Source of the DNA: an uncultured Methanobrevibacter sp.
GTDB lineage: Archaea > Methanobacteriota > Methanobacteria > Methanobacteriales > Methanobacteriaceae
Length of the DNA: 64,000 bases
Reading direction: 5' to 3'
NCBI GenBank assembly: GCA_946541845.1
Contig: CAMNJW010000002.1
Location: forward strand, 1-64,000
Under the pieces are notes generated by a model. That model saw only the letters and a program-made list of their open reading frames with translations, searched no databases and had not been told where the DNA came from. The stretch's first letter is position 1. The number at the start of each line of letters is the position of its first letter. Of this stretch, positions 1 through 64,000 are shown one piece after another. The position numbers and the translations under genes were made by a program.

Positions 1-688
1 CTTCAACGGAATCGTCTACGGCAATGTAGTTTCCTTTACTTGAAGACATTTTAGCGTCACCGTCAAGACCATGCAACAATGGTGTGTGGATACAGACAGG
101 AACATTTTCACCAATCTTTTCTAGGTTTTCACGTGCTAACATTTGGATTTTTCTCTGTTCCATACCTCCAAGTGCAATGTCTACTTTAAGAGCCGCCATG
201 TCAACAGTCTGCATGATTGGATAAATTACACTAGCTACCTTTGGGTTGTCATCTGCACGGCTTACTTGGTCCATACTTCTTCTTGCTCTTTTCAATGTTG
301 TCATTGTAGCTAATTTATAAACTTTATCAGTGTAATCTGGTTCTAATTGGAAAGAGGATCCTAGAACATATTCTGTTGTTTCGTCAAGACCTAAAGCCTG
401 GAAACATTTTTTGTTGTACTCTGCGGTTTCAGCTATTTCTTCAACTGTTCCTTTTCCATTTAAAAATGCATGATAATCAGCTAATAAGATTTTAATTTTA
501 AAACCTAACTTTTGCAATTGTTTTAATTTCTGTACAGTTACAGCATGTCCCAGATGTATTTTACCGGAAGGTTCATAACCAGTATAAGCTATAGGTGCGT
601 CTTTTTCAAGAATTTCTTTTAACTCTTCGGTATCTATAACCTCTAGGGTTCCTTCTTCGATTAACTGAATTTTTTCTTCAATATTCAT
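1..688 (-). CDS. tyrS: Tyrosyl-tRNA synthetase, N-terminal part (runs off the window)
   Basis: Charges tRNA-Tyr with tyrosine in the cytoplasm. The visible residues are the N-terminal two thirds of an archaeal class I TyrRS: a Rossmann-type catalytic domain with the ATP-binding HLGHA version of the HIGH motif and, near the window edge, KMSSSKGN. The ATG at 688 is preceded on its strand by GTGAT, a Shine-Dalgarno match. The gene follows NMD3 with 8 bases between them and probably ends the aIF2-beta/NMD3/TyrS operon. The 3' end lies outside the window, so the C-terminal anticodon-binding part cannot be judged. Confidence 0.95.
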
Positions 689-696
689 TTTATCAC

Positions 697-1740
697 TTAG
701 TTTAGTAAATATGTGTAATTATCAATTCTAATAAGTTTGACTTCCTCGCCAATATTATAATCTTTAAATTCTTCCTTCATCTCCAAATCGACTGCTGAAT
801 AATCAACAGGGTCGAGAATTTGTAAAATCTGTGGAGATTTGGATATTACTGTTGTTGTTTCGATATCACTTGATTTTTTAATAAGCTCGATATCTTCCAT
901 ATTTTTCAGGGGGATGTTCTGCTTTTTGTTTGTCTTGATATCTTCTCCGACAACTCTATTTTTATCGATACCCTTGACTTGGATTATTTTGTCTTCAAAT
1001 TTCACAAAGTCATCAATTTCAAATTCAGGGATTCTTACTGAAATCCAAATTCTGTAAAGCCCTTTTCCGGTGGATTTGTCCTCACTAATCAGCCTTGGGG
1101 ATTCCTTTATCATTCCTCCAAACTCTTCCTTTAGAGCTTCTGCAACTTTTCTTCCAGACTTCAATGAACCTATGTAGTAATCATAACCTTCTTTAAGTTT
1201 AGCAATCTGCGGACAATATGCCAATTTGTCCCGTTTTGATTGTTTTACCAATGTTCTTTCAACTATTTCATCAGCTTTTGCATATTCTTCGGTTTTAATT
1301 TCTCTATTATCAGCTCTAAATTGAATAACTGCTTCATAATAACCGGATTGCACTTTGCTGCAAGTTGGACAAACGGTTTTTAGGATTTTGACTTCTGTTT
1401 CCTTGGTTTCTTCGATTTCAGTTCCTTCAACTTCACCTATGATTTCAACATAACATTCTGCTATGGTTCCTTTCATCTGATCGATTTCAAGGTTGACGAT
1501 TTCGTTTGAAACTTCATCGGCTATTTTTATGTTTCTCTCAAGTGCTCTGTAAATGATTTCTTCTTCGGGGATGAACTCTTCACTCCATTTTCCTTCTTCG
1601 AGTTTACTGTTACAATGGCTGCAGATTTGAACTTCGATTCTTTTTGGGAGTTCAATCATCTGAAAATCTTTTAAAAAACAGTCTATGCAAACGTCTCCAA
1701 CCATTTTTTTATCAGTACTTCCGCACTCTGGACAAAACAT
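697..1740 (-). CDS. NMD3-family protein (archaeal homologue of 60S export adaptor)
   Basis: 347-residue archaeal NMD3 homologue. Eukaryotic NMD3 binds the 60S subunit and acts in its export and maturation; the archaeal role is presumed to be large-subunit assembly. The N-terminus has a CPECG zinc-binding pair, further CxxC pairs follow at about residues 40 and 130, and a beta-rich C-terminal half follows. The frame stays open upstream to 1815, but that would overlap the aIF2-beta gene by 43 bases; the start at 1740 puts the CPECG motif next to Met1, as in family members. It sits between aIF2-beta and TyrRS on the same strand, which fits a translation-related operon. Confidence 0.85.
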
Positions 1741-1772
1741 AGTATCAATAAAAATAAGTAAAAAAGGTAAAA

Positions 1773-2180
1773 TTATAATGTTTTTAAAGGTGCTGTTGCA
1801 CCGCATGCAGCACATTTAAGTAAGAATATTCTACCTTCTCTGATAATTCTTGTATCTGGTCTGTTACATTCGTGGCAAATTACGTATTTGTCAACATAAT
1901 CTTCAATTCTTTCATTGATTAAGTAATGTGTAAATTTACCTTGTAAAATTGCTCTTTGACCTTCAATGTTTCCTGCAGTACCTAATTCTCTCATTAAAAA
2001 TTTTAATAAATGTTGAGGGTCTCTGTTTAAACCTTCTGCAACATCTTTAAAGTTTTTAATGAAAGTTCTATTACCTTGGATATCTGAATAAGCTTTAGGA
2101 ATTTTGAATCTTTTGTGTTCAAATACTTCAGGAGGTAATTGGTCTATTGCTCTTTCTAATAAATCTTCATATTTATCCAT
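1773..2180 (-). CDS. Translation initiation factor aIF2 subunit beta
   Basis: 135-residue beta subunit of archaeal initiation factor 2, the heterotrimer that brings Met-tRNAi to the small ribosomal subunit. An N-terminal helix is followed by the central alpha-beta domain (residues about 25-95) and a C-terminal zinc ribbon, with CHEC near 103 and CAAC near 124. Length and layout are normal for the family. A strong GGAGAGG Shine-Dalgarno site precedes the ATG at 2180. It is the first gene of a probable operon with NMD3 and TyrRS; the 125-base gap to MCM upstream could hold its promoter. Confidence 0.96.
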
Positions 2181-2305
2181 ATTATCCTCTCCAAAAAATT
2201 AGTGTAAGTATAATATATTAAATTTTATTTTAATCATTTATTAATGTATTGTTATATTACAGTAATTTCCAAATAAAATTTTAAAAAATAAAAAAAGCGG
2301 GATAC

Positions 2306-4306
2306 TTATGCAAGTCTGAAGTATCCGTGACTTGGTTCATAAATGATTCCTTTTCGGACTAAGTTTCTGACAATTTGCTCTGTTTTATCTTCACTTACTC
2401 CGTATTTTTCACTCATGTTGGATAACAACACATTCATAGGTGCATTTCCAGCGTATTCCTCTTCGAGAAGCTTGATTTCTTCACTTACTCTTTGCATTTT
2501 GTCCCTATCTGATTTTGGTGTTGTACCACTTATGATGTCCACATCAATTTCACCGGTTTCCGGATCGACACCAACTGCTTTAAGACAAGCCATTTGCAAT
2601 CTGACTGCCTTTTCAGCATCTTCCTTATCTACTGTGTCCTTAAGTTTGATTTTAGCACTTGCTTCAGATAAACGGATGATAGCTTCTAATTGCCTTGCTG
2701 TAATCGGAACTGCTCCTTGCTCTTCTGGGTTGCTGTTCCTTGTGTTTACATAGAATTCCCTTAAAACTTCATTTGCCTCGTCTGTTAAATGAGGATTGAT
2801 GTTTTTACGGGCATACGCAATATATTTTCTAAGCAGGTCCGGTTCGATTTCATACTCAATAGTATTGTACTGGTGAGTTTTCAAAATGTGCTCCGCTAAT
2901 TTCGCATCTCCTTCCCTGCTTGGCTTATCTTCAATAACAAAGATTAAATCGAAACGAGAAATAATTGGAGCAGGCAAGTCAATTTGCTCTGCAAGAACTT
3001 TAAACTGGTCAAATCTTCCGAATTTAGGGTTTGCCGCTGCAAGAACAGAACATCTTGAGTTCAATGTTGCCATAATTCCTGCTTTTGCAATACTTACAGT
3101 CTGTTGTTCCAATGCCTCGTGGAGTGCTGAACGGTCTTCTGATCTCATCTTGTCCAATTCGTCAACACATACGTTACCTTGGTCACCAAGCACTAATGCA
3201 CCCGCTTCAAGAGACCATCCTCCGAGTTCATCTCTCACTGCAGCCGCAGTTAAACCTGCACCACTTGTACCTTTACCACTTGTATAGATACTTCTTGGCG
3301 CTAATCTTGAAACATATTTTAATATTTGAGATTTACCGATACCAGGGTCCCCTACAATTAGAATATGGATGTCTCCTCTTAATTTGGTTTCATCTTCGAG
3401 CTGTTTTGCAGCACCACCAAATAATTGAAGTGCAATAGCTTCTTTGACATCCCTATATCCTCTGATTGAAGGTGCGGTTGACTTGATGATTTTATCATAT
3501 ATGTGTGGATCTTTTGATAATTCAATAATCTTTTCCTCGTCCTCTTCGGAAAGTTGCAGTTCTTCAAATTCTTGTTCTAAAGGTTCGATATGGTTTACAT
3601 AAATGTAATTTTTGAATTTTCCACTTCTTTCTTCTCTGAATGTCCTTAAAGTTCCAGTAATTCTTACTTTGTCTCCAGGATTTAATTCATCTACTAAATC
3701 ATCTTCTAAAATCATTAACATTTGCTTAGGTTCAGTTCCTCCTGATAAATTTTCCAGTGGTTCCTGCATCCTTGCGGTCTGTGTGTCAATGTATTTTGAT
3801 TCTTCCTGGAGTAATCTAAAGGATCTTCCACCACATTCACTACAGAGTGACGGTTCTATAATCCTGCTTGCAGATGTCTGTTCAACTTCGTGCAGTCTCA
3901 TACATCCTCTACATTCAAATACACCGGTTTCAATACGTGGTCTGATTTCATCGGTTTTTCTTACAATACCGTCGGCTGCAACGAAAGTTCCGATGTATTT
4001 GCTTAAAAGGTCTTTTAAAGGTATTATGTTGGTGAGATTTTCAAAACGAATGTTTATGTCAGCATCCTTAACAAGAGGGTCGATGTTTTTGATAGCTATT
4101 TGAGCAGCATCAATAACTTCCTCTGGCTTGTCAATTAATAAATCCGCCAAGTCAGGATCAAACATTTCTAATGCCTGATAATCTACATTAAGTGATCGCT
4201 CATCAGGGTATTTTTCAAGTATTTTAAAAACATCGTCCTTATAGGATGTTGCAAAAAATTCTTCAAATTTTGCAATGGATGTTTGTGATTTAGTAGTAGA
4301 ATTCAT
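2306..4306 (-). CDS. mcm: Replicative DNA helicase MCM
   Basis: 666-residue minichromosome maintenance helicase, the hexameric 3'-5' motor of archaeal DNA replication. Visible parts are the N-terminal A and OB domains with a zinc finger (Cys132, Cys135, Cys155, Cys158), the AAA+ core with Walker A GDPGIGKS at 319-326, Walker B (VCVDELD), sensor 1 in the AAANPKFG stretch, the SRFD arginine finger, and a C-terminal winged helix. There is no intein and the length is normal. No Shine-Dalgarno site is evident before the ATG at 4306. Confidence 0.97.
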
Positions 4307-4432
4307 TATCTATATTATTTTATTTTCATAGTTAAAAAGAATTTTGTTACTCCATTTGATAAGTAAAAATTATATACTAAAATTAATAGATAGTAATCTG
4401 ATAATTTTATTATTTATTTAAATGAGGGTAAT

Positions 4433-4852
4433 ATGAAAAAATCTAGACTAAGTTTATTTAAATCTACTTCTATGATGATTTCTGTTGTTGGAATCATAAT
4501 GATAATCTCAACAATCATTGTGGTGGCATATGTAGGATACAGTATGGTTTCTTCAGGCATTACAAATGAGATATCCTCTGGAACTCAATATGATGAACTT
4601 GCCGAGCTAAAAGCAGAATACGGAAATTTGTCTGTAAAGTTTGACAGTGTAAAGTCAACTTATTATGCTGGCGGCCCTGATGATGTTAAGACCTACAATG
4701 ATGCAAAGCTAGAGCTTACACGGGCAAATTCTGCCATTGAAAATGTTCAAAGTGCTTTGGATGCAGAAAAACCATCAAATGATGTTGACAGCAGAATTGA
4801 TTTCGCTAAAGAAAAGCTTGAATCTGCTAATAATGCATACAACAGTCTTTAA
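4433..4852 (+). CDS. Small membrane protein with C-terminal coiled coil
   Basis: 139-residue protein that I cannot assign to a characterised family. Residues 1-12 are basic, about 15-38 form one strongly hydrophobic transmembrane segment, and about 54-139 are predicted helical and coiled-coil, rich in Ala, Glu, Lys and Asp. By the positive-inside rule the coiled coil lies outside the membrane. The start has a good GAGGG site six bases upstream. It lies between divergently transcribed MCM and convergent rlmE, with only three bases between its stop and the rlmE stop. T-rich DNA just downstream probably serves as terminator on both strands. Confidence 0.7.
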   Translation: MKKSRLSLFKSTSMMISVVGIIMIISTIIVVAYVGYSMVSSGITNEISSGTQYDELAELKAEYGNLSVKFDSVKSTYYAGGPDDVKTYNDAKLELTRANSAIENVQSALDAEKPSNDVDSRIDFAKEKLESANNAYNSL

Positions 4853-4855
4853 ATA

Positions 4856-5488
4856 TTATTTTCTTTTTCTATTTTTTTTATGAGGCATATACTCTAAGCC
4901 TACAACATACATTTCAGAGCTTTTTTTACGTGATGATGCGGGTTTTGTGGTTCTCACATGTCTGAATTTACTTTTAAGTGAATCCAACATTTCCTTATAT
5001 TCAGGACCTTGGAATACTTTCATGACCAAGTTTCCTTTCGGTTCAAGGATATTTTCTGCTATTCCAATGACGGAATAGGTTAAATCGATTGACCTGAGCT
5101 GATCAATATTTTTAATTCCGCTAAGTGACGGTGATGCATCGGACATTACGACTTTCGCTTTTCCTCCGATGATTTTCATGATTTTTTCCTGAACTTCTGG
5201 GGTTGTGAAGTCTCCCCTGATTCCGTAATAGTTTTCCTCATGGAATTTCTTGAATCTGTTTAAATCCACTCCAACAACGATTCCTTCTTCGCCGACCTTT
5301 TCCAGTGCCACTTGTGACCAACCGCCGGGTGCAGCTCCAAGGTCTACAACAGTATTTCCCTGTTTGATTAATTTATATTTTTTATCGAGCTGTTTGAGCT
5401 TATAGGATGCTCTTGAACGGTATTCCTCTTTTTTTGCTCTTTTATAGTAAGGGTCATTATGCTTTTCAACTTGCCATCTGCTTCCCAT
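4856..5488 (-). CDS. rlmE: 23S rRNA 2'-O-methyltransferase, RlmE/FtsJ family
   Basis: 210-residue SAM-dependent RrmJ/FtsJ-type RNA methyltransferase, predicted to methylate the 2'-OH of a uridine in the 23S rRNA A-loop. The SAM-binding DLGAAPGGW motif is present. The family's K-D-K-E catalytic set is visible: the Lys in RASYKL, the Asp in MSDASPS, the Lys in NLVMKVF and the Glu in SSEMYV. The C-terminus is short and basic. The frame stays open upstream, but the Met at 5488, followed by GSRW, fits the family start and leaves one base after the stop of the phosphoesterase gene, so the two are probably cotranscribed. Confidence 0.92.
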
Positions 5489-5489
5489 T

Positions 5490-6020
5490 TCAATCCCTCT
5501 TGTATTGGTCAAAGTCAAGTGCACTACATACTGGTGCGCCTATTTTAACGATTTCAACATCAACTTCCTTATTGTTAATTTCAAGTAACATTACGGTTCT
5601 ATCGGCTAATCTCGGCACTATTGGGCTTCCAGGATTAATGAGCAGCACACCATCTTTTTGTTCAATCTTTGGTTGGTGTGAGTGTCCTGAAACTAAAATG
5701 TCCACATTCAGTTCCTTTGCCAAATATAACAACTGGTCGGAATCTGCTCTCGGATAAACTTCTCCATGGATTAATCCGATTCTCAATCCTTCAGCTTCAA
5801 TAACTCTTGCTTTAGGTAAATCAATTCCATTGACTCTGTCCATATTTCCTTGAATTGCCATTACGGGAGCAATTTCCTCTAGTTCTTCAATCACTCTCGG
5901 TGATGTTAAGTCACCTGCATGCAATATTAAATCAACATCATTGAATGCCTCAATAACATTTTGAGGCAATACTTTTGCTCTATCTGGAATATGGGTGTCT
6001 GAAATTAAACCGATTAACAT
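5490..6020 (-). CDS. Metallophosphoesterase, YfcE/MJ0936 type
   Basis: 176-residue calcineurin-like phosphodiesterase. All metal-ligand blocks are visible: SDTH near the N-terminus, AGDLTS, GNMD, the His of IHGE and SGHSH. Related enzymes hydrolyse phosphodiester substrates using two Mn or Ni ions; the natural substrate is unknown. I take the ATG at 6020, after an AAAGGAT site on its strand, in preference to an in-frame TTG nine bases earlier. It lies immediately upstream of rlmE and likely shares its mRNA. Confidence 0.88.
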
Positions 6021-6152
6021 ATTTTTCAATCCTTTCTATTCAATTTATTATATGTTTATTATCCTTTTTAATTATTTCAATTTTCAAATAAAAACTATTA
6101 TAAATTCAGAAAAATATATATAATATCATCATTCTTTTGAGGAGAAGATAAA

Positions 6153-7244
6153 ATGGGAGAAGTTAAAAAGGAAGATATTTTAGATATTTTGGCTAAATAC
6201 GACAAAAGTGAAATCACAATAGCTACTCTCGGAAGTCACACTTCTTTACATATTTTACAAGGTGCTAAAGAAGAAGGATTTAAAACAGCTATTGTATGTG
6301 AAAAGGGAAGAGAAGTTCCATATCAACGTTTTGGAGTTGCTGATGAATACATTATTGTCGATGAATTCAAAGACATTGTAAACGAGGATGTTCAACAACA
6401 ACTCAGAGATATGAACGCTATTGTTGTTCCTCATGGATCTTTTGTCGCATATGCCGGTTTGGATAATGTTGAAGATAAATTCAATGTTCCAATGTTCGGA
6501 AACAGGGATGTTTTAAGATGGGAAGCTGAAAGAGATAAGGAAAGAGCATTACTTGTTGAAGGTGGAGTTAGAATTCCATTCAAATACGATGGTCCTGAAG
6601 AAATCGACAGGCCGGTAATGGTCAAGTTCCCTGGTGCAAGAGGTGGAAGAGGTTACTTTGTTGCTTCATCAACCGAAGAGTTCAATGCAAAAATTGAAGC
6701 TATGAAAGCTCGTGGATGGTTAGAAGACAGTGACGTGGAAGCAGCACACATCGAAGAATATGTGTCTGGTTGTAACTACTGTATACACTATTTCTACTCA
6801 GCTCTTGAAGATAAAGTTGAATTAATGGGTATGGATACAAGATATGAATCCAGTATTGATGGATTTGTAAGAATGCCTGCAAAAGATCAATTGGACATTG
6901 ATTTAAGTCCTTCTTATGTTGTTACTGGAAACCACCCTGCTGTAATTCGTGAATCTTTACTCCCACAAGTATTCGATATGGCTGACAAATTAACAGAAAG
7001 TGCTAAAAAATTAGTTGCTCCTGGATTAAACGGTCCTTTCTGTATGCAAACATTAGTAAATGATAATTTAGAAGTAATTTGTTTTGAAATCAGTGCAAGA
7101 ACTGATGGTGGTACAAACACATTTATGGACGGTTCCCCTTACTCCTACTTAACATACGGAAAACCAATGAGTATGGGTAGAAGAATCGCTCTTGAAATTA
7201 AAAATGCAATAGAAAAAGATGAATTAGAAAAAATAATAACATAA
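6153..7244 (+). CDS. purP: Formate-dependent AICAR ligase PurP
   Basis: 363-residue 5-formaminoimidazole-4-carboxamide ribonucleotide synthetase. In archaea it replaces the folate-dependent PurH step of purine synthesis: formate and ATP formylate AICAR to FAICAR. It has an ATP-grasp-type fold, with a glycine-rich ATP loop (GARGGRG) near residue 160 and a C-terminal metal-site region that includes CFEISARTDGGTN. Length is normal. Promoter: an A/T-rich TATA box at about 6110-6124, then GGAG twelve bases before the ATG. It is flanked by oppositely transcribed genes, so it is monocistronic. A long T-rich stretch at 7250-7275 follows the stop. Confidence 0.96.
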   Translation: MGEVKKEDILDILAKYDKSEITIATLGSHTSLHILQGAKEEGFKTAIVCEKGREVPYQRFGVADEYIIVDEFKDIVNEDVQQQLRDMNAIVVPHGSFVAYAGLDNVEDKFNVPMFGNRDVLRWEAERDKERALLVEGGVRIPFKYDGPEEIDRPVMVKFPGARGGRGYFVASSTEEFNAKIEAMKARGWLEDSDVEAAHIEEYVSGCNYCIHYFYSALEDKVELMGMDTRYESSIDGFVRMPAKDQLDIDLSPSYVVTGNHPAVIRESLLPQVFDMADKLTESAKKLVAPGLNGPFCMQTLVNDNLEVICFEISARTDGGTNTFMDGSPYSYLTYGKPMSMGRRIALEIKNAIEKDELEKIIT

Positions 7245-7289
7245 ATTTAGTTATTATTTTTTACTTATTTTTTTTTAAATTTTAAGTGC

Positions 7290-7688
7290 CTATTTTTTCT
7301 TTTTGTTTTTTCCGATTTTTTGCTTTTTTTCATATTCTTCCAATGCTCTTACACGGTCTCTTTTAGCCCAAGCACCAACGAATCCGATAAATGCACCAAC
7401 AAGTAATATGATAACTGTAACACTTAATATTCCTGTTTCAGTTAAGAAAAAACCGTCAAATGTTCCCATATATCCTTGGAAGGTTAATACAATAATTGGT
7501 GTTGATGCAAGTGCTCCCATTATTGTTCCTAGCTTAATATTTTTCTGAGCATATCCTGCATATAACAATCCGATTGCTGCAAATGGGTACAGCCAATCGT
7601 TGAATTGCCATCCAAATAATATAAATGCTGCAGCTATGGCTGCTCCAAAGATTAATGCTTTTACATCGATATCAGGTAAAAATTTCAT
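7290..7688 (-). CDS. Small integral membrane protein, unknown function
   Basis: 132 residues with about four transmembrane segments (roughly 11-28, 29-47, 52-73 and 83-107) and a very basic C-terminal tail rich in Lys that should be cytoplasmic. I recognise no catalytic motif. It lies 16 bases after another small membrane protein on the same strand, so the two are probably expressed together. GGAGA precedes the start. Confidence 0.65.
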   Translation of the reverse strand: MKFLPDIDVKALIFGAAIAAAFILFGWQFNDWLYPFAAIGLLYAGYAQKNIKLGTIMGALASTPIIVLTFQGYMGTFDGFFLTETGILSVTVIILLVGAFIGFVGAWAKRDRVRALEEYEKKQKIGKNKKKK

Positions 7689-7704
7689 GTCATGTCTCCA
7701 AAAC

Positions 7705-8073
7705 TTATTTTTTAGAGGCCATCATGCCTCCAAATGCACCGGTAATTCCCATAACAATTGCATAATAAATCAGATAACCAATGACTGTTGTTATGCCTGT
7801 TAGTCCTGAAATTGTAAATCCGGTTAATCCGCCGAATATTCCGAATAGGCTGCCTCCCAATGTGGCAGCTAGGACAAATAATATTGCACTGATGATTGTG
7901 CCCAATGCTCCGGCAACGGCAGCATTCCACAATCCTCCAAGTGCACCATCATGCGCAATGTATCCGGTTATGAATCCGACTATCAATAATCCTACAAATT
8001 CATATTGTGAAAAGAATGATTTTACTATTACAGCTAATATGAAACCAATAAATACGGCATTCCATTTAGTCAT
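7705..8073 (-). CDS. Small membrane protein, DUF5518-like
   Basis: 122 residues, almost wholly hydrophobic, with four predicted transmembrane helices and many small residues (Gly and Ala), including GGSLFGIFGG. The pattern resembles the DUF5518 proteins common in Methanobacteriales, whose function is unknown; the family call is from memory of the pattern, not from a search. A GGTGAT site precedes the ATG at 8073. It lies downstream of the flavodoxin gene and upstream of a second small membrane protein, all on the minus strand. Confidence 0.7.
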   Translation of the reverse strand: MTKWNAVFIGFILAVIVKSFFSQYEFVGLLIVGFITGYIAHDGALGGLWNAAVAGALGTIISAILFVLAATLGGSLFGIFGGLTGFTISGLTGITTVIGYLIYYAIVMGITGAFGGMMASKK

Positions 8074-8093
8074 AATATCACCTTTTAATATAA

Positions 8094-8555
8094 TTATTTG
8101 ATGTTCTTAATAAAAGTATTTATTTTTTCGGTGGGGTTTTTAACATCTTTTGCATTCAAAAACATTGTTGAAACTTGTGTTTTTCCACTTACTTCAGCTA
8201 TTTTTTCCAATGCTTTTTCATATCCTCCACTGATACATGTACAAAAGGAAGCCATCTTTTTAATTTGGTCGTTATATTTGATTAGATAAGTGTAAACGGG
8301 TGTTGCCATGTTTGATGCCCAAACTGGAGTTCCAATAATTACCAAATCATAATCTGATGGATTTTTGGAAATTGGGTCAATATCGCTGGTTCTTCCCATT
8401 GAGGCATTCATTCCGCCTTTCATGTATCCGAGTCTTCCGTCATATTTTCCGCCGTCTGTTATTTCTTCAATGTCGCAGTCAAGCTCTTTTTGAAGCCTAT
8501 TTGCAATGTCTTTTGTAACATTGGTTCTTGAGTAGTATACGATTAAAGTTTTCAT
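8094..8555 (-). CDS. Flavodoxin
   Basis: 153-residue single-domain flavodoxin, an FMN-binding one-electron carrier. The N-terminal phosphate-binding loop (YYSRTNVTKDIA) follows the first beta strand at residues 4-8. A GTPVWASNM stretch matches the second FMN loop, and a CTCISGGYEKA stretch sits at the third. Length is normal for the short-chain type. Redox partners cannot be told from context: upstream is the Lhr helicase, ending 8 bases before this start, and downstream are two small membrane proteins. Confidence 0.88.
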   Translation of the reverse strand: MKTLIVYYSRTNVTKDIANRLQKELDCDIEEITDGGKYDGRLGYMKGGMNASMGRTSDIDPISKNPSDYDLVIIGTPVWASNMATPVYTYLIKYNDQIKKMASFCTCISGGYEKALEKIAEVSGKTQVSTMFLNAKDVKNPTEKINTFIKNIK

Positions 8556-8563
8556 CCTAACAC

Positions 8564-11161
8564 CTAGTAAATATCTTTTAGCTTGTCTTTTATTTGATCA
8601 AGTATTGCCTGATGCATTCTTTTTGTAAATTCTCCTTTGTCATTCTGATTCAAAACGTCTAAATATCCTTGTGAAACTAAGTTAAATGCGAATGGACTTG
8701 GAATAACTGTATCAATAGTTTTTATTTCCATTTCTTCCGTTGCAACCATATTAATAACTTTTAAGGCATTTTTTATATCCATATAATCTTCCAAAGCTTC
8801 TCTTCTTGCTTCTTTTAGAATTGAAAAGTTATCATCCATTTCCTGGACAAACTTCAACAATATCTTTCCGCGCACTTGCTGGCGGCCAACGGACTTTGAT
8901 TCACCTTTGTAGCGTCTTAAAGTCATCAGTGACCTTCCCGCACAATGCCTAAATCTTGAAGCCAATGTTTCTGTTTTATTCAATGAATTGATTAGGACTG
9001 TCTCGAAATTCTCAGGATTCAGCTCTTTAAATGATTCCAATCCTCCAATTTTCCCGTCGGAACTTAAATAAAAACCATTGTCTGAAATTGAAATGGTCAC
9101 GTTAATGTTATATTTTTGCGCCACGATGTATGCGACGGCACGTGACAGTGCGTCATTGACTTTTCTTCCAAACAATGAATGGAATATTACGAACCGTCTT
9201 CCTCCAAATCCTCTATAATATTCAATCAATAGGAGCCTGTTGCTTGGTATTTTAGCATATTTGTACTGTTCAACGAAATATTCATAGATTGAATTGGCGG
9301 CGAAATCATCAACATAGAGATAATCATAAATGAATTCCATGATCTCTTCCTTGCTGCGTCTGTATTCGAACTTGGTTTCCATATGGGACCTGAACCTTTG
9401 GATGTCCATTGCAAGGTCAAAGGATAATGGAAGCTGCTGTGAAAACCAGGATGGAATTGTAGGCGGTCCGCTTGCAGGAGTCACATTTATTGTCATTCCC
9501 TTTCCATAGTTGAAGCGGTATGTTCTTCCGCCTAAAACGAATGTGTCTCCTTTTTTGAGTCTTTCTAAAAATGTCTCTTCAATTTTTCCAACTGTTTCAC
9601 CATCGCATTTTACCAAAACTCCTGAACTGTCAGGGATTGTTCCAATATTTGTTGAATAAAGCATTCTGGCCAGTTTTCCACGTTTTCCAAATGTTTTCTG
9701 TTCATAGTCAATCCAGATTTTTGCATAAACGTATCTTTCTTCCAGTTCAGGATATTCTCCTGCCATGTAACTCAAAACATCCTCATAATCGTCCCTTGAC
9801 AGGTCTTTATAGCAGTAACTTTTCCTGATTACGTCATATGCATAATCAATATCCCATGGATTTTCAATGCTCATTCCGTAGATATGCTGGGCCAAAACAT
9901 CCAGACAATTTGTTGGAATGCTGATCTTGTCAATCTTTCCTTCTTTAGCATTTTTCAGTAAAACTGAACACTCAACCAAATCGTCACGGTTTGTTACGAT
10001 AATTCTTCCTTTTGACTTTTCATGCAATTTGTGCCCGCTTCTTCCGATTCTTTGAAGTGCTCTTGCAACTGACTTCGGGGAGTTTATCAAAACGACAAGG
10101 TCAATATATCCAATGTCAATACCCAATTCCAGTGAAGTTGAAGACACAACGGCCTTGAGTTTGCCCTCTTTTAGTTTGTTTTCCGTTTCCAGACGCACTT
10201 CTTTTGAAAGTGAAGAATGGTGAGCCATAATGTTTGAGTCATTATAATTCATTGGATACATTTTCTTTAAGTTATAAACGAATCTCTCGGTTCCGCTTCT
10301 TGTGTTTGTAAATATTAATGTTGTTTTGTTTTCCTGAATCAAATCATCCAGGAGATCATACATTCCAAGGCGAGTGTCCTCTTCATCAGCAAGCACAATG
10401 TCACTTACAGGACACATTACTTCCATATCCAGTTCCTTTAGATAATTTATGTTGACTATCTTGCAGCTTCGCCCGACTCCGTATTCATATCCTACGAGAA
10501 ACTTGGCAACTTCTTCAAGAGGGCTTACTGTTGCGGATAAACCGATTCTTGTGAATTGTCCAACAAGATGCTGCAATCTCTCCAGGGACAAACTTAAATG
10601 GACTCCCCTTTTATTTTCTGCTAATGAGTGGATTTCATCAATGATGACGTATTTCACTCCGCTTAGTTTTTCCCTGAACTTCGGAGCAACTAGCAGGATT
10701 GACAATGTTTCGGGGGTTGTAATGAGGATATGTGGTGGCTTTTTAAGCATTTTTTGCCTTTGGTATTGTGTTGTGTCACCTGTCCTCACGGCCTTTCTTA
10801 TTCCAAGATCTCTTCCTGCTATTTTCTCTATTCCTTCAAGAGGTTCATCTAAATTCTTCTCAATATCGTTATCCAAAGCTTTTAGGGGAGAGATGTAAAT
10901 GCAGTATACTTTGTCCTCTAGCTGGTCTTTCTCGGCGAGTGCTGTAAGCTCACTAATGACGGATAGAAATGCAGTTAATGTTTTACCGGAACCGGTTGGC
11001 GATGAGATGAGTATATTGTTTTTCTTATGTATGTCCATGATTGATTTTTTTTGAGCAGGTGTGAAATCTTCAAATCGTGAATCAAACCACTGCCTGACCC
11101 ATGGATGAAGTATTTTAAAAATTTGCTTTTTTGAATAGATTTTTTCCTGTTCTTCAATCAT
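8564..11161 (-). CDS. lhr: Lhr-family DEAD/DEAH-box helicase
   Basis: 865-residue large helicase-related protein, a superfamily 2 3'-5' helicase linked to DNA repair and recombination restart. Visible parts are Walker A (SSPTGSGKT) near residue 54, the DEIH Walker B box with the Lhr-typical HSLAENKRG after it, a RecA2 domain with the [12 protein letters not shown] motif VI, then the winged-helix and Lhr-core C-terminal domains. Length matches the archaeal Lhr core without the bacterial C-terminal extension. The upstream region holds one of the window's three 16-bp palindromes (11235-11250). GGTAAC precedes the start. Confidence 0.92.
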
Positions 11162-11465
11162 GTTACCAATCTTTAAAAATTTTTATGATTAATCTTTGTT
11201 GTTTTCTGTTATTAAATATGTTTTGATTTTAATTTTTAGGCATGACTAAATTTTTGTATTTTGAGGGGAGTTAGACTTATTGTCCGTAGGCGATGGGGCT
11301 TGAATACAATTAATATATTGTTTTAAAATTTGTCAATAATATTTTACAAAGAAATAAGATTGTTTGAAAATGTCCAGTAAAACTGAAAAATATATAAACT
11401 ATTTTAAGTAAATTATTAATTACAGTATAATGACTTCAATGTTATTATATTTAGAAGGTGGAAAA
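11162..11465. other. Intergenic region between divergent lhr and SDR genes
   Basis: 304 bases with no credible ORF. It contains the 16-bp palindrome at 11235-11250, a short stretch at about 11262-11312 that is clearly richer in G and C than its surroundings, and a TATA box (AAAAATATATAA, about 11386-11397) that fits the downstream dehydrogenase gene. The G-rich stretch does not fold as a tRNA by eye. Confidence 0.6.
11235..11250. promoter_or_regulatory. 16-bp palindrome, copy 1 (operator-like)
   Basis: TTTAGGCATGACTAAA, palindromic in seven of eight base pairs. It matches the sites at 24298-24313 and 60595-60610. On the minus strand it continues into CTAAAAATTAAAAT, identical to the flank of the 60595 copy. 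It lies about 75 bases before the lhr start. By form it resembles operators of DtxR/MntR-type metal regulators; that assignment is inference. Confidence 0.5.
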
Positions 11466-12236
11466 ATGAATGATTTATTTAATTTATCTGGACAAGTAGC
11501 TGTAGTAAGCGGTGCATCCTCCGGTATTGGTGTAGACATGGCAAAGGCATATGCAAGATATGGTGCTGACATTGTAATTACCGGAAGAAGGAAAGAAAGA
11601 TTAGACCAAGTTGCAGAAGAAATCAAAGAAATTGGTGTAGACTGCATTGGTGTAGTTTGTGATGTAACCGATACTGAAAGTGTAGAAAACTGCGTAAAAG
11701 AAATCATGGACCACTTTGGAAGAATTGACATTCTCCACAACAATGCAGGTTACGGTGCAACAAAAGAAGCTGAATTATTAACTGACGAAGAATGGAACAT
11801 GACTGTGGATGTAGACCTTACAGGTACATTCAAAATGTCTAGAGCAGTTGCACGTGAAGCAATGATTCCACAAAAATACGGAAGAATCATTAACACTGCA
11901 TCAATGTTTGGTTTAGTAGGAACCATGGTAACACCAACATCTCCATATGCAGCAGCAAAAGGTGGAGTAGTAAACCTCACAAGACAATTAGCAGCAGAAT
12001 GGGCAAAATACAACATTACTGTAAATGCAATCTGTCCGGGTACATTCCCAACAGAACTTACTCGTTCCACAATTGACAACGATGAATACAAAGCATACAC
12101 AAAAACTGTAGTGCCTGTAGGAAGATCTGGTGTCGATGGAGAATTAGATTCCACTGTAGTATATCTCGCATCCCCTAAATCCAGTTACGTAACTGGACAA
12201 GCAATCGCTGTAGATGGTGGATATACCTGTATCTAA
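11466..12236 (+). CDS. Short-chain dehydrogenase/reductase
   Basis: 256-residue classical SDR, an NAD(P)-dependent oxidoreductase. It shows the cofactor motif GASSGIG at about 14-20, NNAG near 90, and the catalytic Ser of TASMFG followed by Tyr and Lys in PYAAAKGG. The C-terminal SYVTGQAIAVDGGY stretch is typical of 3-oxoacyl-ACP reductase and gluconate dehydrogenase-like members, but the substrate cannot be told. I place the start at 11466, after AGAAGGTGG; the frame opens earlier at 11430 without support. A TATA box lies about 75 bases upstream and a strong hairpin terminator follows the stop. Confidence 0.9.
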   Translation: MNDLFNLSGQVAVVSGASSGIGVDMAKAYARYGADIVITGRRKERLDQVAEEIKEIGVDCIGVVCDVTDTESVENCVKEIMDHFGRIDILHNNAGYGATKEAELLTDEEWNMTVDVDLTGTFKMSRAVAREAMIPQKYGRIINTASMFGLVGTMVTPTSPYAAAKGGVVNLTRQLAAEWAKYNITVNAICPGTFPTELTRSTIDNDEYKAYTKTVVPVGRSGVDGELDSTVVYLASPKSSYVTGQAIAVDGGYTCI

Positions 12237-12280
12237 ATTGAAAATTAATTTTTTCAATTTTATTTTTCTTTTTTTTTTAA
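12235..12280 (+). terminator. Hairpin plus T-run after the SDR gene
   Basis: A perfect 10-bp stem (12235-12244 with 12251-12260, 6-base loop) overlaps the SDR stop codon and is followed by a long T-rich run to about 12280. Confidence 0.65.
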
Positions 12281-12344
12281 GACAATTTTACATGTCATTC
12301 AATTCATTTCATAAATCTGTTTTTGCCGATTAAAAATTCAAATG

Positions 12345-12354
12345 TTTATATATT
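12345..12354 (+). promoter_or_regulatory. TATA box of the HEAT-repeat gene (leaderless)
   Basis: TTTATATATT is centred about 27 bases before the ATG at 12376. With the usual archaeal spacing from TATA to transcription start, the mRNA would begin at or next to the start codon. There is no Shine-Dalgarno match in between. Confidence 0.55.
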
Positions 12355-12375
12355 CCTAAAATCTAATTTAATATC

Positions 12376-13224
12376 ATGTCAAATTTAAGTTTTGAAGAAG
12401 CTATTAACAATCTATCAGATGATGATGTTAAAGTTAGAAAAGAAGCAATAGAGTCATTAGTAGGAGTTACTGATGAGGAAGCTATTGAACCATTAATTAA
12501 AGCCACCACTGATGATAATGCTCAAGTTAGATTCAAGGCAGCTGAAATTTTAGGAAGCATGGGTGATGTAGCTGTTGATAAATTAACTGAGGAATTCAAA
12601 AATGCTGAAGGTAAAGATAAAAGATTTTTAGCTTTCGCCCTTAAAGAAACTGAAGATAAAAAAGTCATCCCTTACTTTGTTGATGCAGTTGAAGATGAGG
12701 ATTTTGGAGTCAGAAAAGTTGCAGTGCGTGCATTGGGCGAGCTCCAGGCTGAAGATGAATTGGATACCATTGCAAAATGTCTTGAAGATGAGGATTGGGG
12801 TGTAAGACTTGCCGCTATTCAAGCATTAGGTGATTTAGCAACAGATGATTCAATCAAATTAATCAAGGATGCCAGAAAGTCTGAGGAAGATAAGGACTTT
12901 AAGAAATCATGTAACAAAGCTATTAAAAAAGCTCAAAAAAGACAAAAGGCAAAAGAATCTGGAGGAACTGTCGTCAAATTAATTCCAATGAGTACAATTA
13001 AAGAAATGGAAAAAACTAATGTTCAAAAAGCAATCAAAGAGTATGAACGTTATGTTGAATCAAGACAGGCTAAAGATGCTCCATATAAAAGATTATGCGT
13101 TTTATACAGAAAAGCTAATGACTATGACAATGAGGTTAGGGTCATAGAAACAGCTATTGAAGTATTCGCTGACAATGATAAAAAATTGCCTTACTTTGAA
13201 AAAAGGTTGGCTAAATTGAAATAG
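12376..13224 (+). CDS. HEAT-repeat protein
   Basis: 282 residues. Residues about 5-190 form five or six HEAT/PBS-lyase-type helical repeats, each with the conserved pattern of a paired helix and a VR..A...L motif (for example DVKVRKEAIESL, NAQVRFKAAEIL, DFGVRKVAVRAL and DWGVRLAAIQAL). Residues about 200-282 form a further helical, TPR-like segment. Such repeats are protein-binding scaffolds; no enzyme motif is present. Transcription is probably leaderless. The gene is convergent with the nitrilase-family gene, whose stop begins at the next base. Confidence 0.85.
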   Translation: MSNLSFEEAINNLSDDDVKVRKEAIESLVGVTDEEAIEPLIKATTDDNAQVRFKAAEILGSMGDVAVDKLTEEFKNAEGKDKRFLAFALKETEDKKVIPYFVDAVEDEDFGVRKVAVRALGELQAEDELDTIAKCLEDEDWGVRLAAIQALGDLATDDSIKLIKDARKSEEDKDFKKSCNKAIKKAQKRQKAKESGGTVVKLIPMSTIKEMEKTNVQKAIKEYERYVESRQAKDAPYKRLCVLYRKANDYDNEVRVIETAIEVFADNDKKLPYFEKRLAKLK

Positions 13225-14052
13225 TTATTTTTCAATGACTTCGTAGAGATCTTCTCTTTTATTCTTTAGAAGTGGAAGTTCTTCTCTTATTTTTTTTATT
13301 TCACTCAAATCTATTTCTGAAATTATCAAATTCTCTTTTTCATCGGCTTCAGATATTATTTCGCCCCATGGATTTGTAATTATTGAATGGCCGAAACTGT
13401 GATAGCTTGCATCTTCATTAAGGGCGGGTGCAACACCCACGCAGTAAACCTGATTGTCTAATGCTCGTGAGCGGAATAAAAGTTCCCAATGGGCAGGTCC
13501 GGTGGTCATGTTGAATGCTCCTGGATAAAACAGAATCAATGCACCATTTTCAACCATGATTCTTGCAAGTTCGGGAAAGCGAACATCATAGCATATTCCA
13601 ATTCCGATTTTTCCAAATTCAGTATTTGCAATTGTAAAATCATTTCCTGCGGTTAAAACATCAGACTCTTTAAATGTTATCTTTCCCTTAACATCAATGT
13701 CAAAAAGATGCATTTTCCTGTGTTTTGCAATTATTTCACCATTTCTGTCAAAAAGGTAGCTTGTATTGTATAATTTGTCTCCCTCTTTTTCGGGAATGGA
13801 TCCTGCGAGAATATAAACGTTGTTTTCATTAGCTAGGGAAGATATTTTGCTTAATGTGGGACTGTCCTTTTCTTCTTCACCATATTCAATGAATTTGTCG
13901 TTGGAATAGGGGCAGTTAAACATTTCTGGAAGAACTATAAAATCAACATTTTCAGATGCACTTTCTTCAATCATAAAACTAGCTGTGTTGATGTTTTCTT
14001 CTTTATCATCAACCACATTCATTTGACAAAGAGCAATTTTAATTTTAGTCAT
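13225..14052 (-). CDS. Carbon-nitrogen hydrolase (nitrilase superfamily amidase)
   Basis: 275-residue nitrilase-superfamily enzyme that cleaves a carbon-nitrogen amide bond. The Glu-Lys-Cys triad is visible: Glu in VLPEMF (about residue 43), Lys in HRKMHLFD (about 110) and Cys in GIGICYDVRFPE (about 145). The LFRSRALDNQ stretch is typical of the omega-amidase/Nit2-like branch, so a 2-oxoglutaramate-like amide repair role is possible. I chose the ATG at 14052 over an in-frame GTG at 14061. The hairpin terminator of the next upstream gene separates the two, so it is probably transcribed alone. Confidence 0.87.
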   Translation of the reverse strand: MTKIKIALCQMNVVDDKEENINTASFMIEESASENVDFIVLPEMFNCPYSNDKFIEYGEEEKDSPTLSKISSLANENNVYILAGSIPEKEGDKLYNTSYLFDRNGEIIAKHRKMHLFDIDVKGKITFKESDVLTAGNDFTIANTEFGKIGIGICYDVRFPELARIMVENGALILFYPGAFNMTTGPAHWELLFRSRALDNQVYCVGVAPALNEDASYHSFGHSIITNPWGEIISEADEKENLIISEIDLSEIKKIREELPLLKNKREDLYEVIEK

Positions 14053-14063
14053 TTTAAACACTT

Positions 14064-14098
14064 AAAAAATAGAAAAAAAGTATGATTAAATCATACTT
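14064..14098 (-). terminator. Hairpin plus T-run after the zinc-ribbon membrane protein gene
   Basis: A perfect 9-bp stem (14090-14098 with 14078-14086, 3-base loop) overlaps the stop codon of the gene at 14097-14801. On the minus strand it is followed by TTTTTTTCTATTTTTT. Confidence 0.65.
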
Positions 14099-14801
14099 AA
14101 GCAATATCTGCTGTATTTACTACAGAATTGATTTCATCTGAAGTAACAGAATTAATGGAATCTCCATTAACTTTGAATACGTATAATTCTCCATCACTAA
14201 ACATTGAAACAAATCTGGTGTAGTCTCCATCAGCATTTTCTAAAATGATGTTTGATGAGTTTCTACCGTCTAATGTAGTTGTTTCAACAAGTTCCACAAA
14301 GGAACCGGTTTCTTGTGCATAACTAATTCTTTCTTGAGTTACTTCTTTTAGGGATGTAGAATCACTACTGATATTATAATATTCAATAGTCGTATTTTCG
14401 CTGTTTTTGAAAAATTCCGCTCCAGGGTGGCTTTCATCGGTTTCGTTTATTTTTTCCCATGACTTAGGATATTTGAATGAAAAGTCACCTGCACTGTATT
14501 CAGCTAAATCATTAGTTTGAACAGTTGTGGATTTATTATTTGATCCAGTGAGAACAATTCCCCCAATCACAATCAAAGTTATAAGCAAGATTGCTCCAAT
14601 GAGGAGTTTTTTCTCTTTTAAAATACTCATTGTACTTTCTTCATTGGAAGGTTTTTTCTCTTTTTTTTCTTTTTGCTCTTTTTGGAAGATATCCTCTCTT
14701 TTTTGAGGAGCAACTTTTGGTTTAGGGAATTTGTATCCGCAATTTCCACAAACAGGAGCACCATCATAACTAGGATTTCCACATTCAGGACATTTTTTCA
14801 C
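14097..14801 (-). CDS. Zinc-ribbon, single-span membrane protein with external domain
   Basis: 234 residues. The N-terminus is a zinc ribbon with CPECG at 4-8 and CGNCG at 18-22. A Lys/Glu-rich charged linker follows (about 28-58), then one transmembrane helix (about 66-86). The external domain of about 140 residues begins with FSFKYPKSW and resembles PsbP-like or lipoprotein-type folds seen in many archaeal surface proteins. Function is unknown. The layout, with a cytoplasmic zinc ribbon joined to an external sensor-like domain, is common in Methanobrevibacter. Confidence 0.8.
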   Translation of the reverse strand: MKKCPECGNPSYDGAPVCGNCGYKFPKPKVAPQKREDIFQKEQKEKKEKKPSNEESTMSILKEKKLLIGAILLITLIVIGGIVLTGSNNKSTTVQTNDLAEYSAGDFSFKYPKSWEKINETDESHPGAEFFKNSENTTIEYYNISSDSTSLKEVTQERISYAQETGSFVELVETTTLDGRNSSNIILENADGDYTRFVSMFSDGELYVFKVNGDSINSVTSDEINSVVNTADIA

Positions 14802-14892
14802 ACTTTAACCTCCATTGAAATTTACATTTATTATTTATAATATTTATAATAATGTTTTTATGATTTAAAAATATATTAATATTTGTGATATA

Positions 14893-15372
14893 ATGGCTGA
14901 TGATGAGATTATTAAATGTGATGATATAAATTATGCAATCTATAAGATTGGCGAATGGGAAAACGATTACGAAATTAACCAAATCGGGTTATCCAGGGAA
15001 ATTCCAGTAACCGATTTAACAGTGTTTCACATGAAATTTTCAATGGATGAAATCAGGAACACTAAATTTGACATGGATGATAAGCAGGTAAATGGATTTG
15101 TAGCTATTGCAGAGCAATTAAATCCTAAAATTCAGGAAATGGATCTAGATGAAGTCATAGAACTTGAAGAAAAAGAGTATCAAAATATCATAAAAGAACT
15201 TGATGCATTGGAATTATTGGATGAAAAGGAATCAGTTCCACTCAACACTGAAGATTATCTTATATATAAATTAGAAAAAGAGCATCATGTAACCAAATCC
15301 ATTCCGGCTAATGAATTCACAAGACAGTTTTATATTAGTGAACTAAAAAGGATTAAAGAAGCATTAGATTAA
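14893..15372 (+). CDS. Hypothetical acidic protein
   Basis: 159-residue soluble protein, strongly acidic and predicted largely helical in its middle part. I recognise no family. A repeated theme is visible: YAIYKIGEWE with a following IPVTDLTVF block in the N-terminal half, and YLIYKLEKEH with SIPANEFTRQF in the C-terminal half, suggesting an internal duplication. A TATA-like stretch at about 14866-14880 and GTGAT precede the start. Its stop overlaps the nucS stop by three bases in convergent orientation. Confidence 0.65.
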   Translation: MADDEIIKCDDINYAIYKIGEWENDYEINQIGLSREIPVTDLTVFHMKFSMDEIRNTKFDMDDKQVNGFVAIAEQLNPKIQEMDLDEVIELEEKEYQNIIKELDALELLDEKESVPLNTEDYLIYKLEKEHHVTKSIPANEFTRQFYISELKRIKEALD

Positions 15373-16151
15373 AATGCATCTAATGTTACTTTCTTATCTC
15401 TTTTTAACTCGCGAGGGGGTTCAACTGATACAAACTCAATGCCTTCCTCTTCGATTAGTTCTTGTGCATCATCCATAATTGATGGTGCAACAAGCAAACC
15501 TCTTATTTTTTTCTTTTGAGCTTTACATTCCTTTAAATAATCATTTTCAGTATTTTCAAGATCCTGCAAGTATCTTCTAAGTTGTTTGACTGCGCTGACA
15601 CCAGCCTTACGTGCCTTTAGCTCAAGAACCATTAAATTGTTGTCCTTGTCTTTTCCTAAAATGTCAATAAATCCATGTTCTACGCTGTATTCTCGTGTGG
15701 TTGGTGTAAAACCTTCTTCAATCATGTGAGGCTTTTCCATAATCATGTCGCTCATGTCTTTTTCATAGCCTGCTTGCTCAAGCTCTTCGAAGTCTTCGAT
15801 ATTTGCGTAATTTATGAATTGGATTTGTCTGATTTCCACGGTTAAAAGCTCTTTAGGTGTTCTTCTGTGACTTTCTAAAAACAGGTTCTCATTTTTGATA
15901 TAGCTTCTTGTTCTTGATTTTGGAGGCTGCCAGTTGACCGGTTCCACCTTCTTTTCCTGATGAATTAGAAAAGCGCCGTCAGGCTTAATCATTATAATAC
16001 GTTCTCCCCAATTAAGCTCGCTTAATGCTCTTCCTTCATAATTAACTTTACAACAGGCAAAAATGAGTATGGTTGCTCTTTTACGTAGCGCTTCTTGAAC
16101 TAAATCATATGCATCTTCGCAACTAGGTTTTTCTAAAATTTTATATTTCAT
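15369..16151 (-). CDS. nucS: Endonuclease NucS/EndoMS
   Basis: 260-residue mismatch- and branch-specific DNA endonuclease. NucS/EndoMS cuts mismatched duplexes and provides non-canonical mismatch repair in archaea that lack MutS/MutL. The N-terminal half is the DNA-binding dimerisation domain. The C-terminal RecB-like nuclease domain shows the Asp of HGFIDILG, the ExK pair in LELKARK and a KQLRRYLQ motif. The short KVTLDAF tail may be a PCNA-contacting peptide. Start taken at the ATG at 16151. It is divergent from the MetX-like gene. Confidence 0.93.
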   Translation of the reverse strand: MKYKILEKPSCEDAYDLVQEALRKRATILIFACCKVNYEGRALSELNWGERIIMIKPDGAFLIHQEKKVEPVNWQPPKSRTRSYIKNENLFLESHRRTPKELLTVEIRQIQFINYANIEDFEELEQAGYEKDMSDMIMEKPHMIEEGFTPTTREYSVEHGFIDILGKDKDNNLMVLELKARKAGVSAVKQLRRYLQDLENTENDYLKECKAQKKKIRGLLVAPSIMDDAQELIEEEGIEFVSVEPPRELKRDKKVTLDAF

Positions 16152-16273
16152 CACAATAACATTGTTTAGTTTAATTTAAATAATTTGTTTTTTAAAAATA
16201 GATTTGTAGCATTGTTGGAGGAATTACTATTTACGATGATGAATATTTTGAAGACAAGAATGAATATTACACA

Positions 16274-17224
16274 ATGGATTCTTTTGAATTTGAAAATGGT
16301 GCGGTATTGAATGATGTTTCTGTTGAATATATGACGTTTGGAACCCCTATTTATGATGAAGATGGTGTTATAAGCAATGCTGTCATTTACTGCCACGGGT
16401 CATTGGGCAAATATTCATCCATGAAAAAAATAGCTCCCTTAGTGGGTAATGGCGATGCTTTTGACGAAAGCAAATATTTCTTCATCTCACTTACAGCATT
16501 GGGCTCTCCAGGGTCTTGTTCTCCTTCAACAACCGATTTGAAAAATAAGTTTCCAAAATATTCAATTAAGGATGTTGTGAACTTTCAAAAGCAGTTTTTG
16601 TCTGAAAAGTTCAACATCAATCATGTTTTAGGAATGATTGGAAACTCAATGGGAGGTTTTGTTTGCTTAACTTCCGCAATTGAGTATCCGGATTATGCGG
16701 AATTTATAATCACTGGTGTAAGCAGCTATAAAGTCGCAGGGCATGACTTCATTCTTTCAAAGTTTGTAAATGAAATCATAGAGTCCGATCCCGATTATAA
16801 CAAGGGTGAATTGACTTATTCATTGATAAGAACATTAAGAATTGCCAGCTTGGCGGAATTTAACTTTGGACTTTCTAAAGAGGCATTAAGGGACATGTCC
16901 AATATTGAATTAAGCTCTGAATTTGAAAATTTTGGAAATGAATGCATTGAAACTGATATTTATGACTTGAAATATTGCAATGAGTCATGTATGGAATTCG
17001 ATGTTGAAGATGATTTGGACAAAATCAAATCCCGAGTACTGATTGTTTCATGCAAGCAGGACCCTCATTTTCCACCGGAACTTGATGCAATTCCAATGTC
17101 TGAAATGATTACGGATTCGCAATTGATAATTATGGATTCGAAATTGGGTCATTTGTGCTTTAATGAGCTTGAAACAATTTCTTCAGAATTGAAAGAGTTT
17201 ATGGGGGAGTTCAATGAATGTTAA
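16274..17224 (+). CDS. MetX-like alpha/beta hydrolase (catalytic paralogue)
   Basis: 316 residues from the ATG, related to homoserine O-acetyltransferase-type alpha/beta hydrolases. The catalytic triad is intact: Ser125 in the GNSMGG nucleophile elbow, Asp263 in CKQDPHF and His293 in LGHLCF. Substrate unknown. The true start may lie 45 bases earlier at an ATT codon (16229) behind a GGAGGA site at 16217-16222; the frame is open back to 16202 and the extra residues look coding. It overlaps the next small ORF by 11 bases and is followed by a paralogue without the triad. Confidence 0.8.
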   Translation: MDSFEFENGAVLNDVSVEYMTFGTPIYDEDGVISNAVIYCHGSLGKYSSMKKIAPLVGNGDAFDESKYFFISLTALGSPGSCSPSTTDLKNKFPKYSIKDVVNFQKQFLSEKFNINHVLGMIGNSMGGFVCLTSAIEYPDYAEFIITGVSSYKVAGHDFILSKFVNEIIESDPDYNKGELTYSLIRTLRIASLAEFNFGLSKEALRDMSNIELSSEFENFGNECIETDIYDLKYCNESCMEFDVEDDLDKIKSRVLIVSCKQDPHFPPELDAIPMSEMITDSQLIIMDSKLGHLCFNELETISSELKEFMGEFNEC

Positions 17225-17489
17225 AATTTCTGATTATGGACAGGATGGTGAAAAATATTTCATTGATTATGAGGTTTCAGGTTTAACTGAAGAGCAATTG
17301 AAGTATCTCCATCATGAATTGGAGGAAAAAACGTCAATCGATGAAAGCATTTTGACATTGACCATGTACTTTTCACATAAGCTATATCCATTCCAGAGTG
17401 ATGTTGCAAAAATGAGATTGGAAGATTTCATCTCTCGTGAAGAAATTGAGATGAATGTATTTTTGTCAAGTTTTTTAGAGGATATGTGA
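17214..17489 (+). CDS. Small hypothetical protein between the MetX-like paralogues
   Basis: 91 residues, acidic, soluble, with no family recognised. Its ATG lies inside the last codons of the preceding hydrolase gene (11-base overlap), with GGGGGAG about ten bases upstream, so translation is coupled. It lies between the active and inactive hydrolase paralogues and may act with them. Confidence 0.65.
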   Translation: MNVKISDYGQDGEKYFIDYEVSGLTEEQLKYLHHELEEKTSIDESILTLTMYFSHKLYPFQSDVAKMRLEDFISREEIEMNVFLSSFLEDM

Positions 17490-17537
17490 CAATTTTGTTA
17501 ATAATTTTATATAGTTAATCGGAGTTATTAAAAAGTA

Positions 17538-18536
17538 ATGGGTTGTGGTACTATTAATCATAATTTTAATATTAAAGAGGGTTACGGTGTATTGGATTCA
17601 TTCGAATTTGAATCGGGCAAGGTTTTGGAAAATTTAAAGGTGCAATATCAAGTTAGTGGAATTCCAAAATATGATGATGAAGGCAATATCACTAATGCGA
17701 TTATTTATTGTCCGACCCTCCTTGCGGCTAATGCTATCATGCCTACTTTACATGATAATCTTAGGGGATTTGATTTTGATAAAAATGAGTACTTTTTTAT
17801 AAGAATTGTTTCATTGGGAGTTCCGGAATCTTTTGCTCCATCAACTTCCGGTTTAAAATATAATTTTCCAAGGTACACCTTTAAAGACAGAGTCAATTTT
17901 GAAAGACAGTTTTTAGCTGAGAATTTCAAGATTAAAAAGATATTCGGTTTAGTCGGTGAAGGTGTTGGAGGATGTAAAATTTTAACATGGGCATCTGAAT
18001 ATCCTGATGATATGGATTTTATAATCCTTGTGAATACTCCTTTTAAAACATGCGATTACCGTTATATATTTTGCCGATGTAGTGATGGCATTATAGAGTC
18101 TTCAGAGGATTATTATTCAGATATGTATAGTGTCTCTTTATCAAGAACAGTAGTTGCTATCAACAAACTTCTTTTTGCAGGGTATTTCTCAAAAAATGTT
18201 ATGGAAAGTCTGTCAAATGATGAACTTGATGTTTTGATGGAGGGTTATATCGATGATGGTTTATTTATGGATATATATGATTTCAAATTCCGTAATGATT
18301 GCATTGCAGAATACGATCTTGAAAATCAGTTATGCAATATCAAAGCAAAAACATTGGTATTAGGCATTTCAGGATACCTGTTCTTTAGTCCTGAAGTTGA
18401 TGCACTTCCATTAGATGATTTGATTAAAGATTCTGAAGTTCATGTTCTTGATTCCAAGACTAGAAATTATTACGAAAAAGAAGATTTTTCACAGCTTGCG
18501 GATAAGATATTTCCATTTCTAGATCAATTCAGATAA
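17538..18536 (+). CDS. MetX-like alpha/beta hydrolase paralogue lacking the catalytic triad
   Basis: 332 residues, clearly homologous over the full length to the gene at 16274-17224; shared blocks include LDSFEFE, NYFP-like motifs and EVDALP/ELDAIP. All three catalytic residues are replaced: the nucleophile elbow reads GEGVGG with Gly142 in place of Ser, Tyr280 stands where the Asp should be, and Asn310 where the His should be. It is a full-length, undamaged frame, so a non-enzymatic role (binding partner or regulator of the active paralogue) is more likely than decay. It lies 48 bases after the small ORF. Confidence 0.8.
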   Translation: MGCGTINHNFNIKEGYGVLDSFEFESGKVLENLKVQYQVSGIPKYDDEGNITNAIIYCPTLLAANAIMPTLHDNLRGFDFDKNEYFFIRIVSLGVPESFAPSTSGLKYNFPRYTFKDRVNFERQFLAENFKIKKIFGLVGEGVGGCKILTWASEYPDDMDFIILVNTPFKTCDYRYIFCRCSDGIIESSEDYYSDMYSVSLSRTVVAINKLLFAGYFSKNVMESLSNDELDVLMEGYIDDGLFMDIYDFKFRNDCIAEYDLENQLCNIKAKTLVLGISGYLFFSPEVDALPLDDLIKDSEVHVLDSKTRNYYEKEDFSQLADKIFPFLDQFR

Positions 18537-18569
18537 TAAAAAAAGAGTTAAAGCTAGTTAAACTAGCTT
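18534..18569 (-). terminator. Hairpin terminator between convergent genes, after nadA
   Basis: A 9-bp stem AAGCTAGTT/AACTAGCTT (18551-18559 and 18561-18569) begins one base after the nadA stop. On the minus strand it is followed by CTCTTTTTTTATT. It may also stop transcription from the plus strand. Confidence 0.6.
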
Positions 18570-19487
18570 CTATTTTGAAACATTAAGCATATGTTCCACT
18601 GCTTTTCTGGATTTGTCTGCGACATCATCTGGCAGAACAACTTCCGGGGCTTCGTTTACAAGGCAATCTCTAATTTTTTCTAGTGTATGCAATTTCATTG
18701 TTTCACAAATTGCTCCTTCAAGTAAAGGATATAATTTTTTGCCAGGTACTTCTGAATTGATTCTTGTAATCATATCAATTTCAGTTCCGATTACAAATTC
18801 TTCCTTATCGCTTTCAGCAATGTATCTTAACATTCCTCCAGTGGACATTACTTTATCACATGCATTTTGAACTTTAATGTCACATTCAGGGTGGCATATT
18901 ATTTCAGCGTTTGGATGTTGTTCCCTTTTAAGTTCAACATCTTCAATGTGGAATAACCTGTGGACATAGCAGTGTCCGTCTTTAGGAACAGGAATTATTT
19001 CCTTGTCTATTTTTGCTGCAACATGGGTTCCTAAGTTTTTGTCAGGTCCGAATAATATTTTATCTTGAGGTAAACTTTCAGTAACTTTAACTGCATTTGC
19101 TGAAGTGCATAATGTATCTGCATGTTGTTTTGCCTCAGCAATACTGTTTACATAAAGAATCACTCCTGCATCAGGATGTTCTTCTTTTGCTTTTAATAAT
19201 TCTTCTTCAGGCAACATATGTGCCATAGGACATTCTGCTTCTAAGGTTGGAATGACAATTTTTTTATCTGGATTTAATATATATGCAGTTTCAGCCATGA
19301 AGTCCACGCCACAAAATATCACCAAATCCTTGTCGTCAATTTCAGAAGCTTTTATGCATAATTCCAATGAATCTCCTAAAAAATCAGCTATTTCTTGTAC
19401 CTCTTTCGGTTGGTAATTGTGTGCAAGAATTATTGCATTTTTTTCGTCTTTCAGTTTTAAAATTTCTTCTTGAAGAGAATTATTCAT
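18570..19487 (-). CDS. nadA: Quinolinate synthase NadA
   Basis: 305-residue quinolinate synthase. It condenses iminoaspartate with dihydroxyacetone phosphate to quinolinate, the precursor of NAD, using a [4Fe-4S] cluster. The HNYQ motif and three pseudo-repeat domains are visible, with cluster-ligand cysteines in TLCTSANA, HPECD and near GAICET. The start is ATG 19487, set by GGGTGA six bases upstream; an in-frame start at 19496 would bury that site. It overlaps the mscS 3' end by 8 bases. No NadB-like aspartate oxidase is in the window; nadC lies about 1.7 kb away on the other strand. Confidence 0.95.
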   Translation of the reverse strand: MNNSLQEEILKLKDEKNAIILAHNYQPKEVQEIADFLGDSLELCIKASEIDDKDLVIFCGVDFMAETAYILNPDKKIVIPTLEAECPMAHMLPEEELLKAKEEHPDAGVILYVNSIAEAKQHADTLCTSANAVKVTESLPQDKILFGPDKNLGTHVAAKIDKEIIPVPKDGHCYVHRLFHIEDVELKREQHPNAEIICHPECDIKVQNACDKVMSTGGMLRYIAESDKEEFVIGTEIDMITRINSEVPGKKLYPLLEGAICETMKLHTLEKIRDCLVNEAPEVVLPDDVADKSRKAVEHMLNVSK

Positions 19488-20235
19488 TATTTTCACCCAT
19501 ATTTATAAATTTTCTAATCTCATTACTAATTATTATTTTATATTTATCTTTATTATTAAAATCTTTTATCCAAAATGATACTTTTACCCTACTTTCTTTA
19601 AACAAAATCTCTTTTGCATAAACATCGGGTCGTGGATTGTCGGCGATTTCATCATATTCTCCCATTTTTTCAATGATGTAATTTCTAAAATTTTCCAAAT
19701 CAATGTTAAAAGGCAATCCTACAATAATGTCCACTCTAAATATTTCAGGCTCCTTATATAATTGATACTCATTGTTTGTCAAGATGGAATTCGGAACAAT
19801 GTTCTTAACTCCGACATCGTCAACAACAATGGTTGACCTAAGTGAAATGCGCTCCACATATCCTTTTTTGCCGTCGACTTCGATTGTGTCTCCGACCTTA
19901 ATACTTTTACCGATTATTAGTATAATTCCTGAAAACAGGTTTGAAATAATATCTTTAGCTGCAAAACTCACTGCTATACCTACGATACCTACGCTCAACA
20001 ATGTTCCTGCAAGATTAATTCCAAAAAACTGCAAAATAACCATTAACGCAATGAAATAGATTACATAGGTTATGATGTCTCTTATGAGATAAATTGCAGT
20101 CATGTCTTTCTTAAAACGTTTCATCCTGTTCATTGAAAATGCAATCAATCTTGTAATAATTAAGGTAACCAATATTATTGCCAATATTGAAACAAATGCC
20201 AATACAGAATCAGCGGGTAATGTTGGGATATTCAT
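19480..20235 (-). CDS. mscS: MscS-type mechanosensitive channel
   Basis: 251-residue small-conductance mechanosensitive channel, which opens under membrane tension to release solutes. Three transmembrane helices are seen (about 9-30, 50-70 and 75-105), the last being the Gly/Ala-rich pore helix (GTLLSVGIVGIAVSFAAKD) that continues into the beta domain (IIGKSIKVGDTIEVDGKKGYVE). The C-terminal cytoplasmic alpha-beta domain follows. It starts 9 bases after the rnz stop and overlaps nadA, giving an rnz-mscS-nadA operon. Confidence 0.92.
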   Translation of the reverse strand: MNIPTLPADSVLAFVSILAIILVTLIITRLIAFSMNRMKRFKKDMTAIYLIRDIITYVIYFIALMVILQFFGINLAGTLLSVGIVGIAVSFAAKDIISNLFSGIILIIGKSIKVGDTIEVDGKKGYVERISLRSTIVVDDVGVKNIVPNSILTNNEYQLYKEPEIFRVDIIVGLPFNIDLENFRNYIIEKMGEYDEIADNPRPDVYAKEILFKESRVKVSFWIKDFNNKDKYKIIISNEIRKFINMGENNE

Positions 20236-20244
20236 AGTAATCAG

Positions 20245-21138
20245 TTAGGTTTCAATTCTCATAAAGTCTTTGGCCAGTTTTGTGTTTTCAAAAATCTCTT
20301 TTGCTTCATCAAGTAACTGGGTAGTGTCTGTATATCTTGTGCTTATGTGGGTTAATAGTAATTGTTTACTGTCGGATTTTTTAGCTATTGTCGCAGCATC
20401 GCTGGATGTTGAATGGAAATTCTCTTCGGCTTTGTCTTTATCCTCACGAATGTATGTTGATTCATGGATTAAAATTGTGGAATCTCTTGCAAATTCAACC
20501 ATCTCATCACAGGGAGTTGTATCCCCAGAGTATGTGATTTTATGGCCTTTTCTTGGCGGACCCAATACTTGTTCTGGTTTTATTATTTTTCCATCAATTT
20601 CCACTTCTTCTCCATTGTGTAGACGTCCGAAATCTGGTCCTACGGGCACACCTAATTCAATAGCTTTTTCACGGAGAAATCTTGGTTTTTTCAGTTCTTC
20701 AACGGAATATGCTAGAGCAGGAACATTGTGGTTCACTTCCTGAGATTTGATAATATATTCCTCAGTCTTTTCAACAATTTCACTTCCAATTTCAACGAAT
20801 TCTATTGGGAATTCGATTTTTGAATAGCCTAAGTTAAATATTGCGTTTTCCAGTTTGTCCAATCCTTTTGGACCGTAAATTGTTAATTTTGTTTCTCTTC
20901 CTCTAAAATTCATTGACTGCAATAATCCTGGTAGGCCTAGAATATGATCTCCATGATAATGGCTTATGAATATTTTAGATATTTTCATAGGACTTACTTT
21001 AGCAAAAATTAATTGTCTTTGAGTCCCTTCACCACAATCAAAAAGCATAGTCTCTCCAAATGCCTTTAAGACAATTGCAGGATGATTTCTTGTGTATGAA
21101 TGAACTGCTGATGAAGTTCCTAAAAATATTATTTCCAC
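20245..21138 (-). CDS. rnz: Ribonuclease Z
   Basis: 297-residue tRNA 3' processing endonuclease (tRNase Z) of the metallo-beta-lactamase fold. It shows the HYHGDH zinc motif near residue 60, the exosite region between about 150 and 190, an Asp in YSGDT, a His in IHEST and the late LTHISTRY motif. The likely start is the GTG at 21138, giving the family-typical EIIFLGTSSA N-terminus with AGTGAT four bases upstream; an in-frame GTG at 21147 is the alternative and an ATG at this spot is out of frame. First gene of the operon with mscS and nadA. Confidence 0.94.
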   Translation of the reverse strand: MEIIFLGTSSAVHSYTRNHPAIVLKAFGETMLFDCGEGTQRQLIFAKVSPMKISKIFISHYHGDHILGLPGLLQSMNFRGRETKLTIYGPKGLDKLENAIFNLGYSKIEFPIEFVEIGSEIVEKTEEYIIKSQEVNHNVPALAYSVEELKKPRFLREKAIELGVPVGPDFGRLHNGEEVEIDGKIIKPEQVLGPPRKGHKITYSGDTTPCDEMVEFARDSTILIHESTYIREDKDKAEENFHSTSSDAATIAKKSDSKQLLLTHISTRYTDTTQLLDEAKEIFENTKLAKDFMRIET

Positions 21139-21207
21139 ATTAATCACTTATTTTATTAATTAAAAATAGTATATATTAATAATAATTATTAAGTTTTAGG
21201 TGATTTT

Positions 21208-22032
21208 TTGGATAAGATAATTGAATATATGCTTGCTGAAGATGAGGGATTTGGTGACATCACATCAAATGCTGTTGTTGAAAAAGGTAAGGAAGTCAAG
21301 GCATATATTATTTCAAAAGATGAAGGTATTCTTGCAGGAATGGATATAATTCGCAATCTATTTGAGGAATATGGCGTCAAAGTTACATTTTGGTTAAATG
21401 ATGGAAGTGAAATATCTAAACAGGATTTGCTCATGTCAATGCAAGGTGATGCCAGAACAATTTTGCTTTTAGAAAGGACTGCCCTTAACTTGTCCATGAG
21501 GATGAGTGGAGTGGCAACTGCTGCCCACCATTATGCTGATTTAGTTAAAGATTATGATGTCAGAATCGCTGGAACTCGTAAGACTTCTCCTGCTATCGCT
21601 AAATTTGATAAATATGCTTTAAAAGTGGGTGGGGTAGACACTCACCGTTTCAGTTTGGATGATATGGTCCTAATCAAAGATAATCATATTGCAGTATGCG
21701 ATTCTCCTCTTGATGCACTTTTGAAGGCAAAGAAAAACACTAGTTTTTCCAAAAAAATAGAAATTGAGGTTGAAACTCTTGAAGATGCAATCGATTGTGT
21801 AAAAAATAAGGCGGATATTGTAATGCTTGATAATATGAATGGCATGCAGGTTAAAGAAGTAATCGAAGAGCTTAAAAATCAGGGTATTCGCCAAAATTCT
21901 TTAATTGAAGTTTCAGGCGGCATCACTGAAGACAATATCATGGATTATGTAGAATATGGTGTGGATATCATTTCCATTGGTGCATTAACACATTCATCAA
22001 GAAGTTTGAATTTCAGCTTAAAAATAGATTAA
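21208..22032 (+). CDS. nadC: Nicotinate-nucleotide pyrophosphorylase (quinolinate phosphoribosyltransferase)
   Basis: 274-residue enzyme that converts quinolinate and PRPP to nicotinate mononucleotide in NAD synthesis. Typical motifs are visible: EDxGFGDITS at the N-terminus, RMSGVATA, AGTRKTSPAIAKFDKYA with VGGVDTHR, IKDNHI, and EVSGGITEDNI in the C-terminal barrel. The start codon is TTG at 21208, supported by AGGTGA five bases upstream and by the family's N-terminus. Divergent from rnz; its substrate is made by NadA, encoded on the opposite strand nearby. Confidence 0.95.
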   Translation: MDKIIEYMLAEDEGFGDITSNAVVEKGKEVKAYIISKDEGILAGMDIIRNLFEEYGVKVTFWLNDGSEISKQDLLMSMQGDARTILLLERTALNLSMRMSGVATAAHHYADLVKDYDVRIAGTRKTSPAIAKFDKYALKVGGVDTHRFSLDDMVLIKDNHIAVCDSPLDALLKAKKNTSFSKKIEIEVETLEDAIDCVKNKADIVMLDNMNGMQVKEVIEELKNQGIRQNSLIEVSGGITEDNIMDYVEYGVDIISIGALTHSSRSLNFSLKID

Positions 22033-22059
22033 TTAGTTTTGTTTAATCAAAGCTAATTT

Positions 22060-23580
22060 TCATAATCTTAATGATAACTTTTCTTTTAGTTCTTCGTCAC
22101 TCATTTCGGTGATGAAGGTTTCATCACTTTTTATTGCCTTTTTAGCAAGGTCAAGCTTATTTTTACTCATTTCATCAATTACTTCTTCCAGGGTTCCTTT
22201 TGTAATGAATCTGTACACCATGACATCATTTTCCTGGCCAATACGATGCACACGATCTGTTGCCTGATTTTCTATAGCGGGATTCCACCATAAATCGTAA
22301 TGGATAACATTCTGGGCTGCGGTTAAGTTTAATCCCACGCCTCCTGTTTTAAGTGTGGCGACTAATATCTTATAGTCGGAATCTTCCTGGAATTTGGAAA
22401 TTACTTCGCTGCGTTTGGTTTGTGTAAGTGAACCATGCAGGAATAATACGTCGGTTTTCAGTTTTTTGGAGACTAATTTTTGTATGATTTTTCCCATCTG
22501 TGCATATTGGGTAAATATTATGACCTTCTCATCAACATCTAAAATATTTTCCAGAAGTGTAATCAGCAATTCCATTTTTCCGGATTCGCTTATTTTTGGA
22601 TTGTCTGAGCGAAGGTACTGTGCCGGATGATTGCATGCCTGTTTCAATCCTGTAATAATGTTTAAAATGATTCCTCGTCTTTCAATACCTGTTTTGCCAT
22701 CCAATTCCTCAAAAATTCCGTCCATTATTGCGTTATACAGTTTAATCTGTTTTTTAGTTAAAGTGCAGTAAATGTCATTGACAATTTTTTCAGGCAGCTC
22801 CTTTTTAATGTTTTCATCAGTTTTTAACCGTCTTAAAATGAAGGGGCTGGTTATTGTCCTAAGATTTTCTAGGGTGGAGTTTTCTTCCAGTCTTTTAATT
22901 CTAAAAACATAGTTTGTCTTAAAATTATCCAAACTTGACAGATATCCTTTGTTCACGAAATCAAATATGGACCAATAATCTGTTAATTTATTCTCTATTG
23001 GGGTCCCTGTCAGAGCAATTTTATTTAGTGCAGGAACGCTTTTAATTGCCTTTGTTTGCTGTGTATTTGGATTTTTGATATTTTGAGCTTCATCAATAAC
23101 GCATATGAACCAGTTCTTATCTAAAAACATGTCTAAATCCTGTCTAATTACACCATATGAAGTTAGTATGATGTCATAGTCTTCAAATGGAAATGTCCTG
23201 TTGGATCCATGGTAAATATAATAAGTTAAGGATGGGGTGAACTTTTTAATCTCATTTTCCCAATTTGATATTAATGTTGGGGGAACTATGATTAGGGATG
23301 GCTCATTGTCCAGGGGATTGATTTCCTTAAAATGAAGAATGCTGGTTAAGACCTGTAGTGTTTTACCAAGCCCCATGTCATCCGCTAAAATGCATCCGAA
23401 GTTATAATTGATGTTTTGAACTAGCCAGGAATATCCAATTTTTTGATAAGGTCGCAATTCTCCTGTTAGTGATTGTGGAATTTCATAAATCTTTGGGTTA
23501 TCTATTAGCTTTTGAAAATTAGCGCGTTCCTTCGGATTCTTTAGCTGTTTTTTAATTAACTTTTTAGATTCGCTATCCAT
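22060..23580 (-). CDS. SNF2-family DNA-dependent ATPase, short form
   Basis: 506-residue SNF2/Rad54-type ATPase with both RecA lobes. Motif I is DDMGLGKT near residue 67, the DEAQ box is at about 165, SGSTPIE-like motif III is present as LTGTPIENK, and motif V/VI reads TLKTGGVGLNL with DRVHRIGQ. Its role is probably remodelling of protein-DNA complexes. Most prokaryotic SNF2 proteins carry several hundred residues upstream of this core; here only about 35 residues precede it, and upstream DNA has no continuation. Convergent with nadC. Confidence 0.9.
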   Translation of the reverse strand: MDSESKKLIKKQLKNPKERANFQKLIDNPKIYEIPQSLTGELRPYQKIGYSWLVQNINYNFGCILADDMGLGKTLQVLTSILHFKEINPLDNEPSLIIVPPTLISNWENEIKKFTPSLTYYIYHGSNRTFPFEDYDIILTSYGVIRQDLDMFLDKNWFICVIDEAQNIKNPNTQQTKAIKSVPALNKIALTGTPIENKLTDYWSIFDFVNKGYLSSLDNFKTNYVFRIKRLEENSTLENLRTITSPFILRRLKTDENIKKELPEKIVNDIYCTLTKKQIKLYNAIMDGIFEELDGKTGIERRGIILNIITGLKQACNHPAQYLRSDNPKISESGKMELLITLLENILDVDEKVIIFTQYAQMGKIIQKLVSKKLKTDVLFLHGSLTQTKRSEVISKFQEDSDYKILVATLKTGGVGLNLTAAQNVIHYDLWWNPAIENQATDRVHRIGQENDVMVYRFITKGTLEEVIDEMSKNKLDLAKKAIKSDETFITEMSDEELKEKLSLRL

Positions 23581-23674
23581 ATTATGGTCTCGTTTAAATT
23601 CTAATATGAATATTGTTTTAATGAATTAAATATTATTTGGTGATGGTGTGATTTAAAAGAAAAATGAATTAAAA

Positions 23675-24250
23675 TTATTTTTTAATTTTAACTCCGTCTT
23701 CAAATGCTTTTCCAACAACTTCTCCGATAACTCTATAGGTTTTTCCAATGGAATCGTACATTATTGGTTGTAATTTGTCAACTGAAACGTTTCCATCTTC
23801 ATCCAATATGGATTCGTCTGCTGATACATTGACAATTTCTCCAATTACATGAACTTCACCTATTTCATTTTCCTTGATTTCCAAAGCTTTACATTCTACA
23901 GTCAAAGGATATTCTGCAATTATTGGTGCATCCACATTTTCAGCTTTTTCAACGGTCACTTCTGATTCTGCAATTTTGTCTACAACATTTCCTGAGAACA
24001 GTCCAAAGTAATCTGATATTTCTACTGTGGATTTTGTTGCGTAACTTACAGTAAATTCATTTTTGATTCTGATATTTTTTAGTGTCTTTTTTTCTTCTGG
24101 AGCAATTCCAATGTTTAAGGCAATGTGTTTTGGTCCGCATTGACCTCCCCATGCTATGTTCATGACATCAGCTTTTCCTTCTTCGTCAAATGTTCCAACC
24201 ATTAATACTGGGAGTGGGGTAACCATTGCATCTTCGAAATTCTTTCTCAT
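23675..24250 (-). CDS. Flavin reductase-like FMN-binding protein (flavoredoxin type)
   Basis: 191-residue protein of the flavin reductase-like/flavoredoxin family, which bind FMN and pass electrons or reduce flavin. The N-terminal block TPLPVLMVGTFDEEGKADVMNI and the TVSYATKS stretch are characteristic. The start is ATG 24250 with GGAGAT seven bases before it; the frame is open to 24286. A TATA box (about 24289-24300 on the minus strand) is directly adjacent to the second 16-bp palindrome, suggesting regulated transcription. Confidence 0.85.
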   Translation of the reverse strand: MRKNFEDAMVTPLPVLMVGTFDEEGKADVMNIAWGGQCGPKHIALNIGIAPEEKKTLKNIRIKNEFTVSYATKSTVEISDYFGLFSGNVVDKIAESEVTVEKAENVDAPIIAEYPLTVECKALEIKENEIGEVHVIGEIVNVSADESILDEDGNVSVDKLQPIMYDSIGKTYRVIGEVVGKAFEDGVKIKK

Positions 24251-24297
24251 TTTAACATCTCCTTTTGTTAAAACATTTTCTTTCAATGCTATAAATA

Positions 24298-24313
24298 TTT
24301 TGGCATGCCTAAA
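24298..24313. promoter_or_regulatory. 16-bp palindrome, copy 2 (operator-like)
   Basis: TTTTGGCATGCCTAAA, palindromic in seven of eight base pairs, overlapping the upstream edge of the TATA box of the flavoredoxin-like gene. Position and form fit an archaeal repressor site; identity of the regulator is inferred only. Confidence 0.55.
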
Positions 24314-24425
24314 TTATTGTTGAACTATTCAAAATTTTGTATTATTCTTTATTTTTTTTGAAATTTTATTTTAATTTTTTATAGAAATCATGATAAAAAA
24401 CAAAGTTTAATAATATAGTAAAATA

Positions 24426-24437
24426 ATATATATTAAA
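24426..24437 (+). promoter_or_regulatory. TATA box of carAB
   Basis: ATATATATTAAA-like stretch about 45 bases upstream of the carA ATG, in otherwise featureless AT-rich DNA. With the usual spacing it predicts a leader of about 20 bases that carries the GGTGAT ribosome-binding site. Confidence 0.5.
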
Positions 24438-24476
24438 GATAGAAAATAATTTTATTTTTTGTATGATGGTGATTTA

Positions 24477-25559
24477 ATGGTGAGAATAGCTAAATTAGCT
24501 TTGGAAGATGGTACTGTTTTAAAAGGTGAAGGATTTGGTTATGAGACCACTAAGTTGGGAGAACTCGTTTTTTCAACTGGAATGGGCGGATACACTGAAT
24601 CTTTAACAGACCCGTCTTTTAGAGGAGAAATTTTAATGTCAACTTACCCGTTAGAAGGAAATCATGGGGTAAGTGAAGAATGGTACCAATCTGATAAGAT
24701 TCAGGTTGAAGGTTTTGTTTGTCGTGAGGTTTGTCGTGAAGTGTCTAATTTCGGCCCTCAAAAAACATTGGACGATTTTTTAAAAGAATTCAAAACCCCT
24801 GGTATTAGCGGAATTGATACTCGTGATTTGACCCTTAAAATTCGTGAAAGAGGTTCACTTAAAGCAGCAATAACAACTGAAGATATTGCTGATGATAAAT
24901 TAATAGAAATGGCACGCAGCCAACCAAGCATTGAAGACAGGGATGTTGTTCCTTTAGTTTCCACTAAGGAAATCAAAGTATTCAATGAAGATGCAGATAA
25001 AAAAGTTGCTTTAATTGACTGTGGTGTTAAAAAGAATATTATTAACTCATTTTTAGAAAGGGATATTGGTGTAGTGTTGTTCCCTTATGATACTGATTAT
25101 AAAACCGTTTTGGATTATGACCCTAGCGGATTAATGATTACATCAGGTCCTGGAAATCCTGATAGAGTATCTGAAACAATCGAAACCATGAAAAAATTAT
25201 CTAACAGGTTGCCTATTTTCGGTATTTGTATGGGCCAACAATTAATCGCTAAATCTTTTGGAGCTAGATCCTATAAAATGAAATTTGGACACAGGGGTGA
25301 AAACCAACCGGTTAAAGATTTAAACACCGGAAAAGTATTCATAACCTCACAAAATCATGGTTTTACCATTGATAAGGAGTCCTTAAAAGAAACTGATTTA
25401 GTTTTAACTCAAATAAACTTAAATGATGGAACTCCAGAAGGTATTTCACATAAAGAATTACCATTACATTGTATACAGTACCACCCTGAAGCAGGACCTG
25501 GTCCAAACGATACAAGAAATATTTTTGATGAATTTAACCAAATGATGGATGATTATTAA
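24477..25559 (+). CDS. carA: Carbamoyl-phosphate synthase small chain (glutaminase)
   Basis: 360-residue glutamine amidotransferase subunit that releases ammonia from glutamine for CarB, feeding pyrimidine and arginine synthesis. The N-terminal CarA domain contains [14 protein letters not shown] and the YP..GNHG motif. The class I GATase domain has the nucleophile Cys in GICMGQQL and the His/Glu pair in HPEAGPGP. I set the start at 24477 behind GGTGAT; the earlier ATG at 24459 lies upstream of that site. It is 18 bases upstream of carB. Confidence 0.97.
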
Positions 25560-25577
25560 ATTTAAAGAGGATTACAT

Positions 25578-28500
25578 ATGCCAGTTGATAAAGATATTAA
25601 AAAAGTATTAATTATTGGTTCTGGACCTATTCAAATCGGACAAGCTGCAGAATTCGATTACTCTGGTTCACAAGCATGTAAATCACTAAGGGAAGAAGGT
25701 ATTGAAACTGTACTTGTTAACAGTAATCCTGCTACAATTCAAACTGATTTAGGAATGGCAGATACTGTATATACTGAACCATTAACTCCTGAAGTTGTTG
25801 CAAAAATTATTGAGGAAGAGAACGTTGATGCTATTTTACCAACAATGGGTGGACAAACTGGATTGAACATTGCAACAGGTCTAGGAGATTTAGGATTACT
25901 TGAAGGAATTAAAGTACTCGGGTCTGATGTTCAAACCATTAAGGATGTGGAAGACCGTGATTTATTCGCAAATTTAATGGATGAAATCGGTGAGGAAATT
26001 CCGAAATGTCAGGCTGTTGAAAGTGTGGATGATGCACTTAAGGCAGTTGAAGAAATTGGATACCCGGTTATCGTAAGGCCTGCATTCACATTAGGTGGAA
26101 CAGGTGGGGGAATTGCTCACAACGAAGAGGAATTAATTGAAATTGCAAATCATGGACTTGATATGAGTTTCATTAACCAAGTTCTCATCGACGAATCAGT
26201 TCTTGGATGGAAAGAAATCGAATTTGAAGTAATGAGAGATAAAGAAGACACTTGTATCATTGTATGTACCATGGAAAACATAGATCCTATGGGTATTCAC
26301 ACAGGAGACAGTGTCGTAGTTGCTCCTATCCAAAATTTATGTGATGAAACCATCCAAAAGATGAGAGATGCTTCAATTAAAATCATTCGTGCATTAGGAA
26401 TCAGAGGTGGATGTAACATTCAATTCGCTCTTAACCCTGAAACTGACGAATACAAAGTGATTGAGGTAAACCCTCGTGTATCAAGAAGTAGTGCACTCGC
26501 ATCCAAGGCAACAGGTTATCCAATCGCTAAAATCTCTTCAAAAGTTGCATTGGGATTGACCCTTGATGAAATTAAAAACGACATCACAAAAGAAACTCCC
26601 GCTTCTTTTGAACCTGCTATTGATTATGTTGTAATTAAAATCCCAAGATGGCCATTTGACAAGTTCAAAGGAGTAAGCCGCCAAGTCGGTGTTCAAATGA
26701 AAGCGACTGGGGAAGTAATGGCTATCGGAAGAACTTTTGAAGAAGCATTCCAAAAAGCATTAAGATCCCTTGACATGGGTTTCGATGGATTCGAATATGT
26801 TGAATGGTCTGAAGAAGACTTGTCCAATCCAACTGATTTAATTTACTTCCAAATCTATTCTGCCATTAAGGATGGAATGGACATAGACAAAATAAGGGAG
26901 CTTACAAAAATCGACAATTTCTTCTTATACAAAATCAGAAACATCGTAAACTTTGAAAATGATGTTACTGCTGATAAATTAAATGATGAATATTACTTAA
27001 GAAAAGCTAAACAGCTTGGTTTTTCAAATAAAAGATTGGCTAGTTTATCCGGTCAGACTGAAGAGTACATTAGAAACTTGCTTTCCAGATACAATATCAA
27101 ACAATCCTACAAAATGGTAGATACTTGTGCAGCGGAATTTGAAGCAAAAACTCCTTACTACTACAGCAGTTATGATGTCGGAAATGAATTGACTTCAACA
27201 ACCAGGAAAAAAGTTGTCATTCTTGGTGCAGGACCTATCAGAATTGGTCAAGGTATTGAATTTGATTACTGTTGTGTACACTCTTCCTTAGCTTTAAAAG
27301 AAGAAGGAATTGAAACAATATTGATTAACAACAACCCGGAAACCGTAAGTACTGATTACGACATTTCTGATAAGCTATTCTTTGAACCATTGACATTTGA
27401 AGATGTAATGGGTGTAATTGACCAGGAAAAACCTGACGGAGTCATTGTACAGTTCGGTGGTCAAACTTCTATTAATCTAGCAGTGCCTTTAGCTAACGCA
27501 GGAGTTAAAATCTTAGGAACTCCTTATGAAAGTATTGATAGGGTTGAAGACAGAGAATTATTTGCAGAGCTTTTAGAAAAATTACACATTCACCAAGCAC
27601 CATACGGAACAGCTAATTCCTTTGAAGAAGCAAAAGAAATTGCTGAAAAGATTACATTCCCAGTTCTCGTACGTCCATCATATGTTATTGGTGGAAGAGC
27701 AATGGAAATTGTATATGATGTTAACGAGCTTGAAGAGTACATGAAGGAAGCTGTAAAGGTTTCACCTGACCATCCTATTTTAGTGGATAAATTCCTTGAA
27801 GATGCTATCGAGCTTGATGTGGATATCTTATGTGACGGTGAAGATGTATTCATTGCAGGAATCATGGAACACATTGAAGAAGCAGGTGTTCACTCCGGAG
27901 ATTCCGCATGTGTAATACCTCCTCAAACCATTCCGGCACATATCCTAGATACTATTCGTGAAAACTCCACTAAATTAGCATTAGAACTTGATGTAAAAGG
28001 TTTAATGAACATTCAATATGCAGTTAAACTTGATGAGGAAATGGTATACATTATTGAAGCAAACCCACGTGCAAGTAGAACAGTTCCATTTGTAAGTAAA
28101 GCTATTGGTGTACCATTGGCAAAAGTTGCAACCTGGATTATGCATGGAGCTAAATTAAAAGACTTTGATTTAACCAAAGAAATTAAAATTGACCATGTTG
28201 CTGTAAAAGAATCTGTATTCCCATTCTTAAAACTTCCTGAATCTGACACTGTGCTTGGACCTGAAATGAAATCCACAGGTGAAAGTATAGGTATAGATGA
28301 AAGTTATGGAATGGCATTTTACAAGTCACAACTTTCAGCAGGTATGGAATTACCTAAAGAAGGTAAAATATTCATCAGCGTAAAAGAATCTGACAAGAAG
28401 AAAATCAGACCAATCGCTGAAAAAGCTGCGACTTTAGGATTTAAAATAATGGCTACATCCGGTACCGGTGATGCAACCGGTCTGGATGATGTTGAAAAAG

Positions 28501-28754
28501 TCCTAAAAGTTTCACAAGGTTCTCCTAATATTAGGGATGCTATCTTGAACAATGAAGTTGATTTGATTATTAACACATCTGAAGGTAAACAATCTGCAAA
28601 AGATGGATATATCATTAGACGTTTAGCTATTGAACTTGGTATTCCATATGTTACCACTTTAGCTGGTGCAAGAGCAGCATTAAATGCTATTCAAGCTGTT
28701 CAAAATAGTGAAATCAATGTAAAATCTTTAAACGAATATGTAGATGGAGAATAA
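25578..28754 (+). CDS. carB: Carbamoyl-phosphate synthase large chain
   Basis: 1058-residue synthetase subunit. It contains two homologous ATP-grasp halves (about 1-400 and 550-930), an oligomerisation domain between them and the allosteric MGS-like domain at the C-terminus. Each half begins with the same GxGPIxIGQ.xEFDY motif. Some methanogens split carB into two genes; here it is a single intact frame. AGAGGA precedes the ATG. It forms an operon with carA and is followed by a short T-rich stretch before a convergent gene. Confidence 0.97.
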
Positions 28755-28773
28755 CTTTTCTCTATCCTTTTTT

Positions 28774-29358
28774 TTAATTATTAAACAAGTACTCCTCGAT
28801 ATTTATACCGCAAGACGGACACTCTTTCTCGCCAACTTTTAACTTACTTTTACATCTAGGGCAGTAATTTAATTGAACCTTGTATTCCTTAGTCGGATCA
28901 ATTATGATGTTGACTTCGATTCTTTCGGTTATGTTGGTTTTCAATACGTCCTTGTTCCAATTATTGTCCATTAACAGTTTTTTATAATAGAATGCTTCGG
29001 TCATGGTATCATAATGGCCAATAATTTCATCGCCCTTTTGGATATAAAATTTGCGAAGTTTGTGATTAAATAGGATTTCACCTTCCCTTTCTTTCTTATT
29101 GACTTTAGTGCCCTTTATTCTTCCTTTGGGTCTTTTTTCGGGAAACGGTGGCAATTCCATATTTTCATACTTGTTTTCTAAATCACATTCGACAAGCAAA
29201 TCATAATCAAAATTACAAAAAAATAGTGCATCTCTTTCATATAATGCATCGGATAATTTTCTAAACTCACCATAGTCCTTATTGTTGTATTTGACTCTAA
29301 ATACGTCACCGGTTTTTACGATATTCCTATAAAAGTATCTTATTTCTTGTGAATTCAT
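28774..29358 (-). CDS. Hypothetical protein with C-terminal zinc ribbon
   Basis: 194 residues, soluble, charged. The first about 150 residues contain two similar blocks in which a short aromatic-rich segment is followed by a run predicting helix (DYGEFRKLSDALYERDALFF and HYDTMTEAFYYKKLLMD), suggesting a duplicated small DNA- or RNA-contacting module. The C-terminus is a zinc ribbon with CPRC and CPSC. No family recognised. AAGGCGAT precedes the ATG. An 11-bp inverted repeat lies in the divergent upstream region. Confidence 0.7.
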   Translation of the reverse strand: MNSQEIRYFYRNIVKTGDVFRVKYNNKDYGEFRKLSDALYERDALFFCNFDYDLLVECDLENKYENMELPPFPEKRPKGRIKGTKVNKKEREGEILFNHKLRKFYIQKGDEIIGHYDTMTEAFYYKKLLMDNNWNKDVLKTNITERIEVNIIIDPTKEYKVQLNYCPRCKSKLKVGEKECPSCGINIEEYLFNN

Positions 29359-29388
29359 AAAAATCGCCTTGGTGGTTTAAAAAAGTTT

Positions 29389-29465
29389 TGTAATGGTCAA
29401 GGAATAAAAAGTGTCTTAAATTCTATAATTTAATTGAGGTTGCATTTAAAGTCATGACCATTACA
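29389..29465. repeat. 11-bp inverted repeat in a divergent promoter region
   Basis: TGTAATGGTCA at 29389-29399 recurs as its exact reverse complement TGACCATTACA at 29455-29465. The two arms are 55 bases apart, too far for a compact hairpin. They lie between the zinc-ribbon gene and the amidohydrolase gene and look like a pair of oppositely oriented regulator sites. Confidence 0.6.
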
Positions 29466-29543
29466 GTTTATTATTAGGATTTTCGATTTAATAAGTTTAA
29501 TGATGCTAAAATTTATTAATAAAAAAAGTTAGATTTTTCTTTA

Positions 29544-30698
29544 ATGTTCACTATATCAAATGGAATTATATTGAAAGGCGAAAATCTAGTTCCGGTTAGG
29601 GAAAATATCGTTGTTGATGAAGGTAAAATTATTGAAATATCCAAAGATGCTTTGGAAGGCAAGATTATCGATGTCGACGGTGCAGTGGTTTGCCCTTCAT
29701 TTATCAATGGCCATATGCATATTGGGGACTCCATCATTAAGGATGAAGGTTATGGATTATCTTTAAGTGAGATGGTTAAGCCACCTAAAGGTGTCAAGCA
29801 TGTTGCGTTGGCCAATGCAAGTGATGAAGAGCTGATTGATGCAATGAAATCATCAATGTGGGAAATGGTTGAAAGCGGAACAACCCATTTCATTGATTAT
29901 CGTGAAGGTGGAATAAAAGGAATTGAACTTTTAAGGAAAGCTTCAAAAGATATTCCAATCAAACCGATAATCTTAGGTCGTGATGATAGCTTTTATGGTG
30001 ATGATCCTGATTTGGGTAAGGTCAAAGTTGCAGTCCGCAAGATTCTTAAGGTTGCTGATGGTATCGCCCCAAGTGGTTTTGGAGAAATCACAATGGACGT
30101 TGCTGAAATCATATCTAAGGAATGTGAAAAGGAAGGAAAAATTTCATCCATTCACGTTGCCGAATCTGAATCCAATCAAATAGAATCTTTGAATAATCAT
30201 GGCTTAAGCGAAATAGAAAAAGGAGTAAAAGCTAATTTTTCACAATTGGTTCATCTTACAAATCCTAAAAATGATGATTTGGAACTGGTCGCCAAATCCG
30301 GGCAAAATGTTGTTGTGTGTCCAAGGGCAAATGCAACGTTGAATGTCGGAATCTGTCAACTGAACAGAATGCTTGATTTGGGTTTGAAACCATTGATTGG
30401 AACTGATAATGTCATGCTCAATTCACCTAATATGTTTAGGGAATTGGAATTCAGCTTAAAATTAATGTCCGTTCAATATAAGAGTTATATTGATCCTTCA
30501 GAGTTATTAAAAATGGCGACAACCAATGTCTGTGATTTTGGCATAAATGATGTGATCCAGAAGTCTGCAATTCGTGAGGGAGATACTGCGGAATTTATAG
30601 TTTACAATTCTTTTTCTAAAAACCCTTGCTTAAATATAATAAATAGGTGTGAATCGAAAAATATATTATATATCATTAATAAAAGATTTAGCATATAA
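29544..30698 (+). CDS. Amidohydrolase family protein
   Basis: 384-residue metal-dependent hydrolase of the cytosine/chlorohydrolase/S-adenosylhomocysteine deaminase-like group. Metal-site motifs are visible: HMH in FINGHMHIGDS near residue 60, His in IHVAES near 215, a further His in QLVHLTN and Asp in GTDNVML near 295. The N- and C-terminal ends form the composite beta sandwich. The substrate, probably a ring or purine-like amine or amide, cannot be told. A TATA-like AATTTATTAAT lies about 28 bases before the ATG with no Shine-Dalgarno site, so it is probably leaderless. Confidence 0.85.
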   Translation: MFTISNGIILKGENLVPVRENIVVDEGKIIEISKDALEGKIIDVDGAVVCPSFINGHMHIGDSIIKDEGYGLSLSEMVKPPKGVKHVALANASDEELIDAMKSSMWEMVESGTTHFIDYREGGIKGIELLRKASKDIPIKPIILGRDDSFYGDDPDLGKVKVAVRKILKVADGIAPSGFGEITMDVAEIISKECEKEGKISSIHVAESESNQIESLNNHGLSEIEKGVKANFSQLVHLTNPKNDDLELVAKSGQNVVVCPRANATLNVGICQLNRMLDLGLKPLIGTDNVMLNSPNMFRELEFSLKLMSVQYKSYIDPSELLKMATTNVCDFGINDVIQKSAIREGDTAEFIVYNSFSKNPCLNIINRCESKNILYIINKRFSI

Positions 30699-30736
30699 TA
30701 TCATGGATATAAATCTATATATTATGGGAGATGTTA

Positions 30737-31162
30737 ATGATGTATAAAAAAATATTGGTCCCAACAGATGGATCAGAATTTGCAAAAAAAGCTCAACAAC
30801 ACGCATTGTTTTTAGCCAAGGTTAGTGGAGCTGAAATAATCGCTGTGAGCGTCACAGAGAATAATTTTGTTAACGGGCTTCCATTAGATGATGAAGTATA
30901 CCAGTTAAACCAAATTCTTAAAGAAAGATCTGAAGAAAATCTAAAAGAATTTGATAAATTAAATGAAGACGATTTAAAAATTACTCATGTGATTAGAGAA
31001 GGTTCACCTGCTAAAGTTATTTTAGAGGTGGCAAAAGAAGAAGAAATCGATTTAATAGTTATGGGTAGTTCTGGTAAATCTGGCTTCGATAGATTTATTA
31101 TGGGCAGTGTGGCAGATAAGGTTGTTAATTCAGCTAAATGCGCAGTGCTTGTAGTTCATTAA
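30737..31162 (+). CDS. Universal stress protein UspA family
   Basis: 141-residue UspA-type protein that binds ATP through the G-x2-G-x9-G(S) motif, visible as GSSGKSGFDRFIMGS near the C-terminus, with the N-terminal VPTDGSEFA loop. GGGAG lies six bases before the ATG at 30737; a second ATG follows at 30740. It is followed by a CBS-domain gene 38 bases later; USP and CBS proteins both sense adenine nucleotides, so a shared energy-status role is plausible. Confidence 0.9.
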   Translation: MMYKKILVPTDGSEFAKKAQQHALFLAKVSGAEIIAVSVTENNFVNGLPLDDEVYQLNQILKERSEENLKEFDKLNEDDLKITHVIREGSPAKVILEVAKEEEIDLIVMGSSGKSGFDRFIMGSVADKVVNSAKCAVLVVH

Positions 31163-31200
31163 TTTTACCATTTTATTATTGTAATTGTAAAGGTGATTGT

Positions 31201-32046
31201 ATGTTAGTTAAAAGAACTATGTCTAAAAATGTAGTAAGTGTTTCTGTTCCAGGTAACAGGGATAAAGTTTTAGACTTAATGAGAAAAGAAAATAAAGCAG
31301 TATTGCCAGTTGTAAAAGAAGACACTGACATTTTAGTAGGACTAGTAACTCGTTCTGATTTAATTAATAATCCTGATGAAGAACAAATTGCAATGTTGAT
31401 GACTAGAAACTTAATTACTGTTGCTCCAGGAGACGATGTGGTTGTTGCTGCTCGTAAAATGATGGAAAATGATGTAAGAAGAGTTCCTGTTGTCAATGAT
31501 GATGGCGAGTTAGTGGGAATTATCACTTCTTTTGATTTGGTATCAAAAGCGTTAACTAAAATTGAAGTTAATGATGCTGTTGAAGATTATATGATTACTA
31601 CTGTTCCAACCACATGGGAAAAAGCTCCATTAAATGTTGCTTTCGAAACCATGAATCAATTCGGTTTAAAATCTGTTTTAGCATTGGATGATGATGCTAA
31701 ATTATCCGGTATTTTAACTGAAACAGATTTCATTTCAGAAATTGAAATCATATCTGAAAGAAGCGAACACAGTTCCACTGTAGGTACTGAAGGAGACAAA
31801 TGGTCTTGGGATAGTACTTCTGTATTATACATTGAAAAAAATCACTTGAAATTCACTGACAAACGTGTTTGTGATGTTGCTGTAGATAATGTTGAAGTTG
31901 CTAACTCTAAAACCAAAGTTTCTGACTGCGCTAAAAAAATGAAATCCTTAAACATTGAGCAAATTCCAGTAATTGGTGTTGAAGGGGATTTAGTAGGTAT
32001 CGTAAGAGCTAGTGATTTAATTAGAGCATTAGTTACAGACGAATAG
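31201..32046 (+). CDS. Protein with four CBS domains
   Basis: 281 residues made of two CBS pairs (Bateman modules): blocks at about 5-60, 65-120, 130-180 and 215-280, each ending in the G(I/L)V(T/R)xxDL signature. CBS pairs usually bind AMP, ATP or SAM and act as sensors. There is no attached enzyme domain. The start is ATG 31201 behind AGGTGAT; the frame is open upstream into the uspA gene. It is 7 bases before the next hypothetical gene and probably cotranscribed with it. Confidence 0.9.
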   Translation: MLVKRTMSKNVVSVSVPGNRDKVLDLMRKENKAVLPVVKEDTDILVGLVTRSDLINNPDEEQIAMLMTRNLITVAPGDDVVVAARKMMENDVRRVPVVNDDGELVGIITSFDLVSKALTKIEVNDAVEDYMITTVPTTWEKAPLNVAFETMNQFGLKSVLALDDDAKLSGILTETDFISEIEIISERSEHSSTVGTEGDKWSWDSTSVLYIEKNHLKFTDKRVCDVAVDNVEVANSKTKVSDCAKKMKSLNIEQIPVIGVEGDLVGIVRASDLIRALVTDE

Positions 32047-32053
32047 TGGTATA

Positions 32054-32515
32054 ATGGCTGTTAGTCCAGTATTGGTGATTAAAGTAGTAGACAATGTAAG
32101 CGTTAATGTTCGCGCAAGATTATATGATGATTTTGCGGAACATAATATTGTCTTAAACTCAGTTCTTGCTTATTGGTGGGCTAATAATATGCCTCCTGCC
32201 ATTAAATTTTTAGAGCTATTTGATTCAGTTATCAAAAGAACAATCAATGAAATCATGCCTCATAAAACTTTAAATCTGAAATATGAGGTTAAAGCTAATG
32301 AGATTTTGGAAAAAGCATCTGAAATTGAAATTACTTTGATTTCTGTTGTTGCTGATGATGTAGGTTTTAAAATTGATGGTGGTGTAGTATCATTGTTTCA
32401 TATTAATAAAATTGATGATGATTTTGAACCTAAAGAGTTTGAAACTACTTTTGATCAAAGTATCGACACTCCGGATATTGTCCTAAAAAAATATTTGGAA
32501 ATGAAAGAATCATAA
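32054..32515 (+). CDS. Hypothetical protein cotranscribed with the CBS gene
   Basis: 153-residue soluble protein, no recognised family. It begins with a beta-rich segment (LVIKVVDNVSVNV), has a helical middle that includes YWWANNMPP, and ends acidic. Seven bases after the CBS-protein stop, it is almost certainly on the same mRNA and may be its partner. A weak hairpin (AAGATT/AATCTT) with a T-run at 32514-32537 follows the stop. Confidence 0.7.
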   Translation: MAVSPVLVIKVVDNVSVNVRARLYDDFAEHNIVLNSVLAYWWANNMPPAIKFLELFDSVIKRTINEIMPHKTLNLKYEVKANEILEKASEIEITLISVVADDVGFKIDGGVVSLFHINKIDDDFEPKEFETTFDQSIDTPDIVLKKYLEMKES

Positions 32516-32699
32516 GATTTTTTCATAATCTTTTTTTATCTTATTTTGTTGCAAATTTTAATTTAAATATTTTAATTCAATGATTAATTTAAATAGTGTT
32601 TATAGTATTTTGCTTGTATTTCATTGAATCATATTTTCATTTAAATTAATGCTTGATTAATTTTTCATTAATTGCATTTAATTCATCTACATCAAGTTT

Positions 32700-33365
32700 T
32701 TAAAAAGAGTCTTTTTTAACATAATTTTTAATGCATTCGAGCAATTCTACTGCATCTTCCCTTTTGATGTCTTTGGATGTGCGGATGAAATCAATTAATT
32801 TTCCTTTCTTTTCATCATCTAAACTGGATTTGCTTAAAGTTTGTGCATAATTTCTTTTTGGATAAAAAGTAGATTTTGCAATTGAATACAGTTCCTCTTT
32901 TTCACTTTCGGTTATGATATTTTCATCAACTGCATTTTCAAAAACATAATTCATGCTTATCAGTGGGGTGGACAGTGCCTCTAAAGTTTCTGAATCAAGC
33001 ATTACCGCAACATCATCGTCTGAAGTAACTTTGCCTGATGCATATTGTTCGTAACAGTATCCTATTCCAATCATTCCTAGACTGTCAAGTTCTGAAGCTC
33101 TTAAAGCTCCCATGCTTGATGCTCCAAAGACTTTCACTCCTTTTTTCATAACATTAAGTATTTCTCTATGTCCAACTGCGGAGTTTTGGTGAAATACTCC
33201 GTCGATTATCCCGATAATGTCAGGATTTTCCTTGATGTCGTGAACTAAATCGCCTCTTTTGATGGGCCTTTTGTAAATTACTTCAATGTTTTCGGTTGTG
33301 TCTAAAATTTCTTTTGCTTCTTCGAAAGGCAGTGACAATCCAGTATAAATTATGATTTTATTCAT
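32700..33365 (-). CDS. tfuA: TfuA-like protein of McrA-glycine thioamidation
   Basis: 221-residue TfuA-domain protein. With YcaO it converts a glycine of the methyl-coenzyme M reductase alpha subunit to thioglycine; TfuA is thought to deliver or activate the sulfur source. The typical GASSMGALRASEL stretch is at about 75-90 and a helical C-terminus follows. GTGATT precedes the ATG, and it begins 4 bases after the ycaO stop. The methanogenesis target (mcr) is not in this window. Confidence 0.92.
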   Translation of the reverse strand: MNKIIIYTGLSLPFEEAKEILDTTENIEVIYKRPIKRGDLVHDIKENPDIIGIIDGVFHQNSAVGHREILNVMKKGVKVFGASSMGALRASELDSLGMIGIGYCYEQYASGKVTSDDDVAVMLDSETLEALSTPLISMNYVFENAVDENIITESEKEELYSIAKSTFYPKRNYAQTLSKSSLDDEKKGKLIDFIRTSKDIKREDAVELLECIKNYVKKDSF

Positions 33366-33369
33366 TTAA

Positions 33370-34569
33370 TCACACTTTTAGGAATCTGTATCCCGCACGG
33401 CTTTGGTCTATTGCATAAATTTCCATTTCAGGAATTATTACGCGAACGACACTAACATCAAGTTCCGGTCTTGTTAAATCGGTGTACAATATTTTTTTGA
33501 TGTCGTTTGCCATTAGCTCTTCTTTAACAATCTCAATATCTTTGGTTATTGAAGTTGTGGATTTATTTTCAATATCTGAAAGATCAATTTGGTCATCTTC
33601 CTGTCTGAAGTAAAACTTATTGATTCTTTTCATCCTTTCATAACCTGCTTCACGGGCAAAATCTGCCCTTACGGTATCTTCACGGGCTCCATTGATTTGT
33701 GTCGCTCTGCTTTGAGCCACTTCTGTCAATGCTCTTAGAATTGCAACTTCGGGGTCAAGATGGGTTCCCATTCCTAATGTTAAAAGGCCAGCATCTTTTG
33801 TAACGGTATCATCTGCTGAAGCGGCTATGGTTGGAATCTTGATATCCGCAGTAAAGTCCATTAGTTTAATTTTAATGCCCTCAGATTCAAATTTATCGAT
33901 GGTCTCGTTAATCAATTCACTTTCAATGCTGTCCAGATTGATTTGCGCATAATTTTTATGGGTTAGTTCAAAGATGCTCCATGCATCTCTTTCAATAACT
34001 TCAAACATCCCATGTAATATTGCTTCTTCCAAAACGTTTCCGGAAGCAAGCCCATTGGTATTGGACTTGAATAAGCTTTCGGCATTATCTTGAATGTATG
34101 GGTGGAAAACTGCATTTGAAGGAACGTAAAATTCATTGCCTGAAATTAAATCATGTGATAAACTCCATTCTAGTTTCATATCGCTTAAATCTTCTTTTTC
34201 AAATTTTTGGTTTAGATTTAATGATTTTGGGTCAATATAGTCTCCCGTATCAGCAATTTCATTAACTGTAGCTATTAATGTTTCATCGATTTCCTGCTTT
34301 TCAGCGGAATATCTTTCAAAGCCTTCCATCATGGCAGATGCCTTTGCATGGTCTTTGCTTATTCCCTTTCCACCGTAAATGCTGATAGCTCCATCTTCTG
34401 CAGTTGGTCTGATTGCTGTAAAAACAGGTATTCCTATGCGATCTAAATCGGTAATGTCTGCAATACGAGTAATTCCTGCGGTCTTCAGTTTATCCTCATT
34501 AATTTCTATTGTTCTTTTAGGAGCAATAATCCTATGTGTCCCTTTAAAGTATGTAAGCTCTTCACTCAT
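33370..34569 (-). CDS. ycaO: YcaO-type McrA-glycine thioamidation protein
   Basis: 399-residue YcaO-fold enzyme that uses ATP to activate the peptide backbone for thioamidation of the conserved glycine in McrA. The ATP- and Mg-binding Glu/Arg-rich features are visible in MMEGFERYSAEK (about residue 80) and GMFEVIERDAW (about 185), followed by LTEVAQSRATQINGARED. The order M50 protease, ycaO, tfuA with gaps of 2 and 4 bases indicates one transcript. Confidence 0.93.
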   Translation of the reverse strand: MSEELTYFKGTHRIIAPKRTIEINEDKLKTAGITRIADITDLDRIGIPVFTAIRPTAEDGAISIYGGKGISKDHAKASAMMEGFERYSAEKQEIDETLIATVNEIADTGDYIDPKSLNLNQKFEKEDLSDMKLEWSLSHDLISGNEFYVPSNAVFHPYIQDNAESLFKSNTNGLASGNVLEEAILHGMFEVIERDAWSIFELTHKNYAQINLDSIESELINETIDKFESEGIKIKLMDFTADIKIPTIAASADDTVTKDAGLLTLGMGTHLDPEVAILRALTEVAQSRATQINGAREDTVRADFAREAGYERMKRINKFYFRQEDDQIDLSDIENKSTTSITKDIEIVKEELMANDIKKILYTDLTRPELDVSVVRVIIPEMEIYAIDQSRAGYRFLKV

Positions 34570-34571
34570 TT

Positions 34572-35213
34572 TTAAAATCCTAAAATTAATCTAACAATAT
34601 TTTCCACGCCCATTGTCATTGACAATAAGGTTAATATTCCTGCAACAGCAATTGTAACAATCCAAATTCCAAAGTTCCAGGTTAGAACTTTAGATCCATC
34701 AAGATTTCCAATTGGCAATAAGTTAAACACTGCCAAGAAACTGTTAATTGAATAACCTACTGCGCAGATTACGAATATCAAAGAGGAAGTTTCTGAATAG
34801 AATGCAGATGGATAAATGGCAGTTGCAATTGCTAAAAATACCAATGCAAGAATAATGTTGACAACAGGTCCTGCAATGGATATTTTGCCGTTTATTTCGT
34901 CAGTCATGTAATTTGCATAAGTATAAACTGCACCGGGTGCTGCAAATACAAATCCAAAGAATGATGTAACAAGTGCAAATATCAATCCTTGAGGCCATAA
35001 TTTAAATTCTGCCCAATATCCATATTTCATTGACACGAATTTGTGTCCGAGTTCGTGTAGGATGAAACCGGCACCCACTCCGACCATGACAATTGGCAAT
35101 ATTGAGAGAATTCCAGATATGTCTCTTCCGGCATTCACTATTGCAAAACAAAGTGAAATAACAATAAATGCAATTATTAAATCTCTCACTTCACTAAGTG
35201 TAAATTTAAACAT
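34572..35213 (-). CDS. Membrane zinc metalloprotease, site-2 protease (M50) type
   Basis: 213-residue integral membrane protein with about six transmembrane segments. The zinc-binding HELGH is in GFILHELGHKF at about residue 54, and the second conserved motif LLPIGNLDGSK, carrying the Asp ligand, lies near 175. The fold and spacing match short archaeal M50 proteases. Its stop is 2 bases before the ycaO start, so it is the first gene of the thioamidation operon; whether it has any role in that process is unknown. Confidence 0.88.
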   Translation of the reverse strand: MFKFTLSEVRDLIIAFIVISLCFAIVNAGRDISGILSILPIVMVGVGAGFILHELGHKFVSMKYGYWAEFKLWPQGLIFALVTSFFGFVFAAPGAVYTYANYMTDEINGKISIAGPVVNIILALVFLAIATAIYPSAFYSETSSLIFVICAVGYSINSFLAVFNLLPIGNLDGSKVLTWNFGIWIVTIAVAGILTLLSMTMGVENIVRLILGF

Positions 35214-35290
35214 AATCTTAAAGTATCTATTTTGACTTTAATAAAAGTATCTTTTTTAAAAGTAAAAAGGCATATTGATTATTTTAATCT

Positions 35291-35300
35291 TTTTATAATA
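35291..35300 (+). promoter_or_regulatory. TATA box of the Xaa-Pro peptidase gene (leaderless)
   Basis: TTTTATAATA is centred about 25 bases upstream of the ATG at 35321. There is no Shine-Dalgarno match between, so the mRNA is predicted to begin at the start codon. Confidence 0.5.
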
Positions 35301-35320
35301 CTTTTTCTAAATAATTTAAC

Positions 35321-36337
35321 ATGGACTTACATATTGACAATATTTTAAAAGATTTACAAAAAGATAATTTTCAAGCTTATTTACTCACTCAATTTACAAA
35401 TGTCGAATACATTTCAGGGTATAAACCAACTAGTTTTGCTTTCTGCATCATTAAAGAAAATCCGGTAATTTACGCATCTGGAATGGATATGGAACTGGCA
35501 AATCGTGATTCATCCATAGAAGTAAAGGAATATGAATCATATGATGTGATGATTAAAGAGTTGAAAGATGAGGGAATTAATAATTTGGCGATTGAGCCAA
35601 GCTTGCCTTTCAGCACTTTTGTCAGATTCAGGGATGATTTTGAAATTGATGCCAAAACCTATATCGACAAGCAAAGGATGATTAAAACACCATTGGAAAT
35701 TGAAAAAATCACTAAAGCTACTGAAATTGCCCAAAATGCATTTTTGCAGTTGGATATTTTAAATAATCAAAATAATGAAAAAGAAGTTGCATTTGATTTG
35801 GTTCGTTATATGATTGAAAATGGAGCTTCCAAGGAGTCATTTGATACAATTGTCACCAGTGGTGCTAACTCAAGCCTTCCACATGCAATTCCCGAAGCTA
35901 AAAAATTGGACCAACCTATTTTAATAGATTGGGGAGCTATTTTTGAAGGTTATTGCTCTGACAATACTCGGACAATGGTTTATAATGAAAAGCAACATGA
36001 AATTTGGGATATTGTGGCTGAAGCTCATGATAAGTCCATTAAAGCAATAAAACCTGGAATTAAATGTTGTGATGTAGATAAAGTTGCAAGGGATATTATT
36101 GATGAGTATGGGTACGGTGATAACTTCATTCACTCTACAGGCCACAGTTTAGGTTTGGATATTCACGAAACGCCAGGTTTTTCTCCACGTGATGAAACAA
36201 TAATCGAAAAAGGAATGGTCATAACTGTGGAACCCGGAATATATCTCGAAGGGGAATTTGGGGTTCGCCTTGAAGACACAATTTCCATTTCTAAACGGGG
36301 AAATGTCATTGGTGATTTGCCATTGAATATTAATTAA
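35321..36337 (+). CDS. pepQ: Xaa-Pro dipeptidase/aminopeptidase (M24 family)
   Basis: 338-residue cytoplasmic metallopeptidase that cleaves X-Pro bonds. The N-terminal creatinase-like domain spans about 1-120 and is followed by the pita-bread catalytic domain. All five dinuclear metal ligands are visible: Asp in LIDWGA, Asp in CSDNTRT, His in STGHSLGLDIHE, Glu in VEPGIY and Glu in RLEDTIS. Length is normal. Predicted to be leaderless. It ends 34 bases before a DUF4013 gene. Confidence 0.92.
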   Translation: MDLHIDNILKDLQKDNFQAYLLTQFTNVEYISGYKPTSFAFCIIKENPVIYASGMDMELANRDSSIEVKEYESYDVMIKELKDEGINNLAIEPSLPFSTFVRFRDDFEIDAKTYIDKQRMIKTPLEIEKITKATEIAQNAFLQLDILNNQNNEKEVAFDLVRYMIENGASKESFDTIVTSGANSSLPHAIPEAKKLDQPILIDWGAIFEGYCSDNTRTMVYNEKQHEIWDIVAEAHDKSIKAIKPGIKCCDVDKVARDIIDEYGYGDNFIHSTGHSLGLDIHETPGFSPRDETIIEKGMVITVEPGIYLEGEFGVRLEDTISISKRGNVIGDLPLNIN

Positions 36338-36371
36338 ATTTAGGAAAATAGTTGTTATTTGAGAGTTGATC

Positions 36372-37151
36372 ATGCCACATATAATTTTAAAAAGAGTATG
36401 GGATTATTGCAGTTATAGCAAAAAGTATCTTGTATTTATTATGGTGCTGTTGTTTATTTCATCTCTGATTCAAAATTATGTTATTATCCATGGGGATTCG
36501 AATGAAATAAATATTCTTCATCTTTTGGTTCTCATTGTTGTATCGGGTTATGGGATGGTAATCACCAAAGATAGGATAAATCATGGCAACAGATTGCCTA
36601 AGATTGTTGTTAAGGATATTCTTTTATTCGGTATTAAATCAGCAGTTGTCATATCAGTTTATGTTTTTGTTCAGGGAAAGATATTGGATTATATTTGTTC
36701 TCCATTGAATTTTCCAAGGTTTGATTTGGAAGAAATGCTATTGAATTGGTCGGAGACTATTCACATGCTGTACAGTCACAATCCGGTTAATACAGTAATT
36801 TTTCTTGTTGTAGGTGCTATTTTATTTTATGTATGTTCATTTTTCATGGAAATTGCATTGGCTAGATTGGCAGATACTGGAAGTCTCGTGTCCTCATTTA
36901 ATTTCATAGCAATCAAAAGGAGTATTGATGTTGTAGGGTGGAGAAATTATGCTAAAGATTACACATTGATTGTATTTGCCATAGTCTTTTTGTCATATTT
37001 GATGTCTTATGAATTGGTATTTTCATTTTTAGATTCAATAGTCGACATGTTTTTAGCATTTTTAATCTTTGCAACTCAATATTTGGGTATTGGGGCAGCT
37101 TATTGTGAAATTAAGGATTTAGAAACTAAAGTTCGCATACCTGTGGAGTAG
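36372..37151 (+). CDS. DUF4013 integral membrane protein
   Basis: 259 residues with about six transmembrane helices. The GYGMVITKDRINHGNRLPKI block is characteristic of DUF4013, a methanogen-rich family of unknown function. The start at ATG 36372 matches the start of the paralogue downstream: both begin with MPH, then ILKRVWDYC. The earlier in-frame TTG at 36366 is not needed. Confidence 0.82.
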   Translation: MPHIILKRVWDYCSYSKKYLVFIMVLLFISSLIQNYVIIHGDSNEINILHLLVLIVVSGYGMVITKDRINHGNRLPKIVVKDILLFGIKSAVVISVYVFVQGKILDYICSPLNFPRFDLEEMLLNWSETIHMLYSHNPVNTVIFLVVGAILFYVCSFFMEIALARLADTGSLVSSFNFIAIKRSIDVVGWRNYAKDYTLIVFAIVFLSYLMSYELVFSFLDSIVDMFLAFLIFATQYLGIGAAYCEIKDLETKVRIPVE

Positions 37152-37367
37152 CTTTTTTTTGATGGTATTTAAAAATAAAATAAGAAGTACCTTATGAATA
37201 TCTTTTTAAAAAAGTTATGAAAATACAGTATAATTAAATATATTTGTGCATTTTCATTATTCATGTTTATTCAAAATTTGTTGTAATGTGAATGACATAT
37301 ATTTTTTATAATAGTTAATTTTATTTATTTTCATTTTTAAAGTATTGTATAGATTTGAGGAGTAGTT

Positions 37368-38126
37368 ATGCCACATGTTATTTTAAAAAGAGTATGGGAT
37401 TATTGTACATATAACAAGCCATTTTTTTTACTTGTTTTGCTATTGTTCGGTGTATTGGATTACTTGCAGGATTCTTTTGCTGATTCATCTTCTATTATGA
37501 TGTGGATGCTATATTTTATTGTTACTGTACCTATTCTTGGTTATGGGATGACTATTACCCGGGATAGGATAAATAAGGGTGTTAGGCTGCCGAAAATAAT
37601 TACTGGCGATGTCATTGTTTTAGGAATTAAATCATTCATTGTTTTTTCAGCATATTTATATGTTCAAGGTTTTATTTTGGATTTGGTGTGCTCTCCATTG
37701 GATTTTCCTCACTTTGATTTGGAAGAAATGTTATTTGATTTTTCAAATACATTGAACTTATTATTTTCACATAATCCTATTGATGCATTAGTTTTTGTTG
37801 TTTTAGGGGCTGTTTTATTTTACATTACTATGTTTTTCACGGAAATTGCAATTGCAATGCTCGCTGATACTAATTCTTTCTGGAATTCTTTTAATCTACT
37901 TGAAATTAAAAAAAACATTGATTTGGTCGGATGGAAGCATTATACAAAAGATTATACGATGATTGTTTTGGCAATTGTTATTTTCGGATTTTTTTCATAT
38001 ATTACTATCCCAATTCCTATTTTGGAATATATTTGGGTTACTTTAATATATTTGCTCATGTTTGTAACTCAATTTATGGGAATAGGGAGAATATATTCTG
38101 AAATAAAAGAAAAAAAGTCAGATTAA
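37368..38126 (+). CDS. DUF4013 integral membrane protein (tandem paralogue)
   Basis: 252 residues, six predicted transmembrane helices, similar to the preceding gene along its whole length: the same N-terminus, the same GYGMTITRDRIN block and the same SHNP segment. GAGGAG sits before the ATG. The 216-base gap between the two copies is AT-rich and probably holds a separate promoter. Its 3' end overlaps the convergent phosphopantetheinyl transferase gene by 9 bases. Function unknown. Confidence 0.82.
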   Translation: MPHVILKRVWDYCTYNKPFFLLVLLLFGVLDYLQDSFADSSSIMMWMLYFIVTVPILGYGMTITRDRINKGVRLPKIITGDVIVLGIKSFIVFSAYLYVQGFILDLVCSPLDFPHFDLEEMLFDFSNTLNLLFSHNPIDALVFVVLGAVLFYITMFFTEIAIAMLADTNSFWNSFNLLEIKKNIDLVGWKHYTKDYTMIVLAIVIFGFFSYITIPIPILEYIWVTLIYLLMFVTQFMGIGRIYSEIKEKKSD

Positions 38127-38750
38127 TTCACTTGAAGTGATTTTGAGATATTTGTCCACTTCATATTTTGAGCAAGTGGCTAATTTATATTCTTCAACAT
38201 CAAATAGACTGAATTTAAGATTATTTTTGTCATTTTTAAGTTTAATTTCTTCGTCAATAACTATTTCAAAGCTATCTAGGTCTAAGCGAAATCCCAATCC
38301 TGTGTATTTCATGTAGCTTTCTTTCAAAACCCAGTATTTAAAGAATTCATTAGATGGCTTTTGTGCCTTAAGGATATTTCTGTATTCGCTGTTGTAGAAA
38401 TAATGTTTGGCAATGTTTAAATCAATTTCGGGGTCGTTATATTCAATGTCAACTCCAATTTCCATGTCAGATATTGCACATGCGACCAATTTCCCTGAGT
38501 GGCTTAGATTGAAATAAATGTTTTCATAGTTGGATATGTATGCCTTGCCGTATTCGTCAATTTTGAAAAGGGGATTTGTTATTTTTTCTTCATTTAATAA
38601 CTTGACTAAAAGCAGATACGCTCCAGCACTGAGCTTTTTATCCTTGTCAAATCTAAACTTGTCAAATTTTTCCTTTCTATTTTCGGGCAGCAATTCATAT
38701 GCCTTAATCATATCTAAATTGCTGACATCACAATAAGCTACTTTAATCAT
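38118..38750 (-). CDS. 4'-phosphopantetheinyl transferase (Sfp type)
   Basis: 210-residue Sfp-type transferase. It moves the phosphopantetheine arm of CoA onto the serine of carrier domains, here most likely the two carrier domains of the NRPS at 41565-49370. The Mg-binding GVDIEY motif is near residue 98, and WVLKESYMKYTGLG, with the WxxKE(S/A) signature, is near 140. Archaea have no fatty acid synthase ACP that normally needs it. Its ATG overlaps the end of the phosphatase gene by 8 bases, tying it to the regulatory operon. Confidence 0.93.
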   Translation of the reverse strand: MIKVAYCDVSNLDMIKAYELLPENRKEKFDKFRFDKDKKLSAGAYLLLVKLLNEEKITNPLFKIDEYGKAYISNYENIYFNLSHSGKLVACAISDMEIGVDIEYNDPEIDLNIAKHYFYNSEYRNILKAQKPSNEFFKYWVLKESYMKYTGLGFRLDLDSFEIVIDEEIKLKNDKNNLKFSLFDVEEYKLATCSKYEVDKYLKITSSELI

Positions 38751-40644
38751 TTTTGATCTTCAAATATAATAATGTCATGTCATCAAATTGCTCAGCATCT
38801 TTGGTAAAGTCATGAATATTGTCTAATAACGGTCTGATTGGGTCATTTTCACTTTTGAATTCATTGAAGAAGTTTAACAGTTTGTCTTCACCATACATTT
38901 CATTTTTATCATTGTTTGCATCAGTGATTCCATCAGTAAATAAGACTATTTCATCAGATAGTATAATCTCTTCTGTAACGTAGTCAAAGTCCTCCATAAT
39001 GCCTATTACGAGTCCAGTATCAATATCTAAATACTTGAATTTATCATTTTCCATGATCAATGGAGGGTTGTGACCAGCATTTGAAAATACTAATTCTTTT
39101 GTTGTTCTGTTATATATTCCGAGCCATAATGTGATGAACATTGATTCGGGGTTATTTTCACTTAATTGGTTATTCAATAAGTATAAAACTCTTGAAGGGT
39201 CTTGGTTGTGCTTTAAAAGTTGCTTAATCATCACTTGACTAATCATTGCAAGGATTGCTGCTGGGACACCTTTTCCTGATGCGTCACCTATTACAATAGC
39301 CAAATGCTCTTCGTCCAACTCATAATAATCAAAAAAGTCTCCTCCGACTTCTTTTGCAGGTTTTGAATAGCCGTTGACAGTGTAATTTTCATTTTTAATG
39401 CCCTTTGTTGGGAGGTTCGCTGCCTGAATCTTGGTTGCAATGTCAAGTTCAGCTTTAATACGCTCTTTTTCCCCTTCAATTTCATTAATATTTTCAATAT
39501 AGTTGTTATTGAACGTAATTAATTCTGTGTAAGAACGGGCCAATGTTCCAATTTCAGTTTTTTCGTTTATATAATTTGAATAAAGGTCAACCAGTCCTTC
39601 AGATTCTATCTTTTCATTTTCATGAATGAATTCTTCAATTTTGGCAAATGACAGAATAGGTTCAATCACTTTTCTTTCGATGTATTTTAAAACAGATATT
39701 GATGGAAGCAGGAAAATTAGTAATATAACATCAATAAATGCCATCATTGAAATGATTATTTCAGTCTTGTCTAATGGAAGCAACTTGTCAATTGCGGTAA
39801 TTAGTATGTGGTCTCCTGATATTGAGATTCCAAAGATGATTATCGCCAGTGTTGCCAAAAGGAATATGTTCATTATTTCTTCTGGAATTGATTTATGGTT
39901 TATTGTAATGATTTTGGAAGAAATAGGCTTTGTCAAATAGATGAACAATATTAAACAGATTGCGATCAACTCAGTTATGATGATGTATGAATTCAAATTG
40001 ACATTGCAATCAATCATCAAAGTGACTATCAATGATAAAATCAACAAAATTCCCATTATTCTGTATAATTTCTTGTTATATTCTTTTTTGGATGTTTTTG
40101 GTATGTGGACAAAATCAAATCTATTGGAAATCCAGACTCCAATTATTCCGAAGATAAATGATGAATTGATAAAGTTTAAGAAGTATCTGATTTCAATAAG
40201 TGTGTTGATTCGTATGGTTTCAGGATACAATAAATAAAATAATTTTCCATGTGTTAATGAGTATAAAACGCCACACACGATTATTATTCCAAAAAATAAA
40301 ATCACATTTGAAGTATTGTTCAGTTTTGGTCTTGAAACTTCAGGTCTGCCATTATAATTTTCATACCATAACATATATGCCAGATAAGACACACCGAAAC
40401 TGACGACTGCTGAAGCTATTGCAAGTATCGGATTATATCCTCTTATCAAATCACATAAGAAATTTGCAACCACTGACCCTATTGCCCCATATGGTCCAAA
40501 TATCAGTCCTGAAACTAACAGTATTCCCACATGAGGACTCAATCCTGCGCCGAAGTTATGTCCATAGGTTAAATAATATGTTCCTAAGTTAAAAATCAGC
40601 ATTAAAACAAAAGGAATCAGTGCCTTTTTAAATTTATCATTCAT
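38743..40644 (-). CDS. Membrane-bound SpoIIE/RsbU-type serine phosphatase
   Basis: 633 residues. The N-terminal about 330 residues contain eight to ten transmembrane helices, the first four resembling a small-molecule-binding membrane sensor with a GAGLSPHVGILLV block. A charged linker with predicted coiled coil follows (about 340-420), then a PPM phosphatase domain (about 425-633) with metal-binding Asp residues in VGGDFFDYY, IGDASGKG, LFTDGITD and DDMTLLY. Predicted to dephosphorylate the STAS protein encoded two genes upstream, as RsbU/SpoIIE do. Its start overlaps the HATPase stop by one base. Confidence 0.92.
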   Translation of the reverse strand: MNDKFKKALIPFVLMLIFNLGTYYLTYGHNFGAGLSPHVGILLVSGLIFGPYGAIGSVVANFLCDLIRGYNPILAIASAVVSFGVSYLAYMLWYENYNGRPEVSRPKLNNTSNVILFFGIIIVCGVLYSLTHGKLFYLLYPETIRINTLIEIRYFLNFINSSFIFGIIGVWISNRFDFVHIPKTSKKEYNKKLYRIMGILLILSLIVTLMIDCNVNLNSYIIITELIAICLILFIYLTKPISSKIITINHKSIPEEIMNIFLLATLAIIIFGISISGDHILITAIDKLLPLDKTEIIISMMAFIDVILLIFLLPSISVLKYIERKVIEPILSFAKIEEFIHENEKIESEGLVDLYSNYINEKTEIGTLARSYTELITFNNNYIENINEIEGEKERIKAELDIATKIQAANLPTKGIKNENYTVNGYSKPAKEVGGDFFDYYELDEEHLAIVIGDASGKGVPAAILAMISQVMIKQLLKHNQDPSRVLYLLNNQLSENNPESMFITLWLGIYNRTTKELVFSNAGHNPPLIMENDKFKYLDIDTGLVIGIMEDFDYVTEEIILSDEIVLFTDGITDANNDKNEMYGEDKLLNFFNEFKSENDPIRPLLDNIHDFTKDAEQFDDMTLLYLKIKND

Positions 40645-41021
40645 TATTCCACTTTTTTAATTATCTTTAAGTGATTTTCACCGTTTATATGTTGGTAATA
40701 TATTTCATCTGCCATTTCTTTAGCTAAAAAAATTCCCCATCCTCCAATTTGAGCTTCTTCAATTGTTTCAGGAGCTTTTGGATCTTCTTTAAGGAGGGGA
40801 TTAAATTCAATTCCATTGTCAATAAATTCCATGGTTAATGTTGGGGTTTCAAATTCAACATTAACTTTAATAAAATCAGCATTAGAATAATTAACGATAT
40901 TGACGAAAACCTCTTCGGCTATCAAATTCACTTGGAGGTTTTCTTCTTTAAGATTATCAATGATAAAATCATTTAATCGATACAATTCGTTTAATTCAGG
41001 TTGTAATGAAATTGTCTTCAT
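40644..41021 (-). CDS. RsbW-like anti-sigma-type serine kinase (HATPase)
   Basis: 125-residue GHKL ATPase of the RsbW/SpoIIAB type. The N box is IAEEVFVNIVNY (Glu37, Asn41), G1 is FIDNGIEFNP (Asp68), and G2 is GGWGIFLAKEM (93-96). In bacteria such kinases phosphorylate a STAS antagonist and bind a sigma factor. Archaea have no sigma factors, so its output target must be something else. Its start overlaps the STAS gene by 4 bases (ATGA). Confidence 0.92.
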   Translation of the reverse strand: MKTISLQPELNELYRLNDFIIDNLKEENLQVNLIAEEVFVNIVNYSNADFIKVNVEFETPTLTMEFIDNGIEFNPLLKEDPKAPETIEEAQIGGWGIFLAKEMADEIYYQHINGENHLKIIKKVE

Positions 41022-41317
41022 TCTATCTTTAATATCTTATCAAAACCTGACATTCTGAATATTTCGTTGATGGTATCATTAACGTTTTTGATTGTCATTG
41101 GAATGTTTTCAGGTTTCAATTTCTTTTGAGTGGCGATTAAGACACGTAACCCTGCACTGGAGATGTATTCCAAATTGGAAAAGTCAATAATCAATGAATC
41201 AAACTTGCCCATTTCATCGTTAATCTCATTTTCAAAATCCGGCGCAGTAACGGTATCGATGCGGTCTCCGACTTCAATTGTTAATTTCTTTTCGTTATAA
41301 GTTTTTGTGATATTCAT
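41018..41317 (-). CDS. STAS-domain antagonist (RsbV/SpoIIAA-like)
   Basis: 99-residue single STAS domain. The phosphorylation site is present as YISSAGLRVL, with Ser53/Ser54 at the position used in SpoIIAA and RsbV. Predicted to be phosphorylated by the HATPase kinase and dephosphorylated by the SpoIIE-type phosphatase from the same operon. It is the first gene of the operon STAS, HATPase, phosphatase, phosphopantetheinyl transferase; the 247-base divergent region to the NRPS gene contains both promoters. No clear Shine-Dalgarno site. Confidence 0.9.
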   Translation of the reverse strand: MNITKTYNEKKLTIEVGDRIDTVTAPDFENEINDEMGKFDSLIIDFSNLEYISSAGLRVLIATQKKLKPENIPMTIKNVNDTINEIFRMSGFDKILKIE

Positions 41318-41510
41318 AATAATTAATTTCGTATTAATTAATTTTAAATATTTTGTTAAAGGTTTCTTTTATCAATCTTTGGAATTAATCCTAATTTTAT
41401 TTATTTAAGGCATTATTTATTTATTGTTTTTAATAATTCATTCAATTAACTCTTTATTTGTTATTTTATGGTGTAAGTGTGTGCTTGCATTCGAAAAACT
41501 TTATATGAGT

Positions 41511-41520
41511 TTTTTATATA
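41511..41520 (+). promoter_or_regulatory. TATA box of the NRPS operon
   Basis: TTTTTATATA about 50 bases before the NRPS start at 41565. It predicts a leader of about 25 bases ending in GGTGA, four bases before the ATG. Confidence 0.45.
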
Positions 41521-41564
41521 GTAGTAGAAGTAATATATTAATAAGTATTGAATTTGGTGAAATT

Positions 41565-44500
41565 ATGAGCTATTTTAATTTATCTTCATCTCAGAAGATG
41601 CTGTTGTTTTCAGAGATAAACAATCCGAAAAATGATTCGTTTTATCTTAAATTCCGAAAGGATTATGATTTGAAAGATTTTGAAGATGTAAAAAGGTCTA
41701 TTGAAACTATTTCCAGAACTCATTTAAACTTGAAAATTAAATATGATGAAAATGGTGATTTCAAGCAGTATTATGATGATTTTGATGTAAATGTCGAATC
41801 ATTTGAAGTTGCTGATGAAAGTCTTGATGGGTTCATTGTTGATTATCTGGATGATCCTTTTGATGATGTTTTTGATTCTCCATTGTATAAATGGGCAGTA
41901 TTGAAAACAGATTCATCAACAGTGCTCATCGGTGTTGTGCAACATATTTTATTGGACGGAACTTCCTTGTTTTCATTAATACCTCAGGAAATAGAAAAAT
42001 ATCTTAATGATGATGAATATGCTTCGGAGGACTATTCTTATGAAACATATGTCAATGATGAGCTGGATTATTTGGCATCATCCGAAGCTAATGACGATAA
42101 GGAATATTGGTTAAATGCCTTAAAAGAGTATTCTCAAGATTGGTATTCATTTGACAAGTCAGAACTTGGTTATTACGAATTGCTTTTGGACCAAATCCCA
42201 AAATTTGATTATTCTCCATTCGTTACAGCACTTGCTCTTGAGTTCTTGTACTTTGCAAAATCCAAAAAGGACAACAAAATATTTAAGGACATAGTGATGA
42301 ACACTTCAGTCCATGGGAGATATTTTGGACAGGGCGATGCCCTTGGAATGTTCGTAAACACAATTCCTCTAAGATTGACCTATGATGAGGATTTGACTTT
42401 CGATGAGCTGTTGGCATATTCCAAATCAGTCCTAAAAGAGGGATTAGCCCATGCTAAATTGCAGTTCAGTGAATACACAACTGATTTGAGGAACGAGAAC
42501 ATTGACCCTGATTGTATCTCAATGATTTCAATCGTTTCAAATTCATCAGATTACGATTCAAAATTCCTTACACTTCAAAAAGACATTAAATTTCCATTGC
42601 ATTTCAGAATAAATAAAAATTACTCCGATAAAAATGGTTTACAATCAATATTCATTGAATATGACAAGTCCTGTTTCAGTTATAATGAAATAGAATCAAT
42701 TGCCAATGGTTTAAAAGATTTGGTAAAACAGGTCATGGAACATTCATCTAAAAAATGCAAAGATTATGATGTTGATGTTGTTGACTTCTTCAATGCTGAA
42801 AATTACTACAATAATTTGATAAATTCATTTGAAAATCCAACAGCTATTTCTCCGGATGTCAATGGTGACAAAATTAAGTTTATAAAAATTTCAAAGCCGA
42901 TCGATGAAGACAAATTAAAAAATTTATCTAGACAATATAACATGTCAAAGGAAAGAATGTTATTGTCAGTATTCTTGTTTAACTTAACAAAATTCTCATT
43001 TTCAAAAGATATTCTAATCGCTTATAATAAACAAGTTTGTGGTTATCATTTTGACACAAATTTATCCGTTATTGATTATTTAAATGATTTTAAAAACTCT
43101 TTCAAGCATTACTCTAATTATCCTTTATTGAATAATGAGAAATTAAACTTCGAAAGTGAAATACTGTTTTTCACTGATGAATTCGATATCAAAGATTACA
43201 AGTTCGTGTTTAATTATGAAAGCGGAAACATAAATCTAAGCTATGATGAATCATTCTACTCACAGGAATTAATGGAAGCTTTTCTTGATTCAATGGAAGT
43301 TCTATTGGATAGATTTGAATCACAGGAAGTGTTACTCAAAAATATTTCAATCAGAGGGGAGCTTGAACATGACGAGGACTTCAAGATTGAACTTGCTAAT
43401 GAAGGAGTAATAAGCAAGATATTTGAAAACATTGCATCTGAAAACCCTCATAAAACAATACTCATTGCTGAAGATGGTGAGCTCACATATGATGAACTAA
43501 ACAAAAAAGCAAATAGAATAGCCAATTCATTGATTAAAAGAGGAGTGGACATTGAAGATAGGGTCATGTTCATGATGAGAAGAAACAGTGATTTGATAGC
43601 TGCAGTATTGGGTATTGTTAAGGCAGGAGCCGCATTCATTCCAATCGATCCTAAATATCCTGCAAATAGAATCAATCAAATTCTGGAGGATAGTGATTCC
43701 AAATTCGTAATAACAAGTTCTGAAATTGATTATGATGGTGAAAACAGAATTGATGTTGACGAATTGCTAAAAGAGGAGGATGATTCAAATCCTAAAATTG
43801 AGTTGACACCGGATAATCTGTGTTTCCTGATTTACACTTCAGGGTCAACTGGAAAACCGAAGGGAGTGATGATAACTCATAGGGGAATTTCAAACTATAT
43901 AGCTAATGTTGAGGATAATGTTCCGATTTATGAGTTAAATCATAAGTGTAACAAGTTCATTTCAATTTCCACAGTATCCTTTATCGTATTTTTAAGGGAA
44001 ATATTTGGTACAATACTTAATGGTCTTCCGGTTATATTTGCTAATGATGAACAATCAATTGACCCATTGGAATTGGTTGATTTATTCAAAAAGACAGATG
44101 CCGAAGGTTTTGGTTCAACACCAACAAGACTTCTTGAATACTTGCAGCTTGAGGAAATCCAGGAAGTTGTTGGTAAATGTAATGTAATAATTGTTGGGGG
44201 AGAAGGATTCCCTCCAGTATTATATGACAGATTGTCAAAATACACTGATGCCGATATCTATAACTCATATGGCCCAACAGAAGTAACAATTGCATCACAT
44301 TACAAGTTAATCGATTCACCTGAAGTCACTGCAGGTTGGAAAATGCTTAACGTTGTTGACAAGATTATGGACATTGACGGAAATCAGCTACCTCCTTATG
44401 TGCCTGGTGAAATCTATGTCGGAGGAGCAGGAATTGCAAGAGGTTATCTAAATAATGATGAACAAACCGAAAAGGTCTTTTTAACATTAAATGGCATTCC

Positions 44501-47500
44501 ATATTATAATACTGGGGATTTGGGTAAAAAAGATGCGAACGGCGAGTTATACGTTCATGGAAGAAACGATACTCAAATTAAACTTAGAGGTTTAAGAATT
44601 GAATTGTCTGAAATTGAAGGGGCAATCTCTAATTATGAAAACATATCTCTTTCAAAGGTTGTTGTTAAAAATATCAACTCAATTGAACACCTGTGCGCTT
44701 ATTTCACCGCTACAACTGATATTGACATGGATGATTTAAAGCAACACTTAATCGATTCAATTCCGGAATATATGGTGCCGTCATATTTCACTCAATTGGA
44801 GGAATTCCCAAAAACACCAAATGGAAAAACAGACTTTAAGAACTTGCCTGACCCTGAAATTGATGTTGATGAGTTTATTGAACCACGGACTGAAATCGAG
44901 CGTGAATTATTTGATATAGTTTCTGAAATTTTAAGTATCGATGAATTCGGTGTAAACACAGATTTATTCAGCATTGGATTGACATCTTTGTCAGTTATTA
45001 AATTCACTTCTGCAATTTACAATAAGCTGAATGCCCAGTTAAATGTTACTGAGGTATTAAATTATAAAACAATTGAAAGAATTGCTTCTGAAATTAAGAT
45101 TGTGGATGATGAATCTGTGGATGTGCAGGAATTATATCCATTGACTTCAAATCAGCTTGGAGTTTACTTTGACTGCATTAAAGATCCTGAAAATACTGCA
45201 TACAACCTTCCAAAGAAAATGGAATTTAGTGAGGGTATTGATGTTGATAAACTAAAATCATCAATCATTAAGGCTATTAACAATCATTCATACTTAAAAA
45301 CAAGAATAATCATGGAAAATGGAGAGGTTTACCAGCAAAGGAGAGATGATCTTAATGTTGATGAATTGATTGAAATAGTAGATGAAGCTAAAGTAGATGA
45401 ATTTGTAAAACCATTCAAACTTGATGAGGGACCATTATTCAGATTCAAAATAGTTGGAAATTCAATGCTTCTTGCTGATTTCCATCATATCATTGTTGAT
45501 GGAACTTCTCTTAACATTTTATTTGATGAAATTGCAAAAATCTATGATGGAAAGGATTATGAACTTGAAGAGCTTGACGGTTTTGAATACTCATTGAATG
45601 AAAAGAAAACAGAGCAATCCAGTTTATACGAAGAAGCAAAACTGTTCTTTGCCAATAAAATTAAAGAATTTGATGAAGCAACATTAATCGCACAGGATAT
45701 CAATGGTGATGAATCAGAGGGCAATGCCGCAACTGAAGATGTTTTCTTAGAAAAAGAAGCCATTGATGATTTCTGCTCACAGGCAGGAATTTCTCAGAAT
45801 AACTTGTTCCTTGCTGCAACTTCATTCGTATTGAATAAGTTTGTTTATAATCGCAATATATTGATTGCAACAATCACAAATGGCAGGTTCAATCCAAATC
45901 AACAGAAAACATTGGCAATGATGGTAAAAACATTACCATTAGCATTAAAACTGAATTCCGATTCAAGTCTTAAAGATTACCTTGATTATGTTAATGGCGA
46001 ATGGTTAAACGTGCTTTCATATTCCTCCTATCCTTTAACTGAGATTTCAAATGAATATGGCATAACTCCTGAAATATTATATGCATATCATGGAAAAATC
46101 ATAGAAGACATTGAAATCGGAGGAATGCATGTTGAAAGGCAATCAATTGACTATGAAGGATTGAAATTCAAAATAAACATTAATGTAGTTGAAGTTGATG
46201 GACAATACAGAATCTTCTGTGATTACAATGATCAATTGTATTCTAAGACATTAATCGATACTTTCCTTGATTCAATTAGGATTGTTTTAGAAAAATTCCA
46301 AACATTTGATGGCAATACATTGATGAAAAACATTTCAATCATTGAAAATGATGATTGGGGCATTGATGATTTGGAATTTGATGAAATCCCTGAAGACAGA
46401 TTAAATAAGATATTTGAAAATCAGGTTGAATTACATCCTGACAGAATCGTTTTATATGCAACTGACGGTAAATTCACTTACTCTCAATTGAATGAGAAAG
46501 CAAACAGGATTGCACATGGCCTCATTAAAAAGGGAGTTGGTCCTGAAGACAGGATAATGTTTATATTGAATAGGGACAGTAACACAATTGCATCAATATT
46601 TGGAATTTTAAAATCTGGTGCGGCATTCATTCCTGTGGATTCAGAATATCCTTCCGAAAGAATTGAGCATGTTCTAACAGACAGTGAATCCAAATTCATC
46701 ATTGTGGATGATGTGGTTGAGAAAAAGGGAATTGACTTATCTCAATATGAGGATAATCTTTTGGATGTTAATGAATTGCTAAAAGAAGAGGATACATCTA
46801 ATCCCGACCCTGATGTGCATGCGAACAATATGGCTTATCTTATTTACACTTCAGGTTCCACAGGACTCCCAAAAGGTGTAATTTTGGAGCATGGCAATAT
46901 TGCAAACTTTGTATATCCTGACCCGAGAAATGTCTGCACTTATGAATTGGTTCACAATCTTGAAAAAGAAGATTATAAGGTATTATCCACCACAACTGTT
47001 GCTTTTGATGTGTTCCAGCAAGAAATAATGGGTTCTCTTTTGAATGGAGTTCCAATGGTATTTGCAAATGATATTGAATACAAGGATCCAATTGAAATGA
47101 TGGATTTGATTCACAGAACTGGTGCTAACGTCTACATTGCAACACCTTCACGTCTGTTACAATATTTGGAAATTGAAGCGATGCAGGAAACCATGTACGG
47201 GTTTAAGGTATATATCCATGCGGGGGAACCATTTTCAGCAAGATTGTATGAATTGCTTTCAGAAAACTCCAATGGAAAATTATTTAATATGTATGGGCCA
47301 ACTGAAACAACTGTTTATTGTAATGGACAATTACTCGAAAGCCCTGACATTCATATTGGAAAAGCATTATTCAACGTTCATGAAATGGTTATGGACTTCG
47401 ATTCCAATCCTCTTCCTCCAAATGTAATTGGGGAACTGTTTATTGGTGGAAAAGGGGTTTCAAGAGAATACTTAAACCGTCCTGAGAAAAATGAGGAAGC

Positions 47501-49370
47501 CTATGAAGTGATTAATGGAATTAGGTTCTATCATTCTGGAGACTTTGTAAAGGTCACGGAGGATGGGGACTATTATGTATTTGGAAGAATGGATAACCAA
47601 ATCAAGCTTAGAGGTTTAAGAATTGAAATCGGGGAAATTGAAGTTGGTCTTTCAAAATTCCCTGGAATCAAGTCCGTAGCTGTTGTTGTTAAAAAGATTA
47701 AAGGCAATGATCATTTATGCGCTTACTTCACCGTTCATGATGAATACAAGGATGAAAACCGTGAAGAAAATGGATATTCGATTGATATTGATGAGTTAAA
47801 GGCATCTCTTGCTGAAAAATTGGTGTATTATATGGTTCCTACAGTTTATATGGAACTTGATGAAATGCCTCAAACAGCCAACGGTAAAACTGACTTGAGA
47901 AACTTGCCTGAACCTGTATTAATCACTGAATATGTCGCTCCTGAAAATGACATAGAAGCGTTCTTTGCAAACTTGTTTGCTGAAATATTAGGGCTTGATA
48001 AAGTCAGTGCCACTGATAATTTCTTTGAAATTGGAGGGACATCACTTCTGGTCACCAAGATTACTATGGAAGCTTTAAACAGGAACTACAATTTAAGCTA
48101 TGGGGATGTTTTCTCAAATCCTACTCCAAGGGCATTGTCTGAATTTATTTTATCAGACAAATCTGTTGAGAAAAAATCGGAATTAACTTATGATTATTCT
48201 GAGATTAATAAATTGCTTTCTAAAAATAATCTCGAATCCTTATTGAATGGTGAAATTCAGGATAGTCTGGGCAATGTATTATTGACTGGAGCAACAGGAT
48301 TTTTAGGAATACACGTATTGAGGGAATTGCTTGAAAATGAAACTGGTGATATTTACTGTTTCATAAGGTCAAATAAAGTTTTAAGCGGTGCTGAAAGATT
48401 GAAATCATTGTTATTCTATTACTTCTCCAATGAATATGAAGATTCATTTGATGAAGGATTGCATGTCATTGAAGGTGACATTACTAACTTTGAGGACTTT
48501 GAGAAACTTATTCCTGAAAAAATAGATACGGTTATCAACTGTGCCGCTAATGTAAAACATTTTTCATCAGGAACTGATATAGAAGACATTAATCTTGGTG
48601 GTGTGGTTAACGGACTTAAGTTTGCAAAATTGAAAAACGCAAAATATGTTCAAGTATCCACATACAGTATTGCCGGTGAAAGTATTGACAATTATCCTCC
48701 TGTTGACGTTAAGTTCACAGAGCGTGATTTGTTCATTGGTCAGGCTGTAAACAATCAATATCTAAGCAGTAAATTCTTAGCGGAACGTGCTGTTTTAGAA
48801 GCTGCCGTCAATGATGATTTGGATGTTAAAATTATGCGTGTAGGTAACTTGATGGCTAGAAGCTCTGACAGTGAATTCCAAATCAACTTCGAATCAAACG
48901 GATTTATTAATCGTTTAAAAGCGTTTGTAACTATTGGACAAATGCCTTATTCAATGATGATGAATAATGTGGAGTTTTCACCGATTGATACAACTGCAAA
49001 AGCAATTGTTGAGTTGTCCAAAACTCCTAAGGCATGCACTGTTTTCCATCCATATGATTATCACAGCATCAGCTTTGGCGATATAATTGACATTATCAAA
49101 CCATTAGGCTTGGAAATTAATCTTGTTGAAGATAAAGATTATGAAAATGCTCTAGATGATGCTCTTGCAGATAAAACAAAACAGGATGGGGTTTCTGGTT
49201 TAATCACATCTATAGGTTCCGGAAAGGTTAAAAAGATTTGGCTTCCAGTGGACAATACATATACAGTCCAGGCCTTATATCGTTTAGGCGTCAAATGGCC
49301 ATTCATCTCAGAAGAGTATGTTTATAATTTCATAAAATTCCTGGATGATTTGGATTTCTTCAGTGTTTAG
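41565..49370 (+). CDS. Dimodular non-ribosomal peptide synthetase with terminal thioester reductase
   Basis: 2601 residues from ATG 41565 (GGTGA upstream; the frame opens earlier without support). Domain order: condensation C1 (1-400, QHILLDG at 126-132), an extra half-C segment (about 430-600, no HHxxxDG), A1 (615-1095; LIYTSGSTGKPKG, SYGPTE), carrier T1 (Ser1141), C2 (1190-1595, HHIIVDG 1307-1313), A2 (1615-2115), T2 (Ser2160), reductase R (2235-2601; GATGFLG 2242-2248, Tyr2399/Lys2403). R domains release the chain as an aldehyde or alcohol. The A1 pocket has Ile807 where Asp binds the amino group; A2 has Asp1815. Cotranscribed with the MATE gene. Confidence 0.95.
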   Translation: MSYFNLSSSQKMLLFSEINNPKNDSFYLKFRKDYDLKDFEDVKRSIETISRTHLNLKIKYDENGDFKQYYDDFDVNVESFEVADESLDGFIVDYLDDPFDDVFDSPLYKWAVLKTDSSTVLIGVVQHILLDGTSLFSLIPQEIEKYLNDDEYASEDYSYETYVNDELDYLASSEANDDKEYWLNALKEYSQDWYSFDKSELGYYELLLDQIPKFDYSPFVTALALEFLYFAKSKKDNKIFKDIVMNTSVHGRYFGQGDALGMFVNTIPLRLTYDEDLTFDELLAYSKSVLKEGLAHAKLQFSEYTTDLRNENIDPDCISMISIVSNSSDYDSKFLTLQKDIKFPLHFRINKNYSDKNGLQSIFIEYDKSCFSYNEIESIANGLKDLVKQVMEHSSKKCKDYDVDVVDFFNAENYYNNLINSFENPTAISPDVNGDKIKFIKISKPIDEDKLKNLSRQYNMSKERMLLSVFLFNLTKFSFSKDILIAYNKQVCGYHFDTNLSVIDYLNDFKNSFKHYSNYPLLNNEKLNFESEILFFTDEFDIKDYKFVFNYESGNINLSYDESFYSQELMEAFLDSMEVLLDRFESQEVLLKNISIRGELEHDEDFKIELANEGVISKIFENIASENPHKTILIAEDGELTYDELNKKANRIANSLIKRGVDIEDRVMFMMRRNSDLIAAVLGIVKAGAAFIPIDPKYPANRINQILEDSDSKFVITSSEIDYDGENRIDVDELLKEEDDSNPKIELTPDNLCFLIYTSGSTGKPKGVMITHRGISNYIANVEDNVPIYELNHKCNKFISISTVSFIVFLREIFGTILNGLPVIFANDEQSIDPLELVDLFKKTDAEGFGSTPTRLLEYLQLEEIQEVVGKCNVIIVGGEGFPPVLYDRLSKYTDADIYNSYGPTEVTIASHYKLIDSPEVTAGWKMLNVVDKIMDIDGNQLPPYVPGEIYVGGAGIARGYLNNDEQTEKVFLTLNGIPYYNTGDLGKKDANGELYVHGRNDTQIKLRGLRIELSEIEGAISNYENISLSKVVVKNINSIEHLCAYFTATTDIDMDDLKQHLIDSIPEYMVPSYFTQLEEFPKTPNGKTDFKNLPDPEIDVDEFIEPRTEIERELFDIVSEILSIDEFGVNTDLFSIGLTSLSVIKFTSAIYNKLNAQLNVTEVLNYKTIERIASEIKIVDDESVDVQELYPLTSNQLGVYFDCIKDPENTAYNLPKKMEFSEGIDVDKLKSSIIKAINNHSYLKTRIIMENGEVYQQRRDDLNVDELIEIVDEAKVDEFVKPFKLDEGPLFRFKIVGNSMLLADFHHIIVDGTSLNILFDEIAKIYDGKDYELEELDGFEYSLNEKKTEQSSLYEEAKLFFANKIKEFDEATLIAQDINGDESEGNAATEDVFLEKEAIDDFCSQAGISQNNLFLAATSFVLNKFVYNRNILIATITNGRFNPNQQKTLAMMVKTLPLALKLNSDSSLKDYLDYVNGEWLNVLSYSSYPLTEISNEYGITPEILYAYHGKIIEDIEIGGMHVERQSIDYEGLKFKININVVEVDGQYRIFCDYNDQLYSKTLIDTFLDSIRIVLEKFQTFDGNTLMKNISIIENDDWGIDDLEFDEIPEDRLNKIFENQVELHPDRIVLYATDGKFTYSQLNEKANRIAHGLIKKGVGPEDRIMFILNRDSNTIASIFGILKSGAAFIPVDSEYPSERIEHVLTDSESKFIIVDDVVEKKGIDLSQYEDNLLDVNELLKEEDTSNPDPDVHANNMAYLIYTSGSTGLPKGVILEHGNIANFVYPDPRNVCTYELVHNLEKEDYKVLSTTTVAFDVFQQEIMGSLLNGVPMVFANDIEYKDPIEMMDLIHRTGANVYIATPSRLLQYLEIEAMQETMYGFKVYIHAGEPFSARLYELLSENSNGKLFNMYGPTETTVYCNGQLLESPDIHIGKALFNVHEMVMDFDSNPLPPNVIGELFIGGKGVSREYLNRPEKNEEAYEVINGIRFYHSGDFVKVTEDGDYYVFGRMDNQIKLRGLRIEIGEIEVGLSKFPGIKSVAVVVKKIKGNDHLCAYFTVHDEYKDENREENGYSIDIDELKASLAEKLVYYMVPTVYMELDEMPQTANGKTDLRNLPEPVLITEYVAPENDIEAFFANLFAEILGLDKVSATDNFFEIGGTSLLVTKITMEALNRNYNLSYGDVFSNPTPRALSEFILSDKSVEKKSELTYDYSEINKLLSKNNLESLLNGEIQDSLGNVLLTGATGFLGIHVLRELLENETGDIYCFIRSNKVLSGAERLKSLLFYYFSNEYEDSFDEGLHVIEGDITNFEDFEKLIPEKIDTVINCAANVKHFSSGTDIEDINLGGVVNGLKFAKLKNAKYVQVSTYSIAGESIDNYPPVDVKFTERDLFIGQAVNNQYLSSKFLAERAVLEAAVNDDLDVKIMRVGNLMARSSDSEFQINFESNGFINRLKAFVTIGQMPYSMMMNNVEFSPIDTTAKAIVELSKTPKACTVFHPYDYHSISFGDIIDIIKPLGLEINLVEDKDYENALDDALADKTKQDGVSGLITSIGSGKVKKIWLPVDNTYTVQALYRLGVKWPFISEEYVYNFIKFLDDLDFFSV

Positions 49371-49380
49371 GGGTAAAATA

Positions 49381-51105
49381 ATGTATGAACGTAATTATGA
49401 GTTATTAAGAAGTAAATTCAGTGAATTTTTCCTGCCTACATTATTCACTTCCATGGCAGGGAACATCTGCCTGTTTGTCGATGGTTTGATTGTAACTTTT
49501 TTACTGGGTGCAGGCAACTTATCTGCAATTCAGATTGTTGCTCCGGTAATCACATTTGTCAACCTCATATATTGGATGATTGGATTGGGAGGAAGTGTAC
49601 TTTGCTCTGTTGCAAAGGCGGAATTTGATGATGAGAGAAGCAACAGCTACTTTTCGGTGGCTATTTTATCTCTTTTAACCATAGGGGTATTGATTGCAAT
49701 TTTTGGTTGGATTTTTTCAGGTTCAATTGCACAGTTTTTATGCGCTTCACAGCCTGAATTGGTTCCGGATGTCACTAACTATTTCAGTGCTCTGATTATT
49801 GGAATGCCATTTTTATGTTATATGATGAGTTTATCTTACTTTATTAGAGCAGATGGAATTCCAACATTGCCGTTTAGGGCTATATTATTGGCAAATATTA
49901 TTAACATCTGTTTTGACTTTGTATATATTCAATTCTTTGGAATGGGTATTGGAGGAGCTGCATTGGCTACTACAACAGGTTACTTGTCAGGTTCAATATT
50001 AATTTCATATTACTTCTTTAAAAAAGAACGTACATTACAATTCATTAAATTAAAAGTTGGTTCAACCTTAAGTTATCTGAAAGAGATTGCAACCTCTGGC
50101 TTTTCCTCTTCTTCAACTCAACTGTATTTAACTTTAAAATTGTTTGTCATAAACTTTTTGCTTGGAATATACATAGGTAAATCAGGGCTTGTTGCATTCG
50201 GTATTTGTTATAACAGTTTATTTATACTTTATATATTCTTAATAGGAACTGCCCAAACAATGTCTCCAATTGTATCTGTTTACTTTAAGGAAGAGGATTT
50301 TTCCGGTGTTAATTATGTAATCAACAGATCTTTGAAAATAGTTTTGGTTGCAAGTTTGGCGCTGTCCGCTTTATTCATAGTTTATCCACAATCCTTGTTG
50401 ATGTTATACAGTGTTAAAAATCCAGCGGATGTTCCTGTAGTTTTAAATGCTTTAAGGATTTTTGCCATTAGCTATGTTGGAACTGCAATTACATTCTTAT
50501 ATACATTCTACTCTCAGGCAATTCAACAAAATTCTCTCTCAACAATAATTTCATTGCTTGAAGGATTTATATTGCCTATTGGATTTGCGATAGCATTGTC
50601 ATTTTTATTTGGCGGAAATGGAATATGGATTTCATTTGCACTGGCTGAACTGTTTACAATAGTATTTATCTTTGCCTATTCAAGGTATATTAATAGAAAA
50701 ACTGATGGGGAATACACAGGATTCTTCATTAACAAGCACAATGATGATACTGTATTTGAACATACCATTCAGGGGGATGTTAATGAAGCGGTAAACTTAT
50801 CCCGTGATGTTCAAACTCACTTGGGTGACAACAAATCTGCAACTATAGTTAGCATGGCTATTGAGGAGATGCTTGTTAATATCATCAACACCAATGATGA
50901 GATTGATGCAATTGATGTGATTGTTAGAAACAATGAGGATGAGATATTGGTTTCCATCAAGGACACTGGTATTGACTTCAATCCAGTAGTTGAAAATGAT
51001 GGCCTTAAATTTGATAACATCAGTGTTTTAAATAAAATTGCGGATAAAATTGAGTATTCCCGCGTATTGGGTTTGAACAGTACTGTAATTACTATTAAAA
51101 ATTAA
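49381..51105 (+). CDS. MATE-family exporter fused to an RsbW-like HATPase domain
   Basis: 574 residues. Residues about 1-445 form a 12-helix MATE transporter, which exports small molecules by cation antiport; the first helices carry FFLPTLFTSMAG. Residues about 460-574 form a HATPase/anti-sigma kinase-like domain: N box AIEEMLVNIIN (Glu495/496, Asn500) and G1 KDTGIDFNP (Asp528), closely resembling the separate kinase at 40644-41021. The glycine-rich G2 loop is degenerate. It starts 10 bases after the NRPS stop with GGGGT upstream, so it is the likely exporter of the NRPS product, possibly gated by the STAS protein. Confidence 0.93.
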   Translation: MYERNYELLRSKFSEFFLPTLFTSMAGNICLFVDGLIVTFLLGAGNLSAIQIVAPVITFVNLIYWMIGLGGSVLCSVAKAEFDDERSNSYFSVAILSLLTIGVLIAIFGWIFSGSIAQFLCASQPELVPDVTNYFSALIIGMPFLCYMMSLSYFIRADGIPTLPFRAILLANIINICFDFVYIQFFGMGIGGAALATTTGYLSGSILISYYFFKKERTLQFIKLKVGSTLSYLKEIATSGFSSSSTQLYLTLKLFVINFLLGIYIGKSGLVAFGICYNSLFILYIFLIGTAQTMSPIVSVYFKEEDFSGVNYVINRSLKIVLVASLALSALFIVYPQSLLMLYSVKNPADVPVVLNALRIFAISYVGTAITFLYTFYSQAIQQNSLSTIISLLEGFILPIGFAIALSFLFGGNGIWISFALAELFTIVFIFAYSRYINRKTDGEYTGFFINKHNDDTVFEHTIQGDVNEAVNLSRDVQTHLGDNKSATIVSMAIEEMLVNIINTNDEIDAIDVIVRNNEDEILVSIKDTGIDFNPVVENDGLKFDNISVLNKIADKIEYSRVLGLNSTVITIKN

Positions 51106-51337
51106 ATGTGATGCCCTTGTTGATGTAATATTTTTGATATTATTGGTGTAATTTGATAAATATTTTATACATATTCAGTTAAAAATATGTTTATAACATT
51201 TTTTATTCACATTTTGAATAAATATGTTGTGAATTGTGATAAGCTATTATTAGGTATATCTTGATATTATGTCATGTATATTTGATATTGACTTATTGAT
51301 TGTTCTAAATGAATTATTTTAATCGAGGGAAATTTTT

Positions 51338-52114
51338 TTGAATATAAAAAATAAACTGTTAATTTCGCTATTGATTTTGGTATTTGTAACATCTGTTGGT
51401 GTTGCATTTGCAGAAGATGCAGAAATTTCTGATGAATTGGCTGTTGATGATGTTGATGAATCTATTGCTATAAATGAGGATGTTGATGAACCAATTGCTG
51501 CCACTGATGCTGAAGAAACATTGACCGCTGCAGATGATGATGAAACATTGACTGTGGGGGAAGAGAATGCATCATCTGGAGATGAGCAAAAATTGGCTAG
51601 CTTAGGTATCCGTGTCGAGGTTCTTGACAAAAATGTTAAAGTTGGCGACAAATTCAGAGTTAAGGTCACTATAATAAACGGTGGCGATATTCCTGCTCAA
51701 AGCGTTGCTGCAGGATTGTCATTCACTGATCTTTTAGAAAATCCTGATGCTACTTTCAAGCTAGTTGATAATGGAGGTCATGCTGTACAAGATGCAGAAA
51801 CCGGATGGATTATTAATCTAGATTACCTTGAAGCTGGTGCAACTGAAGAAGTAATCTTGACATTTTTAGCTACTGAAAGCGGCACAAAATACATTGTCGC
51901 TGATGTAAATGCAGACAACGCCATTTCAGAGCCTGACAGTGAAACCAACACTACAATAACTATTGGTGAAAATCAAAATTCTGCAAGTAATGCCGTTACT
52001 AATAATGTTAAATCTAAGGCAGTTGTATCCAAAACTTTACATGCAACTGGTAACCCGTTAGCTCTTTTAGCATTAGCTTTATGCTGCATGGTTCCATACT
52101 ATCGCAGAAACTAA
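51338..52114 (+). CDS. Secreted surface protein with CARDB-like domain and TGNP C-terminal tail
   Basis: 258 residues starting at a TTG behind GAGGGAAA. A signal peptide occupies about 1-25 (ends AFA). Residues 26-85 are very acidic and low in complexity. Residues about 88-205 form a CARDB/DUF11-type beta sandwich, with NVKVGDKFRVKVTIING and SEPDSETNTT. A Ser/Asn-rich spacer follows, then TGNP (237-240), a hydrophobic segment and VPYYRRN at the end. The C-terminal layout resembles a sorting or anchoring signal and is shared with the protein at 55028-55774. Confidence 0.8.
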   Translation: MNIKNKLLISLLILVFVTSVGVAFAEDAEISDELAVDDVDESIAINEDVDEPIAATDAEETLTAADDDETLTVGEENASSGDEQKLASLGIRVEVLDKNVKVGDKFRVKVTIINGGDIPAQSVAAGLSFTDLLENPDATFKLVDNGGHAVQDAETGWIINLDYLEAGATEEVILTFLATESGTKYIVADVNADNAISEPDSETNTTITIGENQNSASNAVTNNVKSKAVVSKTLHATGNPLALLALALCCMVPYYRRN

Positions 52115-52118
52115 ACTT

Positions 52119-52152
52119 AAGGGATTTTCTAATCCTTTTTTTATTCTTTTTT
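52119..52152 (+). terminator. Hairpin plus T-run after the CARDB surface gene
   Basis: Stem 52119-52126 with 52131-52138 (one G-T pair, 4-base loop) immediately followed by two T-runs. Confidence 0.5.
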
Positions 52153-52226
52153 TAACAAATATCATAATTATATACTTCAAAGTTCAAATAGTATTATTTA
52201 TTGATATCTGAATTATAGTGAATTTT

Positions 52227-53087
52227 ATGTCAAACAAATCGTTTTTTGCAAAAATTGAAGAAAAAATATTAATGTTTACAAAACCTGAGTATATGGATTC
52301 CAAAGATAAAATTGATGAGTTCATCAGGGAGAAATCTCTTTCTCAGGATAAGATTCCTAAAGGCATTTTCAAAAGCAGGGATTTCAATGGCATGGAAATT
52401 TTCAATTTTGGTGATGAAAATGCCTCCGACACTATTTTATACATACATGGTGGAGCTTACATCAACGAAATTAATTATCAACATTTATTATATTGCTTTA
52501 AGCTATCACGAAAATTAGGCATGAATGTAATTTTACCAGTTTACTTGCTTGCTCCTAATCATAAATCAATTGAATGTTTTGATGCGATTGAAGGTTTGTA
52601 TAAGGAACTGATTGCAAGACATAAAAATGTCACATTGATGGGCGACTCAGCAGGAGGAGGTTTTGTGTTGTCATTCTGTCAATATCTAAAATCGATCAAT
52701 TTACCACAACCTGATAGGATAATAGCATTCTCTCCATGGGTTGATGTTTCAATGGGTAATCCGCCATATGACAATGAAAACGACCCTATTTTAGGTGAGA
52801 TTGGATTAAAAGAAATAGGTAAGTCCTGGGCAGGAGATTGGGATGTGAAGGATTATCGAGTAAGTCCGTTATATGGTGACAATGAGGGTCTTCCGCAAGC
52901 ACTGATTTTTGCAGGAACCAATGAGATTTTCTATAAAGACATTGAAATGTATGTCGAAAATCTAAAAAATGATGGCGTTGATGTTAGATTCATAACTGGT
53001 GAAGGTTTGTTCCATATATATCCTCTGTTCCCAAGTCCAGAGGCAAAAAAAGCTTTTAAAGAAATAAAAAAGGAGATAATGGGTTAA
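52227..53087 (+). CDS. Alpha/beta hydrolase of the hormone-sensitive lipase (HSL) type
   Basis: 286-residue esterase/lipase-like protein. The oxyanion-hole HGG is in YIHGGAYIN near residue 80, and the nucleophile Ser in LMGDSAGGGF near 142. A late His lies in EGLFHIYPLF near 260, with a plausible Asp/Glu in AGTNEIFYKD. No signal peptide, so cytoplasmic. The start is ATG 52227 with GTGA five bases upstream; the in-frame GTG at 52218 is part of that site. Substrate unknown; carboxylesters or deacetylation are typical. Convergent with the acyltransferase gene, stop codons adjacent. Confidence 0.88.
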   Translation: MSNKSFFAKIEEKILMFTKPEYMDSKDKIDEFIREKSLSQDKIPKGIFKSRDFNGMEIFNFGDENASDTILYIHGGAYINEINYQHLLYCFKLSRKLGMNVILPVYLLAPNHKSIECFDAIEGLYKELIARHKNVTLMGDSAGGGFVLSFCQYLKSINLPQPDRIIAFSPWVDVSMGNPPYDNENDPILGEIGLKEIGKSWAGDWDVKDYRVSPLYGDNEGLPQALIFAGTNEIFYKDIEMYVENLKNDGVDVRFITGEGLFHIYPLFPSPEAKKAFKEIKKEIMG

Positions 53088-54131
53088 TTATCTCATATAT
53101 AAAATGTATTTTCCAAACCTTGGGATTCTATAAATAATCACTACTGCAATGTAACTGAAGATGATTAACAAGATCCAAAGGATTATTGCTTTAACAGGTT
53201 CTGAGTATGGTAGCTGGACGACAAGTGGAAGCAATGGTAATCTAAATAGGTTGTGCACTAAAAACACTGCAAATGAGTATTTAGATAAGAAGCTGACAAG
53301 TGGAAATGCTCTAACTTTGCCCATTCTTGAACATAGCTCAAACAAAGCAAAAGATCCTGTTAGAATGAATGGGAACTCATACCATAGGAAAAAGTCATAT
53401 CCTTTGATAAATGCATAGTATTGGAATAATACGCATATTATGAATGATACAATGGCAAGTAAACTCATTTTTGCAGATGAATACTTTTTAAACAAGTCTT
53501 TTTTGACCAGATATCCTAAAATGATGTAGATACCATAAACTCCACCACTGAATCCAAGACAATATTGGATAGAGACATTCTCAATTCCATGCATTGCAAG
53601 CACTACTGTAATGAATGGTAACAGGAATGCGAGAAGTGCAAATACTATTGTGGCCTGGTTAATTGTTTTTGGGTCAAAATGTTCCAATGCATTTGATACA
53701 AATGGCATTGAAAGATACATTCCAATAATCATCGGCATATACCACATGTGGCTAAAAAACAAGTTTCCCGCTTCGGCAAAATTAACGTGGCTTGATCCTA
53801 CTGCAACAAATTGTAAGCTAATTGCATATATTACTGCCCAGATAATTGTGACAATAATCAATCCCTTACAATTCTTATTCCAAAACTTACGGACACGCTC
53901 ATCGTTGTAAGATCTGTCCAATAACAAGTAACCTGTAATCATTAAAAAGAATGGAACTCCTATACGTCCTATAAAAAGGGATGCAAAATTAAATATTCTT
54001 GAATAAATTGTATAATTCAGTATTGCGTCTGAAGATATTATAAAAATACCATCTGTTGCATGAATGTATAGAACAGTCAATATTGCAATTGCACGTACAA
54101 AATCAATCCATTCGACTCTAGTTTTACTCAT
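53088..54131 (-). CDS. Membrane acyltransferase, family 3 (OafA-like)
   Basis: 347-residue integral membrane O-acyltransferase with about ten transmembrane helices. The N-terminal RVEWIDFVRAIAIL block with a following conserved His (YIHATDGIF) and FFLMITGYLLL are typical of acyltransferase 3 proteins, which acetylate or otherwise acylate sugars of surface polymers. GGAGAAA before ATG 54131 decides the start over an in-frame Met at 54194. Given neighbouring surface proteins, a role in cell-envelope glycan modification is likely. Confidence 0.88.
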   Translation of the reverse strand: MSKTRVEWIDFVRAIAILTVLYIHATDGIFIISSDAILNYTIYSRIFNFASLFIGRIGVPFFLMITGYLLLDRSYNDERVRKFWNKNCKGLIIVTIIWAVIYAISLQFVAVGSSHVNFAEAGNLFFSHMWYMPMIIGMYLSMPFVSNALEHFDPKTINQATIVFALLAFLLPFITVVLAMHGIENVSIQYCLGFSGGVYGIYIILGYLVKKDLFKKYSSAKMSLLAIVSFIICVLFQYYAFIKGYDFFLWYEFPFILTGSFALFELCSRMGKVRAFPLVSFLSKYSFAVFLVHNLFRLPLLPLVVQLPYSEPVKAIILWILLIIFSYIAVVIIYRIPRFGKYILYMR

Positions 54132-54279
54132 TAAGTTTTCTCCGATTTTTATTATTTTTATTTTTATTCCAAGTTTGTTATATAATTTTTCCAATTTTTT
54201 TTTAAGATTTATATATCATTAAAAATAAAATATAAATAATTCATAATTTTAGAGTTTTAAAATTAATTAGGTGAACAAT

Positions 54280-54990
54280 ATGGAATTAGGCGAAATTTTT
54301 AGTGATGCTTTAAGTTATCCATTACAAAACATTAAAGCATTAGTAATTTATGTTATTTTAGGAATTATTTTAGGAATTGCAATTGGAGGAACTCTCGCAG
54401 CAGTTATGGCAGGTATTGCAGCAGAAAACTTCTTAGCAGTACTCGGTTCAGGAATAATCGGAATAATTATTGCTGTTTTAATCGGATTTGTAATTAGTGG
54501 TTATGAATTAGATATTGTTAAATATGGTATTGAAAGGGACCCTGGTGCTCCAGGAATTGACATTGTTGGTCAGTTCATCAATGGTGTAAAATACTTTGTA
54601 GTAGGTATTGTTTACATGATTATCCCAATAATTATCAGCTCAATCTTAGCTATAATCTTCCAACACTGGTTATCTATGATTATTTCCATTGTTGTAGGAA
54701 TCATCTTTGCATTAGCAATGATAATGGGTGAATGTAGATTAGCTAAAACTGGTGATATAGGATATGCTTTATCCATTGGTGAAGCTATTGGAGATATTTC
54801 CAGAGTAGGTTTTGTAAAAGTCGTATTATTCATTATTATTCTTTTCATTATTACATTTATTTTAGCATTAATTGTTGGTGCTATTAATCAATGGAATACC
54901 ACTATCGGTGGAATATTGATGGGTATTTTAGGTGTTTACATTACTTTCTTCTCTGCAAGAGCAACTGGTTTATTATACTCTGATGTATAA
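54280..54990 (+). CDS. DUF4013 integral membrane protein
   Basis: 236 residues, almost wholly hydrophobic, with about six transmembrane helices. The SGYELDIVKYGIERDPGAPG block and the later GECRLAKTGD motif are typical of DUF4013. The start is ATG 54280 behind AGGTGA; the GTG nine bases earlier belongs to that site. It is more distant from the two DUF4013 copies at 36-38 kb than those are from each other. Function unknown. Confidence 0.85.
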   Translation: MELGEIFSDALSYPLQNIKALVIYVILGIILGIAIGGTLAAVMAGIAAENFLAVLGSGIIGIIIAVLIGFVISGYELDIVKYGIERDPGAPGIDIVGQFINGVKYFVVGIVYMIIPIIISSILAIIFQHWLSMIISIVVGIIFALAMIMGECRLAKTGDIGYALSIGEAIGDISRVGFVKVVLFIIILFIITFILALIVGAINQWNTTIGGILMGILGVYITFFSARATGLLYSDV

Positions 54991-55027
54991 ATAAACCTAC
55001 TTTTTTTCTTTTTTTTAGGTGATGCCA

Positions 55028-55774
55028 GTGTATAAAAGATTATTGATGATATCAATTATTGCGATATTTTTAATTACTTCAGTAGGTGCCATTTCCGCAG
55101 CAGACGACATTTCTGTTAAGGTTGTCTGGGATGGTGGTGACACACCAGATCATGTGACAGTCAATCTTCTTAAAGATGGAAAAATTGTCGACACTGCTAA
55201 GTTAAGTTCAAAAAATTCTTGGAAAACAACTTTTAAGGTTGATGATGAAGGAGATTATCAAGTTAGTGAAATTGATTCCAGTGATTATTCTTCTTCAATT
55301 AGTGGAAGTGCGGAAAGCGGTTTTGTCATCACAAACACTATCTTAAAAGAGGATGTTTTAAGTGCAAGTGAAGATGACAGTCTTGAAGACTCTTCAGCAG
55401 ATGATGATTTGTCCCAAGATGACACTCCTGCTTTAACTGAAAATGAAACAGCTCCTGAAGAGAATTATACTACTGAAGATGTAAATTCAACAGATGTTAT
55501 GGAGGATAATTCTACTGAAGATGATAATGCCACTGATAACGATACCACAACTGAAGAGATCACAGAAATTGATGCGGATGTAACCGTTACCTCTGAAACA
55601 ACAAAGGTAGTCAAAAAGGATAAAAAACCAGCTGATGCTAAAGTCGCTAAAAAGGACAAGAACAATACAAAAAATATCACCAAATCTAAAAACAACAATA
55701 CTGGTTTTCCTGTGGTTGCTTTAATCTGTGCAGTATTTGTAGCTGCATTCGTACCGTTCTCACGTAAAAAATAA
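55028..55774 (+). CDS. Secreted surface protein with Cna-B-like domain and TGFP C-terminal tail
   Basis: 248 residues from a GTG at 55028, five bases after AGGTGA; the ATG at 55022 overlaps that site. A signal peptide occupies about 1-25 (ends ISA). Residues about 28-105 form a Cna-B-type beta sandwich (ISVKVVWDGGDTPDHVTVN, then LKDGKIV). A long Asp/Glu/Thr/Asn-rich stalk with many NxT/S sites follows, then a Lys-rich stretch, TGFP (225-228), a hydrophobic segment and VPFSRKK. Cna-B domains are usual in surface stalks and pili. The C-terminal tail matches that of 51338-52114. Confidence 0.8.
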   Translation: MYKRLLMISIIAIFLITSVGAISAADDISVKVVWDGGDTPDHVTVNLLKDGKIVDTAKLSSKNSWKTTFKVDDEGDYQVSEIDSSDYSSSISGSAESGFVITNTILKEDVLSASEDDSLEDSSADDDLSQDDTPALTENETAPEENYTTEDVNSTDVMEDNSTEDDNATDNDTTTEEITEIDADVTVTSETTKVVKKDKKPADAKVAKKDKNNTKNITKSKNNNTGFPVVALICAVFVAAFVPFSRKK

Positions 55775-55778
55775 TTAG

Positions 55779-55808
55779 GTAGATGTCTAACATCTACATT
55801 TTTTTTTA
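55779..55808 (+). terminator. Hairpin plus T-run after the Cna-B surface gene
   Basis: A perfect 8-bp stem GTAGATGT/ACATCTAC (55779-55786 with 55790-55797, 3-base loop) followed by nine T residues. Confidence 0.65.
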
Positions 55809-55846
55809 ATTTTAACTATTTTTATATTTTGACAATAATAGATTCA

Positions 55847-56458
55847 TTAAATTCCAAATGCTGATGAAACTATCCCTGGTGTAACATATGCTTCAATAAA
55901 TGCAGCAACCGCTAAAAATAGAATGTCCAGTATTAATAATATAAGAATATCTTTAAAATCAGTTTTTAAACTGTCAAAACTTCTGGTTTTGATTAGTCTT
56001 ATTTCTGCACGGGTTATGATGAATGCTATTGTAAGTGCAAATACTGTAGCCAAATATTCAATGATTCCATGTGGAAGTGTTGAAACCAATCCGAAAATGA
56101 AATCTTGTCCTATAAACATTCCTGCAAGATAGCTGCTATTTAATACATTCAGAACGGAAAATATTGAAAACAGTATTCCTCCAATCATTGTAATTATGTC
56201 AACACTGAAATTGTGAATGAAATACTCTAAACCGCTTGTTTCACTCGCTGTTGAATTAATTGGTGATGGAATATTGTGTTCATGAGCAAAATTGATTATT
56301 TCAGTCATTTCTCCGTAACTGTCTCCTGCTTCGAAATATCCAATCACGCTTCCAACAATTAATGATCCAAATACAATTAGAAATGCTATTAATAATAATT
56401 TCTTGTTTCTGTTGAAAAATTCTTTATCAATGAAGTTCATGTATAATATTTTGTTCAT
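55847..56458 (-). CDS. SpoIIM-like (DUF95) membrane protein
   Basis: 203-residue integral membrane protein of the stage II sporulation protein M family, with about five transmembrane helices. The hallmark block LPHGIIEYLATVFA lies near residue 133. Archaea do not sporulate; in bacteria SpoIIM helps recruit peptidoglycan hydrolases, so a cell-wall-related membrane role is conceivable but unproven. It lies between the Cna-B surface gene and the large adhesin. Confidence 0.85.
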   Translation of the reverse strand: MNKILYMNFIDKEFFNRNKKLLLIAFLIVFGSLIVGSVIGYFEAGDSYGEMTEIINFAHEHNIPSPINSTASETSGLEYFIHNFSVDIITMIGGILFSIFSVLNVLNSSYLAGMFIGQDFIFGLVSTLPHGIIEYLATVFALTIAFIITRAEIRLIKTRSFDSLKTDFKDILILLILDILFLAVAAFIEAYVTPGIVSSAFGI

Positions 56459-56543
56459 ATTGTATAAAAATTATATTCTATTTAATATTAAAATGATTGA
56501 AAAATAGTATGTATTTAAAAATAAAAAAATGGTGGAAGTTAAA

Positions 56544-59500
56544 TTATTTTTTAACTTTCACGCTTTTCTTAACAGTATTTTTGAGGTAAGTTACTTGATA
56601 TTTTACCTTTTTGCCCACTTTGAGCTTTTTGAGGACTGATTTTTTGATGGTTATTTTTGCAATACCTTTGGAGTTGGTTTTTGCTTTGTATGTTTTACCA
56701 TTGAATTTGAAGGTAACTTTCTTGCTTTTGATTGGGGTTTTTCCCTTTTTCAAAGTGGCCTTGATAACTAATTTCTTAGCTGATTTTTTAACGGTGGCTT
56801 TCGCAAGCTTCAAATTCTGCTTAACTTTAACAGTCTTTTTGATAGTTTGTCCCGCGTAAGTCGCAGTTAATTTGTAATTGCCTGGTTTAACAGTGTTAGG
56901 TATTTTGAATGTCACATATCCTTTGCTGTTTGTTTTAACCTTGTGAGTTACCTTGTTTAGTTTAATGGTTACAATTTGATTTGCACCTACAGGTTTTCCA
57001 TCATCTCCACGAACAAGAACCTTAAATGAAGATCCGTCTGCATAATACATGTTCACATTTGAAGTTGCACCGAATCTTGAAACAACTTTAATTATTGTGG
57101 TTGTTTCTTCTAATGTTTCAGGATTTTCTAAAACTAAAGTGTGTTTTCCAACGGTTAATTTGGATAAATCTATGGATAAGATTCCTTTGTTGTTTTCAAT
57201 GGTTTTAGTGTAGTTTTTACCATCTAGTTGATATGTTATATTTTGGTCAAATAATTCAATACCGGTTTCATCTACAAATATTGCGTTCAGTGCTGTTTTC
57301 GCATGGTATCCGATTGTAATTGAGTCCACAACATCAATGGTATTGATCACTTCAAAGAGTTCTACGATGTCTTCATATTCATCCTCCTCGTCATTAATGG
57401 TTATGATGCTGTAAACTCCAGGTTCTAATTCCAAATCAAATTCTGCTTCACCATCTTTTACAGTTGCACTACCCAATATTTTTTTATTTTTTGCAATGGA
57501 AATCTTTTTGCCTGTTGCTTTTGATTTTACTTTTACTTTTGTGTTTTTAGCATAGTATTGGCTTTTCACTTTATCTGGATTTGGGTTTGTGAATGTGTAT
57601 GCTTTAATACATGCGGTCTTACCTAATTGCCCTCCATCTTCAGAGCTGTTGTCTGGGTGGTACATGGTAATTTTTCCTTTTTCGAAATGAATTCTGGTAT
57701 CTTCCATTAAAGGAAGTTTATTTGCTTTTATCTCCACTGAGAACTCATGACCGGTGTTAACTGCTATTTTCTTATTTAATTTAATTGTTGAAAATCCTCC
57801 ATGGTCTGACAATCCGCTTTGACTGTAAACGGATTTTCCATCTACATAAATTGTTATTGTGTATTTTTCATTAGCATTTTCAAAGTAAGTTCCAACGGCT
57901 GATATCAGTTCGTTGTCAATTGCTGTGTATGTATTGACAAAACGCATATCCTTTTTGTCAAATTCTTGGTAGTATCCGCTTAGCATACCAATGTCGTACT
58001 GATATGCTCTGTCATAAGATTCGGTGTTGTTTATGATATATCCGACTGATGTGGTGTACATTGCAAAGGAAGTGTCATAATATGATACATAGAAGTATCC
58101 GTCTTCACCCCAAGTGTTTCCCCAGCTGTTTTTACAAATCCAAGCACCGTTTCCTTTTGGTGTTATTTTGAAATTGTTTTTTGAATAATTATCATCCCAT
58201 CCGACCAGTGTGACGAAGTGGTTTCCAGGATCGGTGCCGTCGTAGTATTGTGCATGGGTGTCTGGATTGTAATAATCATTATTTGATATCGCACCATAAA
58301 TATGGACTGTCAATCCACCATATTTTGTTAATGCATCCTTTAATTTTCCATTATCAAGTGCATTCGCACGTTTTGGGATTATAATACTGTCTTGTACATG
58401 ATATGAATCGCTATCGAATGCAGTTAAACTTATTTTACCAAGTTCATCGTAAACATCATCGGTAAATGATAATGTTCCTAACCAAGCTAAGAAAAGACCC
58501 ATTCCTGAAGTTGAGTATCCTGATTCATGGATTATTGTGGTACCATAAACTCCATATTGTGTTGCTGAATTTTGGATGTTATTTTCAGATAAATCGAGTT
58601 GAATTCCAGTTGCCTTTAAGAATGCTGATTCAAGTGCGCCGGTTGCTGCAAATGCCCAACATGAACCCATTGACCCTTGGTCTTTTACGATTCCTGCTAA
58701 GTTGTAATCACGTAAGTCGAATTTGGAACTTTTTGCAGTTTCTTTAACTTTTACAGGTTTTAAAATGATTTTTTTACCTTTATAATCCACTACAGATGTG
58801 TATTCCACTTGGTTCAATAAAGTTTTTCCGCCGTTTAATTCATTATTTGTTAAAGATGATCCTTTCTTGTCAAAGTAACTTACGATAACAGCATTGGAAT
58901 TTTTTTCAAATAATGTGTTTTTGATTTCATATTTTGTGTCGTATAGATAAATTCCACTTCCTGTGGTTCCTGCGGTATTGTTTTTAATATCACATGAAGT
59001 TACTTTACTTTCACTGTCATCAATAAACACTGCTCCTCCATAGAAATATTTCGCTTTATTGTTGTTAATTGCGGAATTACCTATTAATGAGGAGGTGTTT
59101 GATAGGTATATTGCCCCTCCTGAATATTCGGCTACATTATTTAATAACTCAGTGTCAATAATGTTTATCTGTCCTCCCAATTGGAGATATGCTCCACCAA
59201 ATTCTGAAGAACAGTTTTTAAATAAAGAATTTTTTACAGTCACACTATATTCAGTAGTAACATTGTCTCCATTTAGGTCCGCATAAATTGCTCCACCATT
59301 TTTGCATGACTCTGTATGAATAAAGCTACAATTTTCAATATTTACGGATTTTGTTGTTTTAAGTCCAATAGCTCCTGCAGTGTTTTTTGCAAATAAATTA
59401 ATGAACTTTGAATTTAATACTGTAAGCTTGTCGTCTTCACTGTAGATTGCGGTAGCATATTGTGAGGTTATGTTTTCAAAAACAGTATTTTTGACGGTTG

Positions 59501-60149
59501 TAAGGGATTTGTATGCATAAATCAAACCCCATCCAATTTCTCTATTGTTAATGAATGTGGAATGGTCAATTTCAACAATGCTTCTAAAGGCATTTATTGA
59601 AGCACCTTTTTTAGCATAGTTGTTTATGAATTTATCGTTGGTACTGAAATAGTTACTCTGGTGGGCATATATTGCTCCACCTTCTTCGTAATAGTCGTGA
59701 TTATTTTCAAAGGTCACGTTATTTGTTCGCAATTCACAATTGTTTAAGTAAATTGCAGAGGTATTTGAATTAATTATTTTTAAATTGTTTATAATTACAG
59801 TTCCATTGGTAAATCTAAAAACAGCTGCCTTATTGCCGGCATCAATTACATGGTTATTTCCATTGATTGTATAAGATCCGGTTTCACTTATTACTAATGG
59901 TTTTCCTTTTTGAAGGTCCTTATCAGTTTTAGCATTATACTTATAATCTGATGTGATATCTATTCTGTCTTCAGGGGAATTGTCAATATCAGTTGACAAA
60001 TCCATAAATGATTTGGTTTCTCCTGCAGAAACGACATCTGAATCAGTAATTTCTAAGGTATCATTAGTTTGATTAATGTCTTCTGCACTAACTGCAGTCA
60101 TGCTTATTAAAAACAGCACTACAGTTATGAGAAGTATCTTTTTATTCAA
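56544..60149 (-). CDS. Adhesin-like beta-helix protein with embedded papain-type (C1A) protease
   Basis: 1201 residues starting at TTG behind GGAGGAAAAG. A signal peptide occupies 1-22 (ends VSA). Residues about 90-440 form a right-handed parallel beta-helix with pectate-lyase-like repeats (NNxA..GGAIY). Residues about 476-715 form a complete C1A cysteine peptidase: Gln491, Cys497 (GSCWAF), His644 (GNHFVTLVGW) and Asn674 (KNSWGNTWG). A beta-sandwich follows (about 715-855), then Ig-like domains and a C-terminal region of about 120 residues extremely rich in Lys. No membrane anchor or TGxP tail. Predicted to be a cell-surface or secreted protease that may cut host or microbial proteins. Confidence 0.93.
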   Translation of the reverse strand: MNKKILLITVVLFLISMTAVSAEDINQTNDTLEITDSDVVSAGETKSFMDLSTDIDNSPEDRIDITSDYKYNAKTDKDLQKGKPLVISETGSYTINGNNHVIDAGNKAAVFRFTNGTVIINNLKIINSNTSAIYLNNCELRTNNVTFENNHDYYEEGGAIYAHQSNYFSTNDKFINNYAKKGASINAFRSIVEIDHSTFINNREIGWGLIYAYKSLTTVKNTVFENITSQYATAIYSEDDKLTVLNSKFINLFAKNTAGAIGLKTTKSVNIENCSFIHTESCKNGGAIYADLNGDNVTTEYSVTVKNSLFKNCSSEFGGAYLQLGGQINIIDTELLNNVAEYSGGAIYLSNTSSLIGNSAINNNKAKYFYGGAVFIDDSESKVTSCDIKNNTAGTTGSGIYLYDTKYEIKNTLFEKNSNAVIVSYFDKKGSSLTNNELNGGKTLLNQVEYTSVVDYKGKKIILKPVKVKETAKSSKFDLRDYNLAGIVKDQGSMGSCWAFAATGALESAFLKATGIQLDLSENNIQNSATQYGVYGTTIIHESGYSTSGMGLFLAWLGTLSFTDDVYDELGKISLTAFDSDSYHVQDSIIIPKRANALDNGKLKDALTKYGGLTVHIYGAISNNDYYNPDTHAQYYDGTDPGNHFVTLVGWDDNYSKNNFKITPKGNGAWICKNSWGNTWGEDGYFYVSYYDTSFAMYTTSVGYIINNTESYDRAYQYDIGMLSGYYQEFDKKDMRFVNTYTAIDNELISAVGTYFENANEKYTITIYVDGKSVYSQSGLSDHGGFSTIKLNKKIAVNTGHEFSVEIKANKLPLMEDTRIHFEKGKITMYHPDNSSEDGGQLGKTACIKAYTFTNPNPDKVKSQYYAKNTKVKVKSKATGKKISIAKNKKILGSATVKDGEAEFDLELEPGVYSIITINDEEDEYEDIVELFEVINTIDVVDSITIGYHAKTALNAIFVDETGIELFDQNITYQLDGKNYTKTIENNKGILSIDLSKLTVGKHTLVLENPETLEETTTIIKVVSRFGATSNVNMYYADGSSFKVLVRGDDGKPVGANQIVTIKLNKVTHKVKTNSKGYVTFKIPNTVKPGNYKLTATYAGQTIKKTVKVKQNLKLAKATVKKSAKKLVIKATLKKGKTPIKSKKVTFKFNGKTYKAKTNSKGIAKITIKKSVLKKLKVGKKVKYQVTYLKNTVKKSVKVKK

Positions 60150-60337
60150 GATTCTTTTCCTCCTTATTTTAATTTAACAGTAACAATTATGTTCCTAAAT
60201 ATTTTTAAATGTATGTAAAATATATTTTAAAATGTTTAAATTGGATAGTTTTTCATATAAAAAGGAGTATTGTTTAAATTATGAAATGTGAAAAATGTAT
60301 AAAAAAAGTAATTTTTGAGTAATTTGAATTACTCGAG

Positions 60338-60559
60338 TCAGTATAATCTGTATGCGTCATATGCTGCGATGAGGCCATAAATTCCTGATACTGCATATGT
60401 GATAAGTTGATTTACATTGAAATAATAAAGTATTACTCCAATTATTACTGCAACTATAAACAGAATTATTCCTCTTTTCTTGTAACCTTCAATTGCTTGG
60501 CCTAATCCTGGAATAATGAATGAAAGAACTCCATTTATCACTGCGTCTGTTTCTACCAT
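60338..60559 (-). CDS. Small TM2-like membrane protein
   Basis: 73 residues with two or three transmembrane helices and the block LSFIIPGLGQAIEGYKKRG, also seen as LSFFVPGLGHIYAGEKKNG in the protein at 61303-61518; both end in a (D/Y)AYR motif. Function unknown. GGAGGTGG precedes the start. The third 16-bp palindrome overlaps its predicted TATA box (about 60607-60619 on the minus strand). Confidence 0.72.
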   Translation of the reverse strand: MVETDAVINGVLSFIIPGLGQAIEGYKKRGIILFIVAVIIGVILYYFNVNQLITYAVSGIYGLIAAYDAYRLY

Positions 60560-60594
60560 GATTCCACCTCCATATCTTCATTGTTATTTTAATT

Positions 60595-60610
60595 TTTAGG
60601 CATGCTTAAA
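60595..60610. promoter_or_regulatory. 16-bp palindrome, copy 3 (operator-like)
   Basis: TTTAGGCATGCTTAAA, palindromic in seven of eight base pairs, overlapping the TATA box of the small membrane protein gene at 60338-60559. On the minus strand it shares CATGCCTAAAAATTAAAAT with copy 1 at 11235-11250. Confidence 0.55.
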
Positions 60611-60707
60611 TATATATCTTTCGTTCATTATTGGGTTTTCGGTTTATTTATAAGTTCAGAAACGAAATATTTATTATACTTTATTTTAAACATTATATGT
60701 GATTATT

Positions 60708-61193
60708 ATGAATTTAAAACATTTTTTATTAATTGGTTTAATGATTGCAGTAATTGCTGTAAGTCCACTGTCAGCTGCTGATGATGATGACATAAGCATG
60801 TTGGAGGCATTGGACATTACTCCATTTACAGAAGATACAAACGTGACTATAGATGGGGTTGACTTCAATATTCCTAAAGGTTATGGGGAACAAAAGGACA
60901 TTACAAAAGATAATGATACCTATGATCTGGGATTTGGGGAAGTTACCTTAAGTAATTATCAATATATGAACGAAGATGGCATGTTGCTCAATATTCAAGT
61001 AATTTTTGCAAAAGACAAAAATTTCACAATGGATGCATTAACTCCTGATGATGGTTCAACTAAAAAGACCATCAATGATAAGGAAGGATTTTACACTGAA
61101 ACAGATGGTATTGCAACATTCATGTATGCTCAAGATGGAAAAAGCGTTCAAATTATGGGTGACAAAGATATTGTTGAGAAGGTAGTTATTTAA
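60708..61193 (+). CDS. Secreted or anchored small protein, unknown function
   Basis: 161 residues. The N-terminus is a signal peptide (about 1-22, ends SAA), followed by an acidic domain of about 135 residues with the motif NIPKGYGEQKD and a predicted mixed alpha-beta fold. It resembles the many small secreted proteins of Methanobrevibacter that share a PKGY-type strand; no known enzyme motif. GTGAT precedes ATG 60708. A hairpin terminator follows. Confidence 0.7.
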   Translation: MNLKHFLLIGLMIAVIAVSPLSAADDDDISMLEALDITPFTEDTNVTIDGVDFNIPKGYGEQKDITKDNDTYDLGFGEVTLSNYQYMNEDGMLLNIQVIFAKDKNFTMDALTPDDGSTKKTINDKEGFYTETDGIATFMYAQDGKSVQIMGDKDIVEKVVI

Positions 61194-61211
61194 ACAATTG
61201 TAAAATTTAAA

Positions 61212-61242
61212 GGCTTGTGTTTCACAAGTCATTCTTTTTTTC
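61212..61242 (+). terminator. Hairpin plus T-run
   Basis: An 8-bp stem (61212-61219 with 61223-61230, one G-T pair, 3-base loop) followed by a T-run at 61234-61241, just after the gene ending at 61193. Confidence 0.65.
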
Positions 61243-61302
61243 TTAAAACTATATATTATATTTCTTACATATTTAATAATTAATTGAATTTATGGAGGAA
61301 AT

Positions 61303-61518
61303 ATGATGGCAAATCCTATTCTTGCAGCAATATTGTCATTTTTCGTTCCAGGGTTAGGTCACATTTACGCTGGTGAAAAGAAAAATGGTATAATATATGT
61401 TATAATTACAATATTCTTATGGATATTGAGTTATTTCAATGATGGCATGTTATCTAGAGTTGTTGATATTATTTATAGTGTTATAATGGCTGTTGATGCA
61501 TATAGAATATCAAAATAG
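61303..61518 (+). CDS. Small TM2-like membrane protein (paralogue)
   Basis: 71 residues, two or three transmembrane helices, homologous to the protein encoded at 60338-60559 on the other strand. GGAGG lies before two adjacent ATG codons (61303 and 61306), either of which could be used. Function unknown. Confidence 0.72.
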   Translation: MMANPILAAILSFFVPGLGHIYAGEKKNGIIYVIITIFLWILSYFNDGMLSRVVDIIYSVIMAVDAYRISK

Positions 61519-61579
61519 ATATTTTTTTTGAGCTTTTTTAAGTCTTTTTTTTTAAAATTTTAATAAATTAGGTGATTCA

Positions 61580-61993
61580 ATGAAGTTTAATGTAGTATTA
61601 ATATCTGTTTTATTGTTGATTTTTTCCATAAGTGCAGTTTCAGCAGTTGGAATAACAGATTACAATGCTCCTATTGGATTTGATAGGGGTGCAGTAACTT
61701 TTACTCATGATGATTTTGAAATGGATATGAAATGGTACAGTTCATTTGTAGACCATGATGACTACTTTAAAAATAGCGATGACTACAAGGTCAAAATCAA
61801 CGGCACTTATGCGGAGTACAGCAATGAAATGATGGAAAAGGTAGGGGCACTGGAACTCATTGAGATTGATGGGGACCAATATATTGTTGATTGCTCTTTC
61901 GATGATATGGACAAAAGCAAAACAAAAGATTGTCAAAAATATCTGGAAGAGTTCAATGAGGTAAACAAGTTTAAACCGGTAAAAATAGAATAA
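61580..61993 (+). CDS. Small secreted protein, unknown function
   Basis: 137 residues with a signal peptide (about 1-22, ends VSA) and an acidic mature part with many Asp and Lys residues and two Cys (in DCSFDD and DCQKYL) that could form a disulfide. No family recognised. AGGTGAT precedes the ATG. It lies in a run of secreted and membrane proteins. Confidence 0.68.
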   Translation: MKFNVVLISVLLLIFSISAVSAVGITDYNAPIGFDRGAVTFTHDDFEMDMKWYSSFVDHDDYFKNSDDYKVKINGTYAEYSNEMMEKVGALELIEIDGDQYIVDCSFDDMDKSKTKDCQKYLEEFNEVNKFKPVKIE

Positions 61994-62019
61994 GGAGAGG
62001 ACTTGCTTTCCATTATTTT

Positions 62020-62733
62020 TTAAAGTCCAAATATCTGGACTAAAGTTGCAAATAAAAATGGTATTCCATCTATCAGAAGATGAACTATATAACCTACCAT
62101 CACATTTTTTGTTTTCAGGTATGCATAGAAGTAAAATATGCCTCCAAGACCTATTGTTAATATTATATGTACCACTGCCCCTTCATATGCGTTATAATGC
62201 AATAGACCAAAACTTAATAGGGTTATTATGACTCCACATATGACTGAGAGTTTTCTTTTATGAGTAATCTTAAAGATTACATGTAAAATAATTAGAAATG
62301 AGGATACTTTGTAAAGCTCTTCACCAAGCAATTGTATAAATGCCCCAATCCAAAAGACAATGTCCATTTTTTCGTTAAACACGACATTCGTGCCGGGAGC
62401 CATGTTCAGGTAGTCAAGTACAAATCCCATAGCAATGGCATATATGTAATATGCAATTAAACATATGATAATTAATTTCAGGTCTTTTCTTTCAACTTTT
62501 CTAAATAGCAGTTTGAACTTTCCCTTGCAAACGTATAGTGAAGGTAGTAACACAGAAAGACATAGAAGAAATGGTGTTAAATTAGGGTCAATTTTAATTG
62601 GGACGGCTAATATTCCAATAAACGTTAATGCTCCAGCTAAAAGAACCAACCACTCTTTAGTGGAAAGAAACGGATTGTCCTTGTAAAATGGAAAATCAAT
62701 TTTTTCATTCTCAAATTTAAAAAAATCACTCAT
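62020..62733 (-). CDS. CPBP-family intramembrane protease-like protein
   Basis: 237-residue integral membrane protein with about seven to eight helices. CPBP/Abi-type motifs are visible: LLGEELYK (double Glu), SFGLLHYNAYEG (His) and the late HLLID (His, with Asp in place of the usual Asn). The double Glu is followed by LYK in place of the usual FxR. Such proteins act as prenyl endopeptidases, bacteriocin immunity or processing proteins, or scaffolds; role here unknown. GGTGAGA three bases before ATG 62733 decides the start. Confidence 0.78.
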   Translation of the reverse strand: MSDFFKFENEKIDFPFYKDNPFLSTKEWLVLLAGALTFIGILAVPIKIDPNLTPFLLCLSVLLPSLYVCKGKFKLLFRKVERKDLKLIIICLIAYYIYAIAMGFVLDYLNMAPGTNVVFNEKMDIVFWIGAFIQLLGEELYKVSSFLIILHVIFKITHKRKLSVICGVIITLLSFGLLHYNAYEGAVVHIILTIGLGGIFYFYAYLKTKNVMVGYIVHLLIDGIPFLFATLVQIFGL

Positions 62734-62807
62734 ATTCTCACCATTCATCATTTAAAAATCTATTAATTTGCCTTTTTTCTGAATAAATTATGGTGTTTTT
62801 TGTTGAA

Positions 62808-62839
62808 AATAATTAAATCTCCAGTAGGAAACTGGAGAT
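62808..62839 (-). terminator. Hairpin after the AIM24 gene
   Basis: A perfect 9-bp stem (62831-62839 with 62817-62825, 5-base loop) lies 15 bases downstream of the AIM24-family stop on the minus strand and is followed by a T-rich stretch. Confidence 0.55.
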
Positions 62840-62854
62840 AGATTAACTGTTTTT

Positions 62855-63538
62855 TTATTCTGTTGATGTTGGTATGTATGGTATAATTGCTTCGGCCAAT
62901 TTGCTGAGTGGCATGGTTTGTATCCAAACTTTTCCAGGTCCTGTTAATGTGGTTAGGAATAATCCTTCTCCGCCGAATAACATATTTTTAGCGCCTTTAA
63001 TTCTTTGGATGTCAAAGTCAACGGTTTCTTCCATTGCTGCAATATGGCCTTGTTCCACAAGTAATTTTTCACCAGGCTGCAAGTCATGTTCGATTACTTC
63101 TCCATCGATTTCTAAGAATAGCATTCCTTCTCCTGTGAATTTTTGAAGTATAAAACCTTCACCACCAAATATTCCTGTACCTAATTTCTTTCTGAAGTGC
63201 ATGCTGATTTCAACTGATTCTTCTGAAGCTAAAAATGCATTTTTCTGACCAATTATTGAATTTGATCCATTTAATCTGATTGGAATGATTTTTCCAGGAG
63301 TGCATGATGCAAACGCAATTTTTTGATTATCTGATTTTGCAGTGTAGAAACTTAAAAATATTGAATCTCCACTTAATGCTCTTCCAAGTCCTTTTAAAAG
63401 ACCTCCTCCAGTATTGGTATCCATTTTGATGTCTGTGGTCATAAACGCCATTGCACCACTTTCGTCCTTCATTGTTTCTCCTTTTTGTAAGGTACATACT
63501 ACGATAGGAAAAGATCCTCCTTCAATTTCATATTCCAT
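62855..63538 (-). CDS. AIM24/TIGR00266-family protein
   Basis: 227-residue AIM24-like (formerly DUF124) protein, all-beta with a tandem jelly-roll-like repeat. Characteristic blocks are GGGLLKGLGRALSGDSIF, FGGEGFILQKFTGEG and FGGEGLFLTTLTGPGKVW. The mitochondrial member shapes membranes and cristae; prokaryotic function is unknown. AGGTGAT precedes the ATG. Transcribed alone, with a hairpin terminator downstream. Confidence 0.9.
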   Translation of the reverse strand: MEYEIEGGSFPIVVCTLQKGETMKDESGAMAFMTTDIKMDTNTGGGLLKGLGRALSGDSIFLSFYTAKSDNQKIAFASCTPGKIIPIRLNGSNSIIGQKNAFLASEESVEISMHFRKKLGTGIFGGEGFILQKFTGEGMLFLEIDGEVIEHDLQPGEKLLVEQGHIAAMEETVDFDIQRIKGAKNMLFGGEGLFLTTLTGPGKVWIQTMPLSKLAEAIIPYIPTSTE

Positions 63539-63844
63539 TATATCACCTATTAATTTATTTTAAAATGTAATATTTATATTATATTTTAATATGTTTTAAA
63601 TATTATTTTAATTAAACTATGAACTTCTACTTTCTGAATAATGCTCTAATTTATTTTTTTTTCAAATTGTATATTTTTTATATTCAATTTCATCATTTGA
63701 TGGGTGGCCGTCCTTATTTTGAAATTAATTTGTATAAATTATTTGTGATATATTTCTTTATTTTTAATGTAAAATTTACATTACTATAATATTTATATAT
63801 TAATTTATTCAATATCTATTTGATTAATCGGGCAGGTTGATAAT
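63539..63844. other. Intergenic region before the TrkH-like gene
   Basis: 306 bases of very AT-rich DNA with no credible ORF. A TATA box (TTTATATATTAA, about 63792-63803) fits the downstream gene, and AGGTTGAT at about 63834-63841 is its likely ribosome-binding site. I see no further structure. Confidence 0.6.
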
Positions 63845-64000
63845 ATGAGATATATTAACAAAAATGACTTGTTGATTATTGCTCGAAGTATGGGGCTGTT
63901 AATGATTGGAATTGGTTTTTTGTGTTTAGTTCCAATTGCAGTTGACTTAATATATTTTGAGTTCAACGCTCTATGTTATCTTGTGCCCTCATTAACATCG
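63845..64000 (+). CDS. TrkH-like potassium transporter, N-terminal fragment (runs off the window)
   Basis: The first 52 residues of a membrane protein. After a short basic N-terminus (MRYINKNDLL) come two hydrophobic stretches (about 9-30 and 35-50), including ARSMGLLMIGIGFLCLVPIAV, a pattern typical of the first helix of archaeal TrkH/KtrB potassium uptake subunits. With only 52 residues the call is tentative. AGGTTGAT and a TATA box lie upstream. Confidence 0.55.
   Translation, partial: MRYINKNDLLIIARSMGLLMIGIGFLCLVPIAVDLIYFEFNALCYLVPSLTS

Follow-up and report, generated by a model that had tools for sequence, protein, structure and literature searches.

We found that an NRPS locus in an uncultured Methanobrevibacter sp. 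adjoins a complete set of partner-switching genes, and that its MATE exporter ends in a degenerate domain with the fold of the anti-sigma kinases RsbW and SpoIIAB. The STAS gene is the switch gene most closely tied to the NRPS-linked exporter. We propose that a kinase and a phosphatase set the phosphorylation of the STAS protein and that this protein gates the peptide exporter through its tail; we regard the proposal as a whole as evenly poised between right and wrong. If it is true, partner switching gains an output free of sigma factors, with a transporter in their place, gut methanogens gain a means of timing peptide secretion, and there is a handle on the NRPS products of methane-producing archaea. 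What is new in the analysis is the homology and degeneracy of the tail, the tie between STAS and exporter, the bacterial loci, and the single-copy switch genes.

The window, which is the whole stretch of 64,000 nucleotides that was analyzed, contains a minus-strand operon of four switch genes. These are the STAS gene (RsbV/SpoIIAA type, 41018..41317, Pfam STAS 1.3e-15), the gene for a soluble HATPase, i.e., an RsbW/SpoIIAB-type serine kinase (40644..41021, Pfam HATPase_c_2 1.6e-14), the gene for a membrane-anchored SpoIIE-type PP2C phosphatase (38743..40644, Pfam SpoIIE 1.5e-45), and, as the last gene, that for a 4'-phosphopantetheinyl transferase (PPTase; 38118..38750, Pfam ACPS/PPTase 7.2e-15). 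A divergent intergenic region (41318..41564, no strand) separates the STAS gene from the plus-strand NRPS gene (41565..49370, start codon ATG at 41565), which is followed on the same strand by the gene for the MATE exporter with its C-terminal HATPase-like domain (49381..51105, start ATG at 49381, Pfam MatE 2.5e-25). According to the ORF coordinates, the STAS, HATPase, SpoIIE, and PPTase genes overlap in turn by 4, 1, and 8 bases, and the gap between the NRPS and MATE-HATPase genes is 10 bases. The earlier note, made from the letters of this DNA, had given exactly these distances and had placed all six genes rightly; its domain calls also agreed with Pfam and, in the case of the MATE tail, with hhalign and the fold. 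The arrangement of the cassette with its small overlaps is not due to chance, as identical overlaps are present in many species and the NRPS and SpoIIE genes co-occur.

The switch proteins have intact functional motifs. In the STAS alignment (n = 35), Y51, S53, S54, G56, and L57 are invariant, the conserved stretch being SSxGL, and in the comparison with SpoIIAA from the PDB (4.4e-14), Ser54 aligns with the phosphorylated serine, which we take to be Ser58 of SpoIIAA. The N, G1, and G2 (GGxG) boxes of the soluble HATPase are all intact, with E37, N41, D68, G70, G93, G94, and G96 invariant (n = 28), and the protein matched RsbW (1.8e-6) and SpoIIAB (0.0085) in the PDB. In the SpoIIE-type phosphatase, the PP2C metal residues D436, D454, D571, D621, and D622 are invariant (n = 35); its AF2 model (pLDDT 85.8) gave Foldseek matches to RssB/SpoIIE phosphatases, and its N-terminal multi-helix region (residues 1-340) is the probable sensor. 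The claim that these genes form a partner-switching set is thus upheld by the STAS serine, the kinase boxes, and the phosphatase aspartates, all intact, and by the linkage to NRPS genes across the family. The SpoIIAA/SpoIIAB/SpoIIE and RsbV/RsbW/RsbU systems share with the window a STAS protein with a phospho-serine, a GHKL serine kinase whose N, G1, and G2 boxes are intact, the PP2C metal residues, and overlapping genes. Unlike them, the window operon has no sigma factor gene, and an NRPS, a PPTase, and an exporter with a degenerate kinase-like domain are linked to it. None of the ORFs annotated at the locus is a sigma factor gene, and bacterial sigma factors are not known from archaea. As a sigma factor output is missing, we consider that the locus works in the manner of a partner switch and do not class it as a sigma-regulating member.

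The window genome (assembly 85% complete) has one STAS, one SpoIIE, and one soluble kinase gene, and of its two HATPase_c_2 matches, one is the soluble kinase and the other is the MATE tail. A second and more degenerate MATE-HATPase paralog is located on contig C32 of this genome. The network in the window genome is small and closed, with a single copy each of STAS, soluble kinase, and phosphatase in addition to the kinase-like tail of the exporter, and the question is directly testable in it.

The MatE domain of the exporter scored 89.5 bits against a Pfam cut-off of 24.9, and the tail (50716..51102, plus strand) scored 17.6 bits as a HATPase, under the cut-off of 27.4. The tail was aligned with the soluble kinase by hhalign (E 2.4e-13), with a gap covering the ATP lid and the GGLG box. 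A sequence-only search of the PDB with the MATE domain gave weak, largely spurious matches, and the fold was resolved by Foldseek. With the AF2 model of the tail (pLDDT 84.5), the best 20 PDB matches (E <= 2e-4) were 18 anti-sigma kinases of the SpoIIAB/RsbW/UsfX type and 2 LvrC; two-component histidine kinases ranked below the SpoIIAB/RsbW types. The tail thus has the GHKL fold that is typical of anti-sigma kinases (TM up to 0.74). The Glu/Asn of the N box and the Asp-x-Gly of G1 are retained by the window tail and by most members of its class and are gone from other paralog classes. The lid and GGxG (G2) are missing from the archaeal tails (alignment, n = 28), with partial forms in L090 and L094, and the loss of these motifs suggests that ATP is no longer bound. 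Because the lid and GGxG are missing, the methanogen tail looks like a docking pseudokinase and not a kinase. The exporter's HATPase domain had been named earlier as the best candidate for the client of the switch, and this is supported by the RsbW/SpoIIAB fold and by STAS staying beside the exporter even where kinase and phosphatase are elsewhere. A second catalytic kinase is rejected for methanogens, whose tails have neither lid nor GGxG, and a docking site is likelier.

Some Selenomonadaceae MATE-HATPases retain GGIG, and it is plausible that a complete ancestral domain degenerated later. Two bacterial MATE-HATPases (L268 and L272) keep the N, G1, and GGIG boxes and might be active kinases, which would fit a reversed flow of information: the tail would be a flux sensor that informs the STAS/kinase pair of transport or product load, and the switch would adjust production. 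A kinase homolog that is part of a transporter could compete with the soluble kinase for STAS. We consider this reading improbable, as active signaling is unlikely for a methanogen tail without lid and GGxG, and the downstream effector is missing here too.

The NRPS is a two-module protein of 2601 aa with the domain order C-A-T-C-A-T-reductase, based on the Pfam domains Condensation, AMP-binding, PP-binding, and the terminal reductase NAD_binding_4. This thioester reductase domain (48282..49007, plus strand; residues 2287-2528 of the long ORF; NAD_binding_4 2.9e-34) would probably release the product, a short reduced peptide, as an aldehyde. The nearest curated family (NCBIfam) is AusA, whose domain order is A-T-C-A-T-R. 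The AusA/AusB (aureusimine) system of Staphylococcus aureus is similar in its two-module NRPS, terminal reductase domain, and dedicated PPTase. The window NRPS differs in having an additional N-terminal condensation domain, and the NCBIfam scores are well under the cut-offs; this domain and the score of 1077.5 bits, against a cut-off of 2500, rule out membership of the AusA type. The PPTase likewise matched the AusB-like family at 3.2e-21, well under the cut-off.

In the proposed mechanism, the locus would make and export this peptide, and a partner-switching relay would control the export. We infer the phosphorylation and the STAS-MATE binding, and likewise the signal, the product, and the direction in which the exporter is affected. 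The soluble RsbW-like kinase would phosphorylate STAS on Ser54, and the membrane SpoIIE-type phosphatase would dephosphorylate it in response to a signal sensed by its N-terminal membrane region. In its unphosphorylated form, STAS would then dock on the degenerate C-terminal domain of the MATE protein and alter the activity of the exporter; in the simplest form, docking would license export and would replace the release of a sigma factor. The PPTase in the switch operon would couple activation of the enzyme to the switch. The switch genes would thus probably turn the pump on and off, and perhaps production too. Gating of the exporter would account for the way in which STAS accompanies it, for a tail that has kept its fold and lost its lid, and for loci that have no local kinase.

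The comparison of gene order across genomes, which the earlier note had suggested, revealed that the tie between cassette and NRPS recurs over the genomes of the family. Among 139 genomes of Methanobacteriaceae, 73 have both NRPS and SpoIIE, 6 only NRPS, 12 only SpoIIE, and 48 neither (Fisher p 4e-19 for co-occurrence, phylogeny not corrected), and MATE exporter homologs were found in 79. Within the genus, SpoIIE is present in all 47 genomes with NRPS versus 5 of the 20 without NRPS (shared ancestry not corrected). The gene maps show that the STAS-HATPase-SpoIIE-PPTase cassette adjoins NRPS-MATE in many species and stands apart in others. STAS is local in 23 of the 27 close NRPS-MATE-HATPase loci with enough visible sequence (19 by a strict adjacency rule and 4 with STAS within 12 kb); it lies within 12 kb of 3 of the 30 archaeal MATE-HATPases without an adjacent NRPS. 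Sixteen STAS genes are less than 500 bp from a MATE homolog, versus 0.36 expected under uniform placement.

STAS adjoins NRPS-MATE without a kinase or phosphatase there in G039, L136, and L163. In the complete genome G039, STAS is beside NRPS-MATE at 851 kb, SpoIIE is at 1.23 Mb, and a second STAS accompanies the soluble kinase at 1.61 Mb; the phosphatase and the kinase are thus about 0.38 Mb and about 0.76 Mb from NRPS-MATE, respectively. In a second, long NRPS class, the MATE tail is barely recognizable, and STAS is a few hundred bases from the exporter.

These data also bear on the explanation that only a neighborhood is seen, with clustered cassettes shared horizontally and the MATE tail a decaying remnant that has no function. 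The NRPS loci are patchy among species, and the tails are progressively degenerate in several paralog classes, with a frameshift in G019. In close relatives of the window, however, the tail is 75-84% identical to that of the window and has conserved N and G1 boxes and a conserved LGLNSTVITI end, the LGLN strand at the C-terminus being highly conserved in methanogens. As STAS is beside the exporter even where the other switch genes have moved, we consider this explanation very improbable.

The coupling of switch and NRPS that had been claimed is seen across the family, but it is neither obligate nor always local. G007 and G008 lack SpoIIE and keep NRPS and MATE-HATPase paralogs that belong to a more degenerate class, and no HATPase_c_2 match was found in G007. 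In G091 (87% complete), the cassette is intact at the syntenic site, and NRPS and MATE-HATPase were not detected. In G061 and G074, the switch genes are outside any NRPS context; the neighbors of the G074 cassette are GH3, ATP-grasp, and ABC genes, and G061 is grouped by its switch genes. Exporter gating leaves unexplained the G091 cassette without an exporter and the G074 and G061 cassettes with other genes. The cassettes in G091 and beside the GH3, ATP-grasp, and ABC genes suggest that the cassette can serve outputs other than the exporter. The cases counted against gating are G007 and G008 without SpoIIE, G091, G061 and G074, L268 and L272 without STAS, and the co-induced NRPS, MATE, and PPTase transcripts, which point to transcriptional control too (PMC5816558).

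A transcriptional output is the main rival of exporter gating. The kinase and STAS would hold or free an archaeal transcription regulator that acts on the NRPS, MATE, and PPTase genes, with the tail as a minor or vestigial partner. Leahy 2010 (PMC2812497) proposed control of NRPS expression for M. ruminantium M1, whose NRPS, MatE, serine phosphatase, anti-sigma, and PPTase genes are located in the clusters mru0066-0071, mru0351-0352, and mru0512-0516. Under lauric acid, the transcripts of mru_0514 (PPTase, log2 +1.26), mru_0069 (MatE, +1.20), mru_0352 (MatE, +1.64), and mru_0351 (NRPS, +1.06) rise together from three separate loci (PMC5816558). Four of 12 module genes are induced versus 147 of 2280 (hypergeometric p 0.005), where the 12 genes were taken from Leahy 2010 as a set defined after seeing the result. 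The persistence of the G091 cassette without an exporter is also in favor of this rival. On the other hand, no DNA-binding regulator is annotated within the window cassette, the promoters of the switch, NRPS, and MATE genes yielded no common element, and this rival leaves unaccounted for both the RsbW fold seen in the tail and the nearness of STAS to the exporter. We thus consider transcriptional control unlikely, although less so than the other rivals.

The A/T element TTTTAAATATTTTGTT (plus-strand reading; 41342..41363, minus strand) is conserved and is a probable promoter of the STAS operon. Most close relatives have it, and it also precedes the solo cassette of G098; it scored 23.5 against a background 99th percentile of 15.7, with the window itself in the training set. 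Several cassettes, the solo NRPS of G098, and the MATE paralogs lack it upstream. A common operator for switch, NRPS, and MATE is therefore rejected; the role that fits the element is that of a STAS operon promoter.

The likeness to the M. ruminantium neighborhood that had been noticed from the window agrees with the gene types in Leahy 2010 (PMC2812497). The M1 clusters, like the window, have NRPS, MatE, anti-sigma antagonist, serine phosphatase, kinase, and PPTase genes; unlike in the window, these are spread over three loci, and the regulation proposed is that of expression and not of the exporter. A HATPase domain of the M1 MATE protein is not reported in the accessible part of that paper. 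In G019, which is probably M. ruminantium M1, the MATE reading frame is broken inside the tail, and this frameshift may be why no such domain was noted. A literature search that covered mostly open papers gave no description of MATE-HATPase coupling. The gene neighborhood was thus partly known already, and the exporter link is apparently new.

Other partner switches have outputs that are not, or are not shown to be, sigma factors, e.g., BtrU/BtrV/BtrW of Bordetella and SypE/SypA of Vibrio (PMC8256260). Btr acts on a secretion process, as is proposed for the window; the targets given there differ, being the type III secretion system or biofilm formation, and the accessible part of that text describes no kinase-like domain fused to a transporter. 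Methanomicrobiales have SpoIIAA/AB/E-type genes, also in an archaeon without sigma factors, and the accessible part of PMC2686161 describes no link to an NRPS or an exporter.

The earlier note had presented the locus as a bacterial-type switch in an archaeon, and this is not an archaeal peculiarity. A scan of GTDB genomes with the full-length MATE sequence as the query, the C-terminal domain by itself being too variable, revealed MATE-HATPase/NRPS loci in rumen Selenomonadaceae, Synergistaceae, and Clostridia; an archaeon-specific invention is thus rejected. Rumen Selenomonadaceae and Synergistaceae have loci with STAS, SpoIIE, MATE-HATPase, and NRPS genes and without a soluble kinase gene. 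Six bacterial loci combine STAS, SpoIIE, and MATE-HATPase (L185, L187, L188, L191, L192, and L263), and none has a soluble kinase within the stretch read; where checked, STAS-kinase-phosphatase sets are present elsewhere in the same genomes. No STAS gene is beside the GGIG-intact MATE-HATPases of L268 and L272. That the exporters of this family, in methanogens and rumen bacteria, carry for docking a pseudokinase that descends from an anti-sigma kinase, through which STAS would gate small-molecule export directly, has in our estimation a little under an even chance. In the tree, the bacterial MATE proteins are placed among the archaeal ones at no fewer than two positions, and this placement, subject to the caveat of long branches, makes it probable that the exporter was transferred between Archaea and Bacteria more than once. 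In the family of L187, a match was found in 12 of 151 sampled genomes.

An intact switch-PPTase cassette (locus L086, positions 10085-13281) was found in the relative G091 at a chromosomal site that is also that of the window cassette, with DUF4013, X-Pro peptidase, M50, and YcaO-like genes as common neighbours; neither an NRPS nor a MATE gene adjoined this cassette. In the window, putative TfuA and YcaO genes, named by eye, lie just outside the NRPS locus (32700-34569). TfuA and YcaO are the thioamidation pair of methanogens.

The switch genes were also found in a different operon of the relative G074 (L085, contig C12, 1025-12286), where the SpoIIE, STAS, and HATPase genes stand with those of two GH3 acyl-adenylate enzymes and a RimK-like ATP-grasp ligase, and with two ABC exporter genes. 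This arrangement suggests a second biosynthesis and export setting of the same switch (SpoIIE, STAS, and HATPase). Locus L084 of G061, a genome compared by its switch genes only, resembles this operon.

The window cassette is adjoined by two similar membrane proteins encoded in tandem (36366-38126), the second of which is a DUF4013 protein, and DUF4013-like genes likewise adjoin the switch genes in L085, L086, and L068. In many Methanobrevibacter genomes, two membrane SpoIIE phosphatases are encoded in tandem at a spacing of about 1.9 kb (L065, L066, L067, L068, L069, and L101), and mostly no kinase adjoins these pairs.

In G019 (probably M. ruminantium M1), the reading frame of the MATE gene (L116, 16817-18552) is broken within the C-terminal domain, the remainder of which is legible in a different frame; the break may be a real mutation or a sequencing error. 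The window's own genome encodes a second MATE-HATPase paralog (L064, G000 contig C32, 8224-9942), 33% identical and with a strongly degenerate tail, on a 15.6-kb contig in which no switch or NRPS domains were recognised. Beside five NRPS-MATE-HATPase loci of Selenomonadaceae (L268, L270, L271, L272, and L273), STAS was not found in the stretch read; their exporter tails retain a GGIG, GGIN, or GGIT motif.
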